Shown here: piece by piece, positions 1 to 64,000 of the stretch
Layout: every line of letters starts with the position of its first letter
Position numbering within the stretch: the first letter of the stretch is position 1
Origin: an uncultured Mycobacteriaceae bacterium
GTDB lineage: Bacteria > Actinomycetota > Actinomycetes > Mycobacteriales > Mycobacteriaceae
NCBI GenBank assembly: GCA_902826815.1
Contig: CADEGF010000015.1
Location: 1 to 64,000 of the forward strand
Length of the DNA stretch: 64,000 bases
Direction of reading: 5' to 3'
Translations under genes and position numbers: made by a program
The notes under the pieces: generated by a model
Database searches by the model: none
Told to the model about the DNA's origin: nothing
Seen by the model: only the letters and a program-made list of their open reading frames with translations

Positions 1-25
1 CTCACGGTGGGTTAGCGCGCCGGAT

Positions 26-745
26 TCACTTGGTGCGGGAGGTGCGGCGCTCCACTTCGACGGGGACGATCGGTGCCCGCGCCGACGGGCCCCGGGTTAT
101 CGCGTGCAGCCTGATCTCCGGCAGGTCGACGGACGGGTCCAGGGTGTCCAGCCAGGCGACGGCGTCGGCCACGTCGGCGGCCCGTATCGCCCACATCTCG
201 AACGGAACATCTTGCAGCATCTCGGTTTCGACGGGTCCCGGCGTCACGATGTGAACGTTGATACCGTCGCGGTCGACCTCTTGGGCCAATGCGGCGGCGA
301 ACGCGTTCATGCCCGCCTTCGATGCGGAGTACGCCGTCCTCGCCATCATCGGCTCGTGTGCGGCCGACGACGAGATGAACACGAACCGCGAGCCCTCCTT
401 CATTCTCGGCAGCGCCGCGGAGGTGACGACGAAGCACGAGTCGAGGTTGGCCGAGATTGTCTCCCGCCACTGCTCGAAAGTCTGCTTGCGGGCGTAGGTT
501 CCGCCGAGGACGCCGGACGCGTGCACGAGCAGGTCGACGTCGCCTGCAGCCTCGACTGCAGGTGCGAACTTTTCCGGGTCGCTGGCGTCGGCGACCACAT
601 ACCGCGCCCCCATTTCCTCGGCGGCGGCGCGCAGCGGTTCCTCACGCCGAGCGGTGAGCACGACGTCGTAGCCGAGCTCAGCGAGCTTGCGGCCACACTC
701 CTTGCCGATGCCTCCACTGCCACCGGTGATCAACGCCGTACGCAC
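26..745 (-). CDS. short-chain dehydrogenase/reductase (SDR)
   Basis: The 239-residue product is a classical SDR, expected to oxidise or reduce an alcohol/ketone with NAD(P) in the cytoplasm. The Rossmann motif TGGSGGIG lies at about residues 7-14 and the catalytic YSASK motif near residue 150, after a serine-rich strand. The reading frame extends further upstream, but the GTG at 745 is preferred: it is preceded by a GAAAGG ribosome site, and the upstream residues are arginine/serine rich and unlike an SDR N-terminus. The gene follows the GntR regulator by 10 bases on the same strand, so the two are probably co-transcribed. The C-terminal tail lacks the usual quinone-pocket residues I could name, and the substrate is unknown. 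Confidence 0.85.
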   Translation of the reverse strand: MRTALITGGSGGIGKECGRKLAELGYDVVLTARREEPLRAAAEEMGARYVVADASDPEKFAPAVEAAGDVDLLVHASGVLGGTYARKQTFEQWRETISANLDSCFVVTSAALPRMKEGSRFVFISSSAAHEPMMARTAYSASKAGMNAFAAALAQEVDRDGINVHIVTPGPVETEMLQDVPFEMWAIRAADVADAVAWLDTLDPSVDLPEIRLHAITRGPSARAPIVPVEVERRTSRTK

Positions 746-755
746 ACAGCACCTT

Positions 756-1565
756 TCAGCGCTGGCGACGGGCCAGGGCTTGCGGTGACAGCGCCACGAT
801 CCGCTGCTCGGGATCACCCGCGCTGAAGTATGTCTGAGTGTCGCCGATGTGGCGGGCGGCGAGCTTGCGGGCGCGTTCCGCGTCACCGGCCTCGATCGCA
901 TCCGTCAGCTTGGTGTGAATCTGCAACGCGATGCGGCGCTTGCTCATCGACGGGTACTCCCCGCGCGCCGCCGTTTCCTTTGCCCACATGTTCAAGTGGC
1001 CGGACCACAGCGTCTCGAGGCTGCCGACCACCGCGATCATCGTGTGGTTGCCGCAGCCACGAATGATCTCGTCGTGGAACTGGCCGCCGATCTCGGTGAA
1101 CTTCGCGCCGTCCTCGATGTGCTCGGCCATCAGCTCGTTGATCTCTTTGAGCTTGGGGACGAGCGTCTCCCCGCGGTCCGGTCGCTTCGCCGCGAGCGCC
1201 GTGCACATGGGGTCGAGCTCCTGCAGCGCGGTTGCCAGGTCGGCAAGCGGCACGGTGTCGCTCTGCAGCAGCAGCCCGATCATGTAGGCCGCACTCGCCT
1301 TGGCAGGGGCGTGCACCACGGCGCCACCTCGATTGCCGCGGCGGACCGAGACCAGACCCTCGGTTTCGAGGATTCGCAAGGCTTCCCGCAGCGACACCAG
1401 GCTGACGTTGAACTGTTCGACGAGCACTTCCTGGCGCGGCAACAGGTCGCCGTCGGAGAGCTCCCCGTCGATGATCTGACGACGGAGTTCGTCGGCGACG
1501 ATTTCGGCCGTCCTGCGGGCGCCGAGCCGGCGACGGGCCTCGGGGCCGATTCCCAGTGTTGTCAT
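756..1565 (-). CDS. GntR-family regulator, FCD (FadR C-terminal) subfamily
   Basis: A 269-residue transcription regulator. A winged-helix GntR domain occupies about residues 15-85, with the typical stretch ending in LREALRILETEGLV. An all-helical FCD ligand-binding domain follows at about 100-235, containing an FHDEI motif and later histidines that bind a metal in this family. FCD regulators usually sense small organic acids or acyl-CoA-like ligands and repress neighbouring catabolic genes. It is divergent from the double CoA transferase at 1675 and upstream of an SDR on its own strand, so these are its likely targets. The ATG at 1565 is the first start and gives the standard family length. 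Confidence 0.9.
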   Translation of the reverse strand: MTTLGIGPEARRRLGARRTAEIVADELRRQIIDGELSDGDLLPRQEVLVEQFNVSLVSLREALRILETEGLVSVRRGNRGGAVVHAPAKASAAYMIGLLLQSDTVPLADLATALQELDPMCTALAAKRPDRGETLVPKLKEINELMAEHIEDGAKFTEIGGQFHDEIIRGCGNHTMIAVVGSLETLWSGHLNMWAKETAARGEYPSMSKRRIALQIHTKLTDAIEAGDAERARKLAARHIGDTQTYFSAGDPEQRIVALSPQALARRQR

Positions 1566-1674
1566 TTCCTGGCAATGTTAACAGCGATAGGCGCGCTACC
1601 TGGGGTCTACGGGGTGGCTATCCGACAAAAGTTACTAAGATGGCAAAGAAACCGGCCCCGGGAGGTTTGAGCGC
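1566..1674. promoter_or_regulatory. divergent promoter region between GntR gene and CoA transferase
   Basis: This 109-base gap must hold promoters for both directions. It contains the palindrome TGTTAACA near 1574-1581. A plus-strand stretch near 1632-1652 reads GTTACTAAGATGGCAAAG and resembles the stretch upstream of the gene at 11556. A GGGAGG ribosome site precedes the GTG at 1675. Assigning the palindrome to the adjacent GntR regulator is inference. Confidence 0.35.
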
Positions 1675-3975
1675 GTGAGCGACGGAGCACCCACTCCGCT
1701 CGATGATCTGCGCGTCGTCGAGGTCAGCGACCGTATCGCGGGTAGTTACTGCGGCAAGCTGCTGGTCGACGCGGGCGCCGACGTGGTGAAGGTCGAGCCC
1801 GCCTCGGGTGATCCGCTGCGCCGCTTCACCGCAACCGGCGGTGAGCTTGCTGACGGCGACGATTCGCCGCTGTTCAGCTATCTGTCCGCCGGAAAGCGCA
1901 GCGTGACAACCGTTTCCGACGAGCTGCTGGCCTGGGCCGACGTCGTGATCGTCACCGCGGACCGCGTCACCGCCGCCGAGCGAGGGTTCGATCCGGCACG
2001 GCTGGTCGAGGCCAGACCCGAGTGTGTGGTTGTGACGATCTCCGACTTCGGCTGGACGGGTCCGTGGTCGCAACGGTCAGCGACCGAGTTCACTCTGCAG
2101 GCCGCGTCGGGGCTCACCGGATTTCGCGGGGACCCCGCAGGTCCGCCGATCTCGATCGGCGGCGAGCTGGGTGAGTACATGGGCGGGGCGTGGGCCGCCT
2201 ACGGCGCGATGGCGCTGCGCCGTCGCGTCGCGGTCGGCGGACCTGGCGGCCACCTCGACATGTCCATGCTCGAAGCGATCACGTTGATGCAGAGCAGCGA
2301 ATGGCTGCACTCGCAGCTGCTGCAGAGGCCCCCGGTCAAGCGTTCGGTCGAGGTGCCGTCGATCGAACCTGCCAAGGACGGTTACGTCGGCATCAGCATG
2401 GTGACCGGCCAGCAGTGGCTCGACTTCGCCGCGATGGTCGACTGCCCGGAGTTCACCGAGATTGCCCAGCTTCGGTTCCAGATCGGGCGATGGGACTTCC
2501 GCGATTGGATCCGTGAGCGGCTCGACCCGTGGATGCGTGAGCGCACTGTCGCCGAAATCGTCGAACTCGGCCAGCTGTTCCGATTGCCGCTGGCTCCGTT
2601 GGGCAACGGCTCGACCATCCCCGACATGGATCACCTGGCTACCCGCGGCGTCTACATCGACAACCCCGCAGGCTTCCGGCAGCCGCGCGCACCGTGGCTC
2701 ATGTCGATCGCAGGCCAAGCGTCGGTCGGCACCGCTCCCTCGGTGGGGCAGGACGACGGTGTCTCCCCCTGGGAGCCAAGGGAATCCGAACCGCGCACCC
2801 GCCCTGCCGAATCGCCGCTCGCCGGGGTGCGGGTGGTGGACTTCACGGCGTTCTGGGCCGGGCCTGCCGCGTCGAACTCGCTTGCGGCGTTCGGCTGCGA
2901 CGTCATCAAGATCGAGTCGATCCAGCGGCCGGACGGCATTCGCTATTCCGGCGGTATGCGCACCGACGTCGACGACTGGTGGGAGTACGGCTGGGTGTTC
3001 CATGCGATGAACACCAACAAACGGTCGGTCACCCTCGACCTGCAGTCCGCGGATGGGCTGCGGCTGGTCAGGGAACTGGTGCGGCAAGCCGACGTGGTCA
3101 TCGAGAATTTCTCGCCGCGGGTGATGGACCAGTTCGGGCTCGGAGCGGATGCGCTGCTTGAACTCAACCCGAGAGCAGTCGTGGTGCGGATGCCTGCGTT
3201 CGGATTGACCGGTCCGTGGCGCGATCGCGTCGGCTTCGCGCCGACGATGGAGCAGATCGCCGGGCTGGCCTGGGTGACGGGTCTGCCCGACGGCCTCCCC
3301 GTCGCACCGCGCGGTGCCTGCGATCCACTTGCCGGAGCGCATGCGGCTTTCGCGACGCTCGCGGCGCTTGAGTTCGTCGATCGCACGGGCCGCGGCCAGC
3401 TCGTCGAGGTGCCGATGATCGAGACGGTGCTGAACGTGACCGCCGTTCAGACGATGGAATTCGAGGTGTTCGGCTCGGTCATGGAGCGGCGGGGAAACCG
3501 CGGTCACACCGAGGCGGAGCAAGACGTCTACCGGTGCGCGGGTGAGGACGACTGGATCGCGGTGAGCGTGCGCACCGACGCTCACCGCAATGCGCTGGCC
3601 GAAGTCATCGGCGATCACCACGTCGATATCAAGCAGTGGTTGACCACCCAGAACGCCGACGCGGCCGCGGAAAGGCTTGCAGAGGCCGGTATTCCGGCGG
3701 CAGTGGTGATCTCGCCGTCACTGGTGACGCAGAACCCCCAGCTGATCCATCGCGGGTTCTTCGAAAGGCTAGAGCATCCGCGGACCGGCGAAGGCCTGTA
3801 CCCATGCCCGCCATTCACTCGCCTCGACGGCACACAGCGCTGGTTGCGTCGCACTCCACCGACGCTAGGTCAGCACAATGAAGAGGTGTTGACGGAGCTG
3901 TGTGGGCTGACCGCGGCCGATCTCGACCGGCTTGCCGCCGACGGTGTCATCGGAACCCGACCGAAAGGCGCGTGA
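1675..3975 (+). CDS. two-domain CaiB/BaiF family (class III) CoA transferase
   Basis: The 766-residue protein carries two tandem class III CoA-transferase domains, about residues 9-375 and 385-755. Each domain begins with the family signature around VVKVEPASGDPLR and VIKIESIQRPDG. Family enzymes move CoA between carboxylic acids through an aspartyl-CoA thioester. In the first half the expected Asp is seen near residue 195 in HLDMSM. In the second half the matching position near 578 reads LVEVPM, that is Glu. Single-domain enzymes run about 400 residues, so this is a natural fusion, seen in actinobacterial catabolic clusters. It likely activates a carboxylated intermediate of the local pathway. 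Start is the GTG after GGGAGG. Confidence 0.9.
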   Translation: MSDGAPTPLDDLRVVEVSDRIAGSYCGKLLVDAGADVVKVEPASGDPLRRFTATGGELADGDDSPLFSYLSAGKRSVTTVSDELLAWADVVIVTADRVTAAERGFDPARLVEARPECVVVTISDFGWTGPWSQRSATEFTLQAASGLTGFRGDPAGPPISIGGELGEYMGGAWAAYGAMALRRRVAVGGPGGHLDMSMLEAITLMQSSEWLHSQLLQRPPVKRSVEVPSIEPAKDGYVGISMVTGQQWLDFAAMVDCPEFTEIAQLRFQIGRWDFRDWIRERLDPWMRERTVAEIVELGQLFRLPLAPLGNGSTIPDMDHLATRGVYIDNPAGFRQPRAPWLMSIAGQASVGTAPSVGQDDGVSPWEPRESEPRTRPAESPLAGVRVVDFTAFWAGPAASNSLAAFGCDVIKIESIQRPDGIRYSGGMRTDVDDWWEYGWVFHAMNTNKRSVTLDLQSADGLRLVRELVRQADVVIENFSPRVMDQFGLGADALLELNPRAVVVRMPAFGLTGPWRDRVGFAPTMEQIAGLAWVTGLPDGLPVAPRGACDPLAGAHAAFATLAALEFVDRTGRGQLVEVPMIETVLNVTAVQTMEFEVFGSVMERRGNRGHTEAEQDVYRCAGEDDWIAVSVRTDAHRNALAEVIGDHHVDIKQWLTTQNADAAAERLAEAGIPAAVVISPSLVTQNPQLIHRGFFERLEHPRTGEGLYPCPPFTRLDGTQRWLRRTPPTLGQHNEEVLTELCGLTAADLDRLAADGVIGTRPKGA

Positions 3976-3977
3976 TT

Positions 3978-5219
3978 TCACCGGCGCTTCAGTGAGATCG
4001 GCATCCCGTCGAAGATCGTCATGTTGTTGGTGAGATTCGGGTAGGCGACCTTCGGGATGCCGAGGCTGATGTCGTCTGCGCGGCACAGCAATTCGTCGAG
4101 CACCGCGCGAATCTCGGCGCGGGCAAGCATGGCGCCGAGGCAATGGTGCGGTCCACCGCCGCCGAATGTCACGTGCGGGTTCTCCGTCCTGCCGATGTCG
4201 AACGCGAACGGGTTGGTGAATATCTCCTCGTCGCGATTGGCCGAGCGCAACATCGCCACCACCCGCTCGCCCTTCGGGATTGTGATTCCGTCCATCTCGA
4301 CGTCGACCTTTGTGCTGCGCGTCCAGAAGGTGACCGGCGACGCCCAGCGCAGCACCTCCTCGACGGCGCTCGACCGGACGGCCTCGTCCTCGCGGTAGCG
4401 CACGATCTGTTCGGGGTTGGCGACGAATGCCTGAAGTCCGGACGCCAGCGCGTTCTTGGTGGTGTCACTGCCTGCGAAGGCGATGACGAAGAAGAAGATC
4501 TCCAACTCATTGGCAGGGATCGACAGCTGCTCGCCGTTCTCGTCGGTGACGACAGCGGACGTCAGCGTGCTCCAGATGTCATCGGTGGGATTGCGCCGCT
4601 TCTCGGCGGTGAGCTGATGCGCATAGGTGAAGATCTTCCCGAACAGTTCCATCGCGTTCTGCTGGGCCACCGGGTCTTCGGACGACGCGACCTTGAGGAT
4701 CTTGTCGAGGGTGTCGAAGATCTCCGGCCGATCGTCGTCGGGGATTCCGATGATGTCGCCGATGACCGACATCGGCAGTACGTCGGCCACATCGTCGATC
4801 CAGTCACCGCCACCGGCGGTGAGCAGGCGCTCGACCATCGCCGCGGCGCGTGTGCGAATCCCGTCCTCGAGCTTGCCGATCGCTTTGGGCGTGAACGCGT
4901 GCGACAGCACCCGCCGCCGCTTGAGCAGGTCGGGCGGATCCATGTTGATGATCGTCGGCGCCGAACCCACGACACCCACACCCTGGATGAGCGGGCCGTC
5001 CGTTGCGGTAAAGGAGTCGGTGTCGCGGTGAATGCGCTGGGCGTGCCGATGCTTGGTGGCCATCCAGAAGTCCCGTTTCACGGTCTTGGCCACGCCGTCG
5101 GTCAGCTCGTGGTGAAACAGGGGCCGATCCCGTCGCAGGTCGGCGAACAGCTCGTCGGGAAAACCGTTCCGCCACAATGTGGAATCGGACAAGTCGACTG
5201 GCGTGGTCGTGGGCCCCAT
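3978..5219 (-). CDS. cytochrome P450
   Basis: A full-length 413-residue bacterial class I P450. The I-helix oxygen-activation motif reads AGSDTT, and the heme-binding loop FGGGGPHHCLG places the ligand Cys at about residue 360. The N-terminus has no membrane anchor, so it is soluble and needs a ferredoxin and reductase. The overall pattern resembles the mycobacterial CYP125/CYP142/CYP124 group that hydroxylates sterol side chains or other terpenoid chains, but subfamily assignment needs alignment. It is convergent with the CoA transferase (2-base gap) and divergent from the Rieske oxygenase gene at 5348, which suggests a shared regulatory region and pathway. Confidence 0.93.
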   Translation of the reverse strand: MGPTTTPVDLSDSTLWRNGFPDELFADLRRDRPLFHHELTDGVAKTVKRDFWMATKHRHAQRIHRDTDSFTATDGPLIQGVGVVGSAPTIINMDPPDLLKRRRVLSHAFTPKAIGKLEDGIRTRAAAMVERLLTAGGGDWIDDVADVLPMSVIGDIIGIPDDDRPEIFDTLDKILKVASSEDPVAQQNAMELFGKIFTYAHQLTAEKRRNPTDDIWSTLTSAVVTDENGEQLSIPANELEIFFFVIAFAGSDTTKNALASGLQAFVANPEQIVRYREDEAVRSSAVEEVLRWASPVTFWTRSTKVDVEMDGITIPKGERVVAMLRSANRDEEIFTNPFAFDIGRTENPHVTFGGGGPHHCLGAMLARAEIRAVLDELLCRADDISLGIPKVAYPNLTNNMTIFDGMPISLKRR

Positions 5220-5347
5220 CGATTTCGTGCTCCTCTCGTCCGCCAGGACTCCTGGGTTTGGCTGTCCTTGACCTAGAATGCTTAAAATAGTAACAATAGC
5301 CTGGGGACAGGGTCTGACCTGGCGAAATATGTGCGGACGGAGACGGC
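5220..5347. promoter_or_regulatory. divergent promoter region between P450 and Rieske genes
   Basis: A 128-base gap that must serve both directions. Its AT-rich core near 5277-5300 contains GTAACAATAGC, related to the CTAACATAGC element upstream of 11556 and to the CTGTTAACATTGC reading of the 1575 region. GAGAGGAG precedes the minus-strand start and GGAGAC the plus-strand start. No perfect palindrome is visible. Confidence 0.3.
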
Positions 5348-6463
5348 ATGACGAACACGATCGACGATCCCACCATCGATCCGTCGGAACGTGAGTTCGG
5401 TCCCAGCGGTATCGGCCTGTCGACCTACCGCTTCCCGACGGGCTGGTTCATCGTCGGTTTCTCCTCGGAGCTGGAAGCCGGTCAGGTCAAGCGGGCGCAC
5501 TACTTCGGCGAGGAACTGGTCATGTTCCGCACCAAGTCCGGCAAGGTCAACGTGCTCGACGCATACTGTCTGCACCTCGGCGCGAACATAGGCGTCGGCG
5601 GGACCGTCGAGGGCGAGCACATCGTCTGTCCCTGGCACGGCTGGCAGTGGCGCGGAGACGGCACCAACGCGCTGATCCCGTACAGCAAGATCGGCTGCAA
5701 ACAGAACGTGCGGATCAAGTCCTACCCCGCACAGGAGTGGTACGGGTTCATCGTCGTGTGGCACGAACGCCACGGCCGCGCGCCGTACTGGCAGCCGCCG
5801 GTGCTGCCGGAACTGGAAACCGATGACTACTACCCGCTGCACCCGCATTCCCGAATGCTCAACCGGGTCAAGGTGCACGCGCAGATGATCATCGAGAACG
5901 CGGCCGATCCGTATCACGTGCAGTTCGTCCACAAGGCCGACAGCGCCGCCAACACGACGTCGTTCGACGCCAACGGCTACCACCTGCATGCGACGGTGAC
6001 CGCCAATTTCGGTGGCGGTCGCGCGTCGACATGGCTCACGCCCGACGGGCCCGTCGACGCCAACATCATCTACGACAATTACTCGCTCGGGCTCGGCATC
6101 GTGCGCTTCCCCAAGGAACTCGTCGCTACCATCGAGGTCACCGGTCAGACCCCGGTCGATGAGGACTACACCGACTACTTCTACACGCAGGCTTCGGTTC
6201 GCGAAGACGGCGACACCGGCGACAAGCCTGCGGGCCGCGCCGCGAAATTCCTTGCGCTGCAACAGGAAGTCATCAAACAGGACTTCTTCACCTGGGAGAA
6301 CATGAAGTACTTGGAGAAGCCCAATCTGGCGCCGGAGGAGGCTCGTGACTACGCCGCCCTTCGGCGTTGGGCACACCGGTTCTACCCGAGTGAGGAGCCG
6401 TCGCCGATCGACTTCGGGTACACCGCCACGGGTGAACCGGACCCGGCGGCGGCGGGTGCCTGA
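5348..6463 (+). CDS. KshA-like Rieske non-heme iron oxygenase, terminal oxygenase
   Basis: The 371-residue protein has an N-terminal Rieske [2Fe-2S] domain, with ligands C74/H76 in CLHLG and C94/H97 in CPWHGW at canonical spacing. A catalytic domain follows, whose mononuclear iron ligands are D187 region, H190 and H195 in the pattern NAADPYHVQFVH. It resembles KshA, the oxygenase of 3-ketosteroid 9alpha-hydroxylase, in length and in the PWHGWQWRGDG stretch. It probably hydroxylates a steroid- or terpenoid-like ring. The reductase partner (KshB type) is not in this stretch. The next gene starts inside its last codons, so an operon with the ligase, NTF2-like and MaoC-like genes is likely. Confidence 0.88.
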   Translation: MTNTIDDPTIDPSEREFGPSGIGLSTYRFPTGWFIVGFSSELEAGQVKRAHYFGEELVMFRTKSGKVNVLDAYCLHLGANIGVGGTVEGEHIVCPWHGWQWRGDGTNALIPYSKIGCKQNVRIKSYPAQEWYGFIVVWHERHGRAPYWQPPVLPELETDDYYPLHPHSRMLNRVKVHAQMIIENAADPYHVQFVHKADSAANTTSFDANGYHLHATVTANFGGGRASTWLTPDGPVDANIIYDNYSLGLGIVRFPKELVATIEVTGQTPVDEDYTDYFYTQASVREDGDTGDKPAGRAAKFLALQQEVIKQDFFTWENMKYLEKPNLAPEEARDYAALRRWAHRFYPSEEPSPIDFGYTATGEPDPAAAGA

Positions 6464-8063
6464 CGACGGCAGGCCGGACGGGCCGATCGGCCCGTCGCAG
6501 TTCGGTGTCGAGCGCTTCACGATTCCGGACGTGCTGGATCTGCGCGCCGAGCAGTTCGGTGATCGCGTGATGATGTCCGTCGCCGGGACGCCGGTGACGT
6601 TCGCGCAGATGCGGGACCGCTCGTGCGCGGCCGCGAATGTGCTGGCCGACAACGGTGTCACGAGGGGTGACACCGTTGCGCTGTTCACGGCGACGTGCCC
6701 CGAGTGGGTGTACTTCTGGCTCGGTGCAGCGCGGATCGGGGCGGTGGCGGCGGCGGTGAACGTCGCCAACAAGGACGAGTTTCTCGTCCATGCACTGCGC
6801 CTGGCGCGCGCCAAGGTCGTCATCACCGATGCGGAACGCCAAACACGTCTCGACGAGATCATCGATCGAGTGCAAACCGTCAGAACCGTTCTGGTGGTCG
6901 GCGATTCGCTGGCCGACACGCTGGAGACCGCACCGCGCACACCGCCCGCCGCCGAGCCGGCAGGCCCGGACGAGCTGGGTGCGCTCTTCTTCACCTCCGG
7001 CACGACAGGGCCGTCGAAGGCGGTTGCCACGACTTGGCACTACCTGTTCTGTGCCGCGGCAGGGGTGGCGTCGGCGTGGGAGCTGGCCGCGGGCGACGTC
7101 GTATGGAGCGCCATGCCGTTGTTCCATCTGAGCGCCGCACCATCGGTGCTGATTCCGATGCTCCTCGGTTCGACGACGGTGTTGTCGGCAGCCTTCCGGC
7201 CGACCGAGGTATGGGACGACATACGCGCCTGCGAGGCTGCGGGTTTCGCGGGTGCGGGCGCCATGGTGTCGATGTTGTGGAATCAGCCGCCCGACGCGCG
7301 TGACTCGCAGCTCCCGCTGAGGTTCATCTCTGCGGCACCCATCTCCGCGGATATCTACCGCGGCATCGAAGAGCGCTACGGAGCGAAGATCGTCACGATG
7401 TACGGCATGACCGAGGCGTTTCCGATCGCTTTCAAGCGCGTCTCCGAGGACGGCGTTCCCGGAACCTCGGGGCAGCTGAATCCCGCCTTCGACGTACGTA
7501 TCGTCGACGGTGACGGACAGTCGCTGCCGACGCGTGCCGTCGGTGAGATCGCTTGCAGGCCAACGGTGACCAACGCGATGAGCATGGGTTACGTCGATTA
7601 TGCCCTGGTCGGTTCGAAGCTCGAAGTGACACCGCACGAGGAGTGGTTCCGGACCGGTGATCTCGGCGCCTTCGACGACGACGGCAACCTGACCTACATA
7701 GACCGGGCGAAGGACTCACTTCGACGGCGGGGTGAGAACGTGTCGTCGGTCGAGGTCGAGACGACGGTGATGGGTCATCCCGCTGTACGCGAGGCCGCCG
7801 CGGTTGCCGTGCCGAGCGATCTGGGCGAGGACGACATCCTGGTCGTCGTCACGCTGGCCCCAGACACGCAGCTCGACCCCGCCGAACTCCTGGACTTCTG
7901 CTCTGCGCGGATGCCCTATTTCTGTGTTCCGCGGTATCTGGAGGTTCTCGACGAGATACCGAAGAACGTCATCGGGCGGGTCCGCAAGGACCTGCTGCGC
8001 AAGAGGGGTCTCGGCGAAGCCGCATGGGACCGCGAGGATCACGGCTACGTACTCAGTCGTTAG
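6456..8063 (+). CDS. acyl-CoA synthetase (AMP-binding family, FadD-like)
   Basis: A 535-residue adenylate-forming ligase that would convert a carboxylic acid to its CoA thioester using ATP. The P-loop-like motif TSGTTGPSKA is near residue 180. The core A-motifs YGMTE and WFRTGDLG follow, then RRRGENVSSVEVE of the C-terminal hinge and a conserved lysine region near GRVRKD. The frame is open upstream, but the GTG at 6456 is chosen because it overlaps the stop of the Rieske gene by 8 bases and begins the first plausible N-terminus. Typical family length is 500-560 residues. The substrate may be the acid produced by the adjacent oxygenases. Confidence 0.88.
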   Translation: MPDDGRPDGPIGPSQFGVERFTIPDVLDLRAEQFGDRVMMSVAGTPVTFAQMRDRSCAAANVLADNGVTRGDTVALFTATCPEWVYFWLGAARIGAVAAAVNVANKDEFLVHALRLARAKVVITDAERQTRLDEIIDRVQTVRTVLVVGDSLADTLETAPRTPPAAEPAGPDELGALFFTSGTTGPSKAVATTWHYLFCAAAGVASAWELAAGDVVWSAMPLFHLSAAPSVLIPMLLGSTTVLSAAFRPTEVWDDIRACEAAGFAGAGAMVSMLWNQPPDARDSQLPLRFISAAPISADIYRGIEERYGAKIVTMYGMTEAFPIAFKRVSEDGVPGTSGQLNPAFDVRIVDGDGQSLPTRAVGEIACRPTVTNAMSMGYVDYALVGSKLEVTPHEEWFRTGDLGAFDDDGNLTYIDRAKDSLRRRGENVSSVEVETTVMGHPAVREAAAVAVPSDLGEDDILVVVTLAPDTQLDPAELLDFCSARMPYFCVPRYLEVLDEIPKNVIGRVRKDLLRKRGLGEAAWDREDHGYVLSR

Positions 8064-8078
8064 AACGGGAGAAGCATT

Positions 8079-8492
8079 ATGACGATGACCTACCAGCAGG
8101 AGTTCGTGCTCGCAGGCGTGACGGGGCGGGCGGCAATCCTGAACCTGAACGCCCGGCACAACCGGCTGTTCTCGGCGGGAGATTTCGGCGGCTGGGTTGC
8201 GACGTTCCGCCACGCGGGCGCGACGGTCACCCGTGCGGGTGAAACGTTCGCAAACCTGCGTGAGGCCTTCGACGGCGGCAACGGGCAACGGTTGGTCACC
8301 GTCGACCACGAGATCGCCGTCGACGGCGTCGACGCCACGCAGAATTGCGTCGCGCTGTTGTACGTCGGAGCCGAACTCCGCGCCACCGGCGTTTACCATG
8401 ACAAGCTCATCTACGAACGGGGCGGCTGGTACTTCACCTCGCGCGAACTCGAATGGGATGCCGTGCCAAGCAAAGACGCGCTGCCGGTATGA
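8079..8492 (+). CDS. SnoaL/NTF2-like small protein
   Basis: The 137-residue product looks like an NTF2/SnoaL alpha+beta barrel: an N-terminal helix with NARHNRLFSAGDFGGW, then long beta strands ending in KLIYERGGWYFTSRELEWD. Members include steroid isomerases, polyketide cyclases and ring-hydroxylating dioxygenase small subunits. No definite catalytic Asp/His pair can be assigned by eye. It sits 15 bases after the ligase and 15 before the MaoC-like gene in one apparent operon. It could be an isomerase/dehydratase of the pathway, or an accessory to the Rieske oxygenase. Confidence 0.72.
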   Translation: MTMTYQQEFVLAGVTGRAAILNLNARHNRLFSAGDFGGWVATFRHAGATVTRAGETFANLREAFDGGNGQRLVTVDHEIAVDGVDATQNCVALLYVGAELRATGVYHDKLIYERGGWYFTSRELEWDAVPSKDALPV

Positions 8493-8507
8493 GCCGGTGA
8501 CCCGACC

Positions 8508-9038
8508 GTGACGCAGGCCATTCGCTACGAATTCGCGTTCGGCACATACGAAGACGCTCTGCGCATGGTGGGCGTGCGCAGCGAACCGAGATTCGCGGGT
8601 ACGGCGGTCAGTGCGGCACGCATTCAGCACTTCGCGTCGATGGTGCAGGACGGTAACCCGGCGTACTGGGATGCCGAGTTCGCATCGGAGGTGTGGGGTG
8701 GCCTCGTCGCACCGCCCGCGTTGCTGATGGGTTGGCTCATCCCGCCGCCGTGGCTACCCGACGGCGAGAAACCCGTCCCGTCGATCGCGATCCGTGTTCC
8801 GCTGCCTGGCACCACGTTCATCAACGCGTCCAACGACGTCGAACTCGTGGCGCCGATCCTCGAGGGGGACCGCCTCAATGTCGTCGAGGAAGTGGTAGCG
8901 GTATCCCCCGAGAAGCGGACGAAGGTCGGCGTCGGCCATTTCGTCGAGACCTGCGACAGCTATTACCGGGCCGACGGAACGCTGCTTGCGACGAACCAAA
9001 ACACGTTGTTCCGCTTCACGCCAACGGGGTCGTCATGA
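8508..9038 (+). CDS. MaoC-like hot-dog dehydratase, subunit 1
   Basis: The 176-residue protein matches the N-terminal MaoC-like domain (hydratase-2 fold). The motif QDGNPAYWD near residue 50 resembles the hydratase [GD]xNPxH region, with Tyr in place of the usual His. It is followed immediately by a second half-size hot-dog protein with a 4-base ATGA overlap. This is the arrangement of heteromeric enoyl-CoA hydratases such as ChsH1/ChsH2 in mycobacterial steroid side-chain degradation. It would hydrate an alpha,beta-unsaturated acyl-CoA. The start is GTG at 8508, 15 bases after the preceding stop. Confidence 0.75.
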   Translation: MTQAIRYEFAFGTYEDALRMVGVRSEPRFAGTAVSAARIQHFASMVQDGNPAYWDAEFASEVWGGLVAPPALLMGWLIPPPWLPDGEKPVPSIAIRVPLPGTTFINASNDVELVAPILEGDRLNVVEEVVAVSPEKRTKVGVGHFVETCDSYYRADGTLLATNQNTLFRFTPTGSS

Positions 9039-9478
9039 ATTCATACCGCAGGCTGTTGTGGACCGATGTTGCGGTGCCGACCGATCTCGCGGAGGTCGTC
9101 GACGTGATCAGCTATCAGCGTGTGGTGATGAATCCGGGTGCGACGTGGGATTATTTTCCCGGCCACTATGATCCTGCATACGCCCAAAGCCACGGGCACC
9201 CTTCGATCTTCGTGAACACGATGCATCTGGCGGGTTTCATCGACCGGATTGCAACCGACTGGGCCGGACCCTACAGTCGCGTGGTGCGGCGCAAGGTGTC
9301 GATGCTTGGCTCCGTGTACGCGGGCGACTCCATGGTCGGTCGTGGCCGGGTCGTCGACAAGCGACTGGAGAAGGCCGGTGACACCCTGCGTCACCTGGTG
9401 GATCTTGAGATCGCGATCTTCAATCAGCGCGACGACCTGTGCTGTCCGGCCGAGGTGACGCTCGAGCTCTCAGGTTAA
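9035..9478 (+). CDS. MaoC-like hot-dog dehydratase, subunit 2
   Basis: A 147-residue partner of the preceding MaoC-like protein, starting at the ATG inside its stop codon. The segment YDPAYAQSHGHP near residues 42-53 supplies an acid and histidines in the place expected for hydratase-2 active-site residues. IFVNTMHLAGFIDR corresponds to the long hot-dog helix. Half-size length and translational coupling support a heterodimer in which one subunit carries most catalytic residues. The frame stays open upstream inside the first subunit, but that extension has no domain similarity and is rejected. Confidence 0.75.
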   Translation: MNSYRRLLWTDVAVPTDLAEVVDVISYQRVVMNPGATWDYFPGHYDPAYAQSHGHPSIFVNTMHLAGFIDRIATDWAGPYSRVVRRKVSMLGSVYAGDSMVGRGRVVDKRLEKAGDTLRHLVDLEIAIFNQRDDLCCPAEVTLELSG

Positions 9479-9558
9479 ACTTAAACGCAGTCATTCACGG
9501 CGCATTCACGACGTACGCCCTGCGAAAACACAGGTTCGCGGTATTGGCTTTGCATGTG

Positions 9559-10014
9559 ATGAAGGTCTTTATCTCGGCCGGTACCGTCGGCGCGGCAGGT
9601 GTGGCTGTCGGCGTGTTGGCGATGTTCGGCGCAGGTATCTCAGCCGCGAGCACGGGCGGGCCACCGGACGTGGTGGGAATGACGTACAGCGACGCCGTTT
9701 CGAAGATCGAGGACGGTGGCGGCACGGCCAAGATCCAAGTGACGGTTGGCGACCGGCAGGCAGCGATGGGTGACTGCCTGGTCACCAGCGCTACGAATGC
9801 GCCGTTCGTGGAAGATTCTGACGGCGCCTTTACCCACGTCGACAGCGAGGTCTTGCTGGCCCTCAACTGCGACAGGGGAGTCGCCACGGCCACGACGCCA
9901 GGTGCCTCGCTTGGCAGCCCGGCGGGCCGCGATTTCCAGGCCAAGGCGGAGAAAGCCGCGGAGGCGCAAAAGCAGCAGCAGGACGCCGACGCTGCAAAGG
10001 GTAAGAGCCAGTAG
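9559..10014 (+). CDS. exported protein with PASTA-like segment
   Basis: A 151-residue secreted or membrane-tethered protein of unknown function. The start at ATG 9559 gives a signal-peptide-like N-terminus: a basic MK, a hydrophobic run with AGTVGAAGVAVGVLAMF, then small residues at a possible cleavage site. The mature part begins PPDVVGMTYSDAVSKI, which resembles a PASTA repeat. Two cysteines (GDCLV and ALNCDRG) could form a disulfide. The C-terminal 40 residues are a charged, Ala/Gln-rich, probably disordered or coiled tail. It is 80 bases beyond the hydratase operon and probably unrelated to catabolism. Confidence 0.7.
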   Translation: MKVFISAGTVGAAGVAVGVLAMFGAGISAASTGGPPDVVGMTYSDAVSKIEDGGGTAKIQVTVGDRQAAMGDCLVTSATNAPFVEDSDGAFTHVDSEVLLALNCDRGVATATTPGASLGSPAGRDFQAKAEKAAEAQKQQQDADAAKGKSQ

Positions 10015-10016
10015 GA

Positions 10017-11471
10017 CTAGCTCGGCGGCAGCGCGCCCATCGTCACCGTCGACTGCACCTCGGTGTACTGCGCGAGTCCTTCTGGCCCGAACTCGCGGCC
10101 GATGCCCGATTGCTTGAATCCACCGAACGGTGCGCTGGTGTCGAGCTGGTACATGTTGATTCCGTAAGTGCCGGTGCGGATCTGGGCTGCAATCTGCAGA
10201 CCGTGCGAAACGTCGGCCGTCCACACCGACCCGGCCAATCCATAGTCGCTGTCGTTGGCGATGCGGATCGCGTCGGCCTCGTCGGAGTACTTCAGCACCG
10301 TGAGCACGGGGCCGAAGATCTCCTCGCGGGCGATCTTCATGTCGTTGGTTGCATCGGTGAACAGGGTGGGCCTGACGTACCAGCCGCGGTCGTACGGTTT
10401 GTCTGTGCCGCCGACGACGACCCTCGCGCCTTCGTCGATACCGGACTGGATGTAACCCTGCACGCGCTGTTGCTGGCGTTGGGCGACAAGAGGTCCGATG
10501 TCCGTCGACTCCTCGGCAGGGTCGCCGACCGTAAGCCCTGAGACCATGTCGGCGAGCGCGTCGACGACCTCGTCGTGCTTGCGCTCGCTGACCAGGATGC
10601 GCGTCTGCGCCACGCACGCCTGCCCGTTGTTCATCAGACCGGCCATCTTGAGGTGCTTGACCGCGTGGTCGATGTCCGCGTCGTCGAGGATGATCGCCGC
10701 CGATTTGCCCCCGAGTTCGAGGCTGACCCGCTTGAGTTGTTCACCGCACGCCGCCGCGATATGCCTGCCGGTGGCCGAGGACCCGGTGAAGGCGATCTTG
10801 TCGACGCCCGGATGCCTGACAAGCGCTTCTCCGGTCTCCCTGGCACCGGGAACGATCGACACCACACCTTCAGGCAGGCCGAGTTCCTCCAGCATCTCGG
10901 CCAGCCACATCGCGTCAAGCGGGGTCTCCGGAGCGGGCTTGACGACCACGGTGCAACCCGCGATCAGCGCGGGAATCATCTTCGGCATGATCAGCACCTG
11001 GGGTACGTTCCACGGCACGATCGCACCGACGACCCCGACCGGTGCGCGTCGCACCTGAACCTCGCCGAACAGGCCCTGTCTGCGCTCGACCCAGCCGAAC
11101 TCCTTGGCCGTGGCCAGGGTCAGATACATCTGCGACAGTGCCCCGTTCGCCTGACCGAGCCTGCTGAACGTGCGAGGGGAGCCCATCTCGGCGGTGATCA
11201 GATCGGCCATCGCCTCCGCGTGCGTGGTGTACACCGCGGTCAGCTTCTCGATCTTCGCCATCCGTTCCGAGACAGGGAGCCTCGGCCACGGGCCCTCGTC
11301 GAATGCCTTGCGCGCGGCCAGCACCGCGCGATCGACATCCTCCGGCGCGGCTTCCGGCGTGTCGCCGATCGGCTCTTCGGTGTGCGGCGAGATAACCGTG
11401 ATCCGTTGTGCGGTAGCGGGTTTCCGCCAGCGGCCACCGATGAAGAGCTCGTCGTAGGACATCGATCTCAC
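10017..11471 (-). CDS. NAD(P)-dependent aldehyde dehydrogenase
   Basis: A 484-residue ALDH-superfamily enzyme that oxidises an aldehyde to an acid. The catalytic Cys is at about residue 286 in NNGQACVAQ, the general base Glu at about 252 in LELGGKS, and the cofactor loop at FTGSSATG. Length is standard. GTG at 11471 has a GAGG site upstream; the ATG nine bases downstream (MSYDEL) is an equal alternative. It is divergent from the AttH-like gene, with a 22-base inverted repeat in the 84-base gap. A likely role is oxidation of an aldehyde made by the local P450s. Confidence 0.94.
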   Translation of the reverse strand: MRSMSYDELFIGGRWRKPATAQRITVISPHTEEPIGDTPEAAPEDVDRAVLAARKAFDEGPWPRLPVSERMAKIEKLTAVYTTHAEAMADLITAEMGSPRTFSRLGQANGALSQMYLTLATAKEFGWVERRQGLFGEVQVRRAPVGVVGAIVPWNVPQVLIMPKMIPALIAGCTVVVKPAPETPLDAMWLAEMLEELGLPEGVVSIVPGARETGEALVRHPGVDKIAFTGSSATGRHIAAACGEQLKRVSLELGGKSAAIILDDADIDHAVKHLKMAGLMNNGQACVAQTRILVSERKHDEVVDALADMVSGLTVGDPAEESTDIGPLVAQRQQQRVQGYIQSGIDEGARVVVGGTDKPYDRGWYVRPTLFTDATNDMKIAREEIFGPVLTVLKYSDEADAIRIANDSDYGLAGSVWTADVSHGLQIAAQIRTGTYGINMYQLDTSAPFGGFKQSGIGREFGPEGLAQYTEVQSTVTMGALPPS

Positions 11472-11517
11472 GTGTCCGCCTCGTCCGTCACGGCACCACC
11501 GTCCGTCGCGCTAAAGG

Positions 11518-11539
11518 TGCTATTACTGCTAACATAGCA
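11518..11539. promoter_or_regulatory. inverted repeat, candidate operator
   Basis: TGCTAT and ATAGCA form a perfect 6-base inverted repeat separated by 10 bases, in the gap between the divergent aldehyde dehydrogenase and AttH-like genes. The right half, CTAACATAGCAAA, resembles the sequences upstream of 1675 and 5348. A role as a repressor site is inference. Confidence 0.4.
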
Positions 11540-11555
11540 AAAAAGGAATCTGGGA

Positions 11556-12767
11556 GTGCCCGTGGATGATGACTGGCGTCGGTATCCGTTCGAGCTCGTG
11601 CCGGGAGACCCGCATTTCGTCTTTCCCGCCGCCGAGGCCAACCACCCCACATGCGAATCGGACACCTGGTTTCTCGCGGGCGAACTGGAAGGCGACGCCG
11701 GCCACAAGTTCGCCTTCCTGACGATCTTCAACAAGAACCGGCCCGGGCAGGCCATCGTTGCCGACTTCTACACGCTCGCCCTCTTCGACCTCGACAACGG
11801 CACCTACGGCACCTACACCGACTACGACATGCCGTCGACGGACAAGAAGGCCGACGTACCGCCGAAGCTGACCGTAGCCGACGACCGCCTCGACATGACG
11901 TATGACTCGCGGGCAGGGACGGCCGTCTGGCGGACCTGCCGCGACGACGCGGGTGACCTGCAGCCCTACACCTATGACGTAAGTTTCTGCGGCACCGACC
12001 AGGACGGCCGTGAGATGCGTCTTGACCTGCACGTGACCCCGTCGCGGGCACCCGTTCCCCTTGGCGCCTCCGCCTATAACGGGGTCATCGAATGCTTCGG
12101 GCAGGCCAGCACGTACTCCTACTTCCAGACCGGTATGTCGATGACCGGCACGCTGTCGTGGGGTGATCTCCAAGAGGACGTGACGGGAACCTCCGGGCAC
12201 GTCGATCGGCAGTGGTTCCCGTTGGTGGCCAACGACGGTGGGGGAACCGGCGATATCCGCTCCCGAGCCCACGAGTGGCGCACGATCAACCTGGACAACG
12301 GCGTCGACATGAGCATCTGGCGGCAGTTCGACCGGACGAACCGCAATGCACTACAGCCATTTTCGGGTGCCACCACCAGTTCACCCGACGCGGACCCCGA
12401 GTACGCGGACGACATCGAGGTGACTGTCACCAGCTACGTACGCTGGCCCGAGAACATCCGCACGCTGGTACCGCCGCCGTCCGCGGTGCGGTACATGCCG
12501 GATCGTCATCGGCTGCGGTCGAACAAGCTCGATTTGGATCTGACCGGCGAGCCGTTGGTGCCTGCGCCGGGCCACGGCCTGCCCCTGGAGTACATGGAAG
12601 GTCCGTACCGGTATCAGGGCACGTTCCGCGGGGAGCAGGTCGGCGGGTTCGCGTTCTACGAACGGTCGCTGGCGCTCTACCGGGACTGGGAACTGGCCGA
12701 TGTGCTGGAAGCCGCGGAGCCGGGGGAGCGTGACGAGGTGGCGCGGCTCATCGACGAGAAGCGCTGA
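11556..12767 (+). CDS. AttH/CrtC-like lipocalin-fold protein
   Basis: The 403-residue protein has no signal peptide or membrane segment. It resembles the AttH/CrtC (carotenoid 1,2-hydratase/secreted hydrolase) superfamily. The middle contains TYSYFQTGMSMTGTLSWG followed by TSGHVDRQWFP, the place of the family's G-x-x-W-x-D-x-Q-W strand. Two tandem lipocalin-like halves are expected. CrtC adds water to isoprenoid double bonds, so hydration of a terpenoid intermediate is possible, though members are varied. The start is GTG 11556, with GTG 11562 an alternative. Its last 20 bases overlap the convergent Rieske gene. Confidence 0.6.
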   Translation: MPVDDDWRRYPFELVPGDPHFVFPAAEANHPTCESDTWFLAGELEGDAGHKFAFLTIFNKNRPGQAIVADFYTLALFDLDNGTYGTYTDYDMPSTDKKADVPPKLTVADDRLDMTYDSRAGTAVWRTCRDDAGDLQPYTYDVSFCGTDQDGREMRLDLHVTPSRAPVPLGASAYNGVIECFGQASTYSYFQTGMSMTGTLSWGDLQEDVTGTSGHVDRQWFPLVANDGGGTGDIRSRAHEWRTINLDNGVDMSIWRQFDRTNRNALQPFSGATTSSPDADPEYADDIEVTVTSYVRWPENIRTLVPPPSAVRYMPDRHRLRSNKLDLDLTGEPLVPAPGHGLPLEYMEGPYRYQGTFRGEQVGGFAFYERSLALYRDWELADVLEAAEPGERDEVARLIDEKR

Positions 12768-13893
12768 CCGCGTTCGACCAGGTCTCGTGCCGGTGCTGCA
12801 GGCCCGGTTCGTTTCGGCCGAAGACCAGGTGTTCCCTGACGCCCGAGGAGAGGTTGGCCTGGAGCTTCTCGACCAACGCGTAGTCCTCGTCACGGACGGT
12901 GCCGTGCGCGTAATCGAAGACCGCCTGCGCGCCGGCGGCCGTCGACTCGTCCGACAGGTCCAGCGGCGTCGAATTCTGATGCACCGTGATCGACCGACCG
13001 GGAACCTCACTCGGGTAGACCCGGAACAGCTCGCCGTTGGCGATGGTCGCCGACAACACGATATTGGGGAACAGGGCGTAGATCACGACCATCGCCTGCA
13101 ACGGCTCCCACTGCTCTTCGTCGACGTCGTCGAGGTCCAGGATTCCGTTGAGCGGGAACACCAGTCGGTGGTGAGGCCCGAACGAGTCGAAGACCGTGCA
13201 GTTGCTCCGCGCGATCGTCGCAAACGTCGTCTTGTGCACGGTCGCGAAATGGTAGTTCTCGGCGAACGTGTCAATCGCGAGCTTCCAGTTGATCGCCGTG
13301 TCCAGCACCTTCTCGCCCAACGGCGACCAGCGTCCGATACCCCAGGAGTCCAGTTCGTCAGCCAACGGCCCCAGGAATTCGGGGATATCGAGGGTGGCGT
13401 CGGGGTCGAGCGCGATCCAGAGGAAGCCTGCGCATTCCGTCGCTGGGAGCTCAGTCAATTTCGGGTTGCCCGTTGAGCTTTCGGGAAATCCCTCCTTGCC
13501 TGGAACACCGACCAGGTTGCCGTCGAGGTCGTAGTTCCACGCGTGGTAAGGACAAACGAGGCGGCGCGCCGACCCGCACCCCTGCGCGATCTGCGACTGC
13601 CGGTGCAGGCAGACGTTTTCGAACGCCTTCACCGAACCGTCCGACGTGCGGGTCAGCAGGATCGACCTGCCCATCACGGTCTTCGTGCAGTAGGAGCCGG
13701 GCTTCGGCAACTCCGAGACGTAGCCGACGAGCTGCGGGCTGGCGAGCACCATCTCGACGTCGAGGGCGTGACGCTCCGCCGAGGTGTAGGTGTCGGCGCG
13801 GACTCGGTATTCGGCCGGGGCGAGGTCGGTCGTCTTGTCCCGCGCCAATTTGAGCGCGCGGCGAGTCAGGTCGACGAGCTGGTCGCGATCCAT
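12748..13893 (-). CDS. Rieske non-heme iron aromatic-ring-type oxygenase, alpha subunit
   Basis: A 381-residue ring-hydroxylating oxygenase large subunit. The Rieske ligands are C95/H97 in CLHRQ and C114/H117 in CPYHAW. The mononuclear iron site is in AENYHFATVH, with histidines 215 and 220. This sequence differs clearly from the KshA-like protein at 5348, being closer to the phenylpropionate/carnitine-type oxygenases in its CPYHAWNYDLDG signature. No beta subunit is adjacent, so it may be a homotrimer. Its start lies just beside a 28-base inverted repeat, suggesting its own regulation. The C-terminal end overlaps the convergent AttH-like gene by 20 bases. Confidence 0.9.
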   Translation of the reverse strand: MDRDQLVDLTRRALKLARDKTTDLAPAEYRVRADTYTSAERHALDVEMVLASPQLVGYVSELPKPGSYCTKTVMGRSILLTRTSDGSVKAFENVCLHRQSQIAQGCGSARRLVCPYHAWNYDLDGNLVGVPGKEGFPESSTGNPKLTELPATECAGFLWIALDPDATLDIPEFLGPLADELDSWGIGRWSPLGEKVLDTAINWKLAIDTFAENYHFATVHKTTFATIARSNCTVFDSFGPHHRLVFPLNGILDLDDVDEEQWEPLQAMVVIYALFPNIVLSATIANGELFRVYPSEVPGRSITVHQNSTPLDLSDESTAAGAQAVFDYAHGTVRDEDYALVEKLQANLSSGVREHLVFGRNEPGLQHRHETWSNAVSASRR

Positions 13894-13897
13894 GACC

Positions 13898-13925
13898 GCT
13901 ATCTTATTATCTTTATAAAGATAGC
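13898..13925. promoter_or_regulatory. 28-base inverted repeat, candidate operator for Rieske gene
   Basis: Perfect 8-base arms GCTATCTT (13898-13905) and AAGATAGC (13918-13925) flank a 12-base AT-only spacer, except for one C. The repeat lies 5 bases upstream of the minus-strand Rieske start and just downstream of the SDR stop. Position suggests a repressor site over the promoter or leader. A leaderless promoter here is possible because the spacer contains TATAAAG-like sequence. Confidence 0.45.
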
Positions 13926-13952
13926 TTCAAGGCCCCGGCGCGATGTCCCTGG

Positions 13953-14774
13953 TCATTTGCGGTCGCCGGTGCTGTAGCTGCCCTGTTCCTTGTAGGTTTT
14001 GTTGCTCGCATAGGCCATCAGGCGCACTGCGGTGCGGCGACCGGTTAGATGGCGGAACGCGAAGTGGGTGAAGCGCAACACCCGCGCGGGGAACAACGTC
14101 GGCTTCTTCCCAAGGGCGTTCAATGTCTCCGAGGCGACCTGCTCGGGCTCCTGGACCGGCACCTTGGCGTCGTCTGGCTCAGACGCCACGTAATTCGGTG
14201 TTCGCGTCGCTCCTGCGCAGCTGACCAAGACGTCGACCCCGTCGTCGCGGAGCTCGGCCCAAAGCCCCTCAGCCAGTACCAGGTTGTAGGCCTTGGTGGC
14301 GGAGTAGTTGGCGACTCGCACCATGCCCTGAAGCGCCCCCATCGACGACAGCAGGATGATGCCGCCGCGACCTCGGGCACGGAACCGCTCGCCGAAACCG
14401 TGGCTGAGAACCAGCGGCCCGCGCACGTTGACATCGATCTCCTTGAGATGTGTTTCGATGTCGAAGTTCCAGAACGGCCCGACGACGGAGAACGCGGCGT
14501 TGTAGATGAGCAGGCCGACGTCTAGGTCGACGAGTTCGGCGAGAATGCGCTCGAGATCATCGCGGTCGGCGAGGTCTGCCCGCATCGCGCGGGTCTGCAC
14601 ACCCGTTTTGGCGGCGATGTCGTCGGCAAGCTTCTGCGCAAGCTCGACGCGCCGCGCAATGAGTACGACATTGAGCCCGCGGCTGGCGCAGCCGCGGGCG
14701 AGTGCCTCGCCTAACCCCTCAGACGCTCCGGCGATGACAGCCCACGATCCGTAACGCTCTGCGAAAGTCGCCAC
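13953..14774 (-). CDS. short-chain dehydrogenase/reductase
   Basis: A 273-residue SDR. The cofactor motif GASEGLGE is near residues 16-23, the NAA motif appears as YNAAF, and the catalytic YSATK motif is near residue 156, preceded by the serine strand IILLSSMG. The C-terminal 60 residues are long and basic (RVLRFTHFAFRHLTGRR), a pattern seen in SDRs acting on lipids or sterols that associate with membranes. It is the last gene of the long minus-strand array, 5 bases after the EXPERA-like membrane protein, which supports a linked lipid-like substrate. Confidence 0.88.
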   Translation of the reverse strand: MATFAERYGSWAVIAGASEGLGEALARGCASRGLNVVLIARRVELAQKLADDIAAKTGVQTRAMRADLADRDDLERILAELVDLDVGLLIYNAAFSVVGPFWNFDIETHLKEIDVNVRGPLVLSHGFGERFRARGRGGIILLSSMGALQGMVRVANYSATKAYNLVLAEGLWAELRDDGVDVLVSCAGATRTPNYVASEPDDAKVPVQEPEQVASETLNALGKKPTLFPARVLRFTHFAFRHLTGRRTAVRLMAYASNKTYKEQGSYSTGDRK

Positions 14775-14779
14775 CAGCC

Positions 14780-15334
14780 CTACCCTTTCGCTGACACCGG
14801 TCGCGTGAACGGGTGCTCACGCCACATCCGGATGATCACCCAGATCGGCACGATCAACCATCCCGCGTTCGTGGCGAAGACAAGCCACAGGTGATCACTG
14901 GCGAAGGGCCCGGCGATCTCCTCGCCCAGAATGACGGTGACGGTTGCGAGCATCACCGACGCCCAGATGATCGACCAGTTGCGGATCCACTCCTTGCCCT
15001 TCCAATACGCATAGAGCGCGGCGATGTAGAACGGCCCGTAGACGACCTGGTCGATGACGACGATCGTGGTGTACCAGACGGGTCGCTCGTACAGCAGCGG
15101 GTCGAAATTCGCGAAGTACCAATGGAGGAAGTCGACCATGTAGGGCAGCGGCCAGACCGGGTAGGTGAAGTTGTCCGGGTCGCGGATGACGAGCTGCTCG
15201 ATGTCGGCCTGGTAGGTCACGAAGGTGACGTTGACCAGAAAGAAGAGCCACAAGACGATGTCGCCCTTGCGCTCGCGGAATGGGATGACCTCGCGTTCGG
15301 CGGCGGCGGGCGGCGCTTCAGACAGTGAACTCAT
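14780..15334 (-). CDS. EXPERA/emopamil-binding-like membrane protein
   Basis: A 184-residue integral membrane protein with about four hydrophobic segments (residues 24-46, 94-118, 125-147, 153-175). The stretch VVYGPFYIAALYAYWKG followed by WIRNWSIIW resembles the TMEM97/EBP (EXPERA) signature, and DFLHWY carries an acidic/His pair like those in the sterol-isomerase pocket. EXPERA proteins include sterol delta8-delta7 isomerase. Here, between a P450 and an SDR, a role in isomerising or binding a sterol/terpene-like molecule is plausible but unproven. The start ATG 15334 shares one base with the stop of the preceding P450; an upstream in-frame extension is rejected. Confidence 0.58.
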   Translation of the reverse strand: MSSLSEAPPAAAEREVIPFRERKGDIVLWLFFLVNVTFVTYQADIEQLVIRDPDNFTYPVWPLPYMVDFLHWYFANFDPLLYERPVWYTTIVVIDQVVYGPFYIAALYAYWKGKEWIRNWSIIWASVMLATVTVILGEEIAGPFASDHLWLVFATNAGWLIVPIWVIIRMWREHPFTRPVSAKG

Positions 15335-16569
15335 CAGTCGAACTCCATCGGCAGACTTGTTGGCCCACTGAGGCCGAGCAGTGGTTTCCACGGCACCGTT
15401 CCCACGCAGCGCGGATTCGGAAAACGCAGCGCGAGGTCCTTCAATGCTTCGGCCAGTTCCAGCCGAGCCAGGTTGGCGCCGAGGCAGTAGTGCACCCCAC
15501 CGCCGAAGGTCAGGATGGGTGGCGGATCGTCGCGGGTGATGTCGAACCGCACCGGGTCGTCGTAGATGGCAGGGTCGCGATTCGCTGCATACGTGTTAAC
15601 CAGAATGAAAGAGCCCGCGGGGAAGGTGTATTCGTCGATCTCGACATTGTCGACGGCGCTGCGTACGGTGCTGCACATCGACGGCGAATGGCGCATGGTC
15701 TCTTCGACCGCGGGCATCGCCAACTCCGGCTGGTCGCGAAGAAGCGCCCACTGGTCGGGGTGGTCGCACAGCACCTGCATGGAAGCCGCCAGCTGGCTAC
15801 GGGTGGTATCGGTTCCGGCCACCAGGATGCTGAAGGCCAGCATGCGCAACTCGCCTGCGTCCAGCCGGTCGCCGCCGTCCTCGATGCGGATGAGCTCGGA
15901 GAGCAGATCGTCGGTCAAACGCTCCCGCCGTCGAGCGATCATGTCGTCGATGTAATCGTCGAACTCGCCCCACGCCTTGAGCACGACAGGCTCCTCCTCG
16001 GCGAGGTTGCAGTCGAAGCTGACGATCTTGAAGATGTCCTCCGCCCATCGCGAGAACTGTTGCCAGTCCTCGCGAGGTGCACCCAGCAGTGCACATATCA
16101 CCGGTATCGGGTAGGGCCGAGCGATATCGGCGACGAACTCGCAGCGCCCCGAGTCGACGACGTTGTCGATCAGTTCGTTGATGACCGCGTGAATAGTGTC
16201 GTGCATACCGGCCGTCGCCCGCGGGGTGAACGCCCGCGAAACCAAGCTGCGCAGCCGACGGTGTTCATCACCCTCCATGTTCAGGATGCTGCGGGTCACC
16301 CTGTCCCACAACGGTCCCGACGTGATGCCGTGGGCGGAAAGATGAATGCCGGTCGGAACAACGAAACGCGGGTCCCGAAGCACCGTGCGCGCAAGATCGT
16401 AGGAGAGCACCTCGGGGCCGATGGGACCCAGCGCGATGGGCGCAGCCTGCTGAGCTTCGGAGAACTGTGGATAGATGTCTTGCGGAGTGTCGGTGACGTC
16501 GTAGCTCAGCGTCGGAAGTCCGGCGTCGAAGACACTCGGCTTGGTAGGCAGCGTATGCGGATCTGTCAT
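15334..16569 (-). CDS. cytochrome P450
   Basis: A 411-residue soluble P450 with I-helix motif AGTDTT and heme loop FGGGVHYCLG, ligand Cys at about residue 362. An ERR triad helix (EETMRHSP) precedes the heme region. The ATG at 16569 is chosen because it lies 4 bases after the stop of the VOC gene and gives the standard P450 N-terminus MTDPHTLP; the longer frame is an arginine/serine-rich shadow. It is one of two P450s in the 13.9-23.7 kb array and translationally coupled to the EXPERA-like gene. Confidence 0.93.
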   Translation of the reverse strand: MTDPHTLPTKPSVFDAGLPTLSYDVTDTPQDIYPQFSEAQQAAPIALGPIGPEVLSYDLARTVLRDPRFVVPTGIHLSAHGITSGPLWDRVTRSILNMEGDEHRRLRSLVSRAFTPRATAGMHDTIHAVINELIDNVVDSGRCEFVADIARPYPIPVICALLGAPREDWQQFSRWAEDIFKIVSFDCNLAEEEPVVLKAWGEFDDYIDDMIARRRERLTDDLLSELIRIEDGGDRLDAGELRMLAFSILVAGTDTTRSQLAASMQVLCDHPDQWALLRDQPELAMPAVEETMRHSPSMCSTVRSAVDNVEIDEYTFPAGSFILVNTYAANRDPAIYDDPVRFDITRDDPPPILTFGGGVHYCLGANLARLELAEALKDLALRFPNPRCVGTVPWKPLLGLSGPTSLPMEFD

Positions 16570-16573
16570 GGCA

Positions 16574-16999
16574 TCACGGGATGTTGGTGTCCAGCAGGGT
16601 GAGTGGCAGACCGAAGACCGAAAGGTCGATCTCCTCGAGATGAGTACCGTCGCCCTCGAGCTTCTGACGAAAGCGGATGTCGGCGTCGTAGCGTTCGGTG
16701 ACGGCCTCGGCCTCCGACGCGTCGGGAACATGCAGCACGACGGTGTAGATTCCGTCGCCCTTGGTGTCGAGGAAATCGGCGACCGATGCTGCCACTGCCG
16801 CGGTCGCTCCCGGCAGCGGGCTGATCAGTTCGATTCCGTGCTCCCAGTCCAGGTTGATTCGCAATCCGAGTTCGGCCAGTTCGGCAGGCGCAAGGGTGAA
16901 ACCGAGGTCGGTGAACATCTCCGCGACCGCATCGTGGCGCTCGGGTGCGATGGCGAAGACGACGTGATGAAGTGACGGAGTCGATGCTTTCGACATCAT
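16574..16999 (-). CDS. VOC/glyoxalase-fold protein
   Basis: The 141-residue product looks like a vicinal-oxygen-chelate fold protein: LHHVVFAIAPERHDAVAEMF at the start, a beta-alpha-beta repeat with LDWEHGIELISP, then a second half ending in VFGLPLTLLDT. It retains an early His and a central Glu that could be metal ligands. Members are isomerases, epimerases, extradiol dioxygenases or binding proteins. It starts at the ATG overlapping the DapB-like stop (ATGA), or one codon later. Function within the P450 array is unknown. Confidence 0.6.
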   Translation of the reverse strand: MMSKASTPSLHHVVFAIAPERHDAVAEMFTDLGFTLAPAELAELGLRINLDWEHGIELISPLPGATAAVAASVADFLDTKGDGIYTVVLHVPDASEAEAVTERYDADIRFRQKLEGDGTHLEEIDLSVFGLPLTLLDTNIP

Positions 17000-18042
17000 T
17001 TCCGCACCAGTCCTCTCGGTTGAACCAGGCCGAGGTCGAGGTGCGTGAGCCAGCCGGGTGCGGCATCGCACACGTCGGGTATCGCGTTGATGGCGCCCAT
17101 CGCGGTCCAGTTGTAGCCGGGGTGGGCCATCGTGCCGTCCGGTTTCTCGACGCCCTGAAGTGTGAGCTCGGTCGGCGGGTCGCCTTCGATCACGATGCGG
17201 TACCGCGTTTTTCCGAAGTCCCACTGCGGGTCGAGGTTGTCGGCAGTGGTCGTCGTGTAGAGCGCCTGGAACTCGATGAGTGGTCTGCCGTCGACGTGCG
17301 CCGTCCATGTGTGCTGCTGGGCGGCCACCGTACCGGCGGGGATGGCCCCGAGTTCGTGCGTGACGTCCTCGACGGCGACGGCTGCCTGCAGATCGGAGGT
17401 CACCTCGTCGATGGTGACGCCGAGGCCGTCGGCGAGCATGTACATCGACTGGGCGAAAAACACCGTGCCGAGACCGAGAATTGTTGGCTCGGTGAGGAAC
17501 TTGTCCCTTTCCTTGCCGAAGCCCAGCCAATCGATGTGGTCGAGGGGTGCGTCGGTGAGGACGTTCACGACCTCGATGACGCGGATCTTGTCGATCTTGC
17601 TGGCGACGCGGGCGAGGGTCAGTGGAAGGATGTCGCCGGCATAACCTGGGTGAATGCCGCCCGCGTGAAAGGATGTTCCGCCCTCTTCGCAGGCGGCCCG
17701 GATCATGTCACCGCCCTCGCGGAGGTCCTCCGTCGGGTGAAAGAAACCGCTTGTGGTGACGACGTTTTTACCCGAACGCAGCAACCTGCAGACCGTGTCA
17801 ACGTCCATGATGACCGGTGTGTAGAACACGCAATCGGCTTCCATGACCACGACGGCGTCGATGTCGTCCGTCGCGGCGACGCCGATCGGCGCGATTCCGG
17901 CGATCTCACCCGCATCCTTGCCGACCTTGTCCTTGCTGTGCACCAGTACCTCGACCAATTCGAACACCGGGTTGTCGGCGAAGTGCCGTACCCCGACCTG
18001 CCCGACGTCACCGGTCATCCATTGAATGATTCGATAGGTCAT
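16996..18042 (-). CDS. DapB-like (dihydrodipicolinate reductase N-terminal fold) NAD(P)-dependent dehydrogenase
   Basis: A 348-residue oxidoreductase with an N-terminal Rossmann domain beginning YRIIQWMTGDVGQVG, where the nucleotide loop is GDVGQVG. It shares the pattern and length of the protein at 25198 (STGNVGQHS), so the window contains two paralogs. The family resembles dihydrodipicolinate reductase and 2,4-diaminopentanoate dehydrogenase but is common in mycobacterial catabolic clusters, where the substrate is unknown. A VTTSGFFHP segment and the GGIHPGYAGD loop mark the catalytic domain. Its ends overlap both neighbours by 4 bases (ATGA), so it is in the middle of a tightly coupled operon. 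Confidence 0.75.
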   Translation of the reverse strand: MTYRIIQWMTGDVGQVGVRHFADNPVFELVEVLVHSKDKVGKDAGEIAGIAPIGVAATDDIDAVVVMEADCVFYTPVIMDVDTVCRLLRSGKNVVTTSGFFHPTEDLREGGDMIRAACEEGGTSFHAGGIHPGYAGDILPLTLARVASKIDKIRVIEVVNVLTDAPLDHIDWLGFGKERDKFLTEPTILGLGTVFFAQSMYMLADGLGVTIDEVTSDLQAAVAVEDVTHELGAIPAGTVAAQQHTWTAHVDGRPLIEFQALYTTTTADNLDPQWDFGKTRYRIVIEGDPPTELTLQGVEKPDGTMAHPGYNWTAMGAINAIPDVCDAAPGWLTHLDLGLVQPRGLVRK

Positions 18043-19259
18043 GCGGCGGTACGCCTTCCGGGACTGAACACGACGGGAAGCGCCCGGTATCCGCGCGTGA
18101 CGGAGTTTCCGTGGAATACCGCGTCGCTACCGGGTGCCATGGCGTAGTCGGGCATCCGCGTCAGCGCTTGTTCGACACCGATGCGGAATTCCAGGCGTGC
18201 CAGGTTGGAGCCGAGGCAGCGATGGACGCCCGCCCCGAACCCGAGGTGACGGTTGGCTTGGCGGTCGAGGATGCAGCGATCAGGATCGGGAAACTCGACG
18301 GCGTCACGATTGGCCGATGCATAGTTGACCAGGACCGATTCACCGGGGCAGAAGGTTTGGCCGTTCAGCTGGACCTCCTTGGCGACGGTTCGCGGGATGC
18401 CGTGGATCGACCCGCCGAAGCGGATCAGTTCCTCGATCGCGCGCGGCATGATTTCGGGTTCGCGAATGAGCCGGTCGCGTTCGTCGGGATGCGTGCCGAG
18501 ATAGTGGAACGCGAACGACATTGCACTCGCGGTGGTTTCGAGGCCTGCCTGGACAAGAAGCATGGCGTTGGACACGACGTCCGCGAAGGCAAGTTTCTCA
18601 CCGTCGATCTCGGCCGCGAGAAGCACATCGATCATGTCGTCCTGCGGTGGCGCGCCCGTCCTCGCAGATACCGCATCATGGATGTGCTGATACAGCCCAC
18701 CCCACGCAGCCATTCGGGCTTCTTCGGTATGCCCGTTCAGTGCCGTATCGGTCAGCTCGATGCACAGCGGCACATCCTCGATCGGCATGCCGAGCAGATA
18801 TTTGAAGAAGACGATGCCGGGCTGCCGCCACGCGACCTCGGCCAGATCACCGGTTCCCTGCTCGATGAAGTCGTCGATCAATCGATCTGTCTCGTCGCGG
18901 ATCTGGGGCGTCAGCGCCTTCATCCGGGCAGGCGAGAAGTACGGGTTGAGCACCTTGCGGAACTTCTGTTGCCGCGGCGGGTCGAGCGTGATGACCAGAT
19001 CGCCCGCCAGTTGCTCGGATGCTTGCGGCGTCGGATTGCTGGAGAAGTGCTCCCAGTCCTGCAGGATCTTGTAGCAGTCCGCATATCGCACCGCCACCCA
19101 GGCGCCGCCCGGTGTGGCCGACAGAAACGGAACGTCGGTGTGGGCGAACGGGGCTCGCTCCCGCATGACTTCGTACACGTCGTAGAGGAAGTCGTTGTCG
19201 TTGAAGTCCTCGTGGCGCAGATCCCAGTTCTCTGCGTGCTCTTCGACAGCCTTCGTCAT
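18039..19259 (-). CDS. cytochrome P450
   Basis: A 406-residue soluble P450. The I-helix motif is AGLETT, with Glu instead of the common Asp, and the heme loop is [10 protein letters not shown] with Cys at about residue 348. The ExxR helix reads EELIRFGG. It overlaps the DapB-like gene by 4 bases downstream and the 146-residue membrane protein by 4 bases upstream. The two P450s of this array could act in sequence on one substrate. No ferredoxin gene is in the array; candidates in the window are at 33163 and 58161. Confidence 0.93.
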
Positions 19260-19696
19260 GGAGTCTGACTACCTTGCTGCTCGGCGGCCTGGCGGGCCTC
19301 CCTCTCGTTGTGGATGCGCACCAGTTCGCGGAATCCGATCCGGTTGTACTTCGGTACGGGTTGGATGCCCCATACGTCCCGGGCGGTGTCCTTGCCCTCT
19401 GCACCCTCGGGCGGTCCGAGCGGTGGATAGGGAACCTTGCACTCCAGGGTGTCGTCGGAGTACCGAACCTTCAGCAGCTCACTGCAGATCTCGGTCAGGC
19501 TCAGGGTCGGGTAGCCGTAATAGACCGCCATGAAGGGCAGCGTGAAGGCGCCTTCGATCACCAGGGCGACCAGACAGACCAGGACCGCCCTCTTGATCCA
19601 CTTGTGCATGTTCGCGTAGTACGGCGTGGTGCCCGGAGGGAGATCCTCGGCCTTCTGGTCCTCGGCAGACTCCGGCGTCGACGTAGATGAACTCAT
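19256..19696 (-). CDS. single-pass membrane protein of unknown function
   Basis: The 146-residue protein has a polar N-terminus of about 35 residues, one hydrophobic helix at about 36-60 ([20 protein letters not shown]), and a C-terminal soluble tail with two cysteines (EICSEL and LECKVP) and several prolines. I recognise no family. Topology would place the tail outside if the basic HKWIKR before the helix stays in. It lies 20 bases after the multi-pass membrane protein and overlaps the next P450 by 4 bases, so it is likely part of the same membrane assembly. Confidence 0.7.
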
Positions 19697-19716
19697 AAGA
19701 TGCTCCTCGAATCAGT

Positions 19717-20412
19717 TCAGTCGGAGAAGATTTCGCGATTGACCGTGTGCAGATACGGGATCGCCAGGAACGGTGTGATGTAGAAGATGTCGTACAGCCA
19801 CCAGCCGATGACCGGGAAAACCACACCCGCAAAGCGCACGTCGGCGTACATCGTCATGTTGAACACGTACAGGCACCAGATGAGCACACCCATCCAGCAG
19901 GTGATGATCATCCACTGGTGGCCCCAGCGCTTCATCTGCAGAAATCCGATGGCCGCGGCGCAGCGCATCGCAAAGACGGTGAGGATCATCCCGAACACCA
20001 TGGATTTCTCGCCCGGCCCTGCCGCACCGCCGACCCAGAATTCGTTGTAGTGCCAGAAATAGCCTGCGTCGAACATGGCGCCCCAGCCGACCATCAGCAC
20101 GCGGTTGATCAACGTGTGGTTGGCGACGAGATCGAGCGCCCAGCCAAGGCTGTTGAGCATCCCGTCGATCAGGACGAGATATCCGATCAGGGTGACGATC
20201 ATCGGCCGCATCGAGAGACCGGCGCGGGCCGCTTGGCGCTGCAGCCATACTCCGCGCAGGAAGATGGGCAGTCCAAAGATGCCCGGTGCCCACATGCCCA
20301 TCAGGCCGGCGCCGACGATCATCCACTTGTCCGCCCGGCGTTGCGCCAGGCGCGATTGCGCGTCGTGCTCTTCGAGGCTTACCGTGCCGCCCGCCCGCAC
20401 ATCGGCACTCAC
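19717..20412 (-). CDS. multi-pass membrane protein, copy A of a duplicated family
   Basis: A 231-residue polytopic membrane protein with about six hydrophobic segments. It is a close paralog of the protein at 23710: the C-terminal half is nearly identical. Conserved polar positions sit in or near helices: LVANHT, FDAGYFWHYNE, KRWGHQW and PYLHTVNRE. These His, Asp and Glu residues could bind metal. The GTG at 20412 overlaps the stop of the 42-residue miniprotein (GTGA) and has GGGAG upstream. I do not recognise the family with confidence; distant likeness to PmoC-type or AveC-type proteins was considered but not supported. Its placement after NorQ/NorD-like genes suggests it is their client. 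Confidence 0.75.
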   Translation of the reverse strand: MSADVRAGGTVSLEEHDAQSRLAQRRADKWMIVGAGLMGMWAPGIFGLPIFLRGVWLQRQAARAGLSMRPMIVTLIGYLVLIDGMLNSLGWALDLVANHTLINRVLMVGWGAMFDAGYFWHYNEFWVGGAAGPGEKSMVFGMILTVFAMRCAAAIGFLQMKRWGHQWMIITCWMGVLIWCLYVFNMTMYADVRFAGVVFPVIGWWLYDIFYITPFLAIPYLHTVNREIFSD

Positions 20413-20537
20413 AACTCCCACCACCCCCGGGCGAAGGACATGTATAGCTGGATTCCGAACATCGCCAGCAGGTAGCCGTAGATGACGATCTGCAGGACGA
20501 TGAGTGCCCTCTTGCGCTTGCGTTCCTTCTGGTCCAT
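20409..20537 (-). CDS. 42-residue membrane miniprotein
   Basis: A short gene in the gap between the AAA+ ATPase and the multi-pass membrane protein. The product begins MDQKERKRKRAL, a strongly basic cytoplasmic end, continues as one hydrophobic helix (IVLQIVIYGYLLAMFG), and ends FARGWWEL. It fits a single-pass protein with the N-terminus inside. Its stop overlaps the GTG of the next gene by 4 bases, and its ATG lies 18 bases after the ATPase stop, so context strongly favours translation. Compare NorF, the small membrane protein of nor operons, for position only; no sequence relation is claimed. Confidence 0.62.
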   Translation of the reverse strand: MDQKERKRKRALIVLQIVIYGYLLAMFGIQLYMSFARGWWEL

Positions 20538-20555
20538 GTCGCGGCGACTCCTTCC

Positions 20556-21356
20556 CTATCGTGACGTGTTCGAGCTGTCGGCGTCGGCGAGGCTGGCCGC
20601 AGCGACTTCGCGCAATCCTTCTGAAATGGCCCCGTCGCTCGACAGGGGCGCGAGGATGCAGGTCTCTGCGGCCGCCAATTCCGTTGCGCCTGCGACGATC
20701 AACTGCGCTGCGGTGACCAGCACACGGGTGGACGGGGGTTCGAAGTGAAATGCTTCGTCTGCGGTCCTGATCGCTGTTGCGCACTGCACGAGTCGTTCGG
20801 CCGAAACCAGTGCGATGCCCGCCTCGGCGACGATCACCTCTGCCTCCCGCTCGGGAGGGAGGTACCGCATCGGCAGTGTGACGAACCGTTGCCGGAACGA
20901 CGGCTTGAGTTCCTTCAACGAACTGCGGTACGCGGGGTTGTAGGAACACACGAGCATGAAGGCTTCGGGTGCGGCGACGACCTCGCCTGCGCGGTCCAGG
21001 TACAGAGCGCGACGGTGATCGGTCAGCGAATGCAGGATCGCGAGCGAATCGTGGCGTGCCTCAACCACCTCGTCCAGATAGCAGATGGCTCCGGCCTTGA
21101 CGGCCCTGGTGAGCGGTCCGTCCGTCCACACCACATCGCCCCCGGTGACCATGAAGCGCCCGACGAGGTCCGAACTGGTGAGATCGTCGTGGCAGCTGAC
21201 CGTGACGACAGGCCGTCGCAGAAGCAGGCCCATGTGCTCGACCAACCGTGTCTTCCCGCAGCCGGTCGGACCGGTGAGCATAACCGGAAGGTGCTGGCGG
21301 TACGCCTGCTCGAACAACTGAACTTCGTTGCCGTTGGAGTAATAGGTTTCAGTCAC
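20556..21356 (-). CDS. MoxR/NorQ-type AAA+ ATPase
   Basis: A 266-residue AAA+ ATPase of the NorQ/CbbQ branch. The Walker A motif GPTGCGKT is at residues 29-36, Walker B CYLDEV near 93-97, and a sensor/arginine region occurs in FRQRFVTLPM. Family members remodel or activate metalloenzymes together with a VWA partner: NorQ with NorD for nitric oxide reductase, CbbQ with CbbO for Rubisco, CoxD with CoxE for CO dehydrogenase. The GTG at 21356 overlaps the stop of the upstream VWA gene by 4 bases; the longer open frame is a shadow of that gene. No nor, cbb or cox structural genes are present, so the client must be something else. Confidence 0.88.
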   Translation of the reverse strand: MTETYYSNGNEVQLFEQAYRQHLPVMLTGPTGCGKTRLVEHMGLLLRRPVVTVSCHDDLTSSDLVGRFMVTGGDVVWTDGPLTRAVKAGAICYLDEVVEARHDSLAILHSLTDHRRALYLDRAGEVVAAPEAFMLVCSYNPAYRSSLKELKPSFRQRFVTLPMRYLPPEREAEVIVAEAGIALVSAERLVQCATAIRTADEAFHFEPPSTRVLVTAAQLIVAGATELAAAETCILAPLSSDGAISEGLREVAAASLADADSSNTSR

Positions 21357-22885
21357 GCTGCCACCAACTCTCGATGCACATGGGCAAGTACCCGGGGGAG
21401 CTCCTCGATGCGCCGGATGCGTTGGGAGCGACGAGGTCCGAAGACCTCGGGAAGCGGATCGACGCGGGTCGGTCCGACGCCGACGTAGTACATGCTCACA
21501 CCCGCGTCGTTGGCTTCCTCCACGGCATGCGCCGCGTCCGCCCAGGCGTAGCGGCCCTCGTAGCCCTCGTCGGAGATCAAGCCGTCGCCGATCACGATGA
21601 GCAGGCGTCTCTCCGCCGGTTGTTCGAGAAGCCTGCTCGTCATATGGCGGAGGGGCGCACCGAGCCTGGTGTATCCGCCGGTGGCCAGGCCGAGACCGCC
21701 AGGTGGCACGAACCGGCGATCTTCGAAATCCTTGAGGCACGTCACCTCGACGCGGTGCCGCGTGTTGCCGGTGAAGACGAAGATGCCGTGGCGCTCGCGG
21801 GCCAGCGTCATCGCTTGCGAAAGCGCGTCGGCACAGGCCAATTCGAGTTTGAAGACCCTGCCGCCGTGCACTCCCAGCGACGAACTACCATCGAGCAGCA
21901 ACGCCGTTGCGACGTCGCGGCTGCTTGGCAGCAGATCGCGAAAGATGCGCGGCTCGATCGCCTCGCCGGTGGTCAGGTCGATGTAGTGGCTGACGTACTG
22001 CTCGACGTCGAGATCGGAGCCGTCTTCCAGCCGGTTCTTCATGGCGCGATGGGTGTGCTCGGAAAACCATTTCCGCAGATCGGCCGATGCCGTCACGGGA
22101 TGGCGGTGCTGGCTCGAATGGGCACGCTCGAGAACTGCGACGTGGTCGGCCATGAAGCTGTCGGTCCACGCGTTCCACTCCGGATACGGGATTCCGGGAC
22201 GGTGCTCGGGCGTCACGTCGAGGTCGTTGTCCTGCGGCCGGCTCGGCGGCGGCAGGTTAGGGTTGCGCACGCCACCGTCGCCGCCGACGGGAACTGAGTA
22301 CGGCCGCGGCAGTCGCTTCTGCGACGTGGTCCACGGCATCCTGCCGAAAGTCCGGCGAAGTTTATCGGTGAGCCCCTGCGGGTCGGTATATGCCCTCGGG
22401 AGGGTACCGAGCAGCGGGTCGACGATCAGCTGCTGCGATGTCCGCGCCAGTGCGACTGCGCGATTGAGCATCTCGTTGGCGTCCATGTCGCCGGCCGTCA
22501 CGTCGAGGTCGGGCAGCAGCCGCCGAATTTCAGGCAACAGCCCTGGCCAGTTTTCCGCGATCCAACCCAGTGCGACGTTCGCCTCGACAAGGGTCAGCGC
22601 ACTCAGTTCCCGCGCGGACATCTCGTTCAAACGGTAGTCGACGACGCGATCCTTCGATGGTGAGCATTGAAGTGCTACACCGCATGTCAGGGTGCGGCGA
22701 CTCCAGTTGCGTGCAGGCGGGGGATGCGGAACGTGGATGAAGTCGAGGGTGGAGCTGAGGCCGAAACCGCGCCCAACCCCGCTGACCAGGCGGACGCCCT
22801 CGCGACGCTGTCCGCTCAAGGCGACCGCCGTAACGGCACAACTGCGCTCAACAGCAAGCGCGTGGCTATCGGAGAGTTCGGACAT
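21353..22885 (-). CDS. NorD-type von Willebrand factor A protein
   Basis: The 510-residue protein ends in a VWA domain at about residues 323-505. Its MIDAS is visible as LLLDGSSS (residues 330-336), GGYTR (Thr 406) and VIGDG (Asp 434), and it carries the hallmark YEGRY at 442-446 typical of NorD/CbbO. The N-terminal half is helical with no membrane segment. In known systems this protein docks the AAA+ ring on its client. The ATG at 22885 follows the 34-residue miniprotein by 17 bases; an internal ATG at residue 89 is a less likely alternative. The pair with the ATPase is translationally coupled. Confidence 0.86.
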   Translation of the reverse strand: MSELSDSHALAVERSCAVTAVALSGQRREGVRLVSGVGRGFGLSSTLDFIHVPHPPPARNWSRRTLTCGVALQCSPSKDRVVDYRLNEMSARELSALTLVEANVALGWIAENWPGLLPEIRRLLPDLDVTAGDMDANEMLNRAVALARTSQQLIVDPLLGTLPRAYTDPQGLTDKLRRTFGRMPWTTSQKRLPRPYSVPVGGDGGVRNPNLPPPSRPQDNDLDVTPEHRPGIPYPEWNAWTDSFMADHVAVLERAHSSQHRHPVTASADLRKWFSEHTHRAMKNRLEDGSDLDVEQYVSHYIDLTTGEAIEPRIFRDLLPSSRDVATALLLDGSSSLGVHGGRVFKLELACADALSQAMTLARERHGIFVFTGNTRHRVEVTCLKDFEDRRFVPPGGLGLATGGYTRLGAPLRHMTSRLLEQPAERRLLIVIGDGLISDEGYEGRYAWADAAHAVEEANDAGVSMYYVGVGPTRVDPLPEVFGPRRSQRIRRIEELPRVLAHVHRELVAA

Positions 22886-22902
22886 TCTTGATTCGAATCA
22901 CT

Positions 22903-23007
22903 TTAGAAGGTACCGATATTCGAGAACATCCAGTACCAGAACCAGATGATCAGACCCGTGCCGCCCCATGCGGCGACGTAGCGCAGAATCTCCCAAACCC
23001 AGTCCAC
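22903..23007 (-). CDS. 34-residue membrane miniprotein
   Basis: A very short gene upstream of the NorD-type gene. The GTG start is preceded at 6 bases by a perfect AAGGAGG site. The product begins MDWVWEILRYVAA, then GGTGLIIWFWYWMFSN, giving one tryptophan-rich hydrophobic helix, and ends at TAA 17 bases before the NorD-type start. The strong ribosome site, hydrophobic composition and tight spacing support it being real. It may be a subunit or assembly factor for the same membrane complex as the 42-residue protein. Confidence 0.62.
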   Translation of the reverse strand: MDWVWEILRYVAAWGGTGLIIWFWYWMFSNIGTF

Positions 23008-23049
23008 TTCAGGCCTCCTTGCCGGTTGGTCGTTGGATGCACGATGTGG

Positions 23050-23652
23050 TCATCGGAACTCCAAGCCGCGCACGGCGGTGGCCACCAACTTGGCCAGCAT
23101 CGTTTCGCGGGTGTCGAAATTGCTCATGGTGGTCAGCACGCCGTAGATGCCCAAGAGGAAGAACGCAGCGCTGTAAAACGCATCCACTTCCGGGTGGACT
23201 TCGCCGTCGCCTCTCGCCCGCTCGATCTCTTGGACCAACAACACGATGATCGGATGATCGGTCCACTCGTCCTTATTGGGCCGTGTCGGTGAGAAGTGCA
23301 GCGCAAGTAGCTCTTTGAACAGCAGTGGGCCAAGCGTTCGTTCGAGGTCCGCGACCAGATGCACGACTTCGGTCAGCGCGGTCACCAGGTCGTGCCGCTT
23401 GTCGAGGAAGCGACCGAACTCGGCGGCCATCCGCGCTTCCTCGCGGCTCTCCAACTCCAGCAGCACATGCTCCTTGCTGGGGAAGTGGAAGAAGAACGTC
23501 CCGTGCGCCACGCCTGCGGCGCCGACGATCGCATGAACATCGGCGCCAGCCATGCCTGCGCGCTTGAACTCGACGATCGCCGCGCCGAGTATGCGTTCTC
23601 GTGTCTGCAACCGGCGTGCATCGCGCGACGACTGCTTGACCTGAGGCGTCAT
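23050..23652 (-). CDS. TetR-family regulator, copy 1
   Basis: A 200-residue TetR repressor. The helix-turn-helix spans about residues 18-62 and includes GVAHGTFFFHFPSKEHV. It is a paralog of the TetR at 24488, with nearly identical DNA-recognition helices, so both may bind the same sites. Two tandem TGACT-type half-site pairs lie just upstream (23678-23702). It begins the apparent operon with the 34-residue miniprotein, NorD and NorQ genes, and lies 57 bases after membrane protein copy B. It probably represses these genes until a hydrophobic ligand binds its C-terminal domain. Confidence 0.9.
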   Translation of the reverse strand: MTPQVKQSSRDARRLQTRERILGAAIVEFKRAGMAGADVHAIVGAAGVAHGTFFFHFPSKEHVLLELESREEARMAAEFGRFLDKRHDLVTALTEVVHLVADLERTLGPLLFKELLALHFSPTRPNKDEWTDHPIIVLLVQEIERARGDGEVHPEVDAFYSAAFFLLGIYGVLTTMSNFDTRETMLAKLVATAVRGLEFR

Positions 23653-23677
23653 GGTCCGCCATTTCTAACGCAGTTAC

Positions 23678-23702
23678 TGACCAAAGTCAATGAGTACAGT
23701 CA
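23678..23702. promoter_or_regulatory. two tandem TGACT/AGTCA operator-like palindromes
   Basis: TGACCAAAGTCA (23678-23689) and TGAGTACAGTCA (23691-23702) are back-to-back near-perfect copies of the palindrome TGACTnnAGTCA, each with one arm mismatch. They lie in the 57-base gap upstream of TetR copy 1. Perfect copies are found at 24454 and 25135 near related genes, so TetR binding is the likely role. Confidence 0.55.
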
Positions 23703-23709
23703 TTGAAAT

Positions 23710-24447
23710 TCAGTCGGAGAAGATCTCGCGATTGACCGAGTGCAGGTACGGGATCGCCAGGAACGGTGTGATGTAGAAGATGTCGTACAGCCACCATCCG
23801 ACCACTGGCAGCACGACGCCGGCGTAACGCACATCGGCGTACATTGTCATGTTGAAGACGTAGAGGCACCAGATGAGCACGCCCATCCAGCAGGTGATGA
23901 TCATCCACTGGTGGCCCCAGCGCTTCATTTGCAGGAAACCGATCGCCGCGGCGATCCGCATGGTGAAGACGGTGAGGATCATCCCGACTTCCATGGCTTT
24001 CTCACCCGGCCCGGCGGCACCGCCCAGCCACAACTCGTTGTAGTGCCAGAAGTAGCCGGCGTCGAACATTGCGCCCCAGCCGTTCAACAGGATCCGGGCC
24101 AGAATGGTGTGGTTGGCGACGAGGTCGAGCGCCCAGCCCACGGTGTTGATGGCGGCGTCGATGATGACGAGATAGCCGAGCAGTGTGACCAACATGGGTC
24201 GGACCGTCAGGCCTTCCCGTTGCGCCTTGCGCAGCAGCCAAACACCGCGAAGGAAGAGCGGAAGACCGAAGATGCCCAGCGCCGCGGTGCCGATCAGGAG
24301 GCTGCCCGAGATGAGCCACTTGTCAGCCTGTCGCTGGGCAAGCCGCGACGCCTCCATGTGTTCGTCAAGACCGCTACCGGTGAGCTTGGCCTTCGGGGTC
24401 TCTTCGCCGCCGCCGCCGCGGCCAAGCTTGCGCGTCGGCAGATTCAC
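23710..24447 (-). CDS. multi-pass membrane protein, copy B of a duplicated family
   Basis: A 245-residue paralog of the membrane protein at 19717, with about six hydrophobic segments and the same conserved polar blocks: LVANHT, FDAGYFWHYNE, KRWGHQW and PYLHSVNRE. The N-terminal 30 residues (LGRGGGGEETPKAK) are polar, glycine-rich and unlike copy A. The last 80 codons match copy A at about 90% of bases by eye, pointing to a recent duplication or gene conversion. It lies between the two TetR genes with TGACTnnAGTCA sites on both sides. Two non-identical copies could form a heteromer or serve different substrates. Confidence 0.75.
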   Translation of the reverse strand: MNLPTRKLGRGGGGEETPKAKLTGSGLDEHMEASRLAQRQADKWLISGSLLIGTAALGIFGLPLFLRGVWLLRKAQREGLTVRPMLVTLLGYLVIIDAAINTVGWALDLVANHTILARILLNGWGAMFDAGYFWHYNELWLGGAAGPGEKAMEVGMILTVFTMRIAAAIGFLQMKRWGHQWMIITCWMGVLIWCLYVFNMTMYADVRYAGVVLPVVGWWLYDIFYITPFLAIPYLHSVNREIFSD

Positions 24448-24453
24448 AACGAC

Positions 24454-24465
24454 TGACTATAGTCA
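24454..24465. promoter_or_regulatory. perfect TGACTATAGTCA operator-like palindrome
   Basis: A perfect 12-base palindrome 6 bases upstream of the start of membrane protein copy B and 22 bases after the stop of TetR copy 2. Being this close to the start codon, it would overlap the transcription start or leader. It is the best match to the TGACTnnAGTCA family in this region. Confidence 0.58.
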
Positions 24466-24487
24466 ATGATAAGTAGTAGTCAATCGG

Positions 24488-25087
24488 CTACTTGGCCCCG
24501 ATGCCCCGCAGCGTCCTGGCCACGTAGTCGTCGAGCATTGCGCCCTGGGCCGGCCAGTCGTGTGTTGTCGTGAGCAGCGCGTACAGGCCGAGGAGGAAGA
24601 ACACCGCGCTGTTCATCGCGGTCACGTCAGCGTCCACCTGGCCATGTTCCCTGGCCTGTTCGATTTCCTTGGCGACCGTGACGATGACGGGGTGTTCATT
24701 GCTTTCGTCGGCGGGTCGTGTCTGTGAGAAATGCAGTGCCAGGAAGTCTTTGAACAATGCGACACCCAGCCGACGCTCCAAACCCACGATGAGGCGGACC
24801 GTCTCTTCGAGTATCGAGGACAGTGTGCGCTTCGCGGTTATGAAACGACCGAGTTGCTTCGCGATGCGCTCCTCCTCGCGCCTCTCCAACTCCAGCAGCA
24901 CGTGCTCCTTGGTGGGGAAATGAAAGAAGAAGGTGCCGTGGGCGACACCAGCGGCCGCCACGATGGCGCCGACGTCGGCAGCGGCGAGACCTGATCGCTT
25001 GAACTCGGCGATGGCGGCACCCATGAGTCGTTCGCGAGTTTGAAGACGCTTCGCTTCACGCGCTGAAGGCTTGTCTACCACGGCCAT
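24488..25087 (-). CDS. TetR-family regulator, copy 2
   Basis: A 199-residue TetR repressor, paralogous to the one at 23050. The DNA-binding region contains GVAHGTFFFHFPTKEHV, almost the same as copy 1, while the ligand-binding half is less conserved. It is divergent from the DapB-like dehydrogenase at 25198, and a perfect TGACTTCAGTCA lies in the shared gap, so autoregulation plus control of the divergent gene is likely. Downstream on its strand is membrane protein copy B. Two similar repressors on the same sites may respond to different ligands. Confidence 0.9.
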   Translation of the reverse strand: MAVVDKPSAREAKRLQTRERLMGAAIAEFKRSGLAAADVGAIVAAAGVAHGTFFFHFPTKEHVLLELERREEERIAKQLGRFITAKRTLSSILEETVRLIVGLERRLGVALFKDFLALHFSQTRPADESNEHPVIVTVAKEIEQAREHGQVDADVTAMNSAVFFLLGLYALLTTTHDWPAQGAMLDDYVARTLRGIGAK

Positions 25088-25134
25088 ACGCCCACAATAT
25101 CGCTAATCGCGCCAGTGCAGGTGGTGTTGTCCAT

Positions 25135-25146
25135 TGACTTCAGTCA
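25135..25146. promoter_or_regulatory. perfect-armed TGACTTCAGTCA operator-like palindrome
   Basis: Arms TGACT and AGTCA with a 2-base spacer, in the divergent gap between TetR copy 2 and the DapB-like gene. It matches the sites at 23678 and 24454. Its TTGACT also resembles a -35 box for the plus-strand gene, so TetR binding would block RNA polymerase. Confidence 0.55.
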
Positions 25147-25197
25147 GTGCGATCCGTTTAGATGATGGCCACCATCGCCCAACTGCTGAGGATGACG

Positions 25198-26280
25198 ATG
25201 CGCAGAGTAGTTCAATTCTCCACCGGCAATGTCGGTCAACATTCACTCAAGGCGATCATCGGACGTCCCGATCTAGAGTTGGTGGGCGTGCACGCCGCCA
25301 GTCCGAACAAGATCGGACGCGACGCGTCCGAGCTATGTGGGCTGAAAGACCCGACCGGCATCATCGCGACCGACGACATCGACGCACTCATTGGGCTGAA
25401 GCCTGATTGCGTCGTCTACACGGCACAGGGCGAGACACGGCCGATGGAGGCCATCGAGCAGATGGCGAAGTTCCTCGCCGCAGGCATCAACGTCGCGGCC
25501 ACGTCGATGGTCTGGCTGGTCGCCCCGCACTTCGCCGACGACTGGCTGACGGGCCCGCTGCAGAGCGCGTGCGACGCGGGCAACTCGTCGTTGTATGTCA
25601 ACGGAATCGACCCGGGCTTCTCCGGCGATACGCTCGTTCACTCCGCGGTGAGCCTGACCACGCGCGTCGACTCGATCACCGTGCAGGAGATCTTCGACTA
25701 TGCGAACTACGACGACTACGAGTTCACCGGTGTCTCAATGGGCTTCGGTATGAAGCCGGACGACGATCCGCCGCTGGCGTTTCTGCCGGGGGTCATCATG
25801 TCGATGTGGGGCGGCCCGCTGCGGAGCCTGGCGGCGAACCTCGGTATCGAACTCGACGAGGTTCGCGAGCGCTCAGAGCGCTGGTTCACGCCCGAGCGCA
25901 TCGACTGCACAATGATGACGGTGGAGCCAGGCGGCATGGCCGCGGTCCGGTTCGCCACCGAAGGCGTCCGCGACGGCGTACCGGTGATCACCCTCGAACA
26001 CGTTACGAGGCTCACCGACGCCGCCGCACCCGACTGGCAGTACCCGCCCGACGGGCAGACCGGCGTACACCGCGTCATCGTCGAGGGCGAACCGCGCGTC
26101 GAGATCAACACCCATGTAACGCATCCCGTACTCGACTCCACCGATGCCGGCTGCATCTCGACCGCGGGCCGGGTCGTCAACGCCATCGACTGGGTCTGCG
26201 ACGCACCTAAGGGCTTGATCGCGGTGGAGGACATCCCGCAGGCGGCCACCATGCGCGGCCTGATGTGGGCTAGTCAGTAG
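25198..26280 (+). CDS. DapB-like NAD(P)-dependent dehydrogenase
   Basis: A 360-residue paralog of the oxidoreductase at 16996. The N-terminus RRVVQFSTGNVGQHSLKA carries the nucleotide-binding loop, and NGIDPGFSGD matches the catalytic-domain loop of the paralog. The ATG at 25198 is preferred, with GAGG six bases before; in-frame ATGs at 25192 and 25162 are alternatives, the latter lacking a ribosome site. It stands alone on the plus strand, divergent from TetR copy 2 and sharing the TGACTTCAGTCA site. It is therefore probably in the same regulon as the NorQ/NorD array and supplies a redox step for it. Confidence 0.77.
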   Translation: MRRVVQFSTGNVGQHSLKAIIGRPDLELVGVHAASPNKIGRDASELCGLKDPTGIIATDDIDALIGLKPDCVVYTAQGETRPMEAIEQMAKFLAAGINVAATSMVWLVAPHFADDWLTGPLQSACDAGNSSLYVNGIDPGFSGDTLVHSAVSLTTRVDSITVQEIFDYANYDDYEFTGVSMGFGMKPDDDPPLAFLPGVIMSMWGGPLRSLAANLGIELDEVRERSERWFTPERIDCTMMTVEPGGMAAVRFATEGVRDGVPVITLEHVTRLTDAAAPDWQYPPDGQTGVHRVIVEGEPRVEINTHVTHPVLDSTDAGCISTAGRVVNAIDWVCDAPKGLIAVEDIPQAATMRGLMWASQ

Positions 26281-26332
26281 CGAGCTTGCGCAGTGGACGC
26301 CATGGGCCAGGCATCAGGCAGCCCGATTCGGC

Positions 26333-26635
26333 TCAGTCGCTGGCTGGCAGCGGCTTGGCTTCCTTGATGGACAGCGGCGTCGACCCGACGGACAGCGTGC
26401 CCTTGCCTGCCTTGGTGACGAGTACTTCGGCGCCGGTCTCGTCGACGTAGCGCTTACCCATCAGGTTCCCGTCGGACAGTGCGTCGTCGAGGGTGAGGTC
26501 GGACGAGGATTCTTCGCCAATCGGCACCATCGGTGCGCCGCCCGCGCGCAGGTCGTCGAGGCTGTCGGCGGACCGCACGACGATGACCTGGGTGTCGCAC
26601 ACCTGGCTCTGCAGACGCGTGCCGTTCTTGATCAT
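26333..26635 (-). CDS. conserved-looking 100-residue hypothetical protein
   Basis: A small soluble acidic protein I do not recognise. It starts MIKNGTRLQSQVCDTQVIVV with a single cysteine, has a central glycine/proline segment (AGGAPMVPIG) and ends in short beta-strand-like pieces. The start ATG overlaps the stop of the acyl-CoA ligase (ATGA), so it is translated with it. Its conserved place after an acyl-CoA ligase suggests a small partner or carrier-like role, but there is no serine-attachment motif that would make it an acyl carrier protein. Confidence 0.65.
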   Translation of the reverse strand: MIKNGTRLQSQVCDTQVIVVRSADSLDDLRAGGAPMVPIGEESSSDLTLDDALSDGNLMGKRYVDETGAEVLVTKAGKGTLSVGSTPLSIKEAKPLPASD

Positions 26636-28131
26636 GCTGGCTCCTTACTGGCGTTCAGCTCGCTGACGAGTTCGCGGCGCAGCACCTTGCCGGTCGCGTT
26701 GGTGGGAAGTTCATCACGGAACACCACCTTGTCCGGTGTGCGGGACCCGCGCAGCTGCCCGCGCACGAATCCGCGCAGGTCCTCGGCATCGGGCGATGCT
26801 CCCGATGCGGGCACCACGACGGCCACGATGATCTGACCCCACTGGGGATCCTCGGCGCCCACCACCGCGCAGTCGTGGACGTGCGGATGCTCGACGAGAA
26901 CGTCCTCGATCTCGGCGGGTGCGATGTTCTCTCCGCCGCGGATGATGGTGTCGTCGGACCTGCCGCCGATGAAGAGGTAGCCGTCGGCGTCCAGGTGGGC
27001 CACGTCCTTGGTGGGGAACCAGCCCTCGTCGTCGAGCACCGACCCGATTCCTGTGTACTTTCCCGACACCTGCTCGCCGCGGACGAACAGCTCGCCGGGT
27101 TCGCCAGGGCCTAAGACGGTTCCGTCGTCGGCGCGGATCTGCACCTCGACGGTGGGCACCGGCTGGCCGACCGAACCGAGCCTGCGCGCGACGCCCTCGT
27201 CGGCGGCGCCGAGGGCGGCGCGGTGATCGTCAGGGGTGAGCACCGCGATGGTCGAGCTGGTCTCCGTCAGGCCGTAGGCATTGACGAATCCGACATCGGG
27301 CAGCAGCGACAACGCCTTGCGCACCAACGGAAGTGCGACCTTGGATCCGCCGTAGGCCAACGAGCGAAGTGTCGGCAGAGCCGTCGACTCCGCTTCCAGC
27401 ACTGCGACGATACGGTCGAGCATGGTCGGTACCACCGTGGCCGACGTGACGCCCTCGTCGCCGACAAGGCGAACCCACTCGCGGGCGTCGAAGTTGGTCA
27501 GATACACCATCTTTCGGCCCGCGTACAGGTTGGACAACGCCGCGCTGACGCCGGCTATGTGGTACGGCGGCACGCAAATCAGCGCCGCGTCCTCGGGCGC
27601 CGCAGCACCGAATTCCACGGTGCCGGTGATGTAGCTGGTCAGGTTGTTGTGCGTGAGCTCGACGGCTTTCGGGCGCGACGTGGTGCCGGAGGTGAACAGC
27701 ACGACTGCGACGCTGTCGGGGTCGGCGAACTCGGCGACTGGTTCTGCGGTGCGGGCCGCTGCGATGAAGTCCTCTGAGGAGATCACCTTCTTGCCTGTGC
27801 CCGCGACGACGTCGACGTACTCGGCGTCGGCGATCACCAGCGGCGTTGGCAGCCGGTCGATCAGCTCGCCCAGGCCGTCGGCGCTCAATCGGTAGTTGAG
27901 TGGGGTGAGGGCAACCGCGGCTCGCGCTGCGGAGAAGAGCAGCAGCGGCAGCATGGCCCCGCCGGTGCCGACGTAGGCGACGTGGTGGGCACCCGACGCC
28001 GCGACGACGCCCGCGCCGCCGTCGGCAAGCGCGCTGAGTTCGTCTGTCGTCAACCGCATGTCGCCGGAGACCAGTGCCGTGCGGTCGGGTTCGCCCGAGG
28101 AAGCCATCTCGAGCAGCAACGAGATGCTCAT
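26632..28131 (-). CDS. acyl-CoA synthetase (AMP-binding family, FadD-like)
   Basis: A 499-residue acid-CoA ligase. Motifs in order are LFTSGTTSRPKAVELTHN near residue 150, YGLTETSS near 290, the GWFPTKDVAHLD region near 375, GGRSDDTIIRGGENI near 390, and the C-terminal GKVLRRELV with the catalytic lysine. Note WFPTKD in place of the more common WFRTGD. It overlaps the SDR at 28128 by 4 bases and the 100-residue protein by 4 bases, forming a three-gene minus-strand operon divergent from the mutase operon. It should activate an organic acid to its CoA ester. Confidence 0.9.
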   Translation of the reverse strand: MSISLLLEMASSGEPDRTALVSGDMRLTTDELSALADGGAGVVAASGAHHVAYVGTGGAMLPLLLFSAARAAVALTPLNYRLSADGLGELIDRLPTPLVIADAEYVDVVAGTGKKVISSEDFIAAARTAEPVAEFADPDSVAVVLFTSGTTSRPKAVELTHNNLTSYITGTVEFGAAAPEDAALICVPPYHIAGVSAALSNLYAGRKMVYLTNFDAREWVRLVGDEGVTSATVVPTMLDRIVAVLEAESTALPTLRSLAYGGSKVALPLVRKALSLLPDVGFVNAYGLTETSSTIAVLTPDDHRAALGAADEGVARRLGSVGQPVPTVEVQIRADDGTVLGPGEPGELFVRGEQVSGKYTGIGSVLDDEGWFPTKDVAHLDADGYLFIGGRSDDTIIRGGENIAPAEIEDVLVEHPHVHDCAVVGAEDPQWGQIIVAVVVPASGASPDAEDLRGFVRGQLRGSRTPDKVVFRDELPTNATGKVLRRELVSELNASKEPA

Positions 28132-28970
28132 GATTTGTCGACGAAGATATCAAGGATGGGGTCGTCGCCGCCCCCATAGCGGGACAGGTCGCTGTGCCCG
28201 GCCTCGGTGAGTACCTGCGAGTCGATGTAGCAGTTGCCGTTCACATCGGCGGGCGGCCGGGAGAAGATCTCGGCTGCGGCGTCGCCCATGATCTGCGGAT
28301 CGCGTGAGCGGGCGGCCAGCTTGTCCCCTTCGGCGAGGTTGGCGACCGCGGACGTCGCGATGTAGGTCTCGGGCCACAGGCAGGAGAAGCCGATGTTCGC
28401 GTCGGAATATTCGGCGGCCCAGCCCAGCGACAGCAGCGTCATCCCGTATTTCGACAGCGTGTAGGTCGGGTGTGCGCCCAGCCAGTGCGGGTTCATGTTC
28501 ATCGGCGGCGCGAGCGTCAGCACGTGCGCTCCGCCTGTTGACTTCCTCAAGTGCGGCAGCGCCGCCTTCGTCAGCAGGAACGTGCCCCTGACATTGATGT
28601 CCATCATCAGGTCGAACTTCTTGGCCGCGAGCTTCTCGGTCGGTTCGGTGGCGATGGCGCTGGCGTTGTTCACGCAGACGTCGACGCCGCCGAAGTGCTC
28701 GACAGCGGTGTCGACGGTGCGCTGCACATCGTCGTCATTCCGCACATCCCCGACCACGGCCACGCCCTTGCCTCCCGCGGCCTCGACCTCGGCGACGGCG
28801 GTGTGGACGGTGCCAGGGAGCTTCGGATGCGGTTCTGCAGTTTTGGCCAGCAGCACGATGTTGGCGCCCTTTTTGGCGGCGCCGAGTGCGATCGCAAGGC
28901 CGATACCCCGGCTGGCGCCGGATATGACGAGCGTGCGGTCGGTGAACGTATGGCTGGACGACTCAGTCAT
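28128..28970 (-). CDS. short-chain dehydrogenase (HSDL2-like)
   Basis: A 280-residue SDR. The cofactor motif GASRGIG, the NNAS motif and the catalytic YTLSKYG are present. The serine normally preceding the tyrosine is within THVLTLAPP-like sequence, where the family shows reduced Ser, as in HSDL2-type proteins. HSDL2-like SDRs are linked to fatty-acid metabolism. ATG 28970 is preferred because AGGAGG lies just upstream; the longer frame adds residues with no SDR similarity. It is the first gene of the minus-strand operon, facing the mutase operon across a 187-base promoter region. Confidence 0.88.
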   Translation of the reverse strand: MTESSSHTFTDRTLVISGASRGIGLAIALGAAKKGANIVLLAKTAEPHPKLPGTVHTAVAEVEAAGGKGVAVVGDVRNDDDVQRTVDTAVEHFGGVDVCVNNASAIATEPTEKLAAKKFDLMMDINVRGTFLLTKAALPHLRKSTGGAHVLTLAPPMNMNPHWLGAHPTYTLSKYGMTLLSLGWAAEYSDANIGFSCLWPETYIATSAVANLAEGDKLAARSRDPQIMGDAAAEIFSRPPADVNGNCYIDSQVLTEAGHSDLSRYGGGDDPILDIFVDKS

Positions 28971-29016
28971 CGGCCTCCTGTCGGCGAAGCCTAACCCTAG
29001 CAAATCGGTAGTGACG

Positions 29017-29034
29017 TTCTCATTTTACGCAAGT
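29017..29034. repeat. 18-base direct repeat, copy 1, in divergent promoter
   Basis: TTCTCATTTTACGCAAGT. It matches the copy at 29126 in 16 of 18 bases, in the same orientation, 109 bases apart, close to whole helical turns. It is 47 bases upstream of the minus-strand SDR start. A regulator binding both copies could loop or cooperatively cover the divergent promoters. Confidence 0.5.
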
Positions 29035-29119
29035 GCCATAATCACTGTGTAGCGCGTGTTCGCCCCGCTAATGAGCCTCCCGATACGCCCTCTCCCGTGC
29101 ACGTTTCCGGCTCGCGGTA

Positions 29120-29148
29120 TTGGCATTCTCATTTTTTGCAAGTACGTT
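29120..29148 (+). promoter_or_regulatory. putative promoter of mutase operon with embedded 18-base repeat copy 2
   Basis: TTGGCA (29120-29125) and TACGTT (29143-29148) are spaced by 17 bases, a good sigma-70-type fit. The 18-base repeat TTCTCATTTTTTGCAAGT (29126-29143) fills the spacer exactly, so a protein bound there would block the polymerase. The expected transcription start falls at or next to the ATG at 29158, and no ribosome site is visible, so the mutase mRNA may be leaderless. Confidence 0.5.
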
Positions 29149-29157
29149 ATCCAATTG

Positions 29158-30734
<1,577 letters not shown>

Positions 30735-30735
<1 letters not shown>

Positions 30736-31139
30736 TGGCTACTCGAGTATTGGTCGCCAAGCCCGGTCTCGACGGCCATGACCGCGGTGCGAAAATCGTC
30801 GCCCGCACGCTGCGCGACGCCGGGTTCGAGGTCATCTACACCGGTATCCGGCAGCGGATCGAGGACATCGTGTCGATCGCGCTGCAGGAGGACGTTGCGC
30901 TGGTCGGGCTGAGCATCCTCTCTGGTGCGCACGTCGCGCTGACCACGCGCACAGTCGAGGCGCTGCGCGCCGCGGACGCGGGCGACATCGCCGTCGTCGT
31001 CGGCGGCACCATTCCCGAGGCCGACGTGGCGAAGCTGCTGTCCGCCGGTGCGGCCGCGGTCTTTCCGACCGGAACGTCGCTGGAGACCTTGGTTCGTGAC
31101 GTGCGTGCGCTCACCGAGAAGGCAGGAGAGACCGCATGA
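30735..31139 (+). CDS. B12-dependent acyl-CoA mutase, small cobalamin-binding subunit
   Basis: A 134-residue B12-binding domain. The cobalamin motif DxHxxG is visible as DGHDRG at residues 13-18, with His15 as the expected lower cobalt ligand, followed by the LSILSG and VVVGGTIP segments of the domain. The GTG start shares one base with the stop of the large subunit. It pairs with the 29158 product to form a functional mutase, and the MeaB GTPase at 42163 would protect and reload its cofactor. Confidence 0.92.
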
Positions 31140-32092
31140 GGTTGGGCGTGATGATCGGGGCCGAACGCGGCGATATGACGCGCAAGGTGACCAAGCTGGT
31201 CGCCGACATCAAGTGGGCGGAAGAGGCCGGTCTGGACACCGCGTGGATGCCGCAGGTGCCCGACGACTTCGACGCGCTGACGATGGTGGCGCTGATGGCC
31301 GCGAACACCTCACGCATAGAGCTCGGCACCGCGGTGGTTCCGCTACAGGCCCAGCATCCGATCGCCCTTGCCCGGCAGGCGCTTTCGGTGCACGCGATGG
31401 CGGCAGGCCGGTTGGCGCTCGGTGTCGGGCCTTCGCACCACTGGATCGTCCGGGACATGCTCGGCATCCCCTACGACAAGCCCGCCGCCTACACGCGTGA
31501 CTATCTCGAGGTGCTCAACACCGCGATCGCCGGACCTGGTCCTGTCGACGTCGAGAACGGCTCGTTCACCGTGCACAACCCGACGGTGCTGGCCGCCGAG
31601 ACCCCGATGCCGGTGCTGGTCGCCGCACTCGGGCCGGTGATGCTGCAGATCGCGGGCGAGCATGCCGACGGCACCGTGCTCTGGATGGCCGACGAGAAGG
31701 CCATCGGCGATCACATCGCGCCGAAGATCGCCAAGGCCGCCGCCGACGCGGGTCGGCCCGCGCCGCGCATCGTCGCAGGCATCCCGGTGTGCCTGTGCGC
31801 CAACTCGGAGATCGACGCGGCCAAGGATCGCGCCAATCGCATTCTCGCCGAGGCGGAAACGTCGCCGAACTACCAGCGGCTGCTGGACCGCGGCGATGCG
31901 CGCGACGTCGGCGATCTGTGCGCCGCAGGGGACGAAGAAGCGATCCTTTCGCGCTTCCGGCAGTTCGCCGAGGCGGGCGTCACCGACCTGTCGGTGCGGT
32001 TGCTGCCGATCGGCGACAGTCGTGACGAACTGATCGCGTCGAAATACCGAACCCGCGAGGTGATTTCGCAACTTTCGGCTGAAGTGCGATGA
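31136..32092 (+). CDS. LLM-class (luciferase-like) F420-dependent oxidoreductase
   Basis: A 318-residue bacterial-luciferase-fold oxidoreductase. Features are the TIM-barrel N-terminus MRLGVMIGAERGD, TAWMPQVPDDFDALTMVALMA, and RIELGTAVVPLQAQHPIALARQA, typical of mycobacterial F420-binding members. It would reduce or oxidise a hydrophobic substrate with F420, which mycobacteria make. The start ATG overlaps the stop of the B12 subunit (ATGA), so it belongs to the mutase operon and may act on the same acyl-CoA or its precursor. FMN use cannot be excluded. Confidence 0.87.
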   Translation: MRLGVMIGAERGDMTRKVTKLVADIKWAEEAGLDTAWMPQVPDDFDALTMVALMAANTSRIELGTAVVPLQAQHPIALARQALSVHAMAAGRLALGVGPSHHWIVRDMLGIPYDKPAAYTRDYLEVLNTAIAGPGPVDVENGSFTVHNPTVLAAETPMPVLVAALGPVMLQIAGEHADGTVLWMADEKAIGDHIAPKIAKAAADAGRPAPRIVAGIPVCLCANSEIDAAKDRANRILAEAETSPNYQRLLDRGDARDVGDLCAAGDEEAILSRFRQFAEAGVTDLSVRLLPIGDSRDELIASKYRTREVISQLSAEVR

Positions 32093-32131
32093 GCGCTTGC
32101 GCGAAGACCCGAAGGGTACGATGACTCGGCA

Positions 32132-33208
32132 ATGAATGCAGGACCGCTGGCGGGCATCCGCATACTCGAGGTAGGCGTCATGCTGGCAGGCCCGTACGCC
32201 ACCATGCTGCTCGCCGACCTCGGCGCCGAGGTCATCAAGATCGAGCCGCCGGGCGGCGAGATCTCCCGCCAGGTCAGCGCCAGCTACTTCGCCAGCTTGA
32301 ACCGCAACAAGCAGAGCATCTGTATTGACTTGCGGTCGGAGGCAGGGCAGAAGCACCTCAGTGAACTCGTCGCGAATTCGCATGCGTTGCTGGTCAATAT
32401 GAAGCCCTCGGCCATCCGCCGGTTGGGCCTTACCTACGCCGCGCTGAAGAAATACAACGAGAGGATCGTCTGCGTCGCACTCACCGGCTTCGGGATGGAC
32501 GGCGGCGACGATCCCGCATTCGACTACGTGATCCAGGCCGGGACCGGGGTCGCTGCGATGACGGGAGATCCCGACGGCCCGCCCACGCTGCCCGGCTACT
32601 CGGCGGCGGACAACTCCACCGGGTTGACCGCGGCGCTTGGGCTGGTGTCCCAGATCGTCTCGGGCCGCGGGGGCCAGGTCGAGGTCTCGCTGCGCGATGC
32701 GGTGATGTCGCAGCTGAACTACAAAGCGTCGGCGTGGCTGAACGACGGGGTCGCGCCGAAGCGATACCCGAACGGGGCGCATTCGTATTACGTGCCGGCG
32801 CAGCTGTTTCCGACAGCGGACGGCTATCTCGCGATGTTCATCACGCACGACGAGTTCTGGCGCTTGTTCTCCGCGGAAGCCGGAATTTCGGGCTTTCCGG
32901 CCATGGCCGAACGCTCTGCCCAGCGTGACGAGGTGCTCGCCGTCGTCCACGCAGCGCTTGCCACCGATACAGCGAAGGGTTGGGAGGCGCGCCTACGTCC
33001 GCTCGGCATCCCGGCGGCGGCGGTGCGCACCCTGCCCGATGCATTGGAGGCACTCCCCGAAGTCATCGTGACGGCGGGGGAGTTCCGGCTGGTGCGCAGC
33101 GCGATACGGATATCCGGCTTCGAGCCCGAATACCGACCGGCGCCGCGGGCGGGCGAACACGATCACTCGTACTCGACGGTCACCGACTCCGTATCCGGCA
33201 CGCCCTGA
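32132..33208 (+). CDS. CaiB/BaiF family CoA transferase or acyl-CoA racemase
   Basis: A 358-residue class III CoA transferase. The opening GPLAGIRILEVGVMLAGPYA and the AEVIKIEPPGGE motif are typical. The active-site acid appears as GGQVEVSLRDA, with Glu where most members have Asp, the same substitution as in the second half of the protein at 1675. Family members also include alpha-methylacyl-CoA racemases, which would suit a branched acyl-CoA next to a mutase. It follows the LLM gene by 39 bases, ending the operon, and overlaps the convergent ferredoxin gene by 46 bases. Confidence 0.88.
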   Translation: MNAGPLAGIRILEVGVMLAGPYATMLLADLGAEVIKIEPPGGEISRQVSASYFASLNRNKQSICIDLRSEAGQKHLSELVANSHALLVNMKPSAIRRLGLTYAALKKYNERIVCVALTGFGMDGGDDPAFDYVIQAGTGVAAMTGDPDGPPTLPGYSAADNSTGLTAALGLVSQIVSGRGGQVEVSLRDAVMSQLNYKASAWLNDGVAPKRYPNGAHSYYVPAQLFPTADGYLAMFITHDEFWRLFSAEAGISGFPAMAERSAQRDEVLAVVHAALATDTAKGWEARLRPLGIPAAAVRTLPDALEALPEVIVTAGEFRLVRSAIRISGFEPEYRPAPRAGEHDHSYSTVTDSVSGTP

Positions 33209-33444
33209 CAGGTGAGGATGTATCCCTCGGCCACCTCGTCGTCGTCGAGTGCGTCGTTGACGCGCATGGTCGCCTTGCCCTCGACCAGCTTGGCCATGCA
33301 GGTGCCGCAGTTGCCCGCCTCGCAGCTGAACGGCGGCGAAAGACCGGCGCGCCGTGCGCTCTCGAGCAGGGTCTCGTTCGCCACCCGCGCAACCGAGGCC
33401 TTCTGCCGGTCGAGCAGGATCGTCACGGTCCCCTCGACAGCCAT
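33163..33444 (-). CDS. plant-type [2Fe-2S] ferredoxin
   Basis: A 93-residue ferredoxin. The cluster ligands are in CEAGNCGTC (C-x4-C-x2-C) with the fourth Cys in ILTCQG, the pattern of plant-type and phenol-hydroxylase ferredoxin domains. It would carry electrons to a Rieske oxygenase or P450. AAGGAGG precedes the ATG. It shares the divergent region and the GAGAATACTATTCTC site with the acyl-CoA ligase at 33556, and its 3' end overlaps the convergent CoA transferase by 46 bases. No reductase gene is adjacent. Confidence 0.92.
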   Translation of the reverse strand: MAVEGTVTILLDRQKASVARVANETLLESARRAGLSPPFSCEAGNCGTCMAKLVEGKATMRVNDALDDDEVAEGYILTCQGVPDTESVTVEYE

Positions 33445-33462
33445 CCGACCCTCCTTGCGCCA

Positions 33463-33495
33463 TTGAGATTCTGCTTCTACGAGAATACTATTCTC
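33463..33495 (+). promoter_or_regulatory. promoter with overlapping GAGAATACTATTCTC operator
   Basis: TTGAGA (33463-33468) and TACTAT (33486-33491) are 17 bases apart, a good promoter for the ligase operon starting at 33556. The perfect palindrome GAGAATACTATTCTC (33481-33495) covers the -10 box. The same 15-base site, differing at two central bases, covers the -10 of the thiolase promoter at 40924 in the same register. A shared repressor is strongly suggested; which one is unknown. Confidence 0.62.
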
Positions 33496-33555
33496 ACTCT
33501 AGGATAGTGTGTTCTCCCAATGTTCCGCAACGCTACCGAAGGGCGGGTGAGCTGA

Positions 33556-34959
33556 GTGAGCGAGGCGCCCGTCCTAGCCTTTGACGAGGTTGAATACTCG
33601 CTCGCCGAGCTCGATGCGCTGGCCGACGGCATGGCGACGACGCTCGAGAACCGGGGTGTCCGGCGAGGTGACCGGGTGGCGCTGATGTCGTCGAACCGGC
33701 CCGAGTTCGTGGTGGCGATGCGGGCCATCTGGCGGCTTGGCGCGGCGGCTGTCCTGTTGAGCCCGGCCTGGCGGGAGACCGAGGTCCAGCACGCGCTCGC
33801 GGTGACCAAACCGTCGCACGCCGTCGGCGATCATCCGGTGCTCGCCGGGTTGATGCCGATGCTGGCGCTGGACGACCCGATCACCCCTGGGCAGCGGCCG
33901 TTCGAACCACCGTCTGCCGACGCCGACGCGTTGTTCGTGTTCAGTTCCGGCACCACCGGCATGCCGAAGGCGGTCCGGCATACGCACCGGGCGTTCGCGG
34001 TGGCCGTGCGGCACTGGCGTGACGCGCTCGGCATGACGTCGTCGGATCGCATGCAGATCGTGACACCGCCATCGCACATCCTCGGACTGCTCAACATCGT
34101 GATGGCGCTGGACACCGGCGCGTGGATCCGGCTGCATCGCCGCTTCGACATCGACCAGATGCTGCACCACATCGAGGCCGACCGGATCACCATCGAGATG
34201 GCGGTTGCACCGATCGCGCTGGCGTTGGCCGCCCATCCGAAGCTGGACTCCTACGACCTGTCGTCACTGCGGTACGTGATGTGGTGCGCGACGCCGGTTA
34301 CGCAGAGCGTCGCCGAGGCAGTGACGGCGAGAGCCGGGGTGAACTGGGTGACCGCATACGGCACCAGCGAGTTGCCGGTGCTGACATGCAATTCGCTCGA
34401 GGGAGCGAAACTCGACACCGTGGGACGGCCGGTACCCGGTGTCGAACTCCGAATCGTCTCGCTAGAGGACGGCAAGACCGTCGGACCGGGAGAGGTCGGC
34501 GAGATTGCGGCCCGGTCGGATTCGGTGATGGCCGGCTACCTGCCCGATGAAGCAACGGCGCAGGCGTTCTCCGACGGCTGGTACCGCACCGGCGACGTCG
34601 GCTACCTGGACTCCGACGGCTGGTTGCGGATCACCGACCGGGCCAAGGAGATGATCAAGGTCAGAGGATTTCAGGTCGCGCCCGCCGAGATCGAGGCGGT
34701 GCTGCACGGCCATCCCGCCGTCGACGACTGCGCGGTGTTCGGTGTCGACGACGCGGTCAACGGCGAAGCGGTCGTCGCTGCGGTCGCAACGCACGGCTCG
34801 GTGGACCCCGACGAACTCATGGCCCTCGTCGCCGGCCGGCTGGCGTCGTACAAACAACTGAGCCGCGTGGTGGTGGTTCCGGAGATTCCGCGATTGCCTT
34901 CAGGAAAGGTGTTACGACGAGTGCTGAAGGAGCGCCATGGATGTCCGTCTGACGTCTGA
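33556..34959 (+). CDS. acyl-CoA synthetase (AMP-binding family, short FadD-like)
   Basis: A 467-residue adenylate-forming ligase, shorter than usual at the N-terminus. Motifs: FSSGTTGMPKAVRHTH near 130, AYGTSELPV near 275, GWYRTGDVG near 340, RAKEMIKVRGFQVAPAEIE near 360, and GKVLRRVL with the catalytic Lys near the end. GTG 33556 is the first start after the promoter with a GGGCGGG site. It is the first of a four-gene operon (ligase, two FadE-type proteins, enoyl-CoA hydratase), which reads as one activation and beta-oxidation round for a single acid. Confidence 0.9.
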   Translation: MSEAPVLAFDEVEYSLAELDALADGMATTLENRGVRRGDRVALMSSNRPEFVVAMRAIWRLGAAAVLLSPAWRETEVQHALAVTKPSHAVGDHPVLAGLMPMLALDDPITPGQRPFEPPSADADALFVFSSGTTGMPKAVRHTHRAFAVAVRHWRDALGMTSSDRMQIVTPPSHILGLLNIVMALDTGAWIRLHRRFDIDQMLHHIEADRITIEMAVAPIALALAAHPKLDSYDLSSLRYVMWCATPVTQSVAEAVTARAGVNWVTAYGTSELPVLTCNSLEGAKLDTVGRPVPGVELRIVSLEDGKTVGPGEVGEIAARSDSVMAGYLPDEATAQAFSDGWYRTGDVGYLDSDGWLRITDRAKEMIKVRGFQVAPAEIEAVLHGHPAVDDCAVFGVDDAVNGEAVVAAVATHGSVDPDELMALVAGRLASYKQLSRVVVVPEIPRLPSGKVLRRVLKERHGCPSDV

Positions 34960-35749
34960 ACAGCGGCAGCTACGCGAGGCGGCCGCCGAGTTGGCCGGCG
35001 ACCTCGGGCCCGGGTCGGTTGCCGACCTCGACGACGCCAACCGCGTATCGCGGTTGGAGAAGGCTATCGACGGGACGGGGTTCCGGACGCTGCGCAGCGA
35101 TGGCGCATCGGGCGTCGAGGTGGCTATCGTCGCCGACGAGTTCGCACGGAGACTGGTCGACGTCCCGTTCGTGGGCCCCTTGCTGGCCGACGACCTGGCG
35201 CGTCGAATCGGGCGACCGTTGTCGCCGGTCCCCGGGATCACGTCGGCCGATTTGACGGGAAGCCTTGCCGGAGTGGCCGAGTCACCGGCGGAGCTCGGCG
35301 AGGTCTCCGAAGAGGACGCCGGTCGCTGGCACGCCCTTGCGCTGACGGCGACGTCGGCCGATATCGTCGGCGCCGCCCGCGGCACCCTGGCATTGGCTAC
35401 CGAGTACGCCAAGGTTCGCGAGCAGTACGGTGCCACTATCGGTTCGTATCAGGCGGTTGGCCACCTTCTGGCTGAGAGTCTGGCGCTGATCGAGGGGTGC
35501 GTCAGCGTGTTACGGCACGCCGCCTGGGCCGTCGACGAACTTCCCGTGACCGAGGCGGTGGAAGCAAGCCGGGTTGCCAAGATCTATTGCGCGCGTTCGG
35601 CATTGACGGTTTGTGAGACGTCCATCCAGGTGCACGGCGGCATCGGGAACACGTGGGAGTGCCTCGCGCATGTATACCTGCGACGGGTACTCGGCGACAC
35701 CGAGGCGTGGCCGGCGAAGCTGGAGGAGTTGACCATTGGACTTTCGTGA
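34937..35749 (+). CDS. short acyl-CoA dehydrogenase-like subunit (FadE)
   Basis: A 270-residue acyl-CoA dehydrogenase-fold protein about 90 residues shorter than normal. The N-terminal helices are reduced and most of the middle beta domain seems absent. The C-terminal helical domain is intact, with ALATEYAKVREQYG and the QVHGGIGNTWE motif. Short FadE subunits pair with a full one to make alpha2beta2 dehydrogenases in mycobacteria, for example FadE28-FadE29. It overlaps the ligase by 23 bases and the next FadE by 14, supporting a heteromer with the 35736 product. It may lack the catalytic Glu itself. Confidence 0.85.
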   Translation: MDVRLTSEQRQLREAAAELAGDLGPGSVADLDDANRVSRLEKAIDGTGFRTLRSDGASGVEVAIVADEFARRLVDVPFVGPLLADDLARRIGRPLSPVPGITSADLTGSLAGVAESPAELGEVSEEDAGRWHALALTATSADIVGAARGTLALATEYAKVREQYGATIGSYQAVGHLLAESLALIEGCVSVLRHAAWAVDELPVTEAVEASRVAKIYCARSALTVCETSIQVHGGIGNTWECLAHVYLRRVLGDTEAWPAKLEELTIGLS

Positions 35750-36824
35750 TTCCCCGGATGAGGGCGCGTTCCGGGAGCGGTTGCGCGGCTGGCTGACCGA
35801 GCAAAAGGGCCAGTTCCCCACCTCGGGGGACGAGTACTGGGCCAAGGCAGGCGAATGGCACGTCGCGCTGTATGAGGCCGGCTTCTTCGGAACGTCGTGG
35901 CCCAAGGCGTACGGAGGTCAGGACCTGCCGCCGGTGTTCGACGTCATCGTCGACGAGGAGATCGCCAAAGCCGGCGCGCCTGCACGGCCCAGCCTCGGCT
36001 ACCTCGTCGTCGGCCTCAGTCATCACGGGGATGAGGAACTGCGGCAACGGTTTTTGCCCGGAATGATCAACGGAACCGAGCGCTGGTGTCAGGGCTTCAG
36101 CGAGCCCGGCGCCGGATCGGATCTCGCGTCTTTGACGACGACGGCGGTCGCCGACGGCGACGAGTACGTCATCAACGGTCACAAGATCTGGACCAGTTAC
36201 TCCGATGTGGCCGACTGGTGCCTGGTGCTGGCCCGGACGGACAAGGACGTGCCGAAACACAAGGGCATCTCGGCGTTCATCGTGTCGATGCACCAGCCGG
36301 GGATCGTGCAGCGTCCGCTGAAGATGATCAGCGGCGTCACCAAGGAATTCGGCCAGGTCGAATTCGACGGCGCGAGGGTGCCCGCCGAAAACATGATCGG
36401 CGAGCCGGGTGACGGGTGGAAGCTGGCGATGACGGTGGTCAGCCATGAGCGCGAGCCGTCGACGCTTGGATTCTCGGCACGCTACGGAAAGACGGTTCGC
36501 CAGTTGGCTTCCCGTATAGACGGACCGCCACCCGAGGAACTGTCATGGGCCTGGGTGCAGACCGAGATGCTGCGGTTGCATGTGCGCAGGCGGCTGTCGG
36601 AGCAACTCGACGGGCTGACCCATGGCCCGCAGGGCTCGCTGGACAAGCTGCTGATGACATGGGTCGAGCAGTCGGTCGGGCACGCGGCCCTTGCGACGGT
36701 CGGGTCGGGCGACGACGAAATGTTCGGGGCCTACATGTACAGCCGCGCACAGAGCGTGATGGGTGGCACGTCGCAGATTCAGAAGAACATCATCGCGCAG
36801 CGGATTCTTGGATTGGGGAACTAG
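35736..36824 (+). CDS. acyl-CoA dehydrogenase (FadE), full-length subunit
   Basis: A 362-residue acyl-CoA dehydrogenase with all three domains: the N-terminal helices, the beta domain with FSEPGAGSDLASL and INGHKIWTSYSD, and the C-terminal helices ending MGGTSQIQKNIIAQRILGL. It forms FAD-dependent alpha,beta double bonds in acyl-CoAs. The start is TTG at 35736, inside the end of the preceding FadE gene. The usual C-terminal catalytic Glu before GT is Gly here, so the base must be elsewhere, as in actinobacterial FadE29-type subunits. It likely works with the short FadE. Confidence 0.92.
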   Translation: MDFRDSPDEGAFRERLRGWLTEQKGQFPTSGDEYWAKAGEWHVALYEAGFFGTSWPKAYGGQDLPPVFDVIVDEEIAKAGAPARPSLGYLVVGLSHHGDEELRQRFLPGMINGTERWCQGFSEPGAGSDLASLTTTAVADGDEYVINGHKIWTSYSDVADWCLVLARTDKDVPKHKGISAFIVSMHQPGIVQRPLKMISGVTKEFGQVEFDGARVPAENMIGEPGDGWKLAMTVVSHEREPSTLGFSARYGKTVRQLASRIDGPPPEELSWAWVQTEMLRLHVRRRLSEQLDGLTHGPQGSLDKLLMTWVEQSVGHAALATVGSGDDEMFGAYMYSRAQSVMGGTSQIQKNIIAQRILGLGN

Positions 36825-37592
36825 ATGTACGACATGCCAGACGAAATCGACGTCAAGGCCGATGGCGCGCTGCGCATCATCACGCTCAACCGGCCGGATG
36901 CGCTCAACGCCGTCAACGACAACCTGCATGTGGGCCTTGCGAAGATCTGGGAAGCGCTTAACGAGGACGCAGGCGCGCGGGCGGCCGTCATCACCGGCGC
37001 GGGCCGGGCCTTCTCGGCGGGCGGCGACTTCAACTACCTCGATGAGCTGCGCAACGACGAAGCGTTGCGGCAGAAGACGATCAAACACGGCCGCGATCTC
37101 GTCATCGGCATGGTGCGCTGCCGTATTCCGGTGGTCGCCGCGGTGAACGGCCCGGCAGTCGGGCTCGGCTGCAGTCTGGCCGCGCTGTCGGACATCGTCT
37201 ACATCGCCGAGACCGCGTTCTTCGCCGATCCGCACGTGCAGATCGGGCTGGTCGCCGCCGACGGCGGCCCGCTGGTGTGGGGTTCGCAGATCAGCCTGCT
37301 GCAGGCCAAGGAGTTCGCGCTGACAGGGGTGCGGATCAAGGCCCAGCGCGCGGTCGAACTCGGACTGGCCAACCATGTCGTGGAAGATCCGGTGGCCGAG
37401 GCGATCGCGTGCGCTAAGAAGCTCCTCGAGCTGCCACAGCAGGCGGTCGAGGCCACCAAGCGGTTGATGAACATTCAGTTGGAGCAGGCCGTGATGGCGT
37501 CGCTCGACTACGCGAACCTCGCGGAGTACGTGTCTTTCGGCACGGCCGACTTCAACAAGATCGTCGACGGGCTGATCGCCAAGGACAATTAG
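36825..37592 (+). CDS. enoyl-CoA hydratase/isomerase (crotonase family)
   Basis: A 255-residue crotonase. The oxyanion-hole segments GRAFSAGGDF near residue 65 and GPAVGLGCSLAALSDIV near 110 are present. Of the two catalytic glutamates of enoyl-CoA hydratase, one lies in AETAFFADPHVQIGL, where the second Glu position is occupied by other residues, so hydration or isomerisation cannot be told apart. The ATG follows the FadE stop directly. It completes the acid-ligase, dehydrogenase, hydratase order of a beta-oxidation operon. Confidence 0.9.
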   Translation: MYDMPDEIDVKADGALRIITLNRPDALNAVNDNLHVGLAKIWEALNEDAGARAAVITGAGRAFSAGGDFNYLDELRNDEALRQKTIKHGRDLVIGMVRCRIPVVAAVNGPAVGLGCSLAALSDIVYIAETAFFADPHVQIGLVAADGGPLVWGSQISLLQAKEFALTGVRIKAQRAVELGLANHVVEDPVAEAIACAKKLLELPQQAVEATKRLMNIQLEQAVMASLDYANLAEYVSFGTADFNKIVDGLIAKDN

Positions 37593-37608
37593 GGTCCCGT
37601 CATCCCGG

Positions 37609-37666
37609 CGAGCAGACGCATAAGTACCCGCAGGACCTGAAAAAAGGGAACTTTTGCGTCTGCTCG
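37609..37666. repeat. dispersed inverted repeat (GCGAGCAGACGCA family), copy 1
   Basis: Perfect 12-base arms CGAGCAGACGCA (37609-37620) and TGCGTCTGCTCG (37655-37666) around a 34-base loop. Two more copies lie at 39307 and 57382. It follows the hydratase stop and precedes the end of a convergent gene, so the hairpin could terminate transcription from both sides. It looks like a short dispersed palindromic element. Confidence 0.7.
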
Positions 37667-37686
37667 CGGTGCATGGCGTCGCGTTC

Positions 37687-38286
37687 CTACGACGTGCAGG
37701 TGATGTTTCCGGACACCTCGAAGACGTCCTGATTCCCCGCGAGCCGCTGTCCGCAGACCGCTATAACGGTGCTGCGCACAGGGACGAGAAGGGTAGAGAA
37801 CGCCCTCGAATAGACGTAGCTCGTTCCGCCATTCTCACCGATGGCGCCGGTGGACCTATTGGCTACCTTGCTGCCGACGGCGAACACGTTGGTCCACTCA
37901 CCGTGCGCCATCGCGGTGCCGTTGATCGCCACGACCCGGTTGTTGTGGTCATCGGGAGCGTCGTTGTCGTAGTTTTTGAGGAAGCCAGCCGTGCCGTCGA
38001 TGGCCAACGCCGTGTTCTCAAATCTGTTGAAGCCGTCTGCCGTAGCCTTCGCAGGCCGGAAGATGCTGATTGCCAGCGCCTTGTTGTTGTCCGACGCACT
38101 GGCCTGCGCACCGGTGGCCGAGGTGTCGCCGAACCCTATCGGGTCACCGGGGCCGCCGTCGTAGGAGATACCGGGCGCCGCGCTAGCCGCGCCTGCTCCG
38201 AGCATCCCCGCGACACCAACTCCGGCGGCCAGCGTCGAACCGACCACAACCCTGCGAATGAATTCGTTGTTCAACATGGATGCCAT
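37687..38286 (-). CDS. exported protein of unknown function
   Basis: A 199-residue secreted protein. A signal peptide is clear: basic FIRRV, hydrophobic VVGSTLAAGVGVAGMLGAG, then AASAAPG with an AxA cleavage site near residue 37. The mature part is rich in Asn, Asp and Gly and has two cysteines near the end (AVCGQ and ITCTS) that may pair. I recognise no catalytic motif; similar mycobacterial exported proteins are uncharacterised. The start could be ATG 38286 or ATG 38277. A 16-base perfect palindrome lies 28 bases upstream. Confidence 0.75.
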   Translation of the reverse strand: MASMLNNEFIRRVVVGSTLAAGVGVAGMLGAGAASAAPGISYDGGPGDPIGFGDTSATGAQASASDNNKALAISIFRPAKATADGFNRFENTALAIDGTAGFLKNYDNDAPDDHNNRVVAINGTAMAHGEWTNVFAVGSKVANRSTGAIGENGGTSYVYSRAFSTLLVPVRSTVIAVCGQRLAGNQDVFEVSGNITCTS

Positions 38287-38313
38287 GCTCGCGGCCTATC
38301 GATCGGGCGGGCT

Positions 38314-38329
38314 CAGTAGTGCACTACTG
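38314..38329. promoter_or_regulatory. 16-base perfect palindrome upstream of exported protein gene
   Basis: CAGTAGTGCACTACTG is a perfect palindrome with no spacer. It lies in the 60-base gap between the HD-domain gene stop and the exported-protein start, so it could be an operator for the latter or, less likely, part of a small terminator. The stem has no loop, which favours protein binding. Confidence 0.4.
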
Positions 38330-38346
38330 CACTTTGGCGGGGCACC

Positions 38347-38943
38347 TCAACGGTCGGCGCCGCGGTGGCCCGAGCGTGCCAGTGCGTTGCCCGGAAGTAG
38401 AAAGCCAGGCCGCTGCAGTTGGCGAACGGCGCGCAGCGTCCCTGACGGGATCACCCGCTCGAAGAAGACGCTGGCGTCGAAGGCGGCACGAACGTGTTTG
38501 ACGTAGGAGCGGGGGAGACCGAACCGAATTAGGCCCTGGCTGACGTCGACGAGATCGGCTCTGCGGACGGCCTCGACAAGAGGCGCGTACGGCCGGGCCG
38601 AGCCGTACCGCGACAGCCGGTGATGCTCGGCAACGATGAGCGCCAACTCATCGGACCAGGTTTCGCGACCGGTCTGCTTCAGCCATGCGTCCTGCGCCTC
38701 GATCGACGGCACGAGGTAGTCGAGCGTGTCGAATGCCGCCAGGTCGTGGAACGCCGCGGCGATCGCAAGCTTCTCGTCGCGTTCGGGTTGATCGGGGGTG
38801 AGTGCGCGGGCGAAGTTCACAACGCGGTAAACGTGCGCTTTGTACGCGTCATATCCGGCGTCGTCGCCGTGCGCGCGGCCACGGTGAAATTCGAGGATCT
38901 CCTCCACCAACGGCACGCTTCGAACGATCTCGGGCGTCGTCAC
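38347..38943 (-). CDS. HD-domain metal-dependent phosphohydrolase-like protein
   Basis: A 198-residue protein with an HD-domain pattern: KAHVYRVVNFA near residue 35 supplies the first His, AAFHDLAAF near 65 the HD pair, and AEHHRLSRYG near 105 a later His motif. HD proteins hydrolyse phosphate esters, often of nucleotides. The second half is helical and ends in a basic proline-rich tail. Nothing links it to the catabolic genes; it is probably a standalone house gene. Confidence 0.75.
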   Translation of the reverse strand: MTTPEIVRSVPLVEEILEFHRGRAHGDDAGYDAYKAHVYRVVNFARALTPDQPERDEKLAIAAAFHDLAAFDTLDYLVPSIEAQDAWLKQTGRETWSDELALIVAEHHRLSRYGSARPYAPLVEAVRRADLVDVSQGLIRFGLPRSYVKHVRAAFDASVFFERVIPSGTLRAVRQLQRPGFLLPGNALARSGHRGADR

Positions 38944-38966
38944 TCTGCGAGCGTACTTTCGCCGGC

Positions 38967-39293
38967 CTACTGGACGGCGCGCAACGCTTCGCGCGCCGCA
39001 TCCGAGTCCGCGTCGGTCAGCGACATGTCATCGAGATTCGGATGGACGTAGAGCTCGAGCTGCGTGTTGTCGGGGTCACGGAACACCAGAGTCGGACCGT
39101 AGCCGGCCGTCGCGTCATGCGTCATCACCGTCACGGCGATTCCGGACGCGTGAATCTGGCTACGGCACCTGAAGGTCGCTTCTTCGACTCTGTTGACGAG
39201 CACGAAGCCAAGCACGTCCTGCCACCACTGCGCGGTCTCGTCGCAGTTCGTGACCGTCAGAGCGATGTGCGAGAAGCCTGAAAGTTCTGGCAT
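38967..39293 (-). CDS. VOC/glyoxalase family protein
   Basis: A 108-residue vicinal-oxygen-chelate protein. It begins FSHIALTVTNCDETAQWWQDVLGF, the typical first strand and helix with a metal-ligand His, and ends FRDPDNTQLELYVHP, with the glutamate ligand in QLEL. The ATG at 39293 is chosen because the upstream frame reads through the dispersed inverted repeat and has no VOC similarity. Single-domain proteins of this type are usually dimers, often of unknown substrate. Confidence 0.82.
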   Translation of the reverse strand: MPELSGFSHIALTVTNCDETAQWWQDVLGFVLVNRVEEATFRCRSQIHASGIAVTVMTHDATAGYGPTLVFRDPDNTQLELYVHPNLDDMSLTDADSDAAREALRAVQ

Positions 39294-39306
39294 GCCGTCA
39301 AGACTG

Positions 39307-39368
39307 CGCGAGCAGCCGCAAAAGCACCCTCCAGCAGGGGTTTTGGGGTACTTTTGCGTCTGCTCGCG
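39307..39368. repeat. dispersed inverted repeat (GCGAGCAGACGCA family), copy 2
   Basis: Arms CGCGAGCAGCCGCAAAAG (39307-39324) and CTTTTGCGTCTGCTCGCG (39351-39368) match in 17 of 18 positions. It lies between the SDR stop at 39397 and the VOC start, both on the minus strand. It belongs to the same family as copies at 37609 and 57382. Confidence 0.7.
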
Positions 39369-39396
39369 GTTAGAAGGTGACCCCAGCGCAGCGCGG

Positions 39397-40143
39397 TTAG
39401 AAGGTGAGGGATTCGGAGCGCTGGACGGTGCCCGTGACACCGCTGGCATCCTGGTGTGCCAGGCGGACGACGGCATTGGCCATCGCCTCCGGCGGTTCGA
39501 GCATCTCCTCCGGAATCTCCATCCCTGTACCGCCGGCCTGCCAGCCTTCGGTCAGCACCACCCGCGATGGGCTGAGGCAGTTGACCGCGATGTTGTCGGC
39601 TTTCAGATCGTCGGCAAGACCGAGGTACAGCCGCTCGGCCGCGGCCTTCGACACCCAGTACGCGTTGGACCCCGCCATCGTGACGCCCGTGGTCGTGATG
39701 GCGATCAGCGATCCACCGCCGCGCCCCCGCACATGCGGGATGACGGCCTTCGTGACAAGGAACACGCCGGTCAGGTTGACGTCGAGGCACAGCTGCCAGC
39801 GTTTGAGTGGCGTCGACTCGATCGGGCCGAGCCACAGCACGCCTGCGTTGGCGATCAGAATGTCGATGCCGCCGAACTCGGCGACCGTCGCGGCCACGGC
39901 CGCTTCGACCGAGTCCTCGTTGGTGACATCGCACGGTACCGCGAACGCGCGGCCGCCTGATGACGAAATACCGTCGGCGACAGAATGAATAGTGCCGGGC
40001 ATCTTCCCGGTCTTCTCCGACCGCGCGGCGACCGCGACCGCCGCCCCCGCATGCGCCAGGGCCGTCGCTACCGTCGCGCCGATGCCACGGCTGGCGCCGG
40101 CGACGAAGGCTGTTTTTCCCTGAAGTGCCGGCTGCGCCGTCAC
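39397..40143 (-). CDS. short-chain dehydrogenase/reductase
   Basis: A 248-residue SDR with GASRGIGA cofactor motif at residues 16-23, an NAG motif in IANAGVLW, and a catalytic tyrosine in the AYWVSKAAAE segment (Y-x-x-x-K as YWVSK). The serine position reads TTTG. It overlaps the stop-start junction of the SDR at 40140 by 4 bases, so the two SDRs are co-translated and share the operator-bearing promoter at 40924. Together with the divergent thiolase they could perform 3-hydroxyacyl-CoA oxidation and cleavage. Confidence 0.88.
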   Translation of the reverse strand: MTAQPALQGKTAFVAGASRGIGATVATALAHAGAAVAVAARSEKTGKMPGTIHSVADGISSSGGRAFAVPCDVTNEDSVEAAVAATVAEFGGIDILIANAGVLWLGPIESTPLKRWQLCLDVNLTGVFLVTKAVIPHVRGRGGGSLIAITTTGVTMAGSNAYWVSKAAAERLYLGLADDLKADNIAVNCLSPSRVVLTEGWQAGGTGMEIPEEMLEPPEAMANAVVRLAHQDASGVTGTVQRSESLTF

Positions 40144-40904
40144 TTCGGCGGGAAGCGCAGCGCTCCGTCGAGGCGAATGATCTCGCCGTTGAGGTAGTCG
40201 TTCTCGATGATGCTCTGCGCCAACTGCGCGTACTCGGTTGAGCGGCCCATCCGCTTCGGGAACGGCACCTGCGGACCCCAGTACTGCTCGAGCTGATCGG
40301 CCGCCTTGCCGTATGCGGGGGTGTTGATGGTGCCAGGCGCGATGGTGTTGACGCGGATGCCCAGCGGCGACAGGTCGCGCGCAGCCACCAGCGTCATGCC
40401 GAGCACGCCGCCCTTGGCCGCCGAGTACGGGAGCTGACCGATCTGGCCCTCATAACCCGCGATCGACGCGGTGTTCACGATCGCGCCGCGGCCACCCTCC
40501 TCCACTGGCTCCGACTTGGCGATCGCCGCCGCCGTCAGCCGCATCACGTTGAAGACCGCCGTCAGGTAGAACTCGATCGTCTTCTTGAAGCCGTCGAGGT
40601 CAAGCGGGGAGCCGTCCTTGCCGATCAGCCGGCCGCCCGCCGCCGGACCGCCGTGGGTGTCGACCGAGATCCGCAGCGGGGCCAACAACACAGCCTCGGC
40701 GATCGCCGCGCTGACGGAGTCCTCCGAGGTGGCATCGGTGGGCACGTAGCGCACACCGAGCTCGCTCTCCAGCGCTTTGCCCTTGTCATCGGCTAGGTCG
40801 GCGACGACCACCTTGGCTCCCGCACCGTGCAACCTGCGCACCGTCGCCTCACCAAGGCCGCCTGCGCCGCCAACCACGATCGCGGAGCTACCGGCGATTT
40901 GCAT
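40140..40904 (-). CDS. short-chain dehydrogenase, 3-hydroxyacyl-CoA dehydrogenase type II-like
   Basis: A 254-residue SDR resembling type II 3-hydroxyacyl-CoA/17beta-hydroxysteroid dehydrogenase (HSD10). It begins QIAGSSAIVVGGAGGLGEAT with the cofactor loop GGAGGLG, has NTASIAGYEGQIGQ and the catalytic YSAAKGG, and ends in a family-like NGEIIRLDGALRF. HSD10 enzymes oxidise 3-hydroxyacyl-CoAs and steroid hydroxyls. ATG 40904 is chosen with AAGGGGAA upstream over an extended frame. It is divergent from the thiolase, the expected next beta-oxidation step. Confidence 0.9.
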   Translation of the reverse strand: MQIAGSSAIVVGGAGGLGEATVRRLHGAGAKVVVADLADDKGKALESELGVRYVPTDATSEDSVSAAIAEAVLLAPLRISVDTHGGPAAGGRLIGKDGSPLDLDGFKKTIEFYLTAVFNVMRLTAAAIAKSEPVEEGGRGAIVNTASIAGYEGQIGQLPYSAAKGGVLGMTLVAARDLSPLGIRVNTIAPGTINTPAYGKAADQLEQYWGPQVPFPKRMGRSTEYAQLAQSIIENDYLNGEIIRLDGALRFPPK

Positions 40905-40923
40905 ATGGTTCCCCTTCTTGCAA

Positions 40924-40956
40924 CTGACACTCTCAATCAGAGAGAATAACATTCTC
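40924..40956 (+). promoter_or_regulatory. promoter with overlapping GAGAATAACATTCTC operator
   Basis: CTGACA (40924-40929) and TAACAT (40947-40952) are 17 bases apart, a near-consensus promoter for the thiolase operon. The palindrome GAGAATAACATTCTC (40942-40956) overlaps the -10 with the same register as at 33481. The flanking AC after the palindrome is also shared. This two-site match makes a common repressor likely. Confidence 0.62.
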
Positions 40957-40981
40957 ACGCCGATCGAAACGGAGTCACCTC

Positions 40982-42148
40982 ATGCCAGAAGCCGTCATCG
41001 TGTCCGCCCTGCGCACTCCGATCGGCACCGCGATGAAGGGCACGCTGCGCGACACCGATGCCTACCAACTGGCCGACCACGTGGTGAGTAGCGCCGTCGC
41101 GGACCTCGACGGGGGCACGATCGACGACGTCATCCTCGGCGAGGGCCTCTATGGCGGCGGCGTCGTGGCACGCCACGCCGCACTCACCGCGGGTCTGACG
41201 TCGGTGCCGGGTCTGGCGCTGAATCGGCACTGCGCGGCGGGGCAGTCCGCCGTGCAGAGCGCCGCGGCGACCATTCGTGCAGGCATGGACCAGTTGGTGC
41301 TCGCGGGCGGGGTGAACTCGGCGTCGACGTCTCCGCGGTTCAAGCGCCGCGTGGGAGAGGAGATGGTCGACTGGTTTCCGCCCACTCACCCCGACCGGCC
41401 CGATGCACCCAATATGGACATGTCGATCACGGTCGGCTGGAACGCCGCGGTCAAGGCAGGCGTGAGCCGCCAGGAGATGGACGAATGGGCACTGGGATCG
41501 CACCGCAAGGCGATCCAGGCCATCGACGAGGGCCGCTTCAAGGAAGAGATCGTGCCCATCGAGACTCCGCACGGCCTTTTCGAGGTCGACGAACACCCAC
41601 GGCGCGACACCAGTATCGAGCGACTCGCCGGCCTGAAGCCTCTGCATCCCGAGATCGAGGGTTTCTCGATCACCGCGGGCAACGCCTGCGGTGCGAACGA
41701 CGGCGCGGCGATACTCGCCATCGCCAGCGACCGGCTCGGACTGCCCGCGCTGGCAACGGTCAAGGCGTGGGCGTCCGTCGGTGTAGATCCGGCGTCGACG
41801 GGCCTTGCGCCGGTCGAGGCCATCCCCAAAGCCCTTTCCCGCGCCCGCCTTTCGATATCCGACGTCGACCTCTTCGAGATCAACGAGGCCTTCGCTTCGA
41901 TGTGTGTGGCGACGGTCAAGCTGCTCGACATCGATCCCGCCATCGTGAACGTCAGCGGTAGCGGCTGTTCGCTCGGCCATCCGGTGGCCGCCACAGGAGC
42001 CCGCATGCTCGTCACGCTGGTGCACGAACTGCGAAGGCGCGGTGGCGGAATCGGGGTGGCGGCGATGTGTGCCGGTGGCGGAATGGGCTCGGCGACCGTC
42101 ATCGAGGTCGGAGCCGCCCCGGCGGCGACATTCGGCAAAGCGCCGTAG
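40982..42148 (+). CDS. thiolase (acetyl-CoA acyltransferase)
   Basis: A 388-residue thiolase. The acyl-accepting Cys84 is in NRHCAAGQSA, the middle motif GNACGANDGAA is near 228, and the C-terminal catalytic pair are His in GSGCSLGHPVAATG and Cys in MCAGGGMG. It cleaves 3-ketoacyl-CoA or condenses two acyl-CoAs. Its position, divergent from two SDRs including an HSD10-like one, suggests it finishes a beta-oxidation cycle of the local substrate. The ATG follows a GGAG site by a few bases. Confidence 0.95.
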   Translation: MPEAVIVSALRTPIGTAMKGTLRDTDAYQLADHVVSSAVADLDGGTIDDVILGEGLYGGGVVARHAALTAGLTSVPGLALNRHCAAGQSAVQSAAATIRAGMDQLVLAGGVNSASTSPRFKRRVGEEMVDWFPPTHPDRPDAPNMDMSITVGWNAAVKAGVSRQEMDEWALGSHRKAIQAIDEGRFKEEIVPIETPHGLFEVDEHPRRDTSIERLAGLKPLHPEIEGFSITAGNACGANDGAAILAIASDRLGLPALATVKAWASVGVDPASTGLAPVEAIPKALSRARLSISDVDLFEINEAFASMCVATVKLLDIDPAIVNVSGSGCSLGHPVAATGARMLVTLVHELRRRGGGIGVAAMCAGGGMGSATVIEVGAAPAATFGKAP

Positions 42149-42162
42149 TCCATCATCATCAG

Positions 42163-43038
42163 ATGACCATCGACGAGCTCATCGAAGCGGCGCGCGGCGG
42201 GTCCACCCGAGCGGCCGGCCGGTTGCTGAGCCTGGTCGAGAGCTCGCGCCGCGACGAAGTGCTCGAGGCGCTCGGTGCGACGACTCCGCCGCGCATCATC
42301 GGCCTGACGGGTCCGCCGGGGGCGGGGAAGTCCACCACGGTCGCGGCCCTTGTCAGCGCGTACCGCGAACGCGGACTGCGGGTCGCCGTTCTCGCGGTCG
42401 ACCCGTCATCGCCGTACAGCGGTGGCGCATTGCTCGGCGACCGAATCCGGATGGCCGCGCACATCAACGATCCGGACGTGCTCATCCGTTCGGTGGCGAC
42501 CCGCGGTCACCTTGGCGGGCTCGCGGCCGCCGTCCCCGCAGCGACGCGACTGCTCGCCGCTCTGTCCTACGACCTGATTGTGGCGGAGACGGTTGGCGTC
42601 GGGCAGTCCGAGATCGAGATCGCCGCCATCGCCGACCCGACGATTGTGGTCCTCAATCCCGGTGCGGGAGACGCGGTTCAGGCGGCGAAGGCGGGCTTGC
42701 TGGAGGTCGCGGACATCGTCGTGGTGAACAAGGCCGACCGCGAGGGTGCCGACCAGACCGTGCGGGATCTTCGTGCGGAGACCAAGGCGCCGATCCTGAA
42801 ACTCGTCGCGGCACAGGGCGACGGCATCCCAGAACTGGTGGAGGCCATCGAGGCGCACGCCCGCGCCGACACCCCGGAGCGACGCAAGGCGCGTGCCCGT
42901 GCACAGATCCTGTCGCTGGCGCAGACCCGGCTGCGGAGCCATGCCGACCTGGATCGGATGGCCGAACTCGTCGCCGAAGGCCGGTCGGACCCCTACACCG
43001 CGGCAGAACAGCTATTCGCCATTCCAGCAGAGCCATGA
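42163..43038 (+). CDS. meaB: MeaB/ArgK-type GTPase chaperone for B12-dependent mutase
   Basis: A 291-residue G3E-family P-loop GTPase. The Walker A motif GPPGAGKST is at residues 50-58, the switch region VAETVGVGQSE follows, and the base-recognition motif is VVNKAD. MeaB protects adenosylcobalamin mutases from inactivation and gates cofactor loading. The mutase subunits are encoded 11 kb away at 29158/30735, so this gene probably serves them. It is 14 bases after the thiolase. ATG 42163 gives the family length; the longer frame is a shadow of the thiolase end. Confidence 0.93.
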   Translation: MTIDELIEAARGGSTRAAGRLLSLVESSRRDEVLEALGATTPPRIIGLTGPPGAGKSTTVAALVSAYRERGLRVAVLAVDPSSPYSGGALLGDRIRMAAHINDPDVLIRSVATRGHLGGLAAAVPAATRLLAALSYDLIVAETVGVGQSEIEIAAIADPTIVVLNPGAGDAVQAAKAGLLEVADIVVVNKADREGADQTVRDLRAETKAPILKLVAAQGDGIPELVEAIEAHARADTPERRKARARAQILSLAQTRLRSHADLDRMAELVAEGRSDPYTAAEQLFAIPAEP

Positions 43039-43078
43039 GCTGGTACCAATTTGCGGCGCAACTGAACGGAGCTGAGCA

Positions 43079-44299
43079 ATGAGCGTGACTGTTTCGGATG
43101 ACCCCGTCGTCTTCGATCCGTACTCGGACGACTACTTCAACATGCCGTTCGAGACATATCGTCGGATGCGCGACGAGGCACCGCTGTACTACAGCGAGAA
43201 GTACGACTTCTGGGCACTGACGCGTTACGACGACGTCTCCGCCGCAATCAGGGATCACGAGACCTTCTCGTCCGCGAGGGGCGTCACGCTCGACATGGTC
43301 AAGGCCGCGGCGTCCGGCGAAGCCGGCGTCATGGGCAAGATCATCATCAGCCTGGATCCGCCCGAGCACGAGCGGATGCGCAAACTGGTCAACCGCGTCT
43401 TCACCCCGCGAGCGGTCACCGCGCTGGAATCCCTTGTGCGCGAGACCATCGATCGCTATGTGAGCCAACTCGATCCGTCCTCGTTCGATGCGGTCGAAGA
43501 CTTCGCCGCGCTGTTCCCTGTCGAGGTCATCACCTCGATGCTGGGCGTGCCCGCCGCCGACAGGCAGCAGTTGCGGCACTGGCTAGACAAGGGACTCGAG
43601 CGCAACGAGGGCATCGGCATCTCCGCGGAGAGCATGGAGGCGATCATGAAGTCGGGCGCCTACTACTACGAGCTCATCCAAGAACGCCGCAAGTCCCCGC
43701 AGGACGACATGATCAGCGGGCTCATCGAGGCGGAGATCGTCGAGGACGGCGAGACCAGGCGGCTCGACGACATCGAGATCACGGGCTTCTGCACCATGCT
43801 CGGCGGTGCGGGCGCCGAGACGGTGACCAAACTCGTCGGCAATGCCGTCGTGGTATTCGCCGACAATCCAGACCAGTGGCAGAAACTGCGGGACGACCGC
43901 AGCAAGGTCCCTGCCGCATTCGAGGAGTTGCTGCGCTACGAAGGCCCGTCGCAGTATCAGATCCGCACTCCGACGCGCGATATTACGCTGCACGGCAAGA
44001 CGATCCCGGCGCATGACCCGGTGCTGCTGATCAACGGGTCGGCAAGCCGCGACGAACGGTTCTTTCCCGACGCCGATCGATTCGACATCGACCGCGAGCG
44101 CAAAGTCGGTTACAACCTGAACTTCGGCTACGGCATCCACAGCTGCCTCGGCGCCGCGCTCGCGCGGATGGAGGGCCGGATGGCGCTGGAAACGCTGCTC
44201 GATCTGATTCCGAGCTACGACATCGACCGCTCCGGCCTGCAGCGCGTGCACATGACGAACGTGCTTGGCTGGTGCAACGTGCCTGTCCGCGCGCGGTGA
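43079..44299 (+). CDS. cytochrome P450
   Basis: A 406-residue soluble P450. The I-helix is LGGAGAETVTK, the ExxR helix FEELLRYEG, and the heme loop FGYGIHSCLG with Cys at about residue 356. It begins with a typical DPVVFDPYSDDYF leader. It is 40 bases after the meaB gene on the same strand and convergent with the KstD-like flavoprotein (1-base gap). Together with other enzymes here, it would hydroxylate an intermediate of the pathway. The electron donor is not adjacent. Confidence 0.93.
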   Translation: MSVTVSDDPVVFDPYSDDYFNMPFETYRRMRDEAPLYYSEKYDFWALTRYDDVSAAIRDHETFSSARGVTLDMVKAAASGEAGVMGKIIISLDPPEHERMRKLVNRVFTPRAVTALESLVRETIDRYVSQLDPSSFDAVEDFAALFPVEVITSMLGVPAADRQQLRHWLDKGLERNEGIGISAESMEAIMKSGAYYYELIQERRKSPQDDMISGLIEAEIVEDGETRRLDDIEITGFCTMLGGAGAETVTKLVGNAVVVFADNPDQWQKLRDDRSKVPAAFEELLRYEGPSQYQIRTPTRDITLHGKTIPAHDPVLLINGSASRDERFFPDADRFDIDRERKVGYNLNFGYGIHSCLGAALARMEGRMALETLLDLIPSYDIDRSGLQRVHMTNVLGWCNVPVRAR

Positions 44300-44300
44300 C

Positions 44301-45914
44301 CTAGGAGACCGACCTACCGGTCGCCGCCGCGTGTCCGGCGCGGAATCCGAAAACCATTGCCGGGCCGATGGTCCCGCCTGCGCCGCCGTAGGCCTTACCG
44401 GTCGCGCCCGCCATCGCGTTGCCCGCTGCGTACAGCCCTGGTATCGGGTCCCCGCTGACGTGCAGGACGCGACCGTCGCGGTCGGTCCGCGGGCCGCCCT
44501 TGGTGCCCATCGCGCCGACCGTGACCGGAACCGCGTAGTAGGGCGCCGTGTCGATCGGGCCGAGCGTCTTGCCTGCGGTCGTGGCGGCTTCGTTGTCGCC
44601 CCAGTACCCGTCGTAAGCGCTTGAGCCACGGCCGAAGTCGGGATCGTATTCGTGGGCGACGTTGGCGTTCCAGATGTCGAGCGTGTGGGCGAGACCGTCA
44701 ATGTCGATCCCTGTCTTTTCGCTCAGTTCGGCGAGGTCCCTTGACTGGCAGAACCAGGCGGGTACCGGGCCGTCGGGTTCGACGCCGAGGAAGCCGTAGC
44801 GCTTGAGGTGCTGATCGTCGAAGACGATCCAGGCCGGGTCGTTGAGGTAGCCGTGCCGCGGGTCGAGATGGTGGAACGGCCCCGCCATCGAGTTGTATTC
44901 GCCGGCCTCGTTGAGGAATCGCTTACCGGCCCGGTTGACGATGATGCTTCTTGGTCGCGTCCGTTCGAGCCGCACGCTGCGGCTGCGCGGCTTGCCCTCG
45001 AACGTGTCGCCGGGAATCTGGATGATCGGTACCCACCACGCCTCGCCCATGTTGGCGAGGTCGGCGCCGTGCGCCATCGCCATCCGCAATCCGTCGCCGG
45101 TGTTGTTCGGCGGTGACACGGGCCCGCGCATCGGGCCTCGCAGGAAGGCCTCGACAAGAGCCTCGTCCCACTCGAAGCCGCCGGTGCCCAACACGACGCC
45201 TGCCCGGGCGCGGACGCGAACATCCTTGCCGTCGTGGTGGATTCGGACGCCGGCGATCGTACCGTCGGCGGTGATGAGTTCGACCGCCCTCGCGTCGGTG
45301 TTGGGGGTCACGTCGAGGTCAAGGAGCCCCTTCAGCAGTCCTGCGATCAGCGCGGTCCCCGCCACGCAGTAGTCACCGTCCTCGTCGTCCACCGCGGCGT
45401 GGATCCGCGCGCGCGTTTCGGCGTCGATGCCGACATTGCTGAAGTCGGCCGGGAAGGACGTGATCCGGTCCTTCCAATCGCCGAGCCGGGCCAGGTCGAA
45501 CGGTCTGGCGTTCAACGAACGACCGCCGGTCGGCCGTCCACCCGGCAGTTCGGGTTTGTAGTCGGGGAAACCCTCGGCTATCTCGAACTGCAGCTCGCTG
45601 TGTCCCTCGACGAAGTCCAGCATCGCCGGCCCGGTGTGGACGAACGTTTCGACGAGTTCGCGATCCATCACGCCGAGCGACTGCGCCTCGAGGTACTGCA
45701 GCGCATCGGCTTCCGTCAGCTCACCGTCCGACGACCGCCGGTGCGCCGGAATCCACACGATGCCGCCGGACACCGCGGTCGTTCCGCCCACCGTCGCGGC
45801 TTTTTCGTACACCGCCACCGTTGCCCCGTTGGCGGCGGCGGCCAGGGCGGCCGTCAGTCCGGCGCCACCGCTGCCCAGCACGACGACGTCGACTTCGATG
45901 TCCCAATCGCTCAC
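44301..45914 (-). CDS. FAD-binding dehydrogenase, KstD/fumarate reductase-like
   Basis: A 537-residue flavoprotein of the fumarate-reductase/3-ketosteroid-1-dehydrogenase superfamily. The dinucleotide motif VVLGSGGAGLTAALAAAANG is near residue 12, GGTTAVSGGIVWIP near residue 45, and the C-terminal GLYAAGNAMAGATG with GGAGGTIGPAM completes the FAD site. Such enzymes introduce double bonds next to a ketone. The classic KstD active-site Tyr set cannot be confirmed by eye, so substrate is uncertain. It is convergent with the P450 and upstream of the IclR gene's 3' end on the same strand, 29 bases apart. Confidence 0.88.
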   Translation of the reverse strand: MSDWDIEVDVVVLGSGGAGLTAALAAAANGATVAVYEKAATVGGTTAVSGGIVWIPAHRRSSDGELTEADALQYLEAQSLGVMDRELVETFVHTGPAMLDFVEGHSELQFEIAEGFPDYKPELPGGRPTGGRSLNARPFDLARLGDWKDRITSFPADFSNVGIDAETRARIHAAVDDEDGDYCVAGTALIAGLLKGLLDLDVTPNTDARAVELITADGTIAGVRIHHDGKDVRVRARAGVVLGTGGFEWDEALVEAFLRGPMRGPVSPPNNTGDGLRMAMAHGADLANMGEAWWVPIIQIPGDTFEGKPRSRSVRLERTRPRSIIVNRAGKRFLNEAGEYNSMAGPFHHLDPRHGYLNDPAWIVFDDQHLKRYGFLGVEPDGPVPAWFCQSRDLAELSEKTGIDIDGLAHTLDIWNANVAHEYDPDFGRGSSAYDGYWGDNEAATTAGKTLGPIDTAPYYAVPVTVGAMGTKGGPRTDRDGRVLHVSGDPIPGLYAAGNAMAGATGKAYGGAGGTIGPAMVFGFRAGHAAATGRSVS

Positions 45915-45943
45915 CGTTGCTCACCCTTTCGGCTGGCGGTCCC

Positions 45944-46648
45944 TCAGTTGAGGATCGCGGATAATTCTCCTGCGGCCTTGATGACTGAGTCCCTGCCGCC
46001 CATCACGACGTCTTCGCGATGCGAGATCAGGTTGATGCACGTCGGCGGCGACGGCGGACTCCGCTTGACCGGTACGGCGAGGCCGTACGTGTTCTGTTCG
46101 ATCTCACCGTGGGTGATGACCCAGCCCTTCTTGCGGGTCTGCGGCACGAGATCCCGCTCGCCAGGCCGCGGCGGCATGCTGGACAGCAGCGCGATACCCG
46201 CCGCGCCGCGCTCCAACGGGTAGCGGCTGCCTTCGTGGAACGACAGTTGGTAGAAGACATTTGTCGGCACGATCACCGCGATGGCGACCTGCTGATCGCC
46301 CTCGGCGATGAGCAGCGACACGGTGGTGCCGAGTTCGTCGGCCAGCGAGCGCAGCGTGGGCAGGCTCAGCTGCCGGACGTTGTTGTCGAAGGACGCCCCG
46401 AGGACCGCGAGCGCCGACGCCGAGCGGTATCGGCCGTCTTCGCCCTTGGCCACGAATCGGTACTGCGCCAGCGTGGTGAGCAGGCGATAGGCGATCGTCC
46501 GGTGCACCCCGATGTCGTCGGCCACCTGCTGGGCCGTCAAGCCGTTCGGAGCAGCGGCGACCAGCTGCAGTGCGGCGAGACCGCGCGCAAGGGTCTGCGA
46601 ACCGGGCGCACCGTTGGTTCCGGTGCCGGCGCCGCTGGCCTTCGGCAT
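45944..46648 (-). CDS. IclR-family transcription regulator
   Basis: A 234-residue IclR regulator. The N-terminal winged helix (about 18-75) contains GLTAQQVADDIGVHRTIAYR, and the C-terminal effector domain follows with GVITHGEIEQNTYGLAVPV-like sequence. IclR members often control aromatic catabolic operons. It is divergent from the C-C hydrolase at 46779, whose operon includes the meta-cleavage genes, so it is the likely regulator of that set. ATG 46648 with AAGGAGG upstream is preferred over a longer frame. The divergent gap holds two inverted repeats at 46699 and 46741. Confidence 0.92.
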   Translation of the reverse strand: MPKASGAGTGTNGAPGSQTLARGLAALQLVAAAPNGLTAQQVADDIGVHRTIAYRLLTTLAQYRFVAKGEDGRYRSASALAVLGASFDNNVRQLSLPTLRSLADELGTTVSLLIAEGDQQVAIAVIVPTNVFYQLSFHEGSRYPLERGAAGIALLSSMPPRPGERDLVPQTRKKGWVITHGEIEQNTYGLAVPVKRSPPSPPTCINLISHREDVVMGGRDSVIKAAGELSAILN

Positions 46649-46698
46649 CGCGACCTCCTTGACAGACCGAATTCCGAGAGTGATGCTCTGACTATAGT

Positions 46699-46712
46699 GC
46701 ACGTATATGTGC
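46699..46712. promoter_or_regulatory. GCACGTATATGTGC inverted repeat near IclR start
   Basis: Arms GCAC and GTGC with a TATA centre and a single mismatched pair between. It lies 51 bases upstream of the IclR start. It could be an IclR operator for self-control. The neighbouring TGACTATAGTGC resembles the TetR sites but lacks the second arm. Confidence 0.4.
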
Positions 46713-46740
46713 GATAAATGAGCAGAGTGCTTACGAATCA

Positions 46741-46757
46741 CGAGAATTCGGTTCTCG
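46741..46757. promoter_or_regulatory. CGAGAATTCGGTTCTCG inverted repeat upstream of hydrolase
   Basis: Perfect arms CGAGAA and TTCTCG with a 5-base spacer, 22 bases before the start of the C-C hydrolase. It is related to the GAGAAT/ATTCTC sites at 33481 and 40942, with one arm mismatch to that consensus. A good -35 box in the same register is not seen here. Confidence 0.5.
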
Positions 46758-46778
46758 TCGGCTAAGAGGGGTAACGAG

Positions 46779-47642
46779 GTGTCTGAGCACGAAAGCGTCT
46801 GGAGCGATCTCCAGGGCGTCGCGTTCTCGCAGGGCTACCTCGATGTCGGTGGGGTGCGAACCCGGTATCTGCACGCAGGCGATAAGAGCAAGCCTGCCTT
46901 GGTGTTCCTGCACGGTTCGGGCGGTCACGCCGAGGCCTATGTCCGCAATCTCGAGGCGCACGCCGAGCACTTCTCCACCTGGTCGATCGACATGCTCGGG
47001 CACGGCTACACCGACAAGCCCGGCAACCCGCTGGAGATCAGCCATTACGTTTCGCACCTGGTGTCGTTCTTCGACACCATCGGCGCACAGCGCGTCCACC
47101 TGAGCGGCGAATCGCTTGGCGGATGGGTCGCATCGCGCGCCGCCATCGACCACGCCGACCGCATCGACCGGCTGGTACTCAACACCGCGGGCGGGTCGCA
47201 GGCCGACCCGGAGGTGATGAAGCGAATCATCACGCTGTCGATGGCCGCGGTCGAAGCACCGACGTGGGAGACGGTGCAGGCCCGGATCAAGTGGCTGATG
47301 GCCGATAAGAGCAAGGACTACGACGACATCGTCGCCAGCAGGCAGCGGATCTACCGTCAGCCTGGCTTCGTCAACGCCATGCGCGACATCATGGCGCTGC
47401 AGGATCCAGACATCAGGGCGCGAAATCTGCTCGGGACCAAGGAGTACGGAGCGATCACCGCGCCGACCCTCGTCGTCTGGACGAGTGACGACCCGACCGC
47501 CGACGTCACCGAAGGCAAGCGGATCGCATCGATGATCCCCGGCGCCCGCTTCGAGCTGATGCCGGGCTGCGGTCACTGGCCCCAATATGAGGACCCGAAG
47601 GCCTTCAACCGGCTCCATCTGGACTTCCTGCTGGGGCGTTGA
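46779..47642 (+). CDS. alpha/beta-hydrolase, meta-cleavage-product (C-C bond) hydrolase-like
   Basis: A 287-residue alpha/beta-hydrolase resembling MhpC, BphD and HsaD. The nucleophile Ser112 is in GESLGG, the oxyanion region is FLHGSGGH, the acid is in TSDDPT and the catalytic His is in GCGHWPQYE. These enzymes split ring-cleavage products between carbons. The gene begins the operon with the flavin hydroxylase, extradiol dioxygenase and KstD-like genes, so this function fits the context. GTG 46779 follows an AAGAGGGG site. Confidence 0.86.
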
Positions 47643-47644
47643 CC

Positions 47645-49312
47645 ATGGCCGAGAAGCACGACATCGTAATCGTCGGGGGAGGCCCCGTCGGGCTCACCTT
47701 GGCCAACATCCTTGGGCTGCACGGTGTTCGCACACTGGTCGTCGACGAACGGGACAGCCTCATCGACTATCCGCGCGGCGTCGGACTCGACGACGAGGCG
47801 CTGCGCACGTTCCAGTCGATCGGCCTGGTGGAACAGGTCCTTCCGCATACGGTGCCCAACCAGATCCTGCGGTTCTTCGACTCGAAACGGAAGCTGCTGG
47901 CCGAGATGGCGCCGCCCGACGCCCGATTCGGATGGCCCAAGCGCAACGGCTTCGTCCAGCCGATGGTGGATGCCGAGCTGCTGGCCGGGCTCGACCGCTT
48001 CGACAACGTCGAGGTGCGGTGGGGCCACCGGATGGAGAACTGCACCGAGGCGCCGGACGGCGTCACCGTCGAGTTCGGCGACGGCCGCAAACCGGTGTCG
48101 GCCCGCTATGTCGTCGGCAGCGACGGCGGCCGAAGCGCCACCCGTCGGCTGATGGGGGTGTCGTTCGACGGCACCACCTCCTCGACGCGCTGGCTGGTCG
48201 TTGATTGTGCGAATGATCCACTCGGACACCCGAACAGCGAAGTCGGCGCCGATCCGGTGCGGCCGTACGTGTCGATCTCGATCGCCCATGGCATCCGGCG
48301 GTTCGAGTTCATGATTCACGCCGACGAGTCCGACGAGGAAGCAGACAGCCCGGAATTCGTCAGGCGCATGCTGGCCAAGATGGTCCCCGACCCGGAACGC
48401 GTCGACATCATCCGGCACCGGGTCTACACCCACCACTCGCGGATCGCGAGCGCATTCCGGCAGGGCCGCCTGATGATCGCAGGCGATGCGGCGCACCTGA
48501 TGCCGGTGTGGCAGGGCCAGGGCTACAACAGCGGCATCCGCGATGCCGCCAACCTCGGCTGGAAGCTGGCGGCGGTGGTCAACGGGCAGGCCGAGGATGC
48601 GCTGCTGGACACCTACGACGTCGAGCGGCGCAAGCACGCGCGAGCGATGATCGACCTGTCCACCATGGTCGGTCGGGTCATCTCGCCGACGAATCGACGG
48701 GTTGCCGCACTGCGGGACAGGGTGATTCACGGCGCGTCGCTGGTGCCGACGCTCAAGCGGTATATCCTCGAGATGCGGTTCAAGCCGATGCCGCGATACG
48801 AGCAGGGCGCGGTCCACCACGCCGAACCCCGCGCGGAGAATTCGCCGACGGGCACCCTGTTCATCCAGCCGCGCGTCGACACCCGCGATCAGCAGAACGT
48901 GTTGCTCGACGAAGTGCTCGGCACCGGGTTCGCCGTGCTGTGCTGGAGCAACAACCCGCGTGCGCTGCTCGGAGACGAGGCATTCGACCGGTGGAAGGCG
49001 TTGGGCGCCAGCTTCGTTGCGGCCCGGCCGATGACACAGCTGCGCTGGACCGGACACGACGACCTCGACGTCGTCGTCGTCGGTGACCGCACCGGCGCCC
49101 TCAAAGCGTGGTTCGACGCGAACACCGACTCCGTGCTGTTCCTGCGCCCCGACCGGTGCATCGCAGGTGCGTGCATTGCGCAGCGGGCTCCCGAACTGAG
49201 TTCCGCCCTGTTCAAGGTTCTCTATCTGACCCAGGGAGGAGGTAACGGTGCCACTGAGCCTGTGCTGTATGTCCCACAGCCCACTTCTGAATCTCCCGGG
49301 ACCGTCGGCTGA
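47645..49312 (+). CDS. mhpA: FAD-dependent aromatic hydroxylase, MhpA-like
   Basis: A 555-residue flavoprotein monooxygenase similar to 3-(3-hydroxyphenyl)propionate hydroxylase. The FAD motif [14 protein letters not shown] is at the N-terminus and [18 protein letters not shown] near residue 285 is the conserved second FAD motif. It hydroxylates a phenol ring to a catechol. It is coupled to the extradiol dioxygenase, which would cleave that catechol. The ATG at 47645 is preferred; a TTG two codons upstream overlaps the previous stop. Its last 65 bases overlap the dioxygenase gene. The symbol reflects family, not proven substrate. Confidence 0.85.
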
Positions 49313-50189
49313 TCTTCTTGACGCCATCGACCAGGCGCTCACCGATGCAAGGGAGTTCGTTCGCTCCTATGACCCCGAGCTCGTCGTCATCTTCTCCCCG
49401 GACCACTACAACGGCGTCTTCTACCGGATGATGCCGCCGTTCTGCATCAGCACGAAGGCGTCCGGTGTCGGCGACTACGGGACCCAGGAAGGCCCGCTCG
49501 ACGTCCCCGAGGACATCGCAACCGATTTGGCCGAAGCGGTGCTCGCCGCCGACGTCGACGTCGCGATCTCGGCCAGCATGGACGTCGACCACGGCACCGT
49601 GCAGCCGTTGCAGAGTCTGTTCGGCGATGCGGCCGCCAAACCGGTCATCCCGATCTTCATCAACTCCGTCGCCACACCGCTTGGCCCCCTTCGTCGTTCG
49701 CGGGCACTCGGGGCGGCCGTCGGAAGCCATCTCGCGACCCTGGACAAGCGAGTCCTCGTCATCGGCTCCGGCGGACTGTCCCATGACCCACCCGTGCCGA
49801 CGCTTGCCACGGCCCCGCCCGCTGCACTCGGCCGGATCGTGCTCGGCGACCCGATGACTGCCGAACAACGCCAAGCCCGCCAGGCCGCGGTGATCGAGGC
49901 GGCGAACACCTTCGCGCACGGCGAGAGCAAGCTGGCGCCGCTCAACCCAGAATGGGATCACCGCTTTCTGGAAATCGTTGACAACGGCCACCTCTCCGAC
50001 CTCGACGACTGGTCCACCTCATGGATGGCCCACGAGGCAGGCAACTCCGCACACGAGGTGCGCACCTGGGTCGCCGCATTCGCTGCACTCGCCGCACGGG
50101 GGCCCTATGTGACCGAGAACCGCTTCTACCGTGCGGCCCCCGAACTGATCGCGGGATTCGCCGTGCGGACGGCGGTGCCCGCCTCATGA
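49248..50189 (+). CDS. mhpB: extradiol ring-cleavage dioxygenase, MhpB-like
   Basis: A 313-residue LigB-type (class III) extradiol dioxygenase resembling E. coli MhpB along its length: [45 protein letters not shown] and a final [19 protein letters not shown]. It opens a catechol ring next to the hydroxyls using Fe(II). The GTG start has a very strong GGGAGGAGG site and gives an N-terminus the same length as MhpB, even though it overlaps mhpA by 65 bases. The KstD-like gene starts in its stop codon (ATGA). Confidence 0.9.
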
Positions 50190-51949
50190 CCTCAGACGAA
50201 TTCGACACGACGGTCGACGTTCTCGTCATCGGCTCCGGCGGCGGCGGCATGACAGCCGCACTCGCCGCCGATGCGGCCGGCCTGGACGCGCTTGTCGTCG
50301 AGAAGTCGGCGCAGTTCGGCGGATCCACCGCGCTGTCGGGCGGCGGCATCTGGGTGCCCGGCGCCCCTTCGCAACGCAAAGAGGGCTACGTTCCCGACCC
50401 CGACGGAGTCTTCCAGTATCTGAAGACGATCACCGAAGGTCTCGTCAGCGATGGCCGGTTGCGCCAGTACGTGGACTCCGCGCCGGCGATGATGGAGTTC
50501 CTGGAGGGCCGCAGCCGGTGGTTCGAATTCGTCTGGAAGCCCGGCTACGCCGACTACTACCCGGAGTTACCCGGCGGCTCCGAACTCGGCAGCACGATCA
50601 ATGTGCCCGCCATCGACCTGCGTGAGCTCGGCGACGAAGAGAAGAACCTTCTTCAGCCGCTGGCGTTGGCCCCGAAGGGAATCTGGTTCGCGCCCAAGGA
50701 TCTTCGGCTGTTCTACCAGGTGCGGCAGAACTGGCGCGGCAAAGCGGTGCTGCTGAAGCTGATCTGGCGGATGGTCCGGGCGCGGGTATTCGGCGACCGA
50801 ATGGCCGCGATCGGGCAGTCGCTTGCGGCGCGCCTGCGGCTGGCGATGAAGGAGCACGACGTCCCGTTGTGGCTCGACTCGCCGATGACGGAGCTGATCA
50901 CCGACGTCGACGGGGCAGTGATCGGCGCGGTGGTGGAACGCGAGGGTCGGCAGCAGCGAATCCGGGCGCGCGGCGGCGTCATCCTCGCCGCAGGCGGATT
51001 CGACCACGACATGGAGTGGCGCAGGCAGCATCTCCCGGTGCTCGAGAAGGACTGGAGCTTCGGCAATCCGGCCTCGATGGGTGACGGGATCCGCGCGGGG
51101 GAGAAGGTCGGCGGTTCGACCGATCTGCTCGACGAGGCGTGGTGGTTTCCCGCCATGTGCTGGCCCGACGGCCGTCTGCAGTTCATGCTCAACGAGCGGA
51201 TGATGCCTGCGCAGTTCGTGGTCAACGGCGACGGCAAGCGTTTCATCAACGAAGCCGCGCCCTACATGGACTTCGCGCACGCGATGATCGACGGACAGAA
51301 GTCCGGTGTCGCGCACATTCCGTGCTGGCTGATCACCGATATCCGGTCATTTCACCGATATGTGGTCGGAGGGCATCTGCCGATTCCCAAGGTGCCGTTC
51401 GCGCCGGTCCCGACCGGCTGGAAGGTTCCCGAGACATGGCTGGATTCGGGGATCGTCAAGCAGGCGAACAGCATCGAGGTCCTGGCAACCGAGATCGGCG
51501 TGCCGCAGGCGCAGCTTCGCCAGACGGCGGACCGCTTCAACGAGCTTGCGCGCAAGGGCCACGACGACGACTTCAGCCGAGGTGATTCCAAGTATGACAA
51601 CTACTACGGCGACCCCACGCTGCCCAACCCCAACCTGCATCCGCTCGGCAAGCCGCCGTACTACGCGTTCCAGATCATCCTCGGCGACCTGGGTACCTCG
51701 GGCGGGCTGCGGACCGACGAGTTCGCCCGCGTGCTGCGTGCCGATGACAGCACCGTCAAGGGTCTGTACGCGGTGGGCAACACCTCCGCGGCGGTCATGG
51801 GGCGCAGTTACGCCGGCGCGGGCGCGACCATCGGCCCCGCGATGACCTTCGGCTACGTCGCCGCCAAGCACATCGAAGACCAGCTGCCGGAAACCGGTGG
51901 CAGTAAATCCGATTCGACACTCGATTCGCATCGAAAGGTAATCAAATGA
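50186..51949 (+). CDS. 3-ketosteroid-1-dehydrogenase-like flavoprotein
   Basis: A 587-residue FAD enzyme of the KstD type. The N-terminal [21 protein letters not shown], the [15 protein letters not shown] segment, [10 protein letters not shown] near residue 130, and the C-terminal [28 protein letters not shown] are typical of 3-oxosteroid delta1-dehydrogenases. It removes hydrogens alpha,beta to a ketone in a steroid-like ring. It lies between the extradiol dioxygenase and the luciferase-like monooxygenase with 4-base overlaps on both sides. A steroid or related polycycle is therefore a reasonable substrate guess, but not shown. Confidence 0.9.
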
Positions 51950-53283
51950 AGATCTCGCTGTTCTACGAATTCCCGCTGCCGCGGCCGTGGACCGACGATG
52001 ATGAACACAAGCTCTTCCAGGACGGCCTCGACGAGGTGGAGGCCGCCGACAAGGCAGGCTTCTCCACGGTGTGGCTGACCGAGCACCACTTCCTCGAGGA
52101 GTACTGCCACTCCACGGCACCCGAGATCTTCCTGTCCGCAGCGAGCCAGCGCACCAAAGACATTCGGCTCGGGTTCGGCATCATGCATCTGCCGCCGCAG
52201 GTGAACCACCCGGCCCGGGTCGCCGAGCGGGTGTCGACGCTCGACCTGGTGTCCAACGGCCGCGTGGAGTTCGGTACCGGTGAGTCGTCATCGGTTGGCG
52301 AGCTCGGTGGGTTCGGCATCGATCCCGCGGACAAGCGCAAGATGTGGGAGGAGGCGCTCGAAGTCTCGATCCGCTGCATGATCGAGGAGCCCTTCACCGG
52401 CTTCAAGGGCGAGCACGTCGAGATGCCGCCGCGCAACGTGGTGCCCAAGCCGATGCAGAAGCCGCATCCGCCGGTGTGGGTGGCCTGCACCAGGCCGGCG
52501 TCTGTGTCGATGGCCGCCCAAAAGGGCCTCGGCGCATTGAGTTTCGCCTACACCGGGCCCGGACCGCTGACGGAGCGGGTCAACGGCTACTACAAGGAGT
52601 TCGAGGAGACGGCCGTGCCCGTCACGCCGCAGATGAACCCCAACATCCTGGCGATCGGCGGCGATCTGTCGATGATGGTGGCGCCCACCGACGAGCAGGC
52701 CGTCGAGCGGCTCGGCAAGGGCGGCGGCTTCTTCGCATTCGGCATCATGCACTACTACATGACCGGCATGCACACGCCGGGCAGGACCGGGGTGTGGAAG
52801 CGTCACCTCGAGGAGATCGAGAAGGACCCCAGCGTCGTGTACGGGCCCGACCGGGGCCCGATCGGCAGCCCCGCGACCGTGCGTGAGTTCCTGCGCGGCT
52901 ACGAGGAAAGCGGTGTCGACGAGCTGATCTTGCTGCTGACCCCGCGCCGTCACGAGGAGACGATGGAGTCCATCGAGCTGATGGGCAAAGAGGTGCTGCC
53001 CGAGTTCATCGAGCGACATGAGAAGTCGGCGGCCGAGAAGGCCAAGCGGATGGCGCCGATTCTCGAGAAGGCCGAAGCACGCAGGCCCGCGTCGAATGCG
53101 CCGACGTTCGACGAGACCTACGCGTTCGGCGGCCTGCCGACCGGTCGCGAGAACTACACCGCCAACGAGGTGTCCCTTGCGATGGACGAGATGAACGCGG
53201 GTATCGAAGCGGCTGCGGCGAAGCTGAAATCGGGAGAGGGTTGGGATAGCCGCAACCCTTCTGCGGACGCGAGGAGCGAATGA
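51946..53283 (+). CDS. luciferase-like flavin monooxygenase
   Basis: A 445-residue luciferase-fold monooxygenase, longer than F420 reductases. It starts [15 protein letters not shown], contains GFSTVWLTEHHFLEEYCHS, a classic FMNH2-dependent monooxygenase stretch, and RLGFGIMHLPPQVNHPARVAERV. The C-terminal 60 residues after RRHEETMESIELM are charged and helical. It probably uses reduced flavin supplied by the FMN reductase encoded downstream at 55135. It sits in the ring-cleavage operon, so it may perform a second oxygenation or Baeyer-Villiger-type step. Confidence 0.9.
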   Translation: MKISLFYEFPLPRPWTDDDEHKLFQDGLDEVEAADKAGFSTVWLTEHHFLEEYCHSTAPEIFLSAASQRTKDIRLGFGIMHLPPQVNHPARVAERVSTLDLVSNGRVEFGTGESSSVGELGGFGIDPADKRKMWEEALEVSIRCMIEEPFTGFKGEHVEMPPRNVVPKPMQKPHPPVWVACTRPASVSMAAQKGLGALSFAYTGPGPLTERVNGYYKEFEETAVPVTPQMNPNILAIGGDLSMMVAPTDEQAVERLGKGGGFFAFGIMHYYMTGMHTPGRTGVWKRHLEEIEKDPSVVYGPDRGPIGSPATVREFLRGYEESGVDELILLLTPRRHEETMESIELMGKEVLPEFIERHEKSAAEKAKRMAPILEKAEARRPASNAPTFDETYAFGGLPTGRENYTANEVSLAMDEMNAGIEAAAAKLKSGEGWDSRNPSADARSE

Positions 53284-53306
53284 CTAGAGCTGACAAGACA
53301 TAGGAC

Positions 53307-54152
53307 ATGGGACAGATCGACGACCTCTGGCGCTACGACGGCCGCCGCGCCGTCGTCACCGGCTGTGGCTCCGGTATCGGCGCCGAAGTAGCACGGCAGC
53401 TCACCGAGCTGGGCGCGGAGGTCGTCGGTTTGGACGTGAAGCGACCCGCGCTGCAGCTCAAGGAGTTCCACGAGCTCGACCTGTCCGATCCGGCGTCGAT
53501 CGAACATGCTGTCGCGGCGATCGACGGTCCCGTCGACGCGCTCTTCAACATCGCAGGCGTGTCGTCGGGCATCGGTGACCCTCTGCGGGTGGTGGCGATC
53601 AACTTCCTGGGCACTCGTCAGCTCACGGAGGCTGTGGTCCCGTCGATGCCGCCGGGGTCGGCGATCGCGAGCGTCTCCTCGCTGGCCGCCTCGGAGTACC
53701 GCGCCAACGCCGCGGTGACCGCAGGTCTGTTGGACACTGCCACGATGGCCGATGGCATCGACTGGTGTGAACGCAACCCGCAGCCGGTCAAAGACGGTGG
53801 TGGCTACCGGCTGTCAAAGGAAGCGCTCATCCTGTACGGGATGGCGAACGTTTCGACGCTCGGCGGCAAGGGCATCCGGATCAACTGCACCGCGCCGGGA
53901 GTCACCGACACGCCGATCCTCGACCAACTCCGTAGTGCATACGGGCAGGAGTTCCTCGATTCCTTCCAGACACCACTTGGCCGCGTCGCAGGCCCTGACG
54001 AGCAGGCGAGTGTGCTGGTGTTCCTGAACAGTAACGCGGCAAGATACATCACCGGACAGGTGATCTGGGTGGACGGCGGTTCGGTCGCCGAGCGGGTGTT
54101 CGGGGACGTGTCCGACGAACTGAAAAGGACGGAACATGGCCAGCCTGAGTGA
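53307..54152 (+). CDS. short-chain dehydrogenase, 3alpha-HSD/coniferyl-alcohol dehydrogenase-like
   Basis: A 281-residue SDR. Motifs: TGCGSGIGAE near residue 19, FNIAGVSS replacing NAG, a Ser in SVSSLAA, and catalytic YRLSKEA. The missing long helix between the cofactor region and NAG resembles 3alpha-hydroxysteroid dehydrogenases of the coniferyl-alcohol subgroup. It would oxidise a ring or side-chain hydroxyl. The gene is 23 bases after the monooxygenase and overlaps the cyclase-family gene by 17 bases. Confidence 0.88.
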   Translation: MGQIDDLWRYDGRRAVVTGCGSGIGAEVARQLTELGAEVVGLDVKRPALQLKEFHELDLSDPASIEHAVAAIDGPVDALFNIAGVSSGIGDPLRVVAINFLGTRQLTEAVVPSMPPGSAIASVSSLAASEYRANAAVTAGLLDTATMADGIDWCERNPQPVKDGGGYRLSKEALILYGMANVSTLGGKGIRINCTAPGVTDTPILDQLRSAYGQEFLDSFQTPLGRVAGPDEQASVLVFLNSNAARYITGQVIWVDGGSVAERVFGDVSDELKRTEHGQPE

Positions 54153-55125
54153 TTTTCGGCGCGTCGCCGACGACGTCCGCAACTGGGGCAGGTGGGGTGA
54201 TGACGACGAACTCGGCACCCTGAACCTGATCACCGCCGAGAAGGTCGAGCAGGCCGCGAGCCTCGTCAAACACGGCAGAGTGTTCCCGCTCGGTGTGGAC
54301 TTCGGTTCGTCGGGTCCGCAGGGGGCTTTCGCATACCGGCAGAACCCCACACACGTGATGACGATCGACGGCGGCGATGCGTCGACACTGCTCGAGTTCG
54401 GTCCCAAATGGCTGAAAAACACCGCTGCCGTTCAGTTGAGCAGCTACTCGGAGGCCGGGCCGATGCGCTTCAACGACGACATGATCATCATGCCGTTGCA
54501 GGCCGCCACCCAGTGGGATGCGTTGTCGCACGTTTACTACGAGGACAAGCTCTACAACGGGTTCCCGGCGAATTCGGTGACGAGCCTCGGCGCGTTCCAC
54601 TGCGGTATCGACAAGGTGGACGTCAAGGGCATCACATCGCGCGCTGTGCTGCTCGACATCGCCCGCCTGCGCGGTGTGGAGACGTTTTGCGAGGTCGAAA
54701 ACCCGATCACGCCTGCCGAACTCGACGATGCGGCGCGCACGCAGGGCGTCACCGTCACCAGCGGTGACATCGTGCTGGTCCGGACCGGCTGGTGGGCTCG
54801 CTTTCTCGAGACGGGCGACGGTGCCGAGCCCGGTGCGGGGCTTGACTGGACGTGCGCGTCCTGGCTGCACGACCACGAGGTGGCCGCCGTCGCCGCAGAC
54901 AACCTGATGGTCGAGAACCCCGTCTCCGCTGTCGACGGTGCGATCCTGCCGATGCACATGCTGTGCCTGCGCGATATGGGCCTGATACTCGGCGAGTACT
55001 GGGACCTCAACGGCGTGGCCGCCGATTGCGCCGCCGACGGTGTGTACGAATTCCAACTCATCGCACCGCCGCTCCGGGTCACGGGGGCGGTTGGATCACC
55101 GGTGAATCCCATTGCGATCAAGTAG
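54136..55125 (+). CDS. cyclase-family metal-dependent hydrolase (kynurenine formamidase-like fold)
   Basis: A 329-residue protein of the cyclase/formamidase family (PF04199-like). The motif for the metal site is seen as TQWDALSHVYYED, a variant of the HxGTHxDxxxH pattern in which the first histidines are replaced. GVLLDI-like VLLDIARLRG and LVRTGWW are typical. Members hydrolyse amides or lactones. In this operon the enzyme may open a lactone made by the luciferase-like monooxygenase; this is inference. Confidence 0.85.
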   Translation: MASLSDFRRVADDVRNWGRWGDDDELGTLNLITAEKVEQAASLVKHGRVFPLGVDFGSSGPQGAFAYRQNPTHVMTIDGGDASTLLEFGPKWLKNTAAVQLSSYSEAGPMRFNDDMIIMPLQAATQWDALSHVYYEDKLYNGFPANSVTSLGAFHCGIDKVDVKGITSRAVLLDIARLRGVETFCEVENPITPAELDDAARTQGVTVTSGDIVLVRTGWWARFLETGDGAEPGAGLDWTCASWLHDHEVAAVAADNLMVENPVSAVDGAILPMHMLCLRDMGLILGEYWDLNGVAADCAADGVYEFQLIAPPLRVTGAVGSPVNPIAIK

Positions 55126-55134
55126 GTATCAACG

Positions 55135-55725
55135 ATGACCACAACCACAACAACCGGCGGTGCGCCGTTCGTCGTCGGGCTCGGCGGAACACTGAGAGCC
55201 AACTCGTCGACCGAACGGGCCCTGCGCTATTGCCTGACGTCCGTCGAACGACAGGGCGGACGCACCAGGTTCTTCAGCGGTCCCGAACTCGACCTGCCGA
55301 TGTACGCGCCGCACGAATTGAAGCGGACCCCGAAGGCACTCGAGTTGGTCAGCGCGCTACGCGACGCCGACGCCGTCGTGGTGGGATCACCCGGCTACCA
55401 CGGAGCAATCTCCGGGTTGGTGAAGAACGCTCTCGACTACATCGAGGACCTGCGCGAGGACCCCCGCGTGTACCTCGACAACACGCCGTGGGGTTGCATC
55501 AGCTGCGCCTACGGCTGGCAGGCGGCCGTAAGCACGCTCGGTCAGCTGCGCAGCATCGGCCATGCGTTGCGCGCCTGGCCGACACCGCTCGGCGTCGCCA
55601 TCAACTCCGCGGACAAGATCTGGGACGAGTCGGGCGAGCTGGTCGACGACGCCGTCCAGGGACAGCTCGACATGCTGGCGACGCAGGTGCTCGCGCACGC
55701 CCGCGCCGCGTGGGAAACGGCGTGA
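55135..55725 (+). CDS. NAD(P)H-dependent FMN reductase
   Basis: A 196-residue flavodoxin-like FMN reductase. Signature parts are VVGLGGTLRANSSTERALRYCL at the start, FSGPELDLPMYAP, and VVGSPGYHGAISGLVKNALDYIEDL near residues 81-105, the SsuE/ChrR flavin-binding strand. It supplies FMNH2 or reduces quinones. The closest customer in the operon is the luciferase-like monooxygenase at 51946. The following hydrolase starts inside its stop (GTGA), so the genes are co-translated. Confidence 0.92.
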   Translation: MTTTTTTGGAPFVVGLGGTLRANSSTERALRYCLTSVERQGGRTRFFSGPELDLPMYAPHELKRTPKALELVSALRDADAVVVGSPGYHGAISGLVKNALDYIEDLREDPRVYLDNTPWGCISCAYGWQAAVSTLGQLRSIGHALRAWPTPLGVAINSADKIWDESGELVDDAVQGQLDMLATQVLAHARAAWETA

Positions 55726-56558
55726 CGCAGCGCAAGACGGTACTCGTCGACGGGCTGACCACCGGCTATCTCGAAGCGGGACAAGGTGATCCGGTCGTCC
55801 TGCTGCACGGCGGGGAGTTCGGTATCAACGCGGACCTCGGCTGGGAACACAACATCGCCGCGCTGGCCGCGCACTACCGCGTGTTGGCGCTCGACATGCT
55901 CGGGTTCGGGCAGACGGCGAAGGTCATCGACTTCAACGACGGTCGCGGCATGCGGATCCGGCACATCGCCCGATTCTGCGATGCGGTCGGCGTCGACGCG
56001 GCGCACTTCGTCGGGAACTCGATGGGTGCGGTCAATATGTTCGTCGACGCCACATCGGAGTCCCCGCAGCTGCCCGCCCGAAGCCTGACGATGATCTGCG
56101 GTGGCGGTGAGATTCAGCGCAACGAGCATTCGGCTGCGCTGTACGACTACAACGCTACGCCGGCAGGTATGAAGCGCATAGTCGTCGCCCTGTTTCACAG
56201 TCGGGACTTCCATGACGACGCATACGTGCAGCGGCGCTACGAGTCCAGCATCGCGCCAGGCGCGTGGGAGGCGTTGGCCGCAGCCAGATTCCGTCGGCCC
56301 GGGCTGGAACCACCTCCGCCGCCGTCGAGCAAGCGGGCCTACGACCGCATCGCGGTGCCGACACTGGTCGTCGAGGGCGCGGACGACAAACTGCTGCCCG
56401 CCGGCTGGGCGGCCGAGATCGCCGCGCAGATTTCCGACGGCCGGTCGGCGGTCATCGAGCGGGCAGGCCACTGTCCGCAGATCGAACAGCCCGCCGCGGT
56501 GAACGAACTGCTGTTGGAGTTTCTCGGCGGCGTAACTCGAGAGAGGACGGCGAGCTAG
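55722..56558 (+). CDS. alpha/beta-hydrolase
   Basis: A 278-residue alpha/beta-hydrolase. The triad is Ser in VGNSMGA, Asp in VEGADDKLLP and His in RAGHCPQIE, with the oxyanion motif LLHGGEFG. It resembles meta-cleavage or lactone/ester hydrolases and is a second member beside the one at 46779. The start is GTG 55722 overlapping the reductase stop; the very long open frame upstream is antisense-like shadow of other genes and is rejected. It may hydrolyse a ring-cleavage or ester intermediate. Confidence 0.87.
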   Translation: MTQRKTVLVDGLTTGYLEAGQGDPVVLLHGGEFGINADLGWEHNIAALAAHYRVLALDMLGFGQTAKVIDFNDGRGMRIRHIARFCDAVGVDAAHFVGNSMGAVNMFVDATSESPQLPARSLTMICGGGEIQRNEHSAALYDYNATPAGMKRIVVALFHSRDFHDDAYVQRRYESSIAPGAWEALAAARFRRPGLEPPPPPSSKRAYDRIAVPTLVVEGADDKLLPAGWAAEIAAQISDGRSAVIERAGHCPQIEQPAAVNELLLEFLGGVTRERTAS

Positions 56559-57370
56559 TGAGCAACGAACTCGACGGCAAGGTCGCAATCGTCACCGGTG
56601 GGGCGGCTGGACTGGGCGAGGGGATGTCGCGACGGTTCGCCGCGGAAGGCGCCAGGGTGCTGATCGCCGACGTCGACGGCGACGCCGGGGCGGCACTGGC
56701 CGACGACATCGGGAGCAATGCGCTGTTCGTCGAGGCGGACGTGTCTGTGCTCGACCAGATCAGCAGCCTGGTGTCGACGGCCGTCGAGCAGTTCGGCGGC
56801 CTGCAGGTGATGGTCAACAACGCCGGCGTGTCGAGCACCATGCACCGCAGCATCTTCGACGACGACTTCGCGGACTTCGAGAGGGTGATGGCGGTGAACC
56901 TGCGGGCCGTGATGGCGGGCACGCGCGATGCCGCGAAGCAGATGCGGGAGGCAGGCACCGGCGGATCAATCATCAACATCACCTCGATCGGCGGAATCCT
57001 CGCCGGCGGCGGCGTTCTGACATACCGGGCGTCGAAGGCCGCCGTCATCCAGTTCACGAAGTCGGCCGCAATCGAGTTGGCCCACTACGAGATCCGTGTC
57101 AACGCCATCGCTCCCGGCAACATCCGAACCGCGATCGTGCGGAAGTCCGCGGCGGGAGAGGACCTCGAGAAGCTCGAGGAGTTCGAGGCCAAGATCCGCG
57201 AGACGATGCGCAACGACCGCCCGCTGAAGCGCGAGGGCACAGCCGAGGACGTCGCCGAGGCGGCGCTGTACTTCGCCACCGATCGGTCGCGGTATGTGAC
57301 GGGAACCGTCTTGCCCGTCGACGGGGGCACGGTGGCGGGCAAGGTGCTCCCCCGCAAGCCGAAGGCGTGA
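56558..57370 (+). CDS. short-chain dehydrogenase/reductase
   Basis: A 270-residue classical SDR: TGGAAGLGEGM at the cofactor site, DVD as acidic specificity residue for NAD, NNAGVSS, a serine in INITSIGG, catalytic YRASKAA, and the C-terminal TGTVLPVDGGT. It oxidises an alcohol with NAD. GTG 56558 shares one base with the stop of the hydrolase. It is the last gene of the ring-cleavage operon; a dispersed inverted repeat follows 11 bases after its stop and could act as terminator. Confidence 0.9.
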   Translation: MSNELDGKVAIVTGGAAGLGEGMSRRFAAEGARVLIADVDGDAGAALADDIGSNALFVEADVSVLDQISSLVSTAVEQFGGLQVMVNNAGVSSTMHRSIFDDDFADFERVMAVNLRAVMAGTRDAAKQMREAGTGGSIINITSIGGILAGGGVLTYRASKAAVIQFTKSAAIELAHYEIRVNAIAPGNIRTAIVRKSAAGEDLEKLEEFEAKIRETMRNDRPLKREGTAEDVAEAALYFATDRSRYVTGTVLPVDGGTVAGKVLPRKPKA

Positions 57371-57381
57371 CTTTTTCACCG

Positions 57382-57443
57382 CGCGAGCAGACGCAAAAGT
57401 CCGGCTTTTGCGGCGTGTCGGGGTGCGTTTGTGTCTGCTCGCG
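57382..57443. repeat. dispersed inverted repeat (GCGAGCAGACGCA family), copy 3
   Basis: Left arm CGCGAGCAGACGCAAAAG begins at 57382, and the right arm ending at 57443 reads GTGTCTGCTCGCG, matching with one G/A difference near the loop. It lies between the SDR end and the TetR gene. Third copy of the family at 37609 and 39307. Probably a terminator-like or mobile palindromic unit. Confidence 0.66.
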
Positions 57444-57462
57444 AAAGTTCCGGAGTTTTAAA

Positions 57463-57478
57463 TCAGTCGCTTGACTTA
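57463..57478. promoter_or_regulatory. inverted repeat upstream of TetR gene, candidate operator
   Basis: TCAGTC and GACTTA flank GCTT, with inner arms AGTC/GACT perfect and one outer mismatch. It is 27 bases upstream of the TetR start at 57506. The TTGACT inside could double as a -35 box. It is different from the TGACTnnAGTCA sites at 23.6-25.2 kb because the arms face the other way. Confidence 0.4.
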
Positions 57479-57505
57479 ATAGGGTTGGGCAGGTTGACTG
57501 TCACC

Positions 57506-58159
57506 GTGACCACTGCCAGAGCGGTGCGCGCCGACCGGGCGAGCAATACACAAGAGGCGATCCTGAAGGCGGCCGAGCGGCTGTACGCGGAGCACGGTGT
57601 CTTCGCGGTATCGAATCGCCAGGTCAGCGAGGCGGCGGGGCAGGGGAACAACGCCGCGGTCGGCTACCACTTCGGCACCAAGACCGATCTGGTGCGCGCG
57701 ATCGAACAGAAGCACCGTGCGTCCATCGAACAGTTGCTGGAGCGGATGGTGGCCGGTATCGGTGACTCCGCTGAACTGCGCGACTGGATCACCTGCATGG
57801 TCTGCTCGCTGACCGAACACCTGGCCCAACTCGGCAACCCGACGACCTACGCCCGGTTCGCCGCCCAAGCACTGGCCGACCCCGAATACCAGAAGATCGT
57901 CGTTCGCGATGCTCTAGCGTCGACTTCGCTGGTGCAGGTCGTCGAGGGCATCACCCGCTGCCTGCCCGAACTGCCGATGGCCGTGGTGACCGAACGCAAC
58001 ATCATGGTGCGCAACCTGATGATGCACACCTGCGCCGACTTCGAACGGGCCTTCGCCGATGGCGAAGGCGTGCCCCGAACGAGCTGGGCGGCGGTCGGGT
58101 CCGGGCTGATCGACGCGATCGTCGGACTCTGGCTGGCGCCCGTTTCGGAGCATCCGTGA
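57506..58159 (+). CDS. TetR-family regulator
   Basis: A 217-residue TetR repressor. The DNA-binding domain includes ILKAAERLYAEHGVFAVSNRQVSEAAGQGNN-type sequence, here with recognition-helix text AVGYHFGTKTDLV. The C-terminal domain contains several cysteines (CMVCSL) that are unusual for the family. GTG 57506 is the likely start, with GGCAGG upstream; TTG 57494 is an alternative. It is first in an operon with the ferredoxin (1-base gap) and P450, which it probably represses, together with itself. Confidence 0.9.
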   Translation: MTTARAVRADRASNTQEAILKAAERLYAEHGVFAVSNRQVSEAAGQGNNAAVGYHFGTKTDLVRAIEQKHRASIEQLLERMVAGIGDSAELRDWITCMVCSLTEHLAQLGNPTTYARFAAQALADPEYQKIVVRDALASTSLVQVVEGITRCLPELPMAVVTERNIMVRNLMMHTCADFERAFADGEGVPRTSWAAVGSGLIDAIVGLWLAPVSEHP

Positions 58160-58160
58160 C

Positions 58161-58355
58161 ATGAAAGTGATTGTCGACCAGGACAAGTGCGTGTCATCCG
58201 GTCAATGCGTACTCAACGCAACGGAAGTCTTCGACCAACGCGACGACGACGGCGTCGTCCTCCTGCTCAACGACAACCCATCGTCCGAACAAGCAACCAA
58301 CGTCCGCAATGCCGCCGCGGCCTGCCCGGCCCTGGCGATCGACATCGAGGAATGA
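58161..58355 (+). CDS. 3Fe-4S ferredoxin (P450 electron donor)
   Basis: A 64-residue ferredoxin. The ligands are in KCVSSGQC (C-x5-C) and the C-terminal ACPALAI, with the missing fourth Cys that gives a [3Fe-4S] cluster, typical of actinobacterial P450 ferredoxins. It lies directly upstream of the P450 at 58365 and is most likely its donor. It could also serve other P450s of the window, since this is the only 3Fe-4S ferredoxin here. Confidence 0.95.
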   Translation: MKVIVDQDKCVSSGQCVLNATEVFDQRDDDGVVLLLNDNPSSEQATNVRNAAAACPALAIDIEE

Positions 58356-58364
58356 CGAAGGCTT

Positions 58365-59606
58365 ATGTCTGAAACCCTGACCGCCAACGCATCCGGCGCG
58401 ACAGCCGACGTCCCCGAATACCCGATGGACCGCGACGCGCGCTGCCCGTTCGCGCCGCCCCCGCAGATGCTGAAGATGAACGAGACGAAACCGCTGTCCC
58501 GCGTGCGGATCTGGAACGGCACGACGCCGTGGCTGATCACCGGTCACGAGGTGGCCCGCACACTGTTCGCGGATCCTCGCGTCAGCGTCGACGATCGTCT
58601 CGACGGCTTCCCACACTGGAACGAGCACATGCTCTCGACAGTGAACAAGCGGCCGCGGTCGGTCTTCACCTCCGACGCCGAGGAGCACACCCGCTTCCGC
58701 CGGATGTTGTCCAAGCCGTTCACATTCCGTCGCGTCGAGGCTCTGCGGCCGGTGATCCAGGACGTCACCGACGAGTGCATCGACGCGATCCTGGCAGGCC
58801 CGCAGCCCGCCGACCTGGTGGCCAAGCTCGCGCTTCCCGTGCCAACCCGGGTGATCAGCGACATGCTCGGGGTGCCCTACTCCGACCACGAGTTCTTCCA
58901 AGAGCACGCCAACGCAGGCCTGGCCCGCTACGCAGCCGCGGACGCCATGCAGAAGGGTGCGTTCAGCCTGCATCAGTACCTGGTCAACCTCGTCGAGGAG
59001 AAGCAGGCCAACCCGTCCGAGGATGCGGTGTCCGATCTGGCCGAGCGGGTGACCGCGGGCGAGATCAGCGTCAAGGAAGCCGCGCAGCTGGGCACCGGCC
59101 TGTTGATCGCCGGGCACGAGACCACCGCGAACATGATCGGCATCGGCATCCTGGCACTGCTCGAGAACCCGGAACAGGCTTCGCTGCTTCGCGATTCCGA
59201 CGATCCGAAGTTCATCGCCAACGCGGTCGAAGAGCTGATGCGATACCTGTCGATCATTCAGACCGGCCAGCGCCGGATCGCCACCGAGGACATCGAGATC
59301 GGCGGCGAGACCATTCGCGCGGGTGAGGGCATCATCCTCGACCTCGCACCCGCCAACTGGGACGGCGTCGCCTACCCCGAACCCGACAAGCTCGACCTCG
59401 GCCGCGACGTCGGCCAGCAGCTCGGCTTCGGCTACGGCCGCCACCAATGTGTCGGGCAGCAGCTCGCCAGGGCCGAGATGCAGATCGTGTTCCCAACCCT
59501 GCTCAAGCGGATCCCGACGATGAAGCTGGCGATCCCGTTCGACGAAGTGCCGTTCAAACACGACCGGCTCGCCTTCGGCGTCTACGAACTTCCGGTGACC
59601 TGGTAG
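58365..59606 (+). CDS. cytochrome P450 (CYP105-like organisation)
   Basis: A 413-residue soluble P450 with I-helix AGHETTAN, ExxR in EELMRYLS, and heme loop FGYGRHQCVG with Cys at about residue 362. Its N-terminus reads YPMDRDARCPFAPPP, a familiar opening of CYP105-type enzymes. It forms a complete electron-accepting pair with the 3Fe-4S ferredoxin 9 bases upstream. The ferredoxin reductase is elsewhere. Possible role is hydroxylation in the same pathway or a self-contained xenobiotic oxidation under TetR control. Confidence 0.95.
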   Translation: MSETLTANASGATADVPEYPMDRDARCPFAPPPQMLKMNETKPLSRVRIWNGTTPWLITGHEVARTLFADPRVSVDDRLDGFPHWNEHMLSTVNKRPRSVFTSDAEEHTRFRRMLSKPFTFRRVEALRPVIQDVTDECIDAILAGPQPADLVAKLALPVPTRVISDMLGVPYSDHEFFQEHANAGLARYAAADAMQKGAFSLHQYLVNLVEEKQANPSEDAVSDLAERVTAGEISVKEAAQLGTGLLIAGHETTANMIGIGILALLENPEQASLLRDSDDPKFIANAVEELMRYLSIIQTGQRRIATEDIEIGGETIRAGEGIILDLAPANWDGVAYPEPDKLDLGRDVGQQLGFGYGRHQCVGQQLARAEMQIVFPTLLKRIPTMKLAIPFDEVPFKHDRLAFGVYELPVTW

Positions 59607-59661
59607 TCGCCGCCGGCTTAGAAAAACTGCACAGTCCCACAGCCCGATTGGAGCACCAAAG

Positions 59662-60828
59662 ATGTCTACGCCAACCGCGACTCTGTATCCCCCCGAGGGC
59701 TTCGGCGCGCCCAAGTACCGAAAGGGCCACGCCACAGGTGACTTCGGACTCCCCAAGGGCACCGAGATCTTCTCCGCCGACAACCACATCTCGGTGGCCG
59801 ACGACATCTTCTACGATCGCTTCCCCGAGGAGCTGAAGGGTGCGGCGCCGCGGATCTGGTACGAGGACGGCGCCTACATGGTCGGTATGAAGGGCAAGGC
59901 CTGGACGGGTGGCGACTTCGGCCGTGTGCTCATGCAGTACGACGATCTGGCCGGTGCCGCGTCGAACAACATCGAGGCCCGCGTCCGTGAGCTCAAAGAG
60001 GACGGCATCGACAAGGAGCTGGCGTTCCCCAACGCCGTGCTGGCCCTTTTTCACTATCCCGATAAGGCGTTGCGCGAGCGCGTGTTCCGCATCTACAACG
60101 AGCACATCGCCGATCTGCAGGAGCGCAGCAAGGGCCACTTCTATGGCGTCGGCCTGATCAACTGGTGGGACCCGAAGGGCACCCGCAGCACGCTCGAAGA
60201 GCTGAAGTCGCTCGGCCTGAAGACGTTCCTGCTGCCGCTCAACCCCGGCAAGGACGACGAAGGCAATATCTACGACTACGGCAGCACCGAAATGGACGCC
60301 GTATGGGACGAGATCGAGGCGGCGGGCGTTCCGGTCAGCCACCACATCGGCGAGACTCCGCCCAAGACGCCGTGCCAGCACAACAGCGTCGTCGTCGGCA
60401 TGATGGTCAACGTCGACTCGTTCCGCGAGCAGTTCGCCAAGTACGTCTTCTCCGGCATCCTGGACCGACATCCGACATTGAAGATCGGTTGGTTCGAGGG
60501 CGGAATCGCCTGGGTGCCAACGGCCCTGCAGGACGCCGAGCACATGCTGGCGTCCTACCGGCACATGTTCAACCACGACCTCAGCCACGACGTCCGCCAC
60601 TACTGGAGCGAGCACATGTGCGCTTCGTTCATGGTCGACCCGCTCGGGCTCGAGCTGATCGACAAGATCGGCGAGGACAACGTGATGTGGTCGTCGGACT
60701 ACCCGCACAACGAGTCGACCTTCGGATACTCGGAGAAGTCGCTGAAGACCGTCGTCGACGCCGTCGGCGCGGAGGCCGCGGTGAAGATCGTCAGCACCAA
60801 CATCAAGAACTTCCTGGGCGTCGAATGA
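59662..60828 (+). CDS. amidohydrolase-superfamily metal-dependent hydrolase or decarboxylase
   Basis: A 388-residue TIM-barrel amidohydrolase of the ACMSD-like (PF04909) branch. The first metal motif appears as SADNHIS near residue 34, later histidines in VSHHIGE and the aspartate region SSDYPHNEST near residue 345. Relatives decarboxylate or hydrolyse ring-cleavage products. It is 55 bases after the P450 stop, starting a new group with the M24 genes, whose start overlaps its stop. It may act on an amide/lactone or carboxyl group of the substrate. Confidence 0.88.
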   Translation: MSTPTATLYPPEGFGAPKYRKGHATGDFGLPKGTEIFSADNHISVADDIFYDRFPEELKGAAPRIWYEDGAYMVGMKGKAWTGGDFGRVLMQYDDLAGAASNNIEARVRELKEDGIDKELAFPNAVLALFHYPDKALRERVFRIYNEHIADLQERSKGHFYGVGLINWWDPKGTRSTLEELKSLGLKTFLLPLNPGKDDEGNIYDYGSTEMDAVWDEIEAAGVPVSHHIGETPPKTPCQHNSVVVGMMVNVDSFREQFAKYVFSGILDRHPTLKIGWFEGGIAWVPTALQDAEHMLASYRHMFNHDLSHDVRHYWSEHMCASFMVDPLGLELIDKIGEDNVMWSSDYPHNESTFGYSEKSLKTVVDAVGAEAAVKIVSTNIKNFLGVE

Positions 60829-62075
60829 CCGCGATCGCAACAGCGGGCAGCTCCGCCCGTGAGATTCCCGACCTGCCGGACATGGCGCGCATGTACCGCG
60901 AATGCGGTGCCAGGCTGCGCGGCTCCATGAAGGAGAAGGGCGTCGATGCGCTCGTCCTGCTCGGCAACGGCAACGTCGTGTACGCCACCGGCGCCAGCTG
61001 GCGACTGTTGGACGCCGGGCTCTCGCACGTCGAGCGCCCAGTGGCGATCGTGCTGGCCGACGACGAACATCCCCACCTGTTCATGCCGATGCGCGAAGGT
61101 TCGGTGTCCGAGACTGCCGAAACTGAGGTGCCCGCCGACCACGTGCACAGACCGCTCTACCTCGAATTCGACGAGGGGGTCGAGCATTTCGCCAAGGTGC
61201 TGGCCGACCTGGTTCCGGTGGGCGCCACCGTCGCCGTCGACGAACTGACCGGCGCGATGCGTCGCGCGCAGGCGCGGCTGTTCCCCTCGGGTCCGCCATC
61301 GGATGCCGCGCAGGTCGTCGGCCCGGCGAAGCTGGTCAAGACGGCCGACCAGATCTCATGCGTCCGCAATGCATGCCGCATCACCGAAGAAGCGATGGTC
61401 GACGTGCAGAAGGCACTCGCTCCCGGCGTTCGCCAGGTCGACCTGTCCGCGGCATTCGTCCGCCGCGCGTTCGAACTGGGTGCCACCGCCAACATGCTCG
61501 AGGCGATCTGGCAGGTGATGCCCACAACGAAAACCAGTGGCGCAGTGTGGACCATCACCGGTGACCTTGCGCTGCCGTTGCTGACCACGGAACGCGAACT
61601 GGCGCGTGGCGACGTGCTGTGGACCGACGTCAGCATCACCTACAACGGCTACTGCTCGGACTTCGGCCGCACCTGGCTGGTGGGCGACGAGCCGTCGGAC
61701 CGCCAGCACGCTCAGTACGACAAGTGGCGCGAAATCCTCGATGCCGTTCTCGCGGTCACCAGGGCAGGCGCGACGTCGGGTGACCTCGCCCGTGCCGGGA
61801 TCGCCGCAAACGGCGGACGCAAGCCGTGGCTGCCGCACTTCTACCTCGGGCACGGCATCGGTACCAACGCAGCCGAGATGCCGATGATCGGAACCGATCT
61901 CGGCCAGGAGTTCGACGACAACTTCGTGTTCCCCGCCGGAATGCTGCTCGTTCTCGAGCCGGTGATCTGGGAGGACGGGACCGGAGGCTACCGAAGCGAG
62001 GAGATCGTGGTGATCACCGAGGACGGCAACACCCGAATCACGGACTACCCCTACGCTCCCTATGGGCGGGTCTGA
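60825..62075 (+). CDS. M24 (creatinase/prolidase-fold) metalloenzyme
   Basis: A 416-residue M24-family protein with the pita-bread fold. Metal ligands seem intact: two Asp in WTDVSITYNGYCSDFGRTW, His in LGHGIG, Glu in LVLEPVIWEDG, and Glu in RSEEIVVITEDG. The N-terminal creatinase-type domain spans about residues 1-160. Family enzymes are aminopeptidases, prolidases or creatinases, so C-N hydrolysis of a non-peptide is possible. Start ATG overlaps the amidohydrolase stop by 4 bases; the very long frame upstream is rejected. It is paired with a second M24 protein. Confidence 0.9.
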   Translation: MTAIATAGSSAREIPDLPDMARMYRECGARLRGSMKEKGVDALVLLGNGNVVYATGASWRLLDAGLSHVERPVAIVLADDEHPHLFMPMREGSVSETAETEVPADHVHRPLYLEFDEGVEHFAKVLADLVPVGATVAVDELTGAMRRAQARLFPSGPPSDAAQVVGPAKLVKTADQISCVRNACRITEEAMVDVQKALAPGVRQVDLSAAFVRRAFELGATANMLEAIWQVMPTTKTSGAVWTITGDLALPLLTTERELARGDVLWTDVSITYNGYCSDFGRTWLVGDEPSDRQHAQYDKWREILDAVLAVTRAGATSGDLARAGIAANGGRKPWLPHFYLGHGIGTNAAEMPMIGTDLGQEFDDNFVFPAGMLLVLEPVIWEDGTGGYRSEEIVVITEDGNTRITDYPYAPYGRV

Positions 62076-63208
62076 TGGCACTCGAGATCCAGCCCGACGC
62101 AAAGGCTTTGCGTAGCGGCCGTCGCGAGCGGGTGCTCGCCCAGATGGCCGACAACGATATCGATATCCTGGTCCTTGGCCGTCAAGCCAACGTCCGGTAC
62201 GTCACCGGCGCACCACAGCTGTGGGTCGCGGGCACCCGGCCGTTCGGGCCGATCTGCGAGGTGATCCGCGCAACTGGCGAAATCCATCTGAACAGCACCT
62301 GGGATGAGGGCATCCCCGATGAGATCGGCCACGACCATCTCTACGGGCTCGCGTGGAACCCCATGACGCTGATCGAGGTCCTCAAAAAGCTGCCGGGCGC
62401 GGCGACCGTGCAGCGGGTCGGAACCGATTCGCTGACACCGACGTTCGCGCAGCTGCTGCCGATGGCCTTCCCGGCGGCCGAGCTGGTGGACGCGGAACCC
62501 GCGCTGCGTGCGGCGCGCCGGATCAAGACCGCAGACGAGATCGCGGTGCTGCGCGGCACGCTCGGAGTCGCGGAGCACGCGCTGGAAGCGGCGCGCGCGG
62601 AGCTGGCCCCCGGCGTCAGCGAGCGTTCGCTCACTGGCGCGATGATGGAGGCGATGGCGGCGGGTGGGGTCACCACCCCTGCGACGCAGGACGGTGCGTG
62701 GATCACGCCGAAGGACCACTCGTGGCGTCGCGATTCGGTCGAGGGCCGGGTCGCCGATGGCGACCTTGTGGCACTATCCGCGGGCGCGTTGGCCGACGGC
62801 TATGTCGGCGAGGTCGGCCGGACCTGGCCCGTCGGCGATGTGCCCGGCGCCGACGACCTGTTCCGACGCTCGAATGAGTTGTGGGAGCGACTCATTGCGG
62901 CGTGCAGACCAGGCGGTCTGGCCGCCGATCTGCTTTCGGCGTACGAGGCGGCGGGGGAGCCGCTGCCCGCGACGCCTGTCGCGCACGGCCTCGGTCTTGG
63001 CTTCGACACCCCGGTGATCTCGGCGGATCTGCCTGCCACCTGTGCAGAGCAGCGTCTCGAACCGGGCATGGTGCTTGCGGTGACCGGATACGTGTGGCAG
63101 GCCGGTGTGGGTGCGGTGTTCTCCAGGGACGCCGTGCTTATCGGCGATGACGGTGCCGAGGTCCTGACGTCCAGCCCGACCTACGGCGCGGTCGAAGCGA
63201 CGGCCTGA
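62075..63208 (+). CDS. M24-fold protein with degenerate metal site
   Basis: A 377-residue paralog-type M24 protein directly after the intact one (1-base overlap). The region matching the metal site has lost most ligands: the first Asp is Ser in VALSAGALADGYVGEVGRTW, the second is Glu, the first C-terminal Glu is Thr in LAVTGYVW, and the last is Asp in FSRDAV. Only His in HGLGLG remains. It is probably a non-catalytic partner or a metal-independent enzyme such as the creatinase subgroup. A heterodimer with the 416-residue protein is plausible. Confidence 0.83.
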   Translation: MALEIQPDAKALRSGRRERVLAQMADNDIDILVLGRQANVRYVTGAPQLWVAGTRPFGPICEVIRATGEIHLNSTWDEGIPDEIGHDHLYGLAWNPMTLIEVLKKLPGAATVQRVGTDSLTPTFAQLLPMAFPAAELVDAEPALRAARRIKTADEIAVLRGTLGVAEHALEAARAELAPGVSERSLTGAMMEAMAAGGVTTPATQDGAWITPKDHSWRRDSVEGRVADGDLVALSAGALADGYVGEVGRTWPVGDVPGADDLFRRSNELWERLIAACRPGGLAADLLSAYEAAGEPLPATPVAHGLGLGFDTPVISADLPATCAEQRLEPGMVLAVTGYVWQAGVGAVFSRDAVLIGDDGAEVLTSSPTYGAVEATA

Positions 63209-63219
63209 GCGAAGAAATC

Positions 63220-64000
63220 ATGGCGTCAGGCGAACGTCCGTCGCCCGAGGAGATCGTCCTCTACGACAAGGACCCCGAGACCAAGATCGCGACGATCACG
63301 TTCAACCGTCCCGACTATCTGAATGCGCCGACGTCGGCGGCACGGCTGCGATATGCGGACCTGTTGCGCGGTGCAAACGTGGATGATGACGTCAAGGTCA
63401 TCGTGATCCGCGGCGTCGGCGACGATTTCGGCAGCGGTGCCGATCTGCCCGACTTCATGGCGGGCACGGAAGAGGACCGGCTCGCCGAACTCCGCGTGGA
63501 CGATCCGAACGTCAGGTATCCACCTCAGGGCACCTTTCGCCACGGAGCGACGATGGGGCAGTGGTATGCCAACGCCGCGGCGGGCAATCGTGCGTTGCAG
63601 GAGCTCAAGAAGATCAGCATCGTCGAGGCCAAGGGGTACTGCTACGGCTGGCACTTCTACCAATGCGCCGATGCCGACCTGGTTATCGCCGCAGACGACG
63701 CGCTTTTCGGTCACCCCTCGTTCAGGTATTACGGCTGGGGGCCGCGGATGTGGACCTGGGCGCTGACGATGGGCCTGCGGCCGTTCCAGGAGATGGTGTT
63801 CACCGGCCGGCCTTTCACCGCGCAGGAGATGAAGGACTGCAACTTCCTGAACAAGGTCGTGGCGCGCGACCAACTCGAGGCCGAGGTCGAGAAGTACGCC
63901 CTGGCGTGCGCACGTAACCGGCCCGTCGACACCATCTTTCAGCAGAAGGTGTTCTTCGAGGTCGTCAAGCAGTTCCAGGGCGAGTACATGGGCAGCGTGC
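63220..64000 (+). CDS. enoyl-CoA hydratase/isomerase-family protein, 3' end beyond window
   Basis: An open frame from ATG 63220 to the window edge encodes at least 260 residues of a crotonase-fold protein: KIATITFNRPDYLNAP near the start, IRGVGDDFGSGADLPDF as the first oxyanion segment, and KGYCYGWHFYQCADADLVI as the second, continuing FTGRPFTAQEMKD. It has an insertion between the two segments and a Tyr/Trp-rich second motif, unlike ordinary hydratases. It follows the degenerate M24 gene by 11 bases. The gene is cut by the window end, not broken. Confidence 0.82.
   Translation, partial: MASGERPSPEEIVLYDKDPETKIATITFNRPDYLNAPTSAARLRYADLLRGANVDDDVKVIVIRGVGDDFGSGADLPDFMAGTEEDRLAELRVDDPNVRYPPQGTFRHGATMGQWYANAAAGNRALQELKKISIVEAKGYCYGWHFYQCADADLVIAADDALFGHPSFRYYGWGPRMWTWALTMGLRPFQEMVFTGRPFTAQEMKDCNFLNKVVARDQLEAEVEKYALACARNRPVDTIFQQKVFFEVVKQFQGEYMGSV

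Follow-up and report, generated by a model that had tools for sequence, protein, structure and literature searches.

The window analysed here is a 64,000-nucleotide stretch from an uncultured Mycobacteriaceae bacterium (positions 1-64,000 of contig CADEGF010000015.1, GCA_902826815.1), and the feature under study occupies 13953..25087 within it. On its minus strand lie adjacent genes for a NorQ-like MoxR AAA+ ATPase of 266 aa (20556..21356) and a NorD-like VWA protein of 510 aa (21353..22885). On one side these are flanked by genes for mini2, a 42-aa membrane miniprotein (20409..20537), MP2, a multi-pass membrane protein (19717..20412), and TM1, a single-pass protein with a two-cysteine, proline-rich tail (19256..19696). 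On the other side are mini1, a 34-aa membrane miniprotein ending in FSNIGTF (22903..23007), the regulator TetR1 (23050..23652; PF00440, 2.7e-10), a second multi-pass protein, MP1 (23710..24447), and TetR2 (24488..25087), a paralogue of TetR1 called from its open reading frame, with NCBIfam TetR-type matches below cut-offs. All are encoded on the same strand and, judged from the ORF ends, NorD/NorQ and mini2/MP2 overlap at GTGA.

Beyond TM1, also on the minus strand, are genes that we regard as optional neighbours after comparing 80 cassette loci: P450a (18039..19259; PF00067; 41/80 loci), a DapB/DAP-dehydrogenase-like oxidoreductase (16996..18042; PF19328 and PF01113; 49/80), P450b (15334..16569, start picked by eye; PF00067; 37/80), an EXPERA/TMEM97-like protein (14780..15334; PF05241, 9.6e-12; sigma-2 receptor 7m93, E 2.7e-8; 3/80) and an SDR (13953..14774; PF00106; 3/80). 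Among 119 genomes, the EXPERA-like gene was found in 1, its own. Between P450b and the DapB-like gene is an unnamed 141-aa gene (16574-16999) with no NCBIfam match at 1e-10. Genes of the window have a catabolic character, among them MhpA, an MhpB-type dioxygenase, a KstD-like protein and a mutase domain.

A conserved palindrome, TGACTNNNGTCA, forms a putative operator at the cassette genes. It is found immediately 5' of MP1 (24454..24465), as one exact and one near-exact copy (1 mismatch) 5' of TetR1 (23678..23702), and as an exact copy between TetR2 and a divergent DapB-like gene (25135..25146). In 1.59 Mb, 175 of 194 matches are positioned upstream of a cassette gene at a distance of no more than 250 bp; the putative operator sites are shared among cassette genes.

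The chaperone pair and its conserved partners

The ATPase matched AAA_5 (1.2e-35, 122.9 bits; cut-off 22), CbbQ_C (1.4e-19, 70.5 bits; cut-off 20.6) and the solved NorQ 9qh4 (E 2.2e-75). Its partner aligned with the solved NorD 9qhd_G over residues 223-510 (E 2e-31) and carries the MIDAS (DGSSS...T...D) and YEGRY motifs; its Pfam VWA score of 22.7 bits is 1.1 under the 23.8 cut-off, and by eye its N-terminal region can be aligned to the distant NorD at locus L136. The pair are therefore members of the NorQ and NorD families. Together with the 76% identity of MP1 and MP2, the single hydrophobic helix of TM1 and the Pfam matches above, these results bear out the gene content given by the initial annotation, namely a GTGA-coupled NorQ/NorD pair, two paralogous multi-pass proteins, a single-pass protein, an EXPERA-like protein, two P450s and two miniproteins. 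To that list we add the two TetR genes, the 141-aa gene and the putative operator.

Of 301 genomes, 32 contain MP and cassette-type NorD together, and the other 269 have neither. All seven cassette genes occur in fixed order in 79/80 loci, and TM1 is present in all 80. Order and strand are kept in 79/79 complete loci, which speaks against a chance arrangement. At ≥50% identity, mini1 was matched in 79/80 loci and mini2 in 80/80, as was TetR2 in 64/80; TetR1 was found in 34/80. In a genome of another class, MP, TM1-like, mini1-like, NorD and NorQ genes remain together. The chaperone pair thus belongs with the membrane proteins to one conserved system, and the possibility raised earlier that they would part company in other genomes did not materialize. 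The proposal that the membrane enzyme works with the two P450s fared less well, since neither P450 is a fixed part of the cassette.

Substitutions in both miniproteins were concentrated at third codon positions (0.068/0.037/0.331 by position in mini1 and 0.13/0.045/0.30 in mini2), which, with their conservation across loci, indicates that both are real genes. In TM1, C71 and C86 are invariant across 40 sequences; its structural model (pLDDT 59.8, pTM 0.25) was too poor for a structure search.

Among plasmids, one record, from M. branderi, holds an MP relative (34% identity); on that plasmid record, the part of the genome searched, there is no NorQ. No MP relative was found among viral contigs. 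When 199 genomes belonging to the same class as G417 were searched, MP was found in G417 only; one further match (E 0.008), interrupted by three stops, was taken as chance.

The membrane protein and its nearest relatives

Residues D83, D94, D115 and E135 are invariant in 21 MPs, including relatives at 33% and 37% identity. In the two most distant MPs another residue takes the place of the FWHYNE histidine, and we therefore define the conserved acidic core as these four residues.

The possibility that these proteins are a known non-metal family was not borne out: MP belongs to no named family at Pfam or NCBIfam curated cut-offs, MP1 matches none at E 1, and an MP profile retrieved no chain from the PDB sequences at E 10. 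EXPERA (PF05241) matched a single, distant MP (19.3 bits, E 0.0015; under the 25.7-bit cut-off) and none of the other 20 of 21 at E 10. In a fold comparison using the predicted MP2 structure, human EBP, a sterol isomerase, ranked first; we know of no requirement of EBP for an AAA+ chaperone. AveC_like (PF17198) matched 0/21 MPs at E 10, and hhalign gave P values of 0.0034 to 0.087 depending on mode (controls 0.02 to 0.91), so that homology of MP and AveC is suggestive only.

AveC-like proteins provide a parallel in gene organization. Each of the 14 other short-NorD pairs with a complete neighbourhood lies next to an AveC-like protein in which a set of acids is retained, and this set is lost from short AveC-likes. 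The AveC-like NorQ/NorD loci of mycobacteria resemble the cassette in combining NorQ and a short NorD with a multi-pass protein whose acids are conserved, among P450-, SDR- and ALDH-looking neighbours (by eye). They differ in encoding one long polypeptide where the cassette has four subunits, and their NorQs form a separate clade from those of the cassette, which group as a clade of their own (100/100).

Candidate client and alternative readings

NorQ/NorD is described as inserting Fe into cNOR (PMC13036017; PMC9976466), and the clients named for pairs of this type are cNOR, Rubisco and fumarate reductase (PMC9976466). In line with the initial annotation, no nor, cbb or cox structural gene accompanies the pair: with Ruegeria NorB and NorC as tblastn queries, the best E values in the window were 1.3 and 4.6, the sole Rubisco gene of the genome (PF00016) is on contig C111 and none is on the window's contig, and no cox gene was recognised by eye among the called genes. 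The cassette resembles the cNOR operon norCBQDEF in that NorQ/NorD relatives adjoin a membrane client and small membrane proteins share the operon. In contrast, it lacks norB and norC, its client would be a different protein, its NorD is 510 rather than 638-646 aa, and its NorQ belongs to a clade of its own.

Second copies in two genomes consist of mini1, mini2, MP and TM1 only, with no NorQ or NorD within 19.5 kb. Because these copies carry the MP-containing set without the chaperones, we infer with strong confidence that this set is the NorQ/NorD client, which looks like a four-subunit assembly of MP, mini1, mini2 and TM1, with MP2 the likely catalytic core. The duplicated membrane protein had been proposed as the client; the MP-containing set fits that role, but it does not require duplication: a single MP suffices in several genomes, and a separate tandem duplication exists.

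We consider that there is about an even chance that the cassette encodes a multi-subunit membrane enzyme with its own NorQ/NorD maturation machine, into which metal is inserted and which carries out an early oxidation of a hydrophobic substrate. In such a scheme, hexameric NorQ, its pore plugged by NorD, would dock from the cytoplasmic side onto an integral-membrane complex built from an MP core, mini1, mini2 and TM1, and would use ATP to open it for metal insertion. The metal, probably iron, would be held by D83, D94, D115 and E135 within a helical bundle. Once loaded, the enzyme would act on a substrate dissolved in the membrane, with the cassette under TetR control and the products handed to neighbouring oxidoreductases that vary by species. 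Metal insertion into the MP complex has moderate support, and its oxidation of a hydrophobic substrate is weakly indicated. The joint occurrence and fixed order of the cassette genes, the second copies without chaperones, the match of the pair to solved NorQ and NorD, the separate NorQ clade, the four invariant acids, the positions of the putative operators and the catabolic genes of the window speak for this reading. The retention of acids by AveC-likes next to short-NorD pairs we count as a supporting parallel. Against this reading count the replaced FWHYNE histidine, the first rank of EBP, the M. branderi plasmid relative, the lack of an electron-transfer gene in the cassette core, and an AveC-like protein (genome G285) that keeps the acids with no NorQ within 17 kb. 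AveC itself is described as performing spiroketalisation and dehydration, not oxidation, which also counts against it.

A serious though less probable alternative is that MP works in the membrane by acid-base catalysis without a metal, isomerising, hydrating or cyclising substrates that resemble sterols or terpenoids. It would be built on an EBP/AveC-like bundle, and NorQ/NorD would assist it as an activase or conformational chaperone, in the way that CbbQ/CbbO serves Rubisco. CbbQ/CbbO likewise pairs a MoxR AAA+ protein with a VWA partner, although the cassette has a membrane client and the window no Rubisco. To our knowledge, its action on Rubisco inserts no metal. That CbbQ/CbbO relatives act on Rubisco (PMC9976466) counts against the metal-inserted oxidative enzyme. 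A screen in methanotrophs that names a gene of the CbbQ family (PMC13108547) concerns putative Rubisco activases and was set aside.

It is improbable that the membrane proteins form a substrate transporter or channel while NorQ/NorD acts on another target: transport would suit a small multi-pass protein that is accompanied by miniproteins and encoded in a catabolic island, but NorD and MP share the same genomes, in 79/79 complete loci the genes for the chaperones sit between those for the membrane proteins, and charged residues are invariant in predicted helices. A NorQ/NorD-matured copper or heme enzyme akin to particulate methane/ammonia monooxygenase or nitric oxide reductase is about as improbable. 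In its favour, the multi-pass subunits have a small partner with a single pass, NorQ shares 50-53% identity with its counterparts in two plasmid nor operons, and 2/80 loci (too few for a standard part) have NorE/NorF-like genes close to the cassette. Against it, at E 10 0/21 MPs match a Pfam family of the AmoA/PmoA, AmoB, AmoC or NorB type, and neither a PDB chain nor a NorB/NorC relative in the window was found, as above.

A broader and rather unlikely conjecture is that EBP- or AveC-like membrane enzymes of Actinomycetota make up an entire undescribed class served by NorQ/NorD, their ancestral acid-base bundles having acquired a metal site formed by carboxylates. The window's cassette, split into MP, mini1, mini2 and TM1, would be the most elaborate form of that class and a new type of membrane oxygenase. 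In PMC, with subscription journals mostly outside its scope, we found no literature that links NorQ/NorD or MoxR to AveC-likes or describes the cassette.

Few clients of NorQ/NorD-type pairs are known, and the cassette extends the list by a class that bears no family name, is shared by many mycobacteria and offers a fixed subunit set to express. Our comparison also suggests that AveC-likes, annotated as spirocyclases, comprise two kinds, one linked to NorQ and one not, which differ in the residues they conserve. Mycobacteria and their relatives may thus possess an undescribed membrane enzyme, equipped with its own NorQ/NorD-type chaperones, for breaking down oily compounds; should it prove to be an oxygenase, hydrophobic compounds would be attacked in a new way, of use in catabolism and biocatalysis.

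Composition and conservation of the NorQ/NorD cassette

Nine open reading frames occupy the minus strand from 25087 to 19256, in the order TetR2 (24488–25087), the multi-pass membrane protein MP1 (23710–24447), a second regulator, TetR1 (23050–23652), the 34-aa membrane miniprotein mini1 (22903–23007), NorD (21353–22885), NorQ (20556–21356), the 42-aa miniprotein mini2 (20409–20537), MP2 (19717–20412) and the single-pass protein TM1 (19256–19696). GTGA overlaps join NorD to NorQ and mini2 to MP2. NorQ has AAA_5 and CbbQ_C domains and matched a solved NorQ; NorD carries MIDAS and YEGRY motifs and matched a solved NorD. MP1 and MP2 are 76% identical, and no Pfam or NCBIfam family was found for MP1, MP2 or TM1 at E 1. 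Downstream of TM1 follow P450a, a DapB-like oxidoreductase, a 141-aa gene, P450b, an EXPERA protein (14780–15334; related to sigma-2 receptor/TMEM97, 7m93, E 2.7e-8), an SDR and a Rieske-type gene. The EXPERA family was present in 1 of 119 Actinomycetota genomes, only the window's own.

We found 277 relatives of MP2 and analysed the best 80, nearly all from Mycobacterium or its segregate genera, with one from Aldersonia. Among these best 80 of 277 loci, NorD, NorQ, mini2, MP2 and TM1 were each present in all 80 and MP1 and mini1 in 79 (identity ≥50%), the one exception (L117) lying on a contig that begins within the cassette. Gene order and strand were identical in all 79 complete loci, a uniformity that is overstated because these 80 are the closest of the 277 relatives; more distant MP loci were examined separately. 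The initial annotation was right to single out a NorQ/NorD pair beside duplicated membrane proteins and miniproteins, and the system proves genuine and conserved. A fixed partnership with the two P450s was not borne out: relatives of P450a and P450b occur in 41 and 37 of the 80 loci, alongside DapB (49), EXPERA (3), SDR (3) and Rieske (2), counts slightly limited by locus ends. In an evenly drawn sample of 301 Mycobacteriaceae genomes, 32 encode MP and exactly these 32 encode a cassette-type NorD (≥426 bits); 44 have any NorD match, and the 54 NorD matches that are not of cassette type score ≤101 bits.

The palindrome TGACTNNNGTCA occurs between TetR2 and the gene divergent from it, directly before MP1 and before TetR1. 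With one mismatch allowed, the window holds 13 matches versus 10.5 expected, so their number alone is unremarkable. The 80 loci (1.59 Mb) together contain 194 matches, of which 175 fall ≤250 bp upstream of TetR2, MP1, TetR1 or mini1 and none upstream of NorD, mini2, MP2 or TM1, although per-gene counts are rough because TetR1 and TetR2 are paralogues and matches can cross. This placement is consistent with TetR control of two transcripts through putative operators.

Subunits of the candidate client

Five loci outside the window's genus (L140–L144) have the arrangement mini1-NorD-NorQ-mini2-MP-TM1 with a single MP, and genome G031 carries a tandem MP pair. In the MP tree, which has rough supports and two very long outgroup branches, MP1 and MP2 each form one clade, single MPs fall outside both and the two G031 MPs group together; MP has therefore duplicated more than once. 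Two genomes (G232 and G197) that hold the full cassette elsewhere carry a second copy of mini1, mini2, MP and TM1 (L137, L138), and the 19.5 kb examined there contain neither a NorQ nor a NorD match. G417 belongs to another class of the phylum and encodes, one after the other, a single-helix protein of 86 aa with two Cys, a mini1-like protein with the C-terminus SHFGTF, a TM1-like protein (judged by eye), MP (37% identity), NorD and NorQ. A Mycobacterium branderi plasmid (L135:11594–12687) encodes a distant MP (33–34% identity), a protein of 40 aa and one of 82 aa that by eye resembles mini1 fused to the TM1 helix; NorQ was absent from that plasmid record. A mycofactocin-coupled SDR lies ~6 kb from this MP. 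Half of the initial interpretation holds: the membrane protein retains its proposed role as NorQ/NorD client, and the client probably comprises four subunits (MP, mini1, mini2 and TM1), as in the chaperone-less second copies.

AveC-like proteins beside other NorQ/NorD pairs

CbbQ_C matches occur in 27 of 246 Actinomycetota genomes. We examined the neighbourhoods of 14 of the 54 weaker NorD matches (≤101 bits) from the 301-genome search: 13 of them have an AveC-like (PF17198) gene no more than a few genes away, and the fourteenth locus (L150, G045) is truncated on the flank that would carry it. Outside the family, G353 encodes NorQ, NorD and an AveC-like protein (L206). All 14 pairs with a complete neighbourhood examined (13 weaker matches plus L206) adjoin an AveC-like gene, 5 of them (L211–L215) having been chosen after this adjacency was already known from positions. 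Four genomes covered by the NorD and the AveC_like search alike carry weaker NorD matches, and all seven of these lie ≤2.5 kb from an AveC_like match. These AveC-adjoining pairs (L148, L149, L151–L155, L200, L206, L211–L215) mostly show two layouts, AveC-NorQ-NorD and NorD-NorQ-periplasmic-binding-like protein-AveC.

Neither an AveC-like neighbour nor a NorD match is present in the 17 kb examined around a second NorQ of G417 (L203), which nonetheless falls within the AveC-linked NorQ clade. Other NorQ genes of the phylum have different surroundings, usually including a longer NorD-like protein. Supports in the NorQ tree, where the G417 branch is long, are 100/100 (MP-linked), 98/98 (AveC-linked, with L203) and 98/97 (remaining). 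NorE/NorF-like pairs (cytochrome oxidase subunit 3- and 4-like; L077, L113/L150, L203, L218) are located near an MP cassette, near AveC-like genes or near a lone NorQ. Genomes of other classes (L187, L190, L191, L210) have a CbbQ-like ATPase followed by two genes, of which the second is NorD-like; a gene that by eye resembles acetolactate synthase lies alongside.

NorQ lies within the 3.7 kb examined in 15 of 19 AveC-like loci of the first type (350–410 aa; L156–L171, L183–L185). Three others (L159, L162, L167) are by position in tandem with three of these NorQ-linked loci, and L160 of G285 has no NorQ even in the 17 kb examined (L216). NorQ was absent from 3.7 kb around all nine short forms (L172–L180) and, for one, from 17 kb (L217). 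For the second type (L181, L182), 3.7 kb cannot decide linkage because a binding-protein-like gene usually intervenes. G858 has 14 AveC-like matches, most on contig C4 (L218–L220).

Conserved acids, proposed function and genomic setting

In alignment, NorQ-linked AveC-like proteins of both main types all keep the Asp of QDP, the Glu of xEP, the Asp and Glu of DxxxE and a further Glu; the L206 protein keeps QDP, SEP, DxxxE and a Glu. The short forms have lost xEP and DxxxE and carry IE(A/S)P instead, and three proteins from the genus of G323 (presumably Streptomyces) have lost several of the acids. Against a strict acid/NorQ rule stand the unlinked L160, which keeps the acid set with LDP, and the mixed forms of G858. 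Four acids (D83, D94, D115, E135) are invariant among 21 MPs that include two distant ones; H121 and E124 vary.

Two reports describe NorQ and NorD as remodelling nitric oxide reductase, leading to non-heme iron entry (PMC9976466, PMC13036017). By homology and genetic linkage, NorQ/NorD would insert a metal into the MP complex, and the complex would then oxidise a membrane-dissolved substrate, a proposal whose chances we judge to be about even. The invariant MP acids resemble a metal site and equally an acid–base site, and to MP being a metal-free acid–base enzyme with NorQ/NorD as a conformational chaperone we give tentative, lower credence; other readings share the remaining probability.

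MhpA and 3-carboxyethylcatechol dioxygenase are encoded in the window, both above NCBIfam cut-offs, together with KstD-like flavoproteins, a methylmalonyl-CoA mutase domain, a thiolase and, by eye, ligase- and P450-looking genes. The KstD-like genes flank those for MhpA and the dioxygenase (44301–51949). The window is a catabolic island, which suggests hydrophobic ring compounds as candidate substrates.
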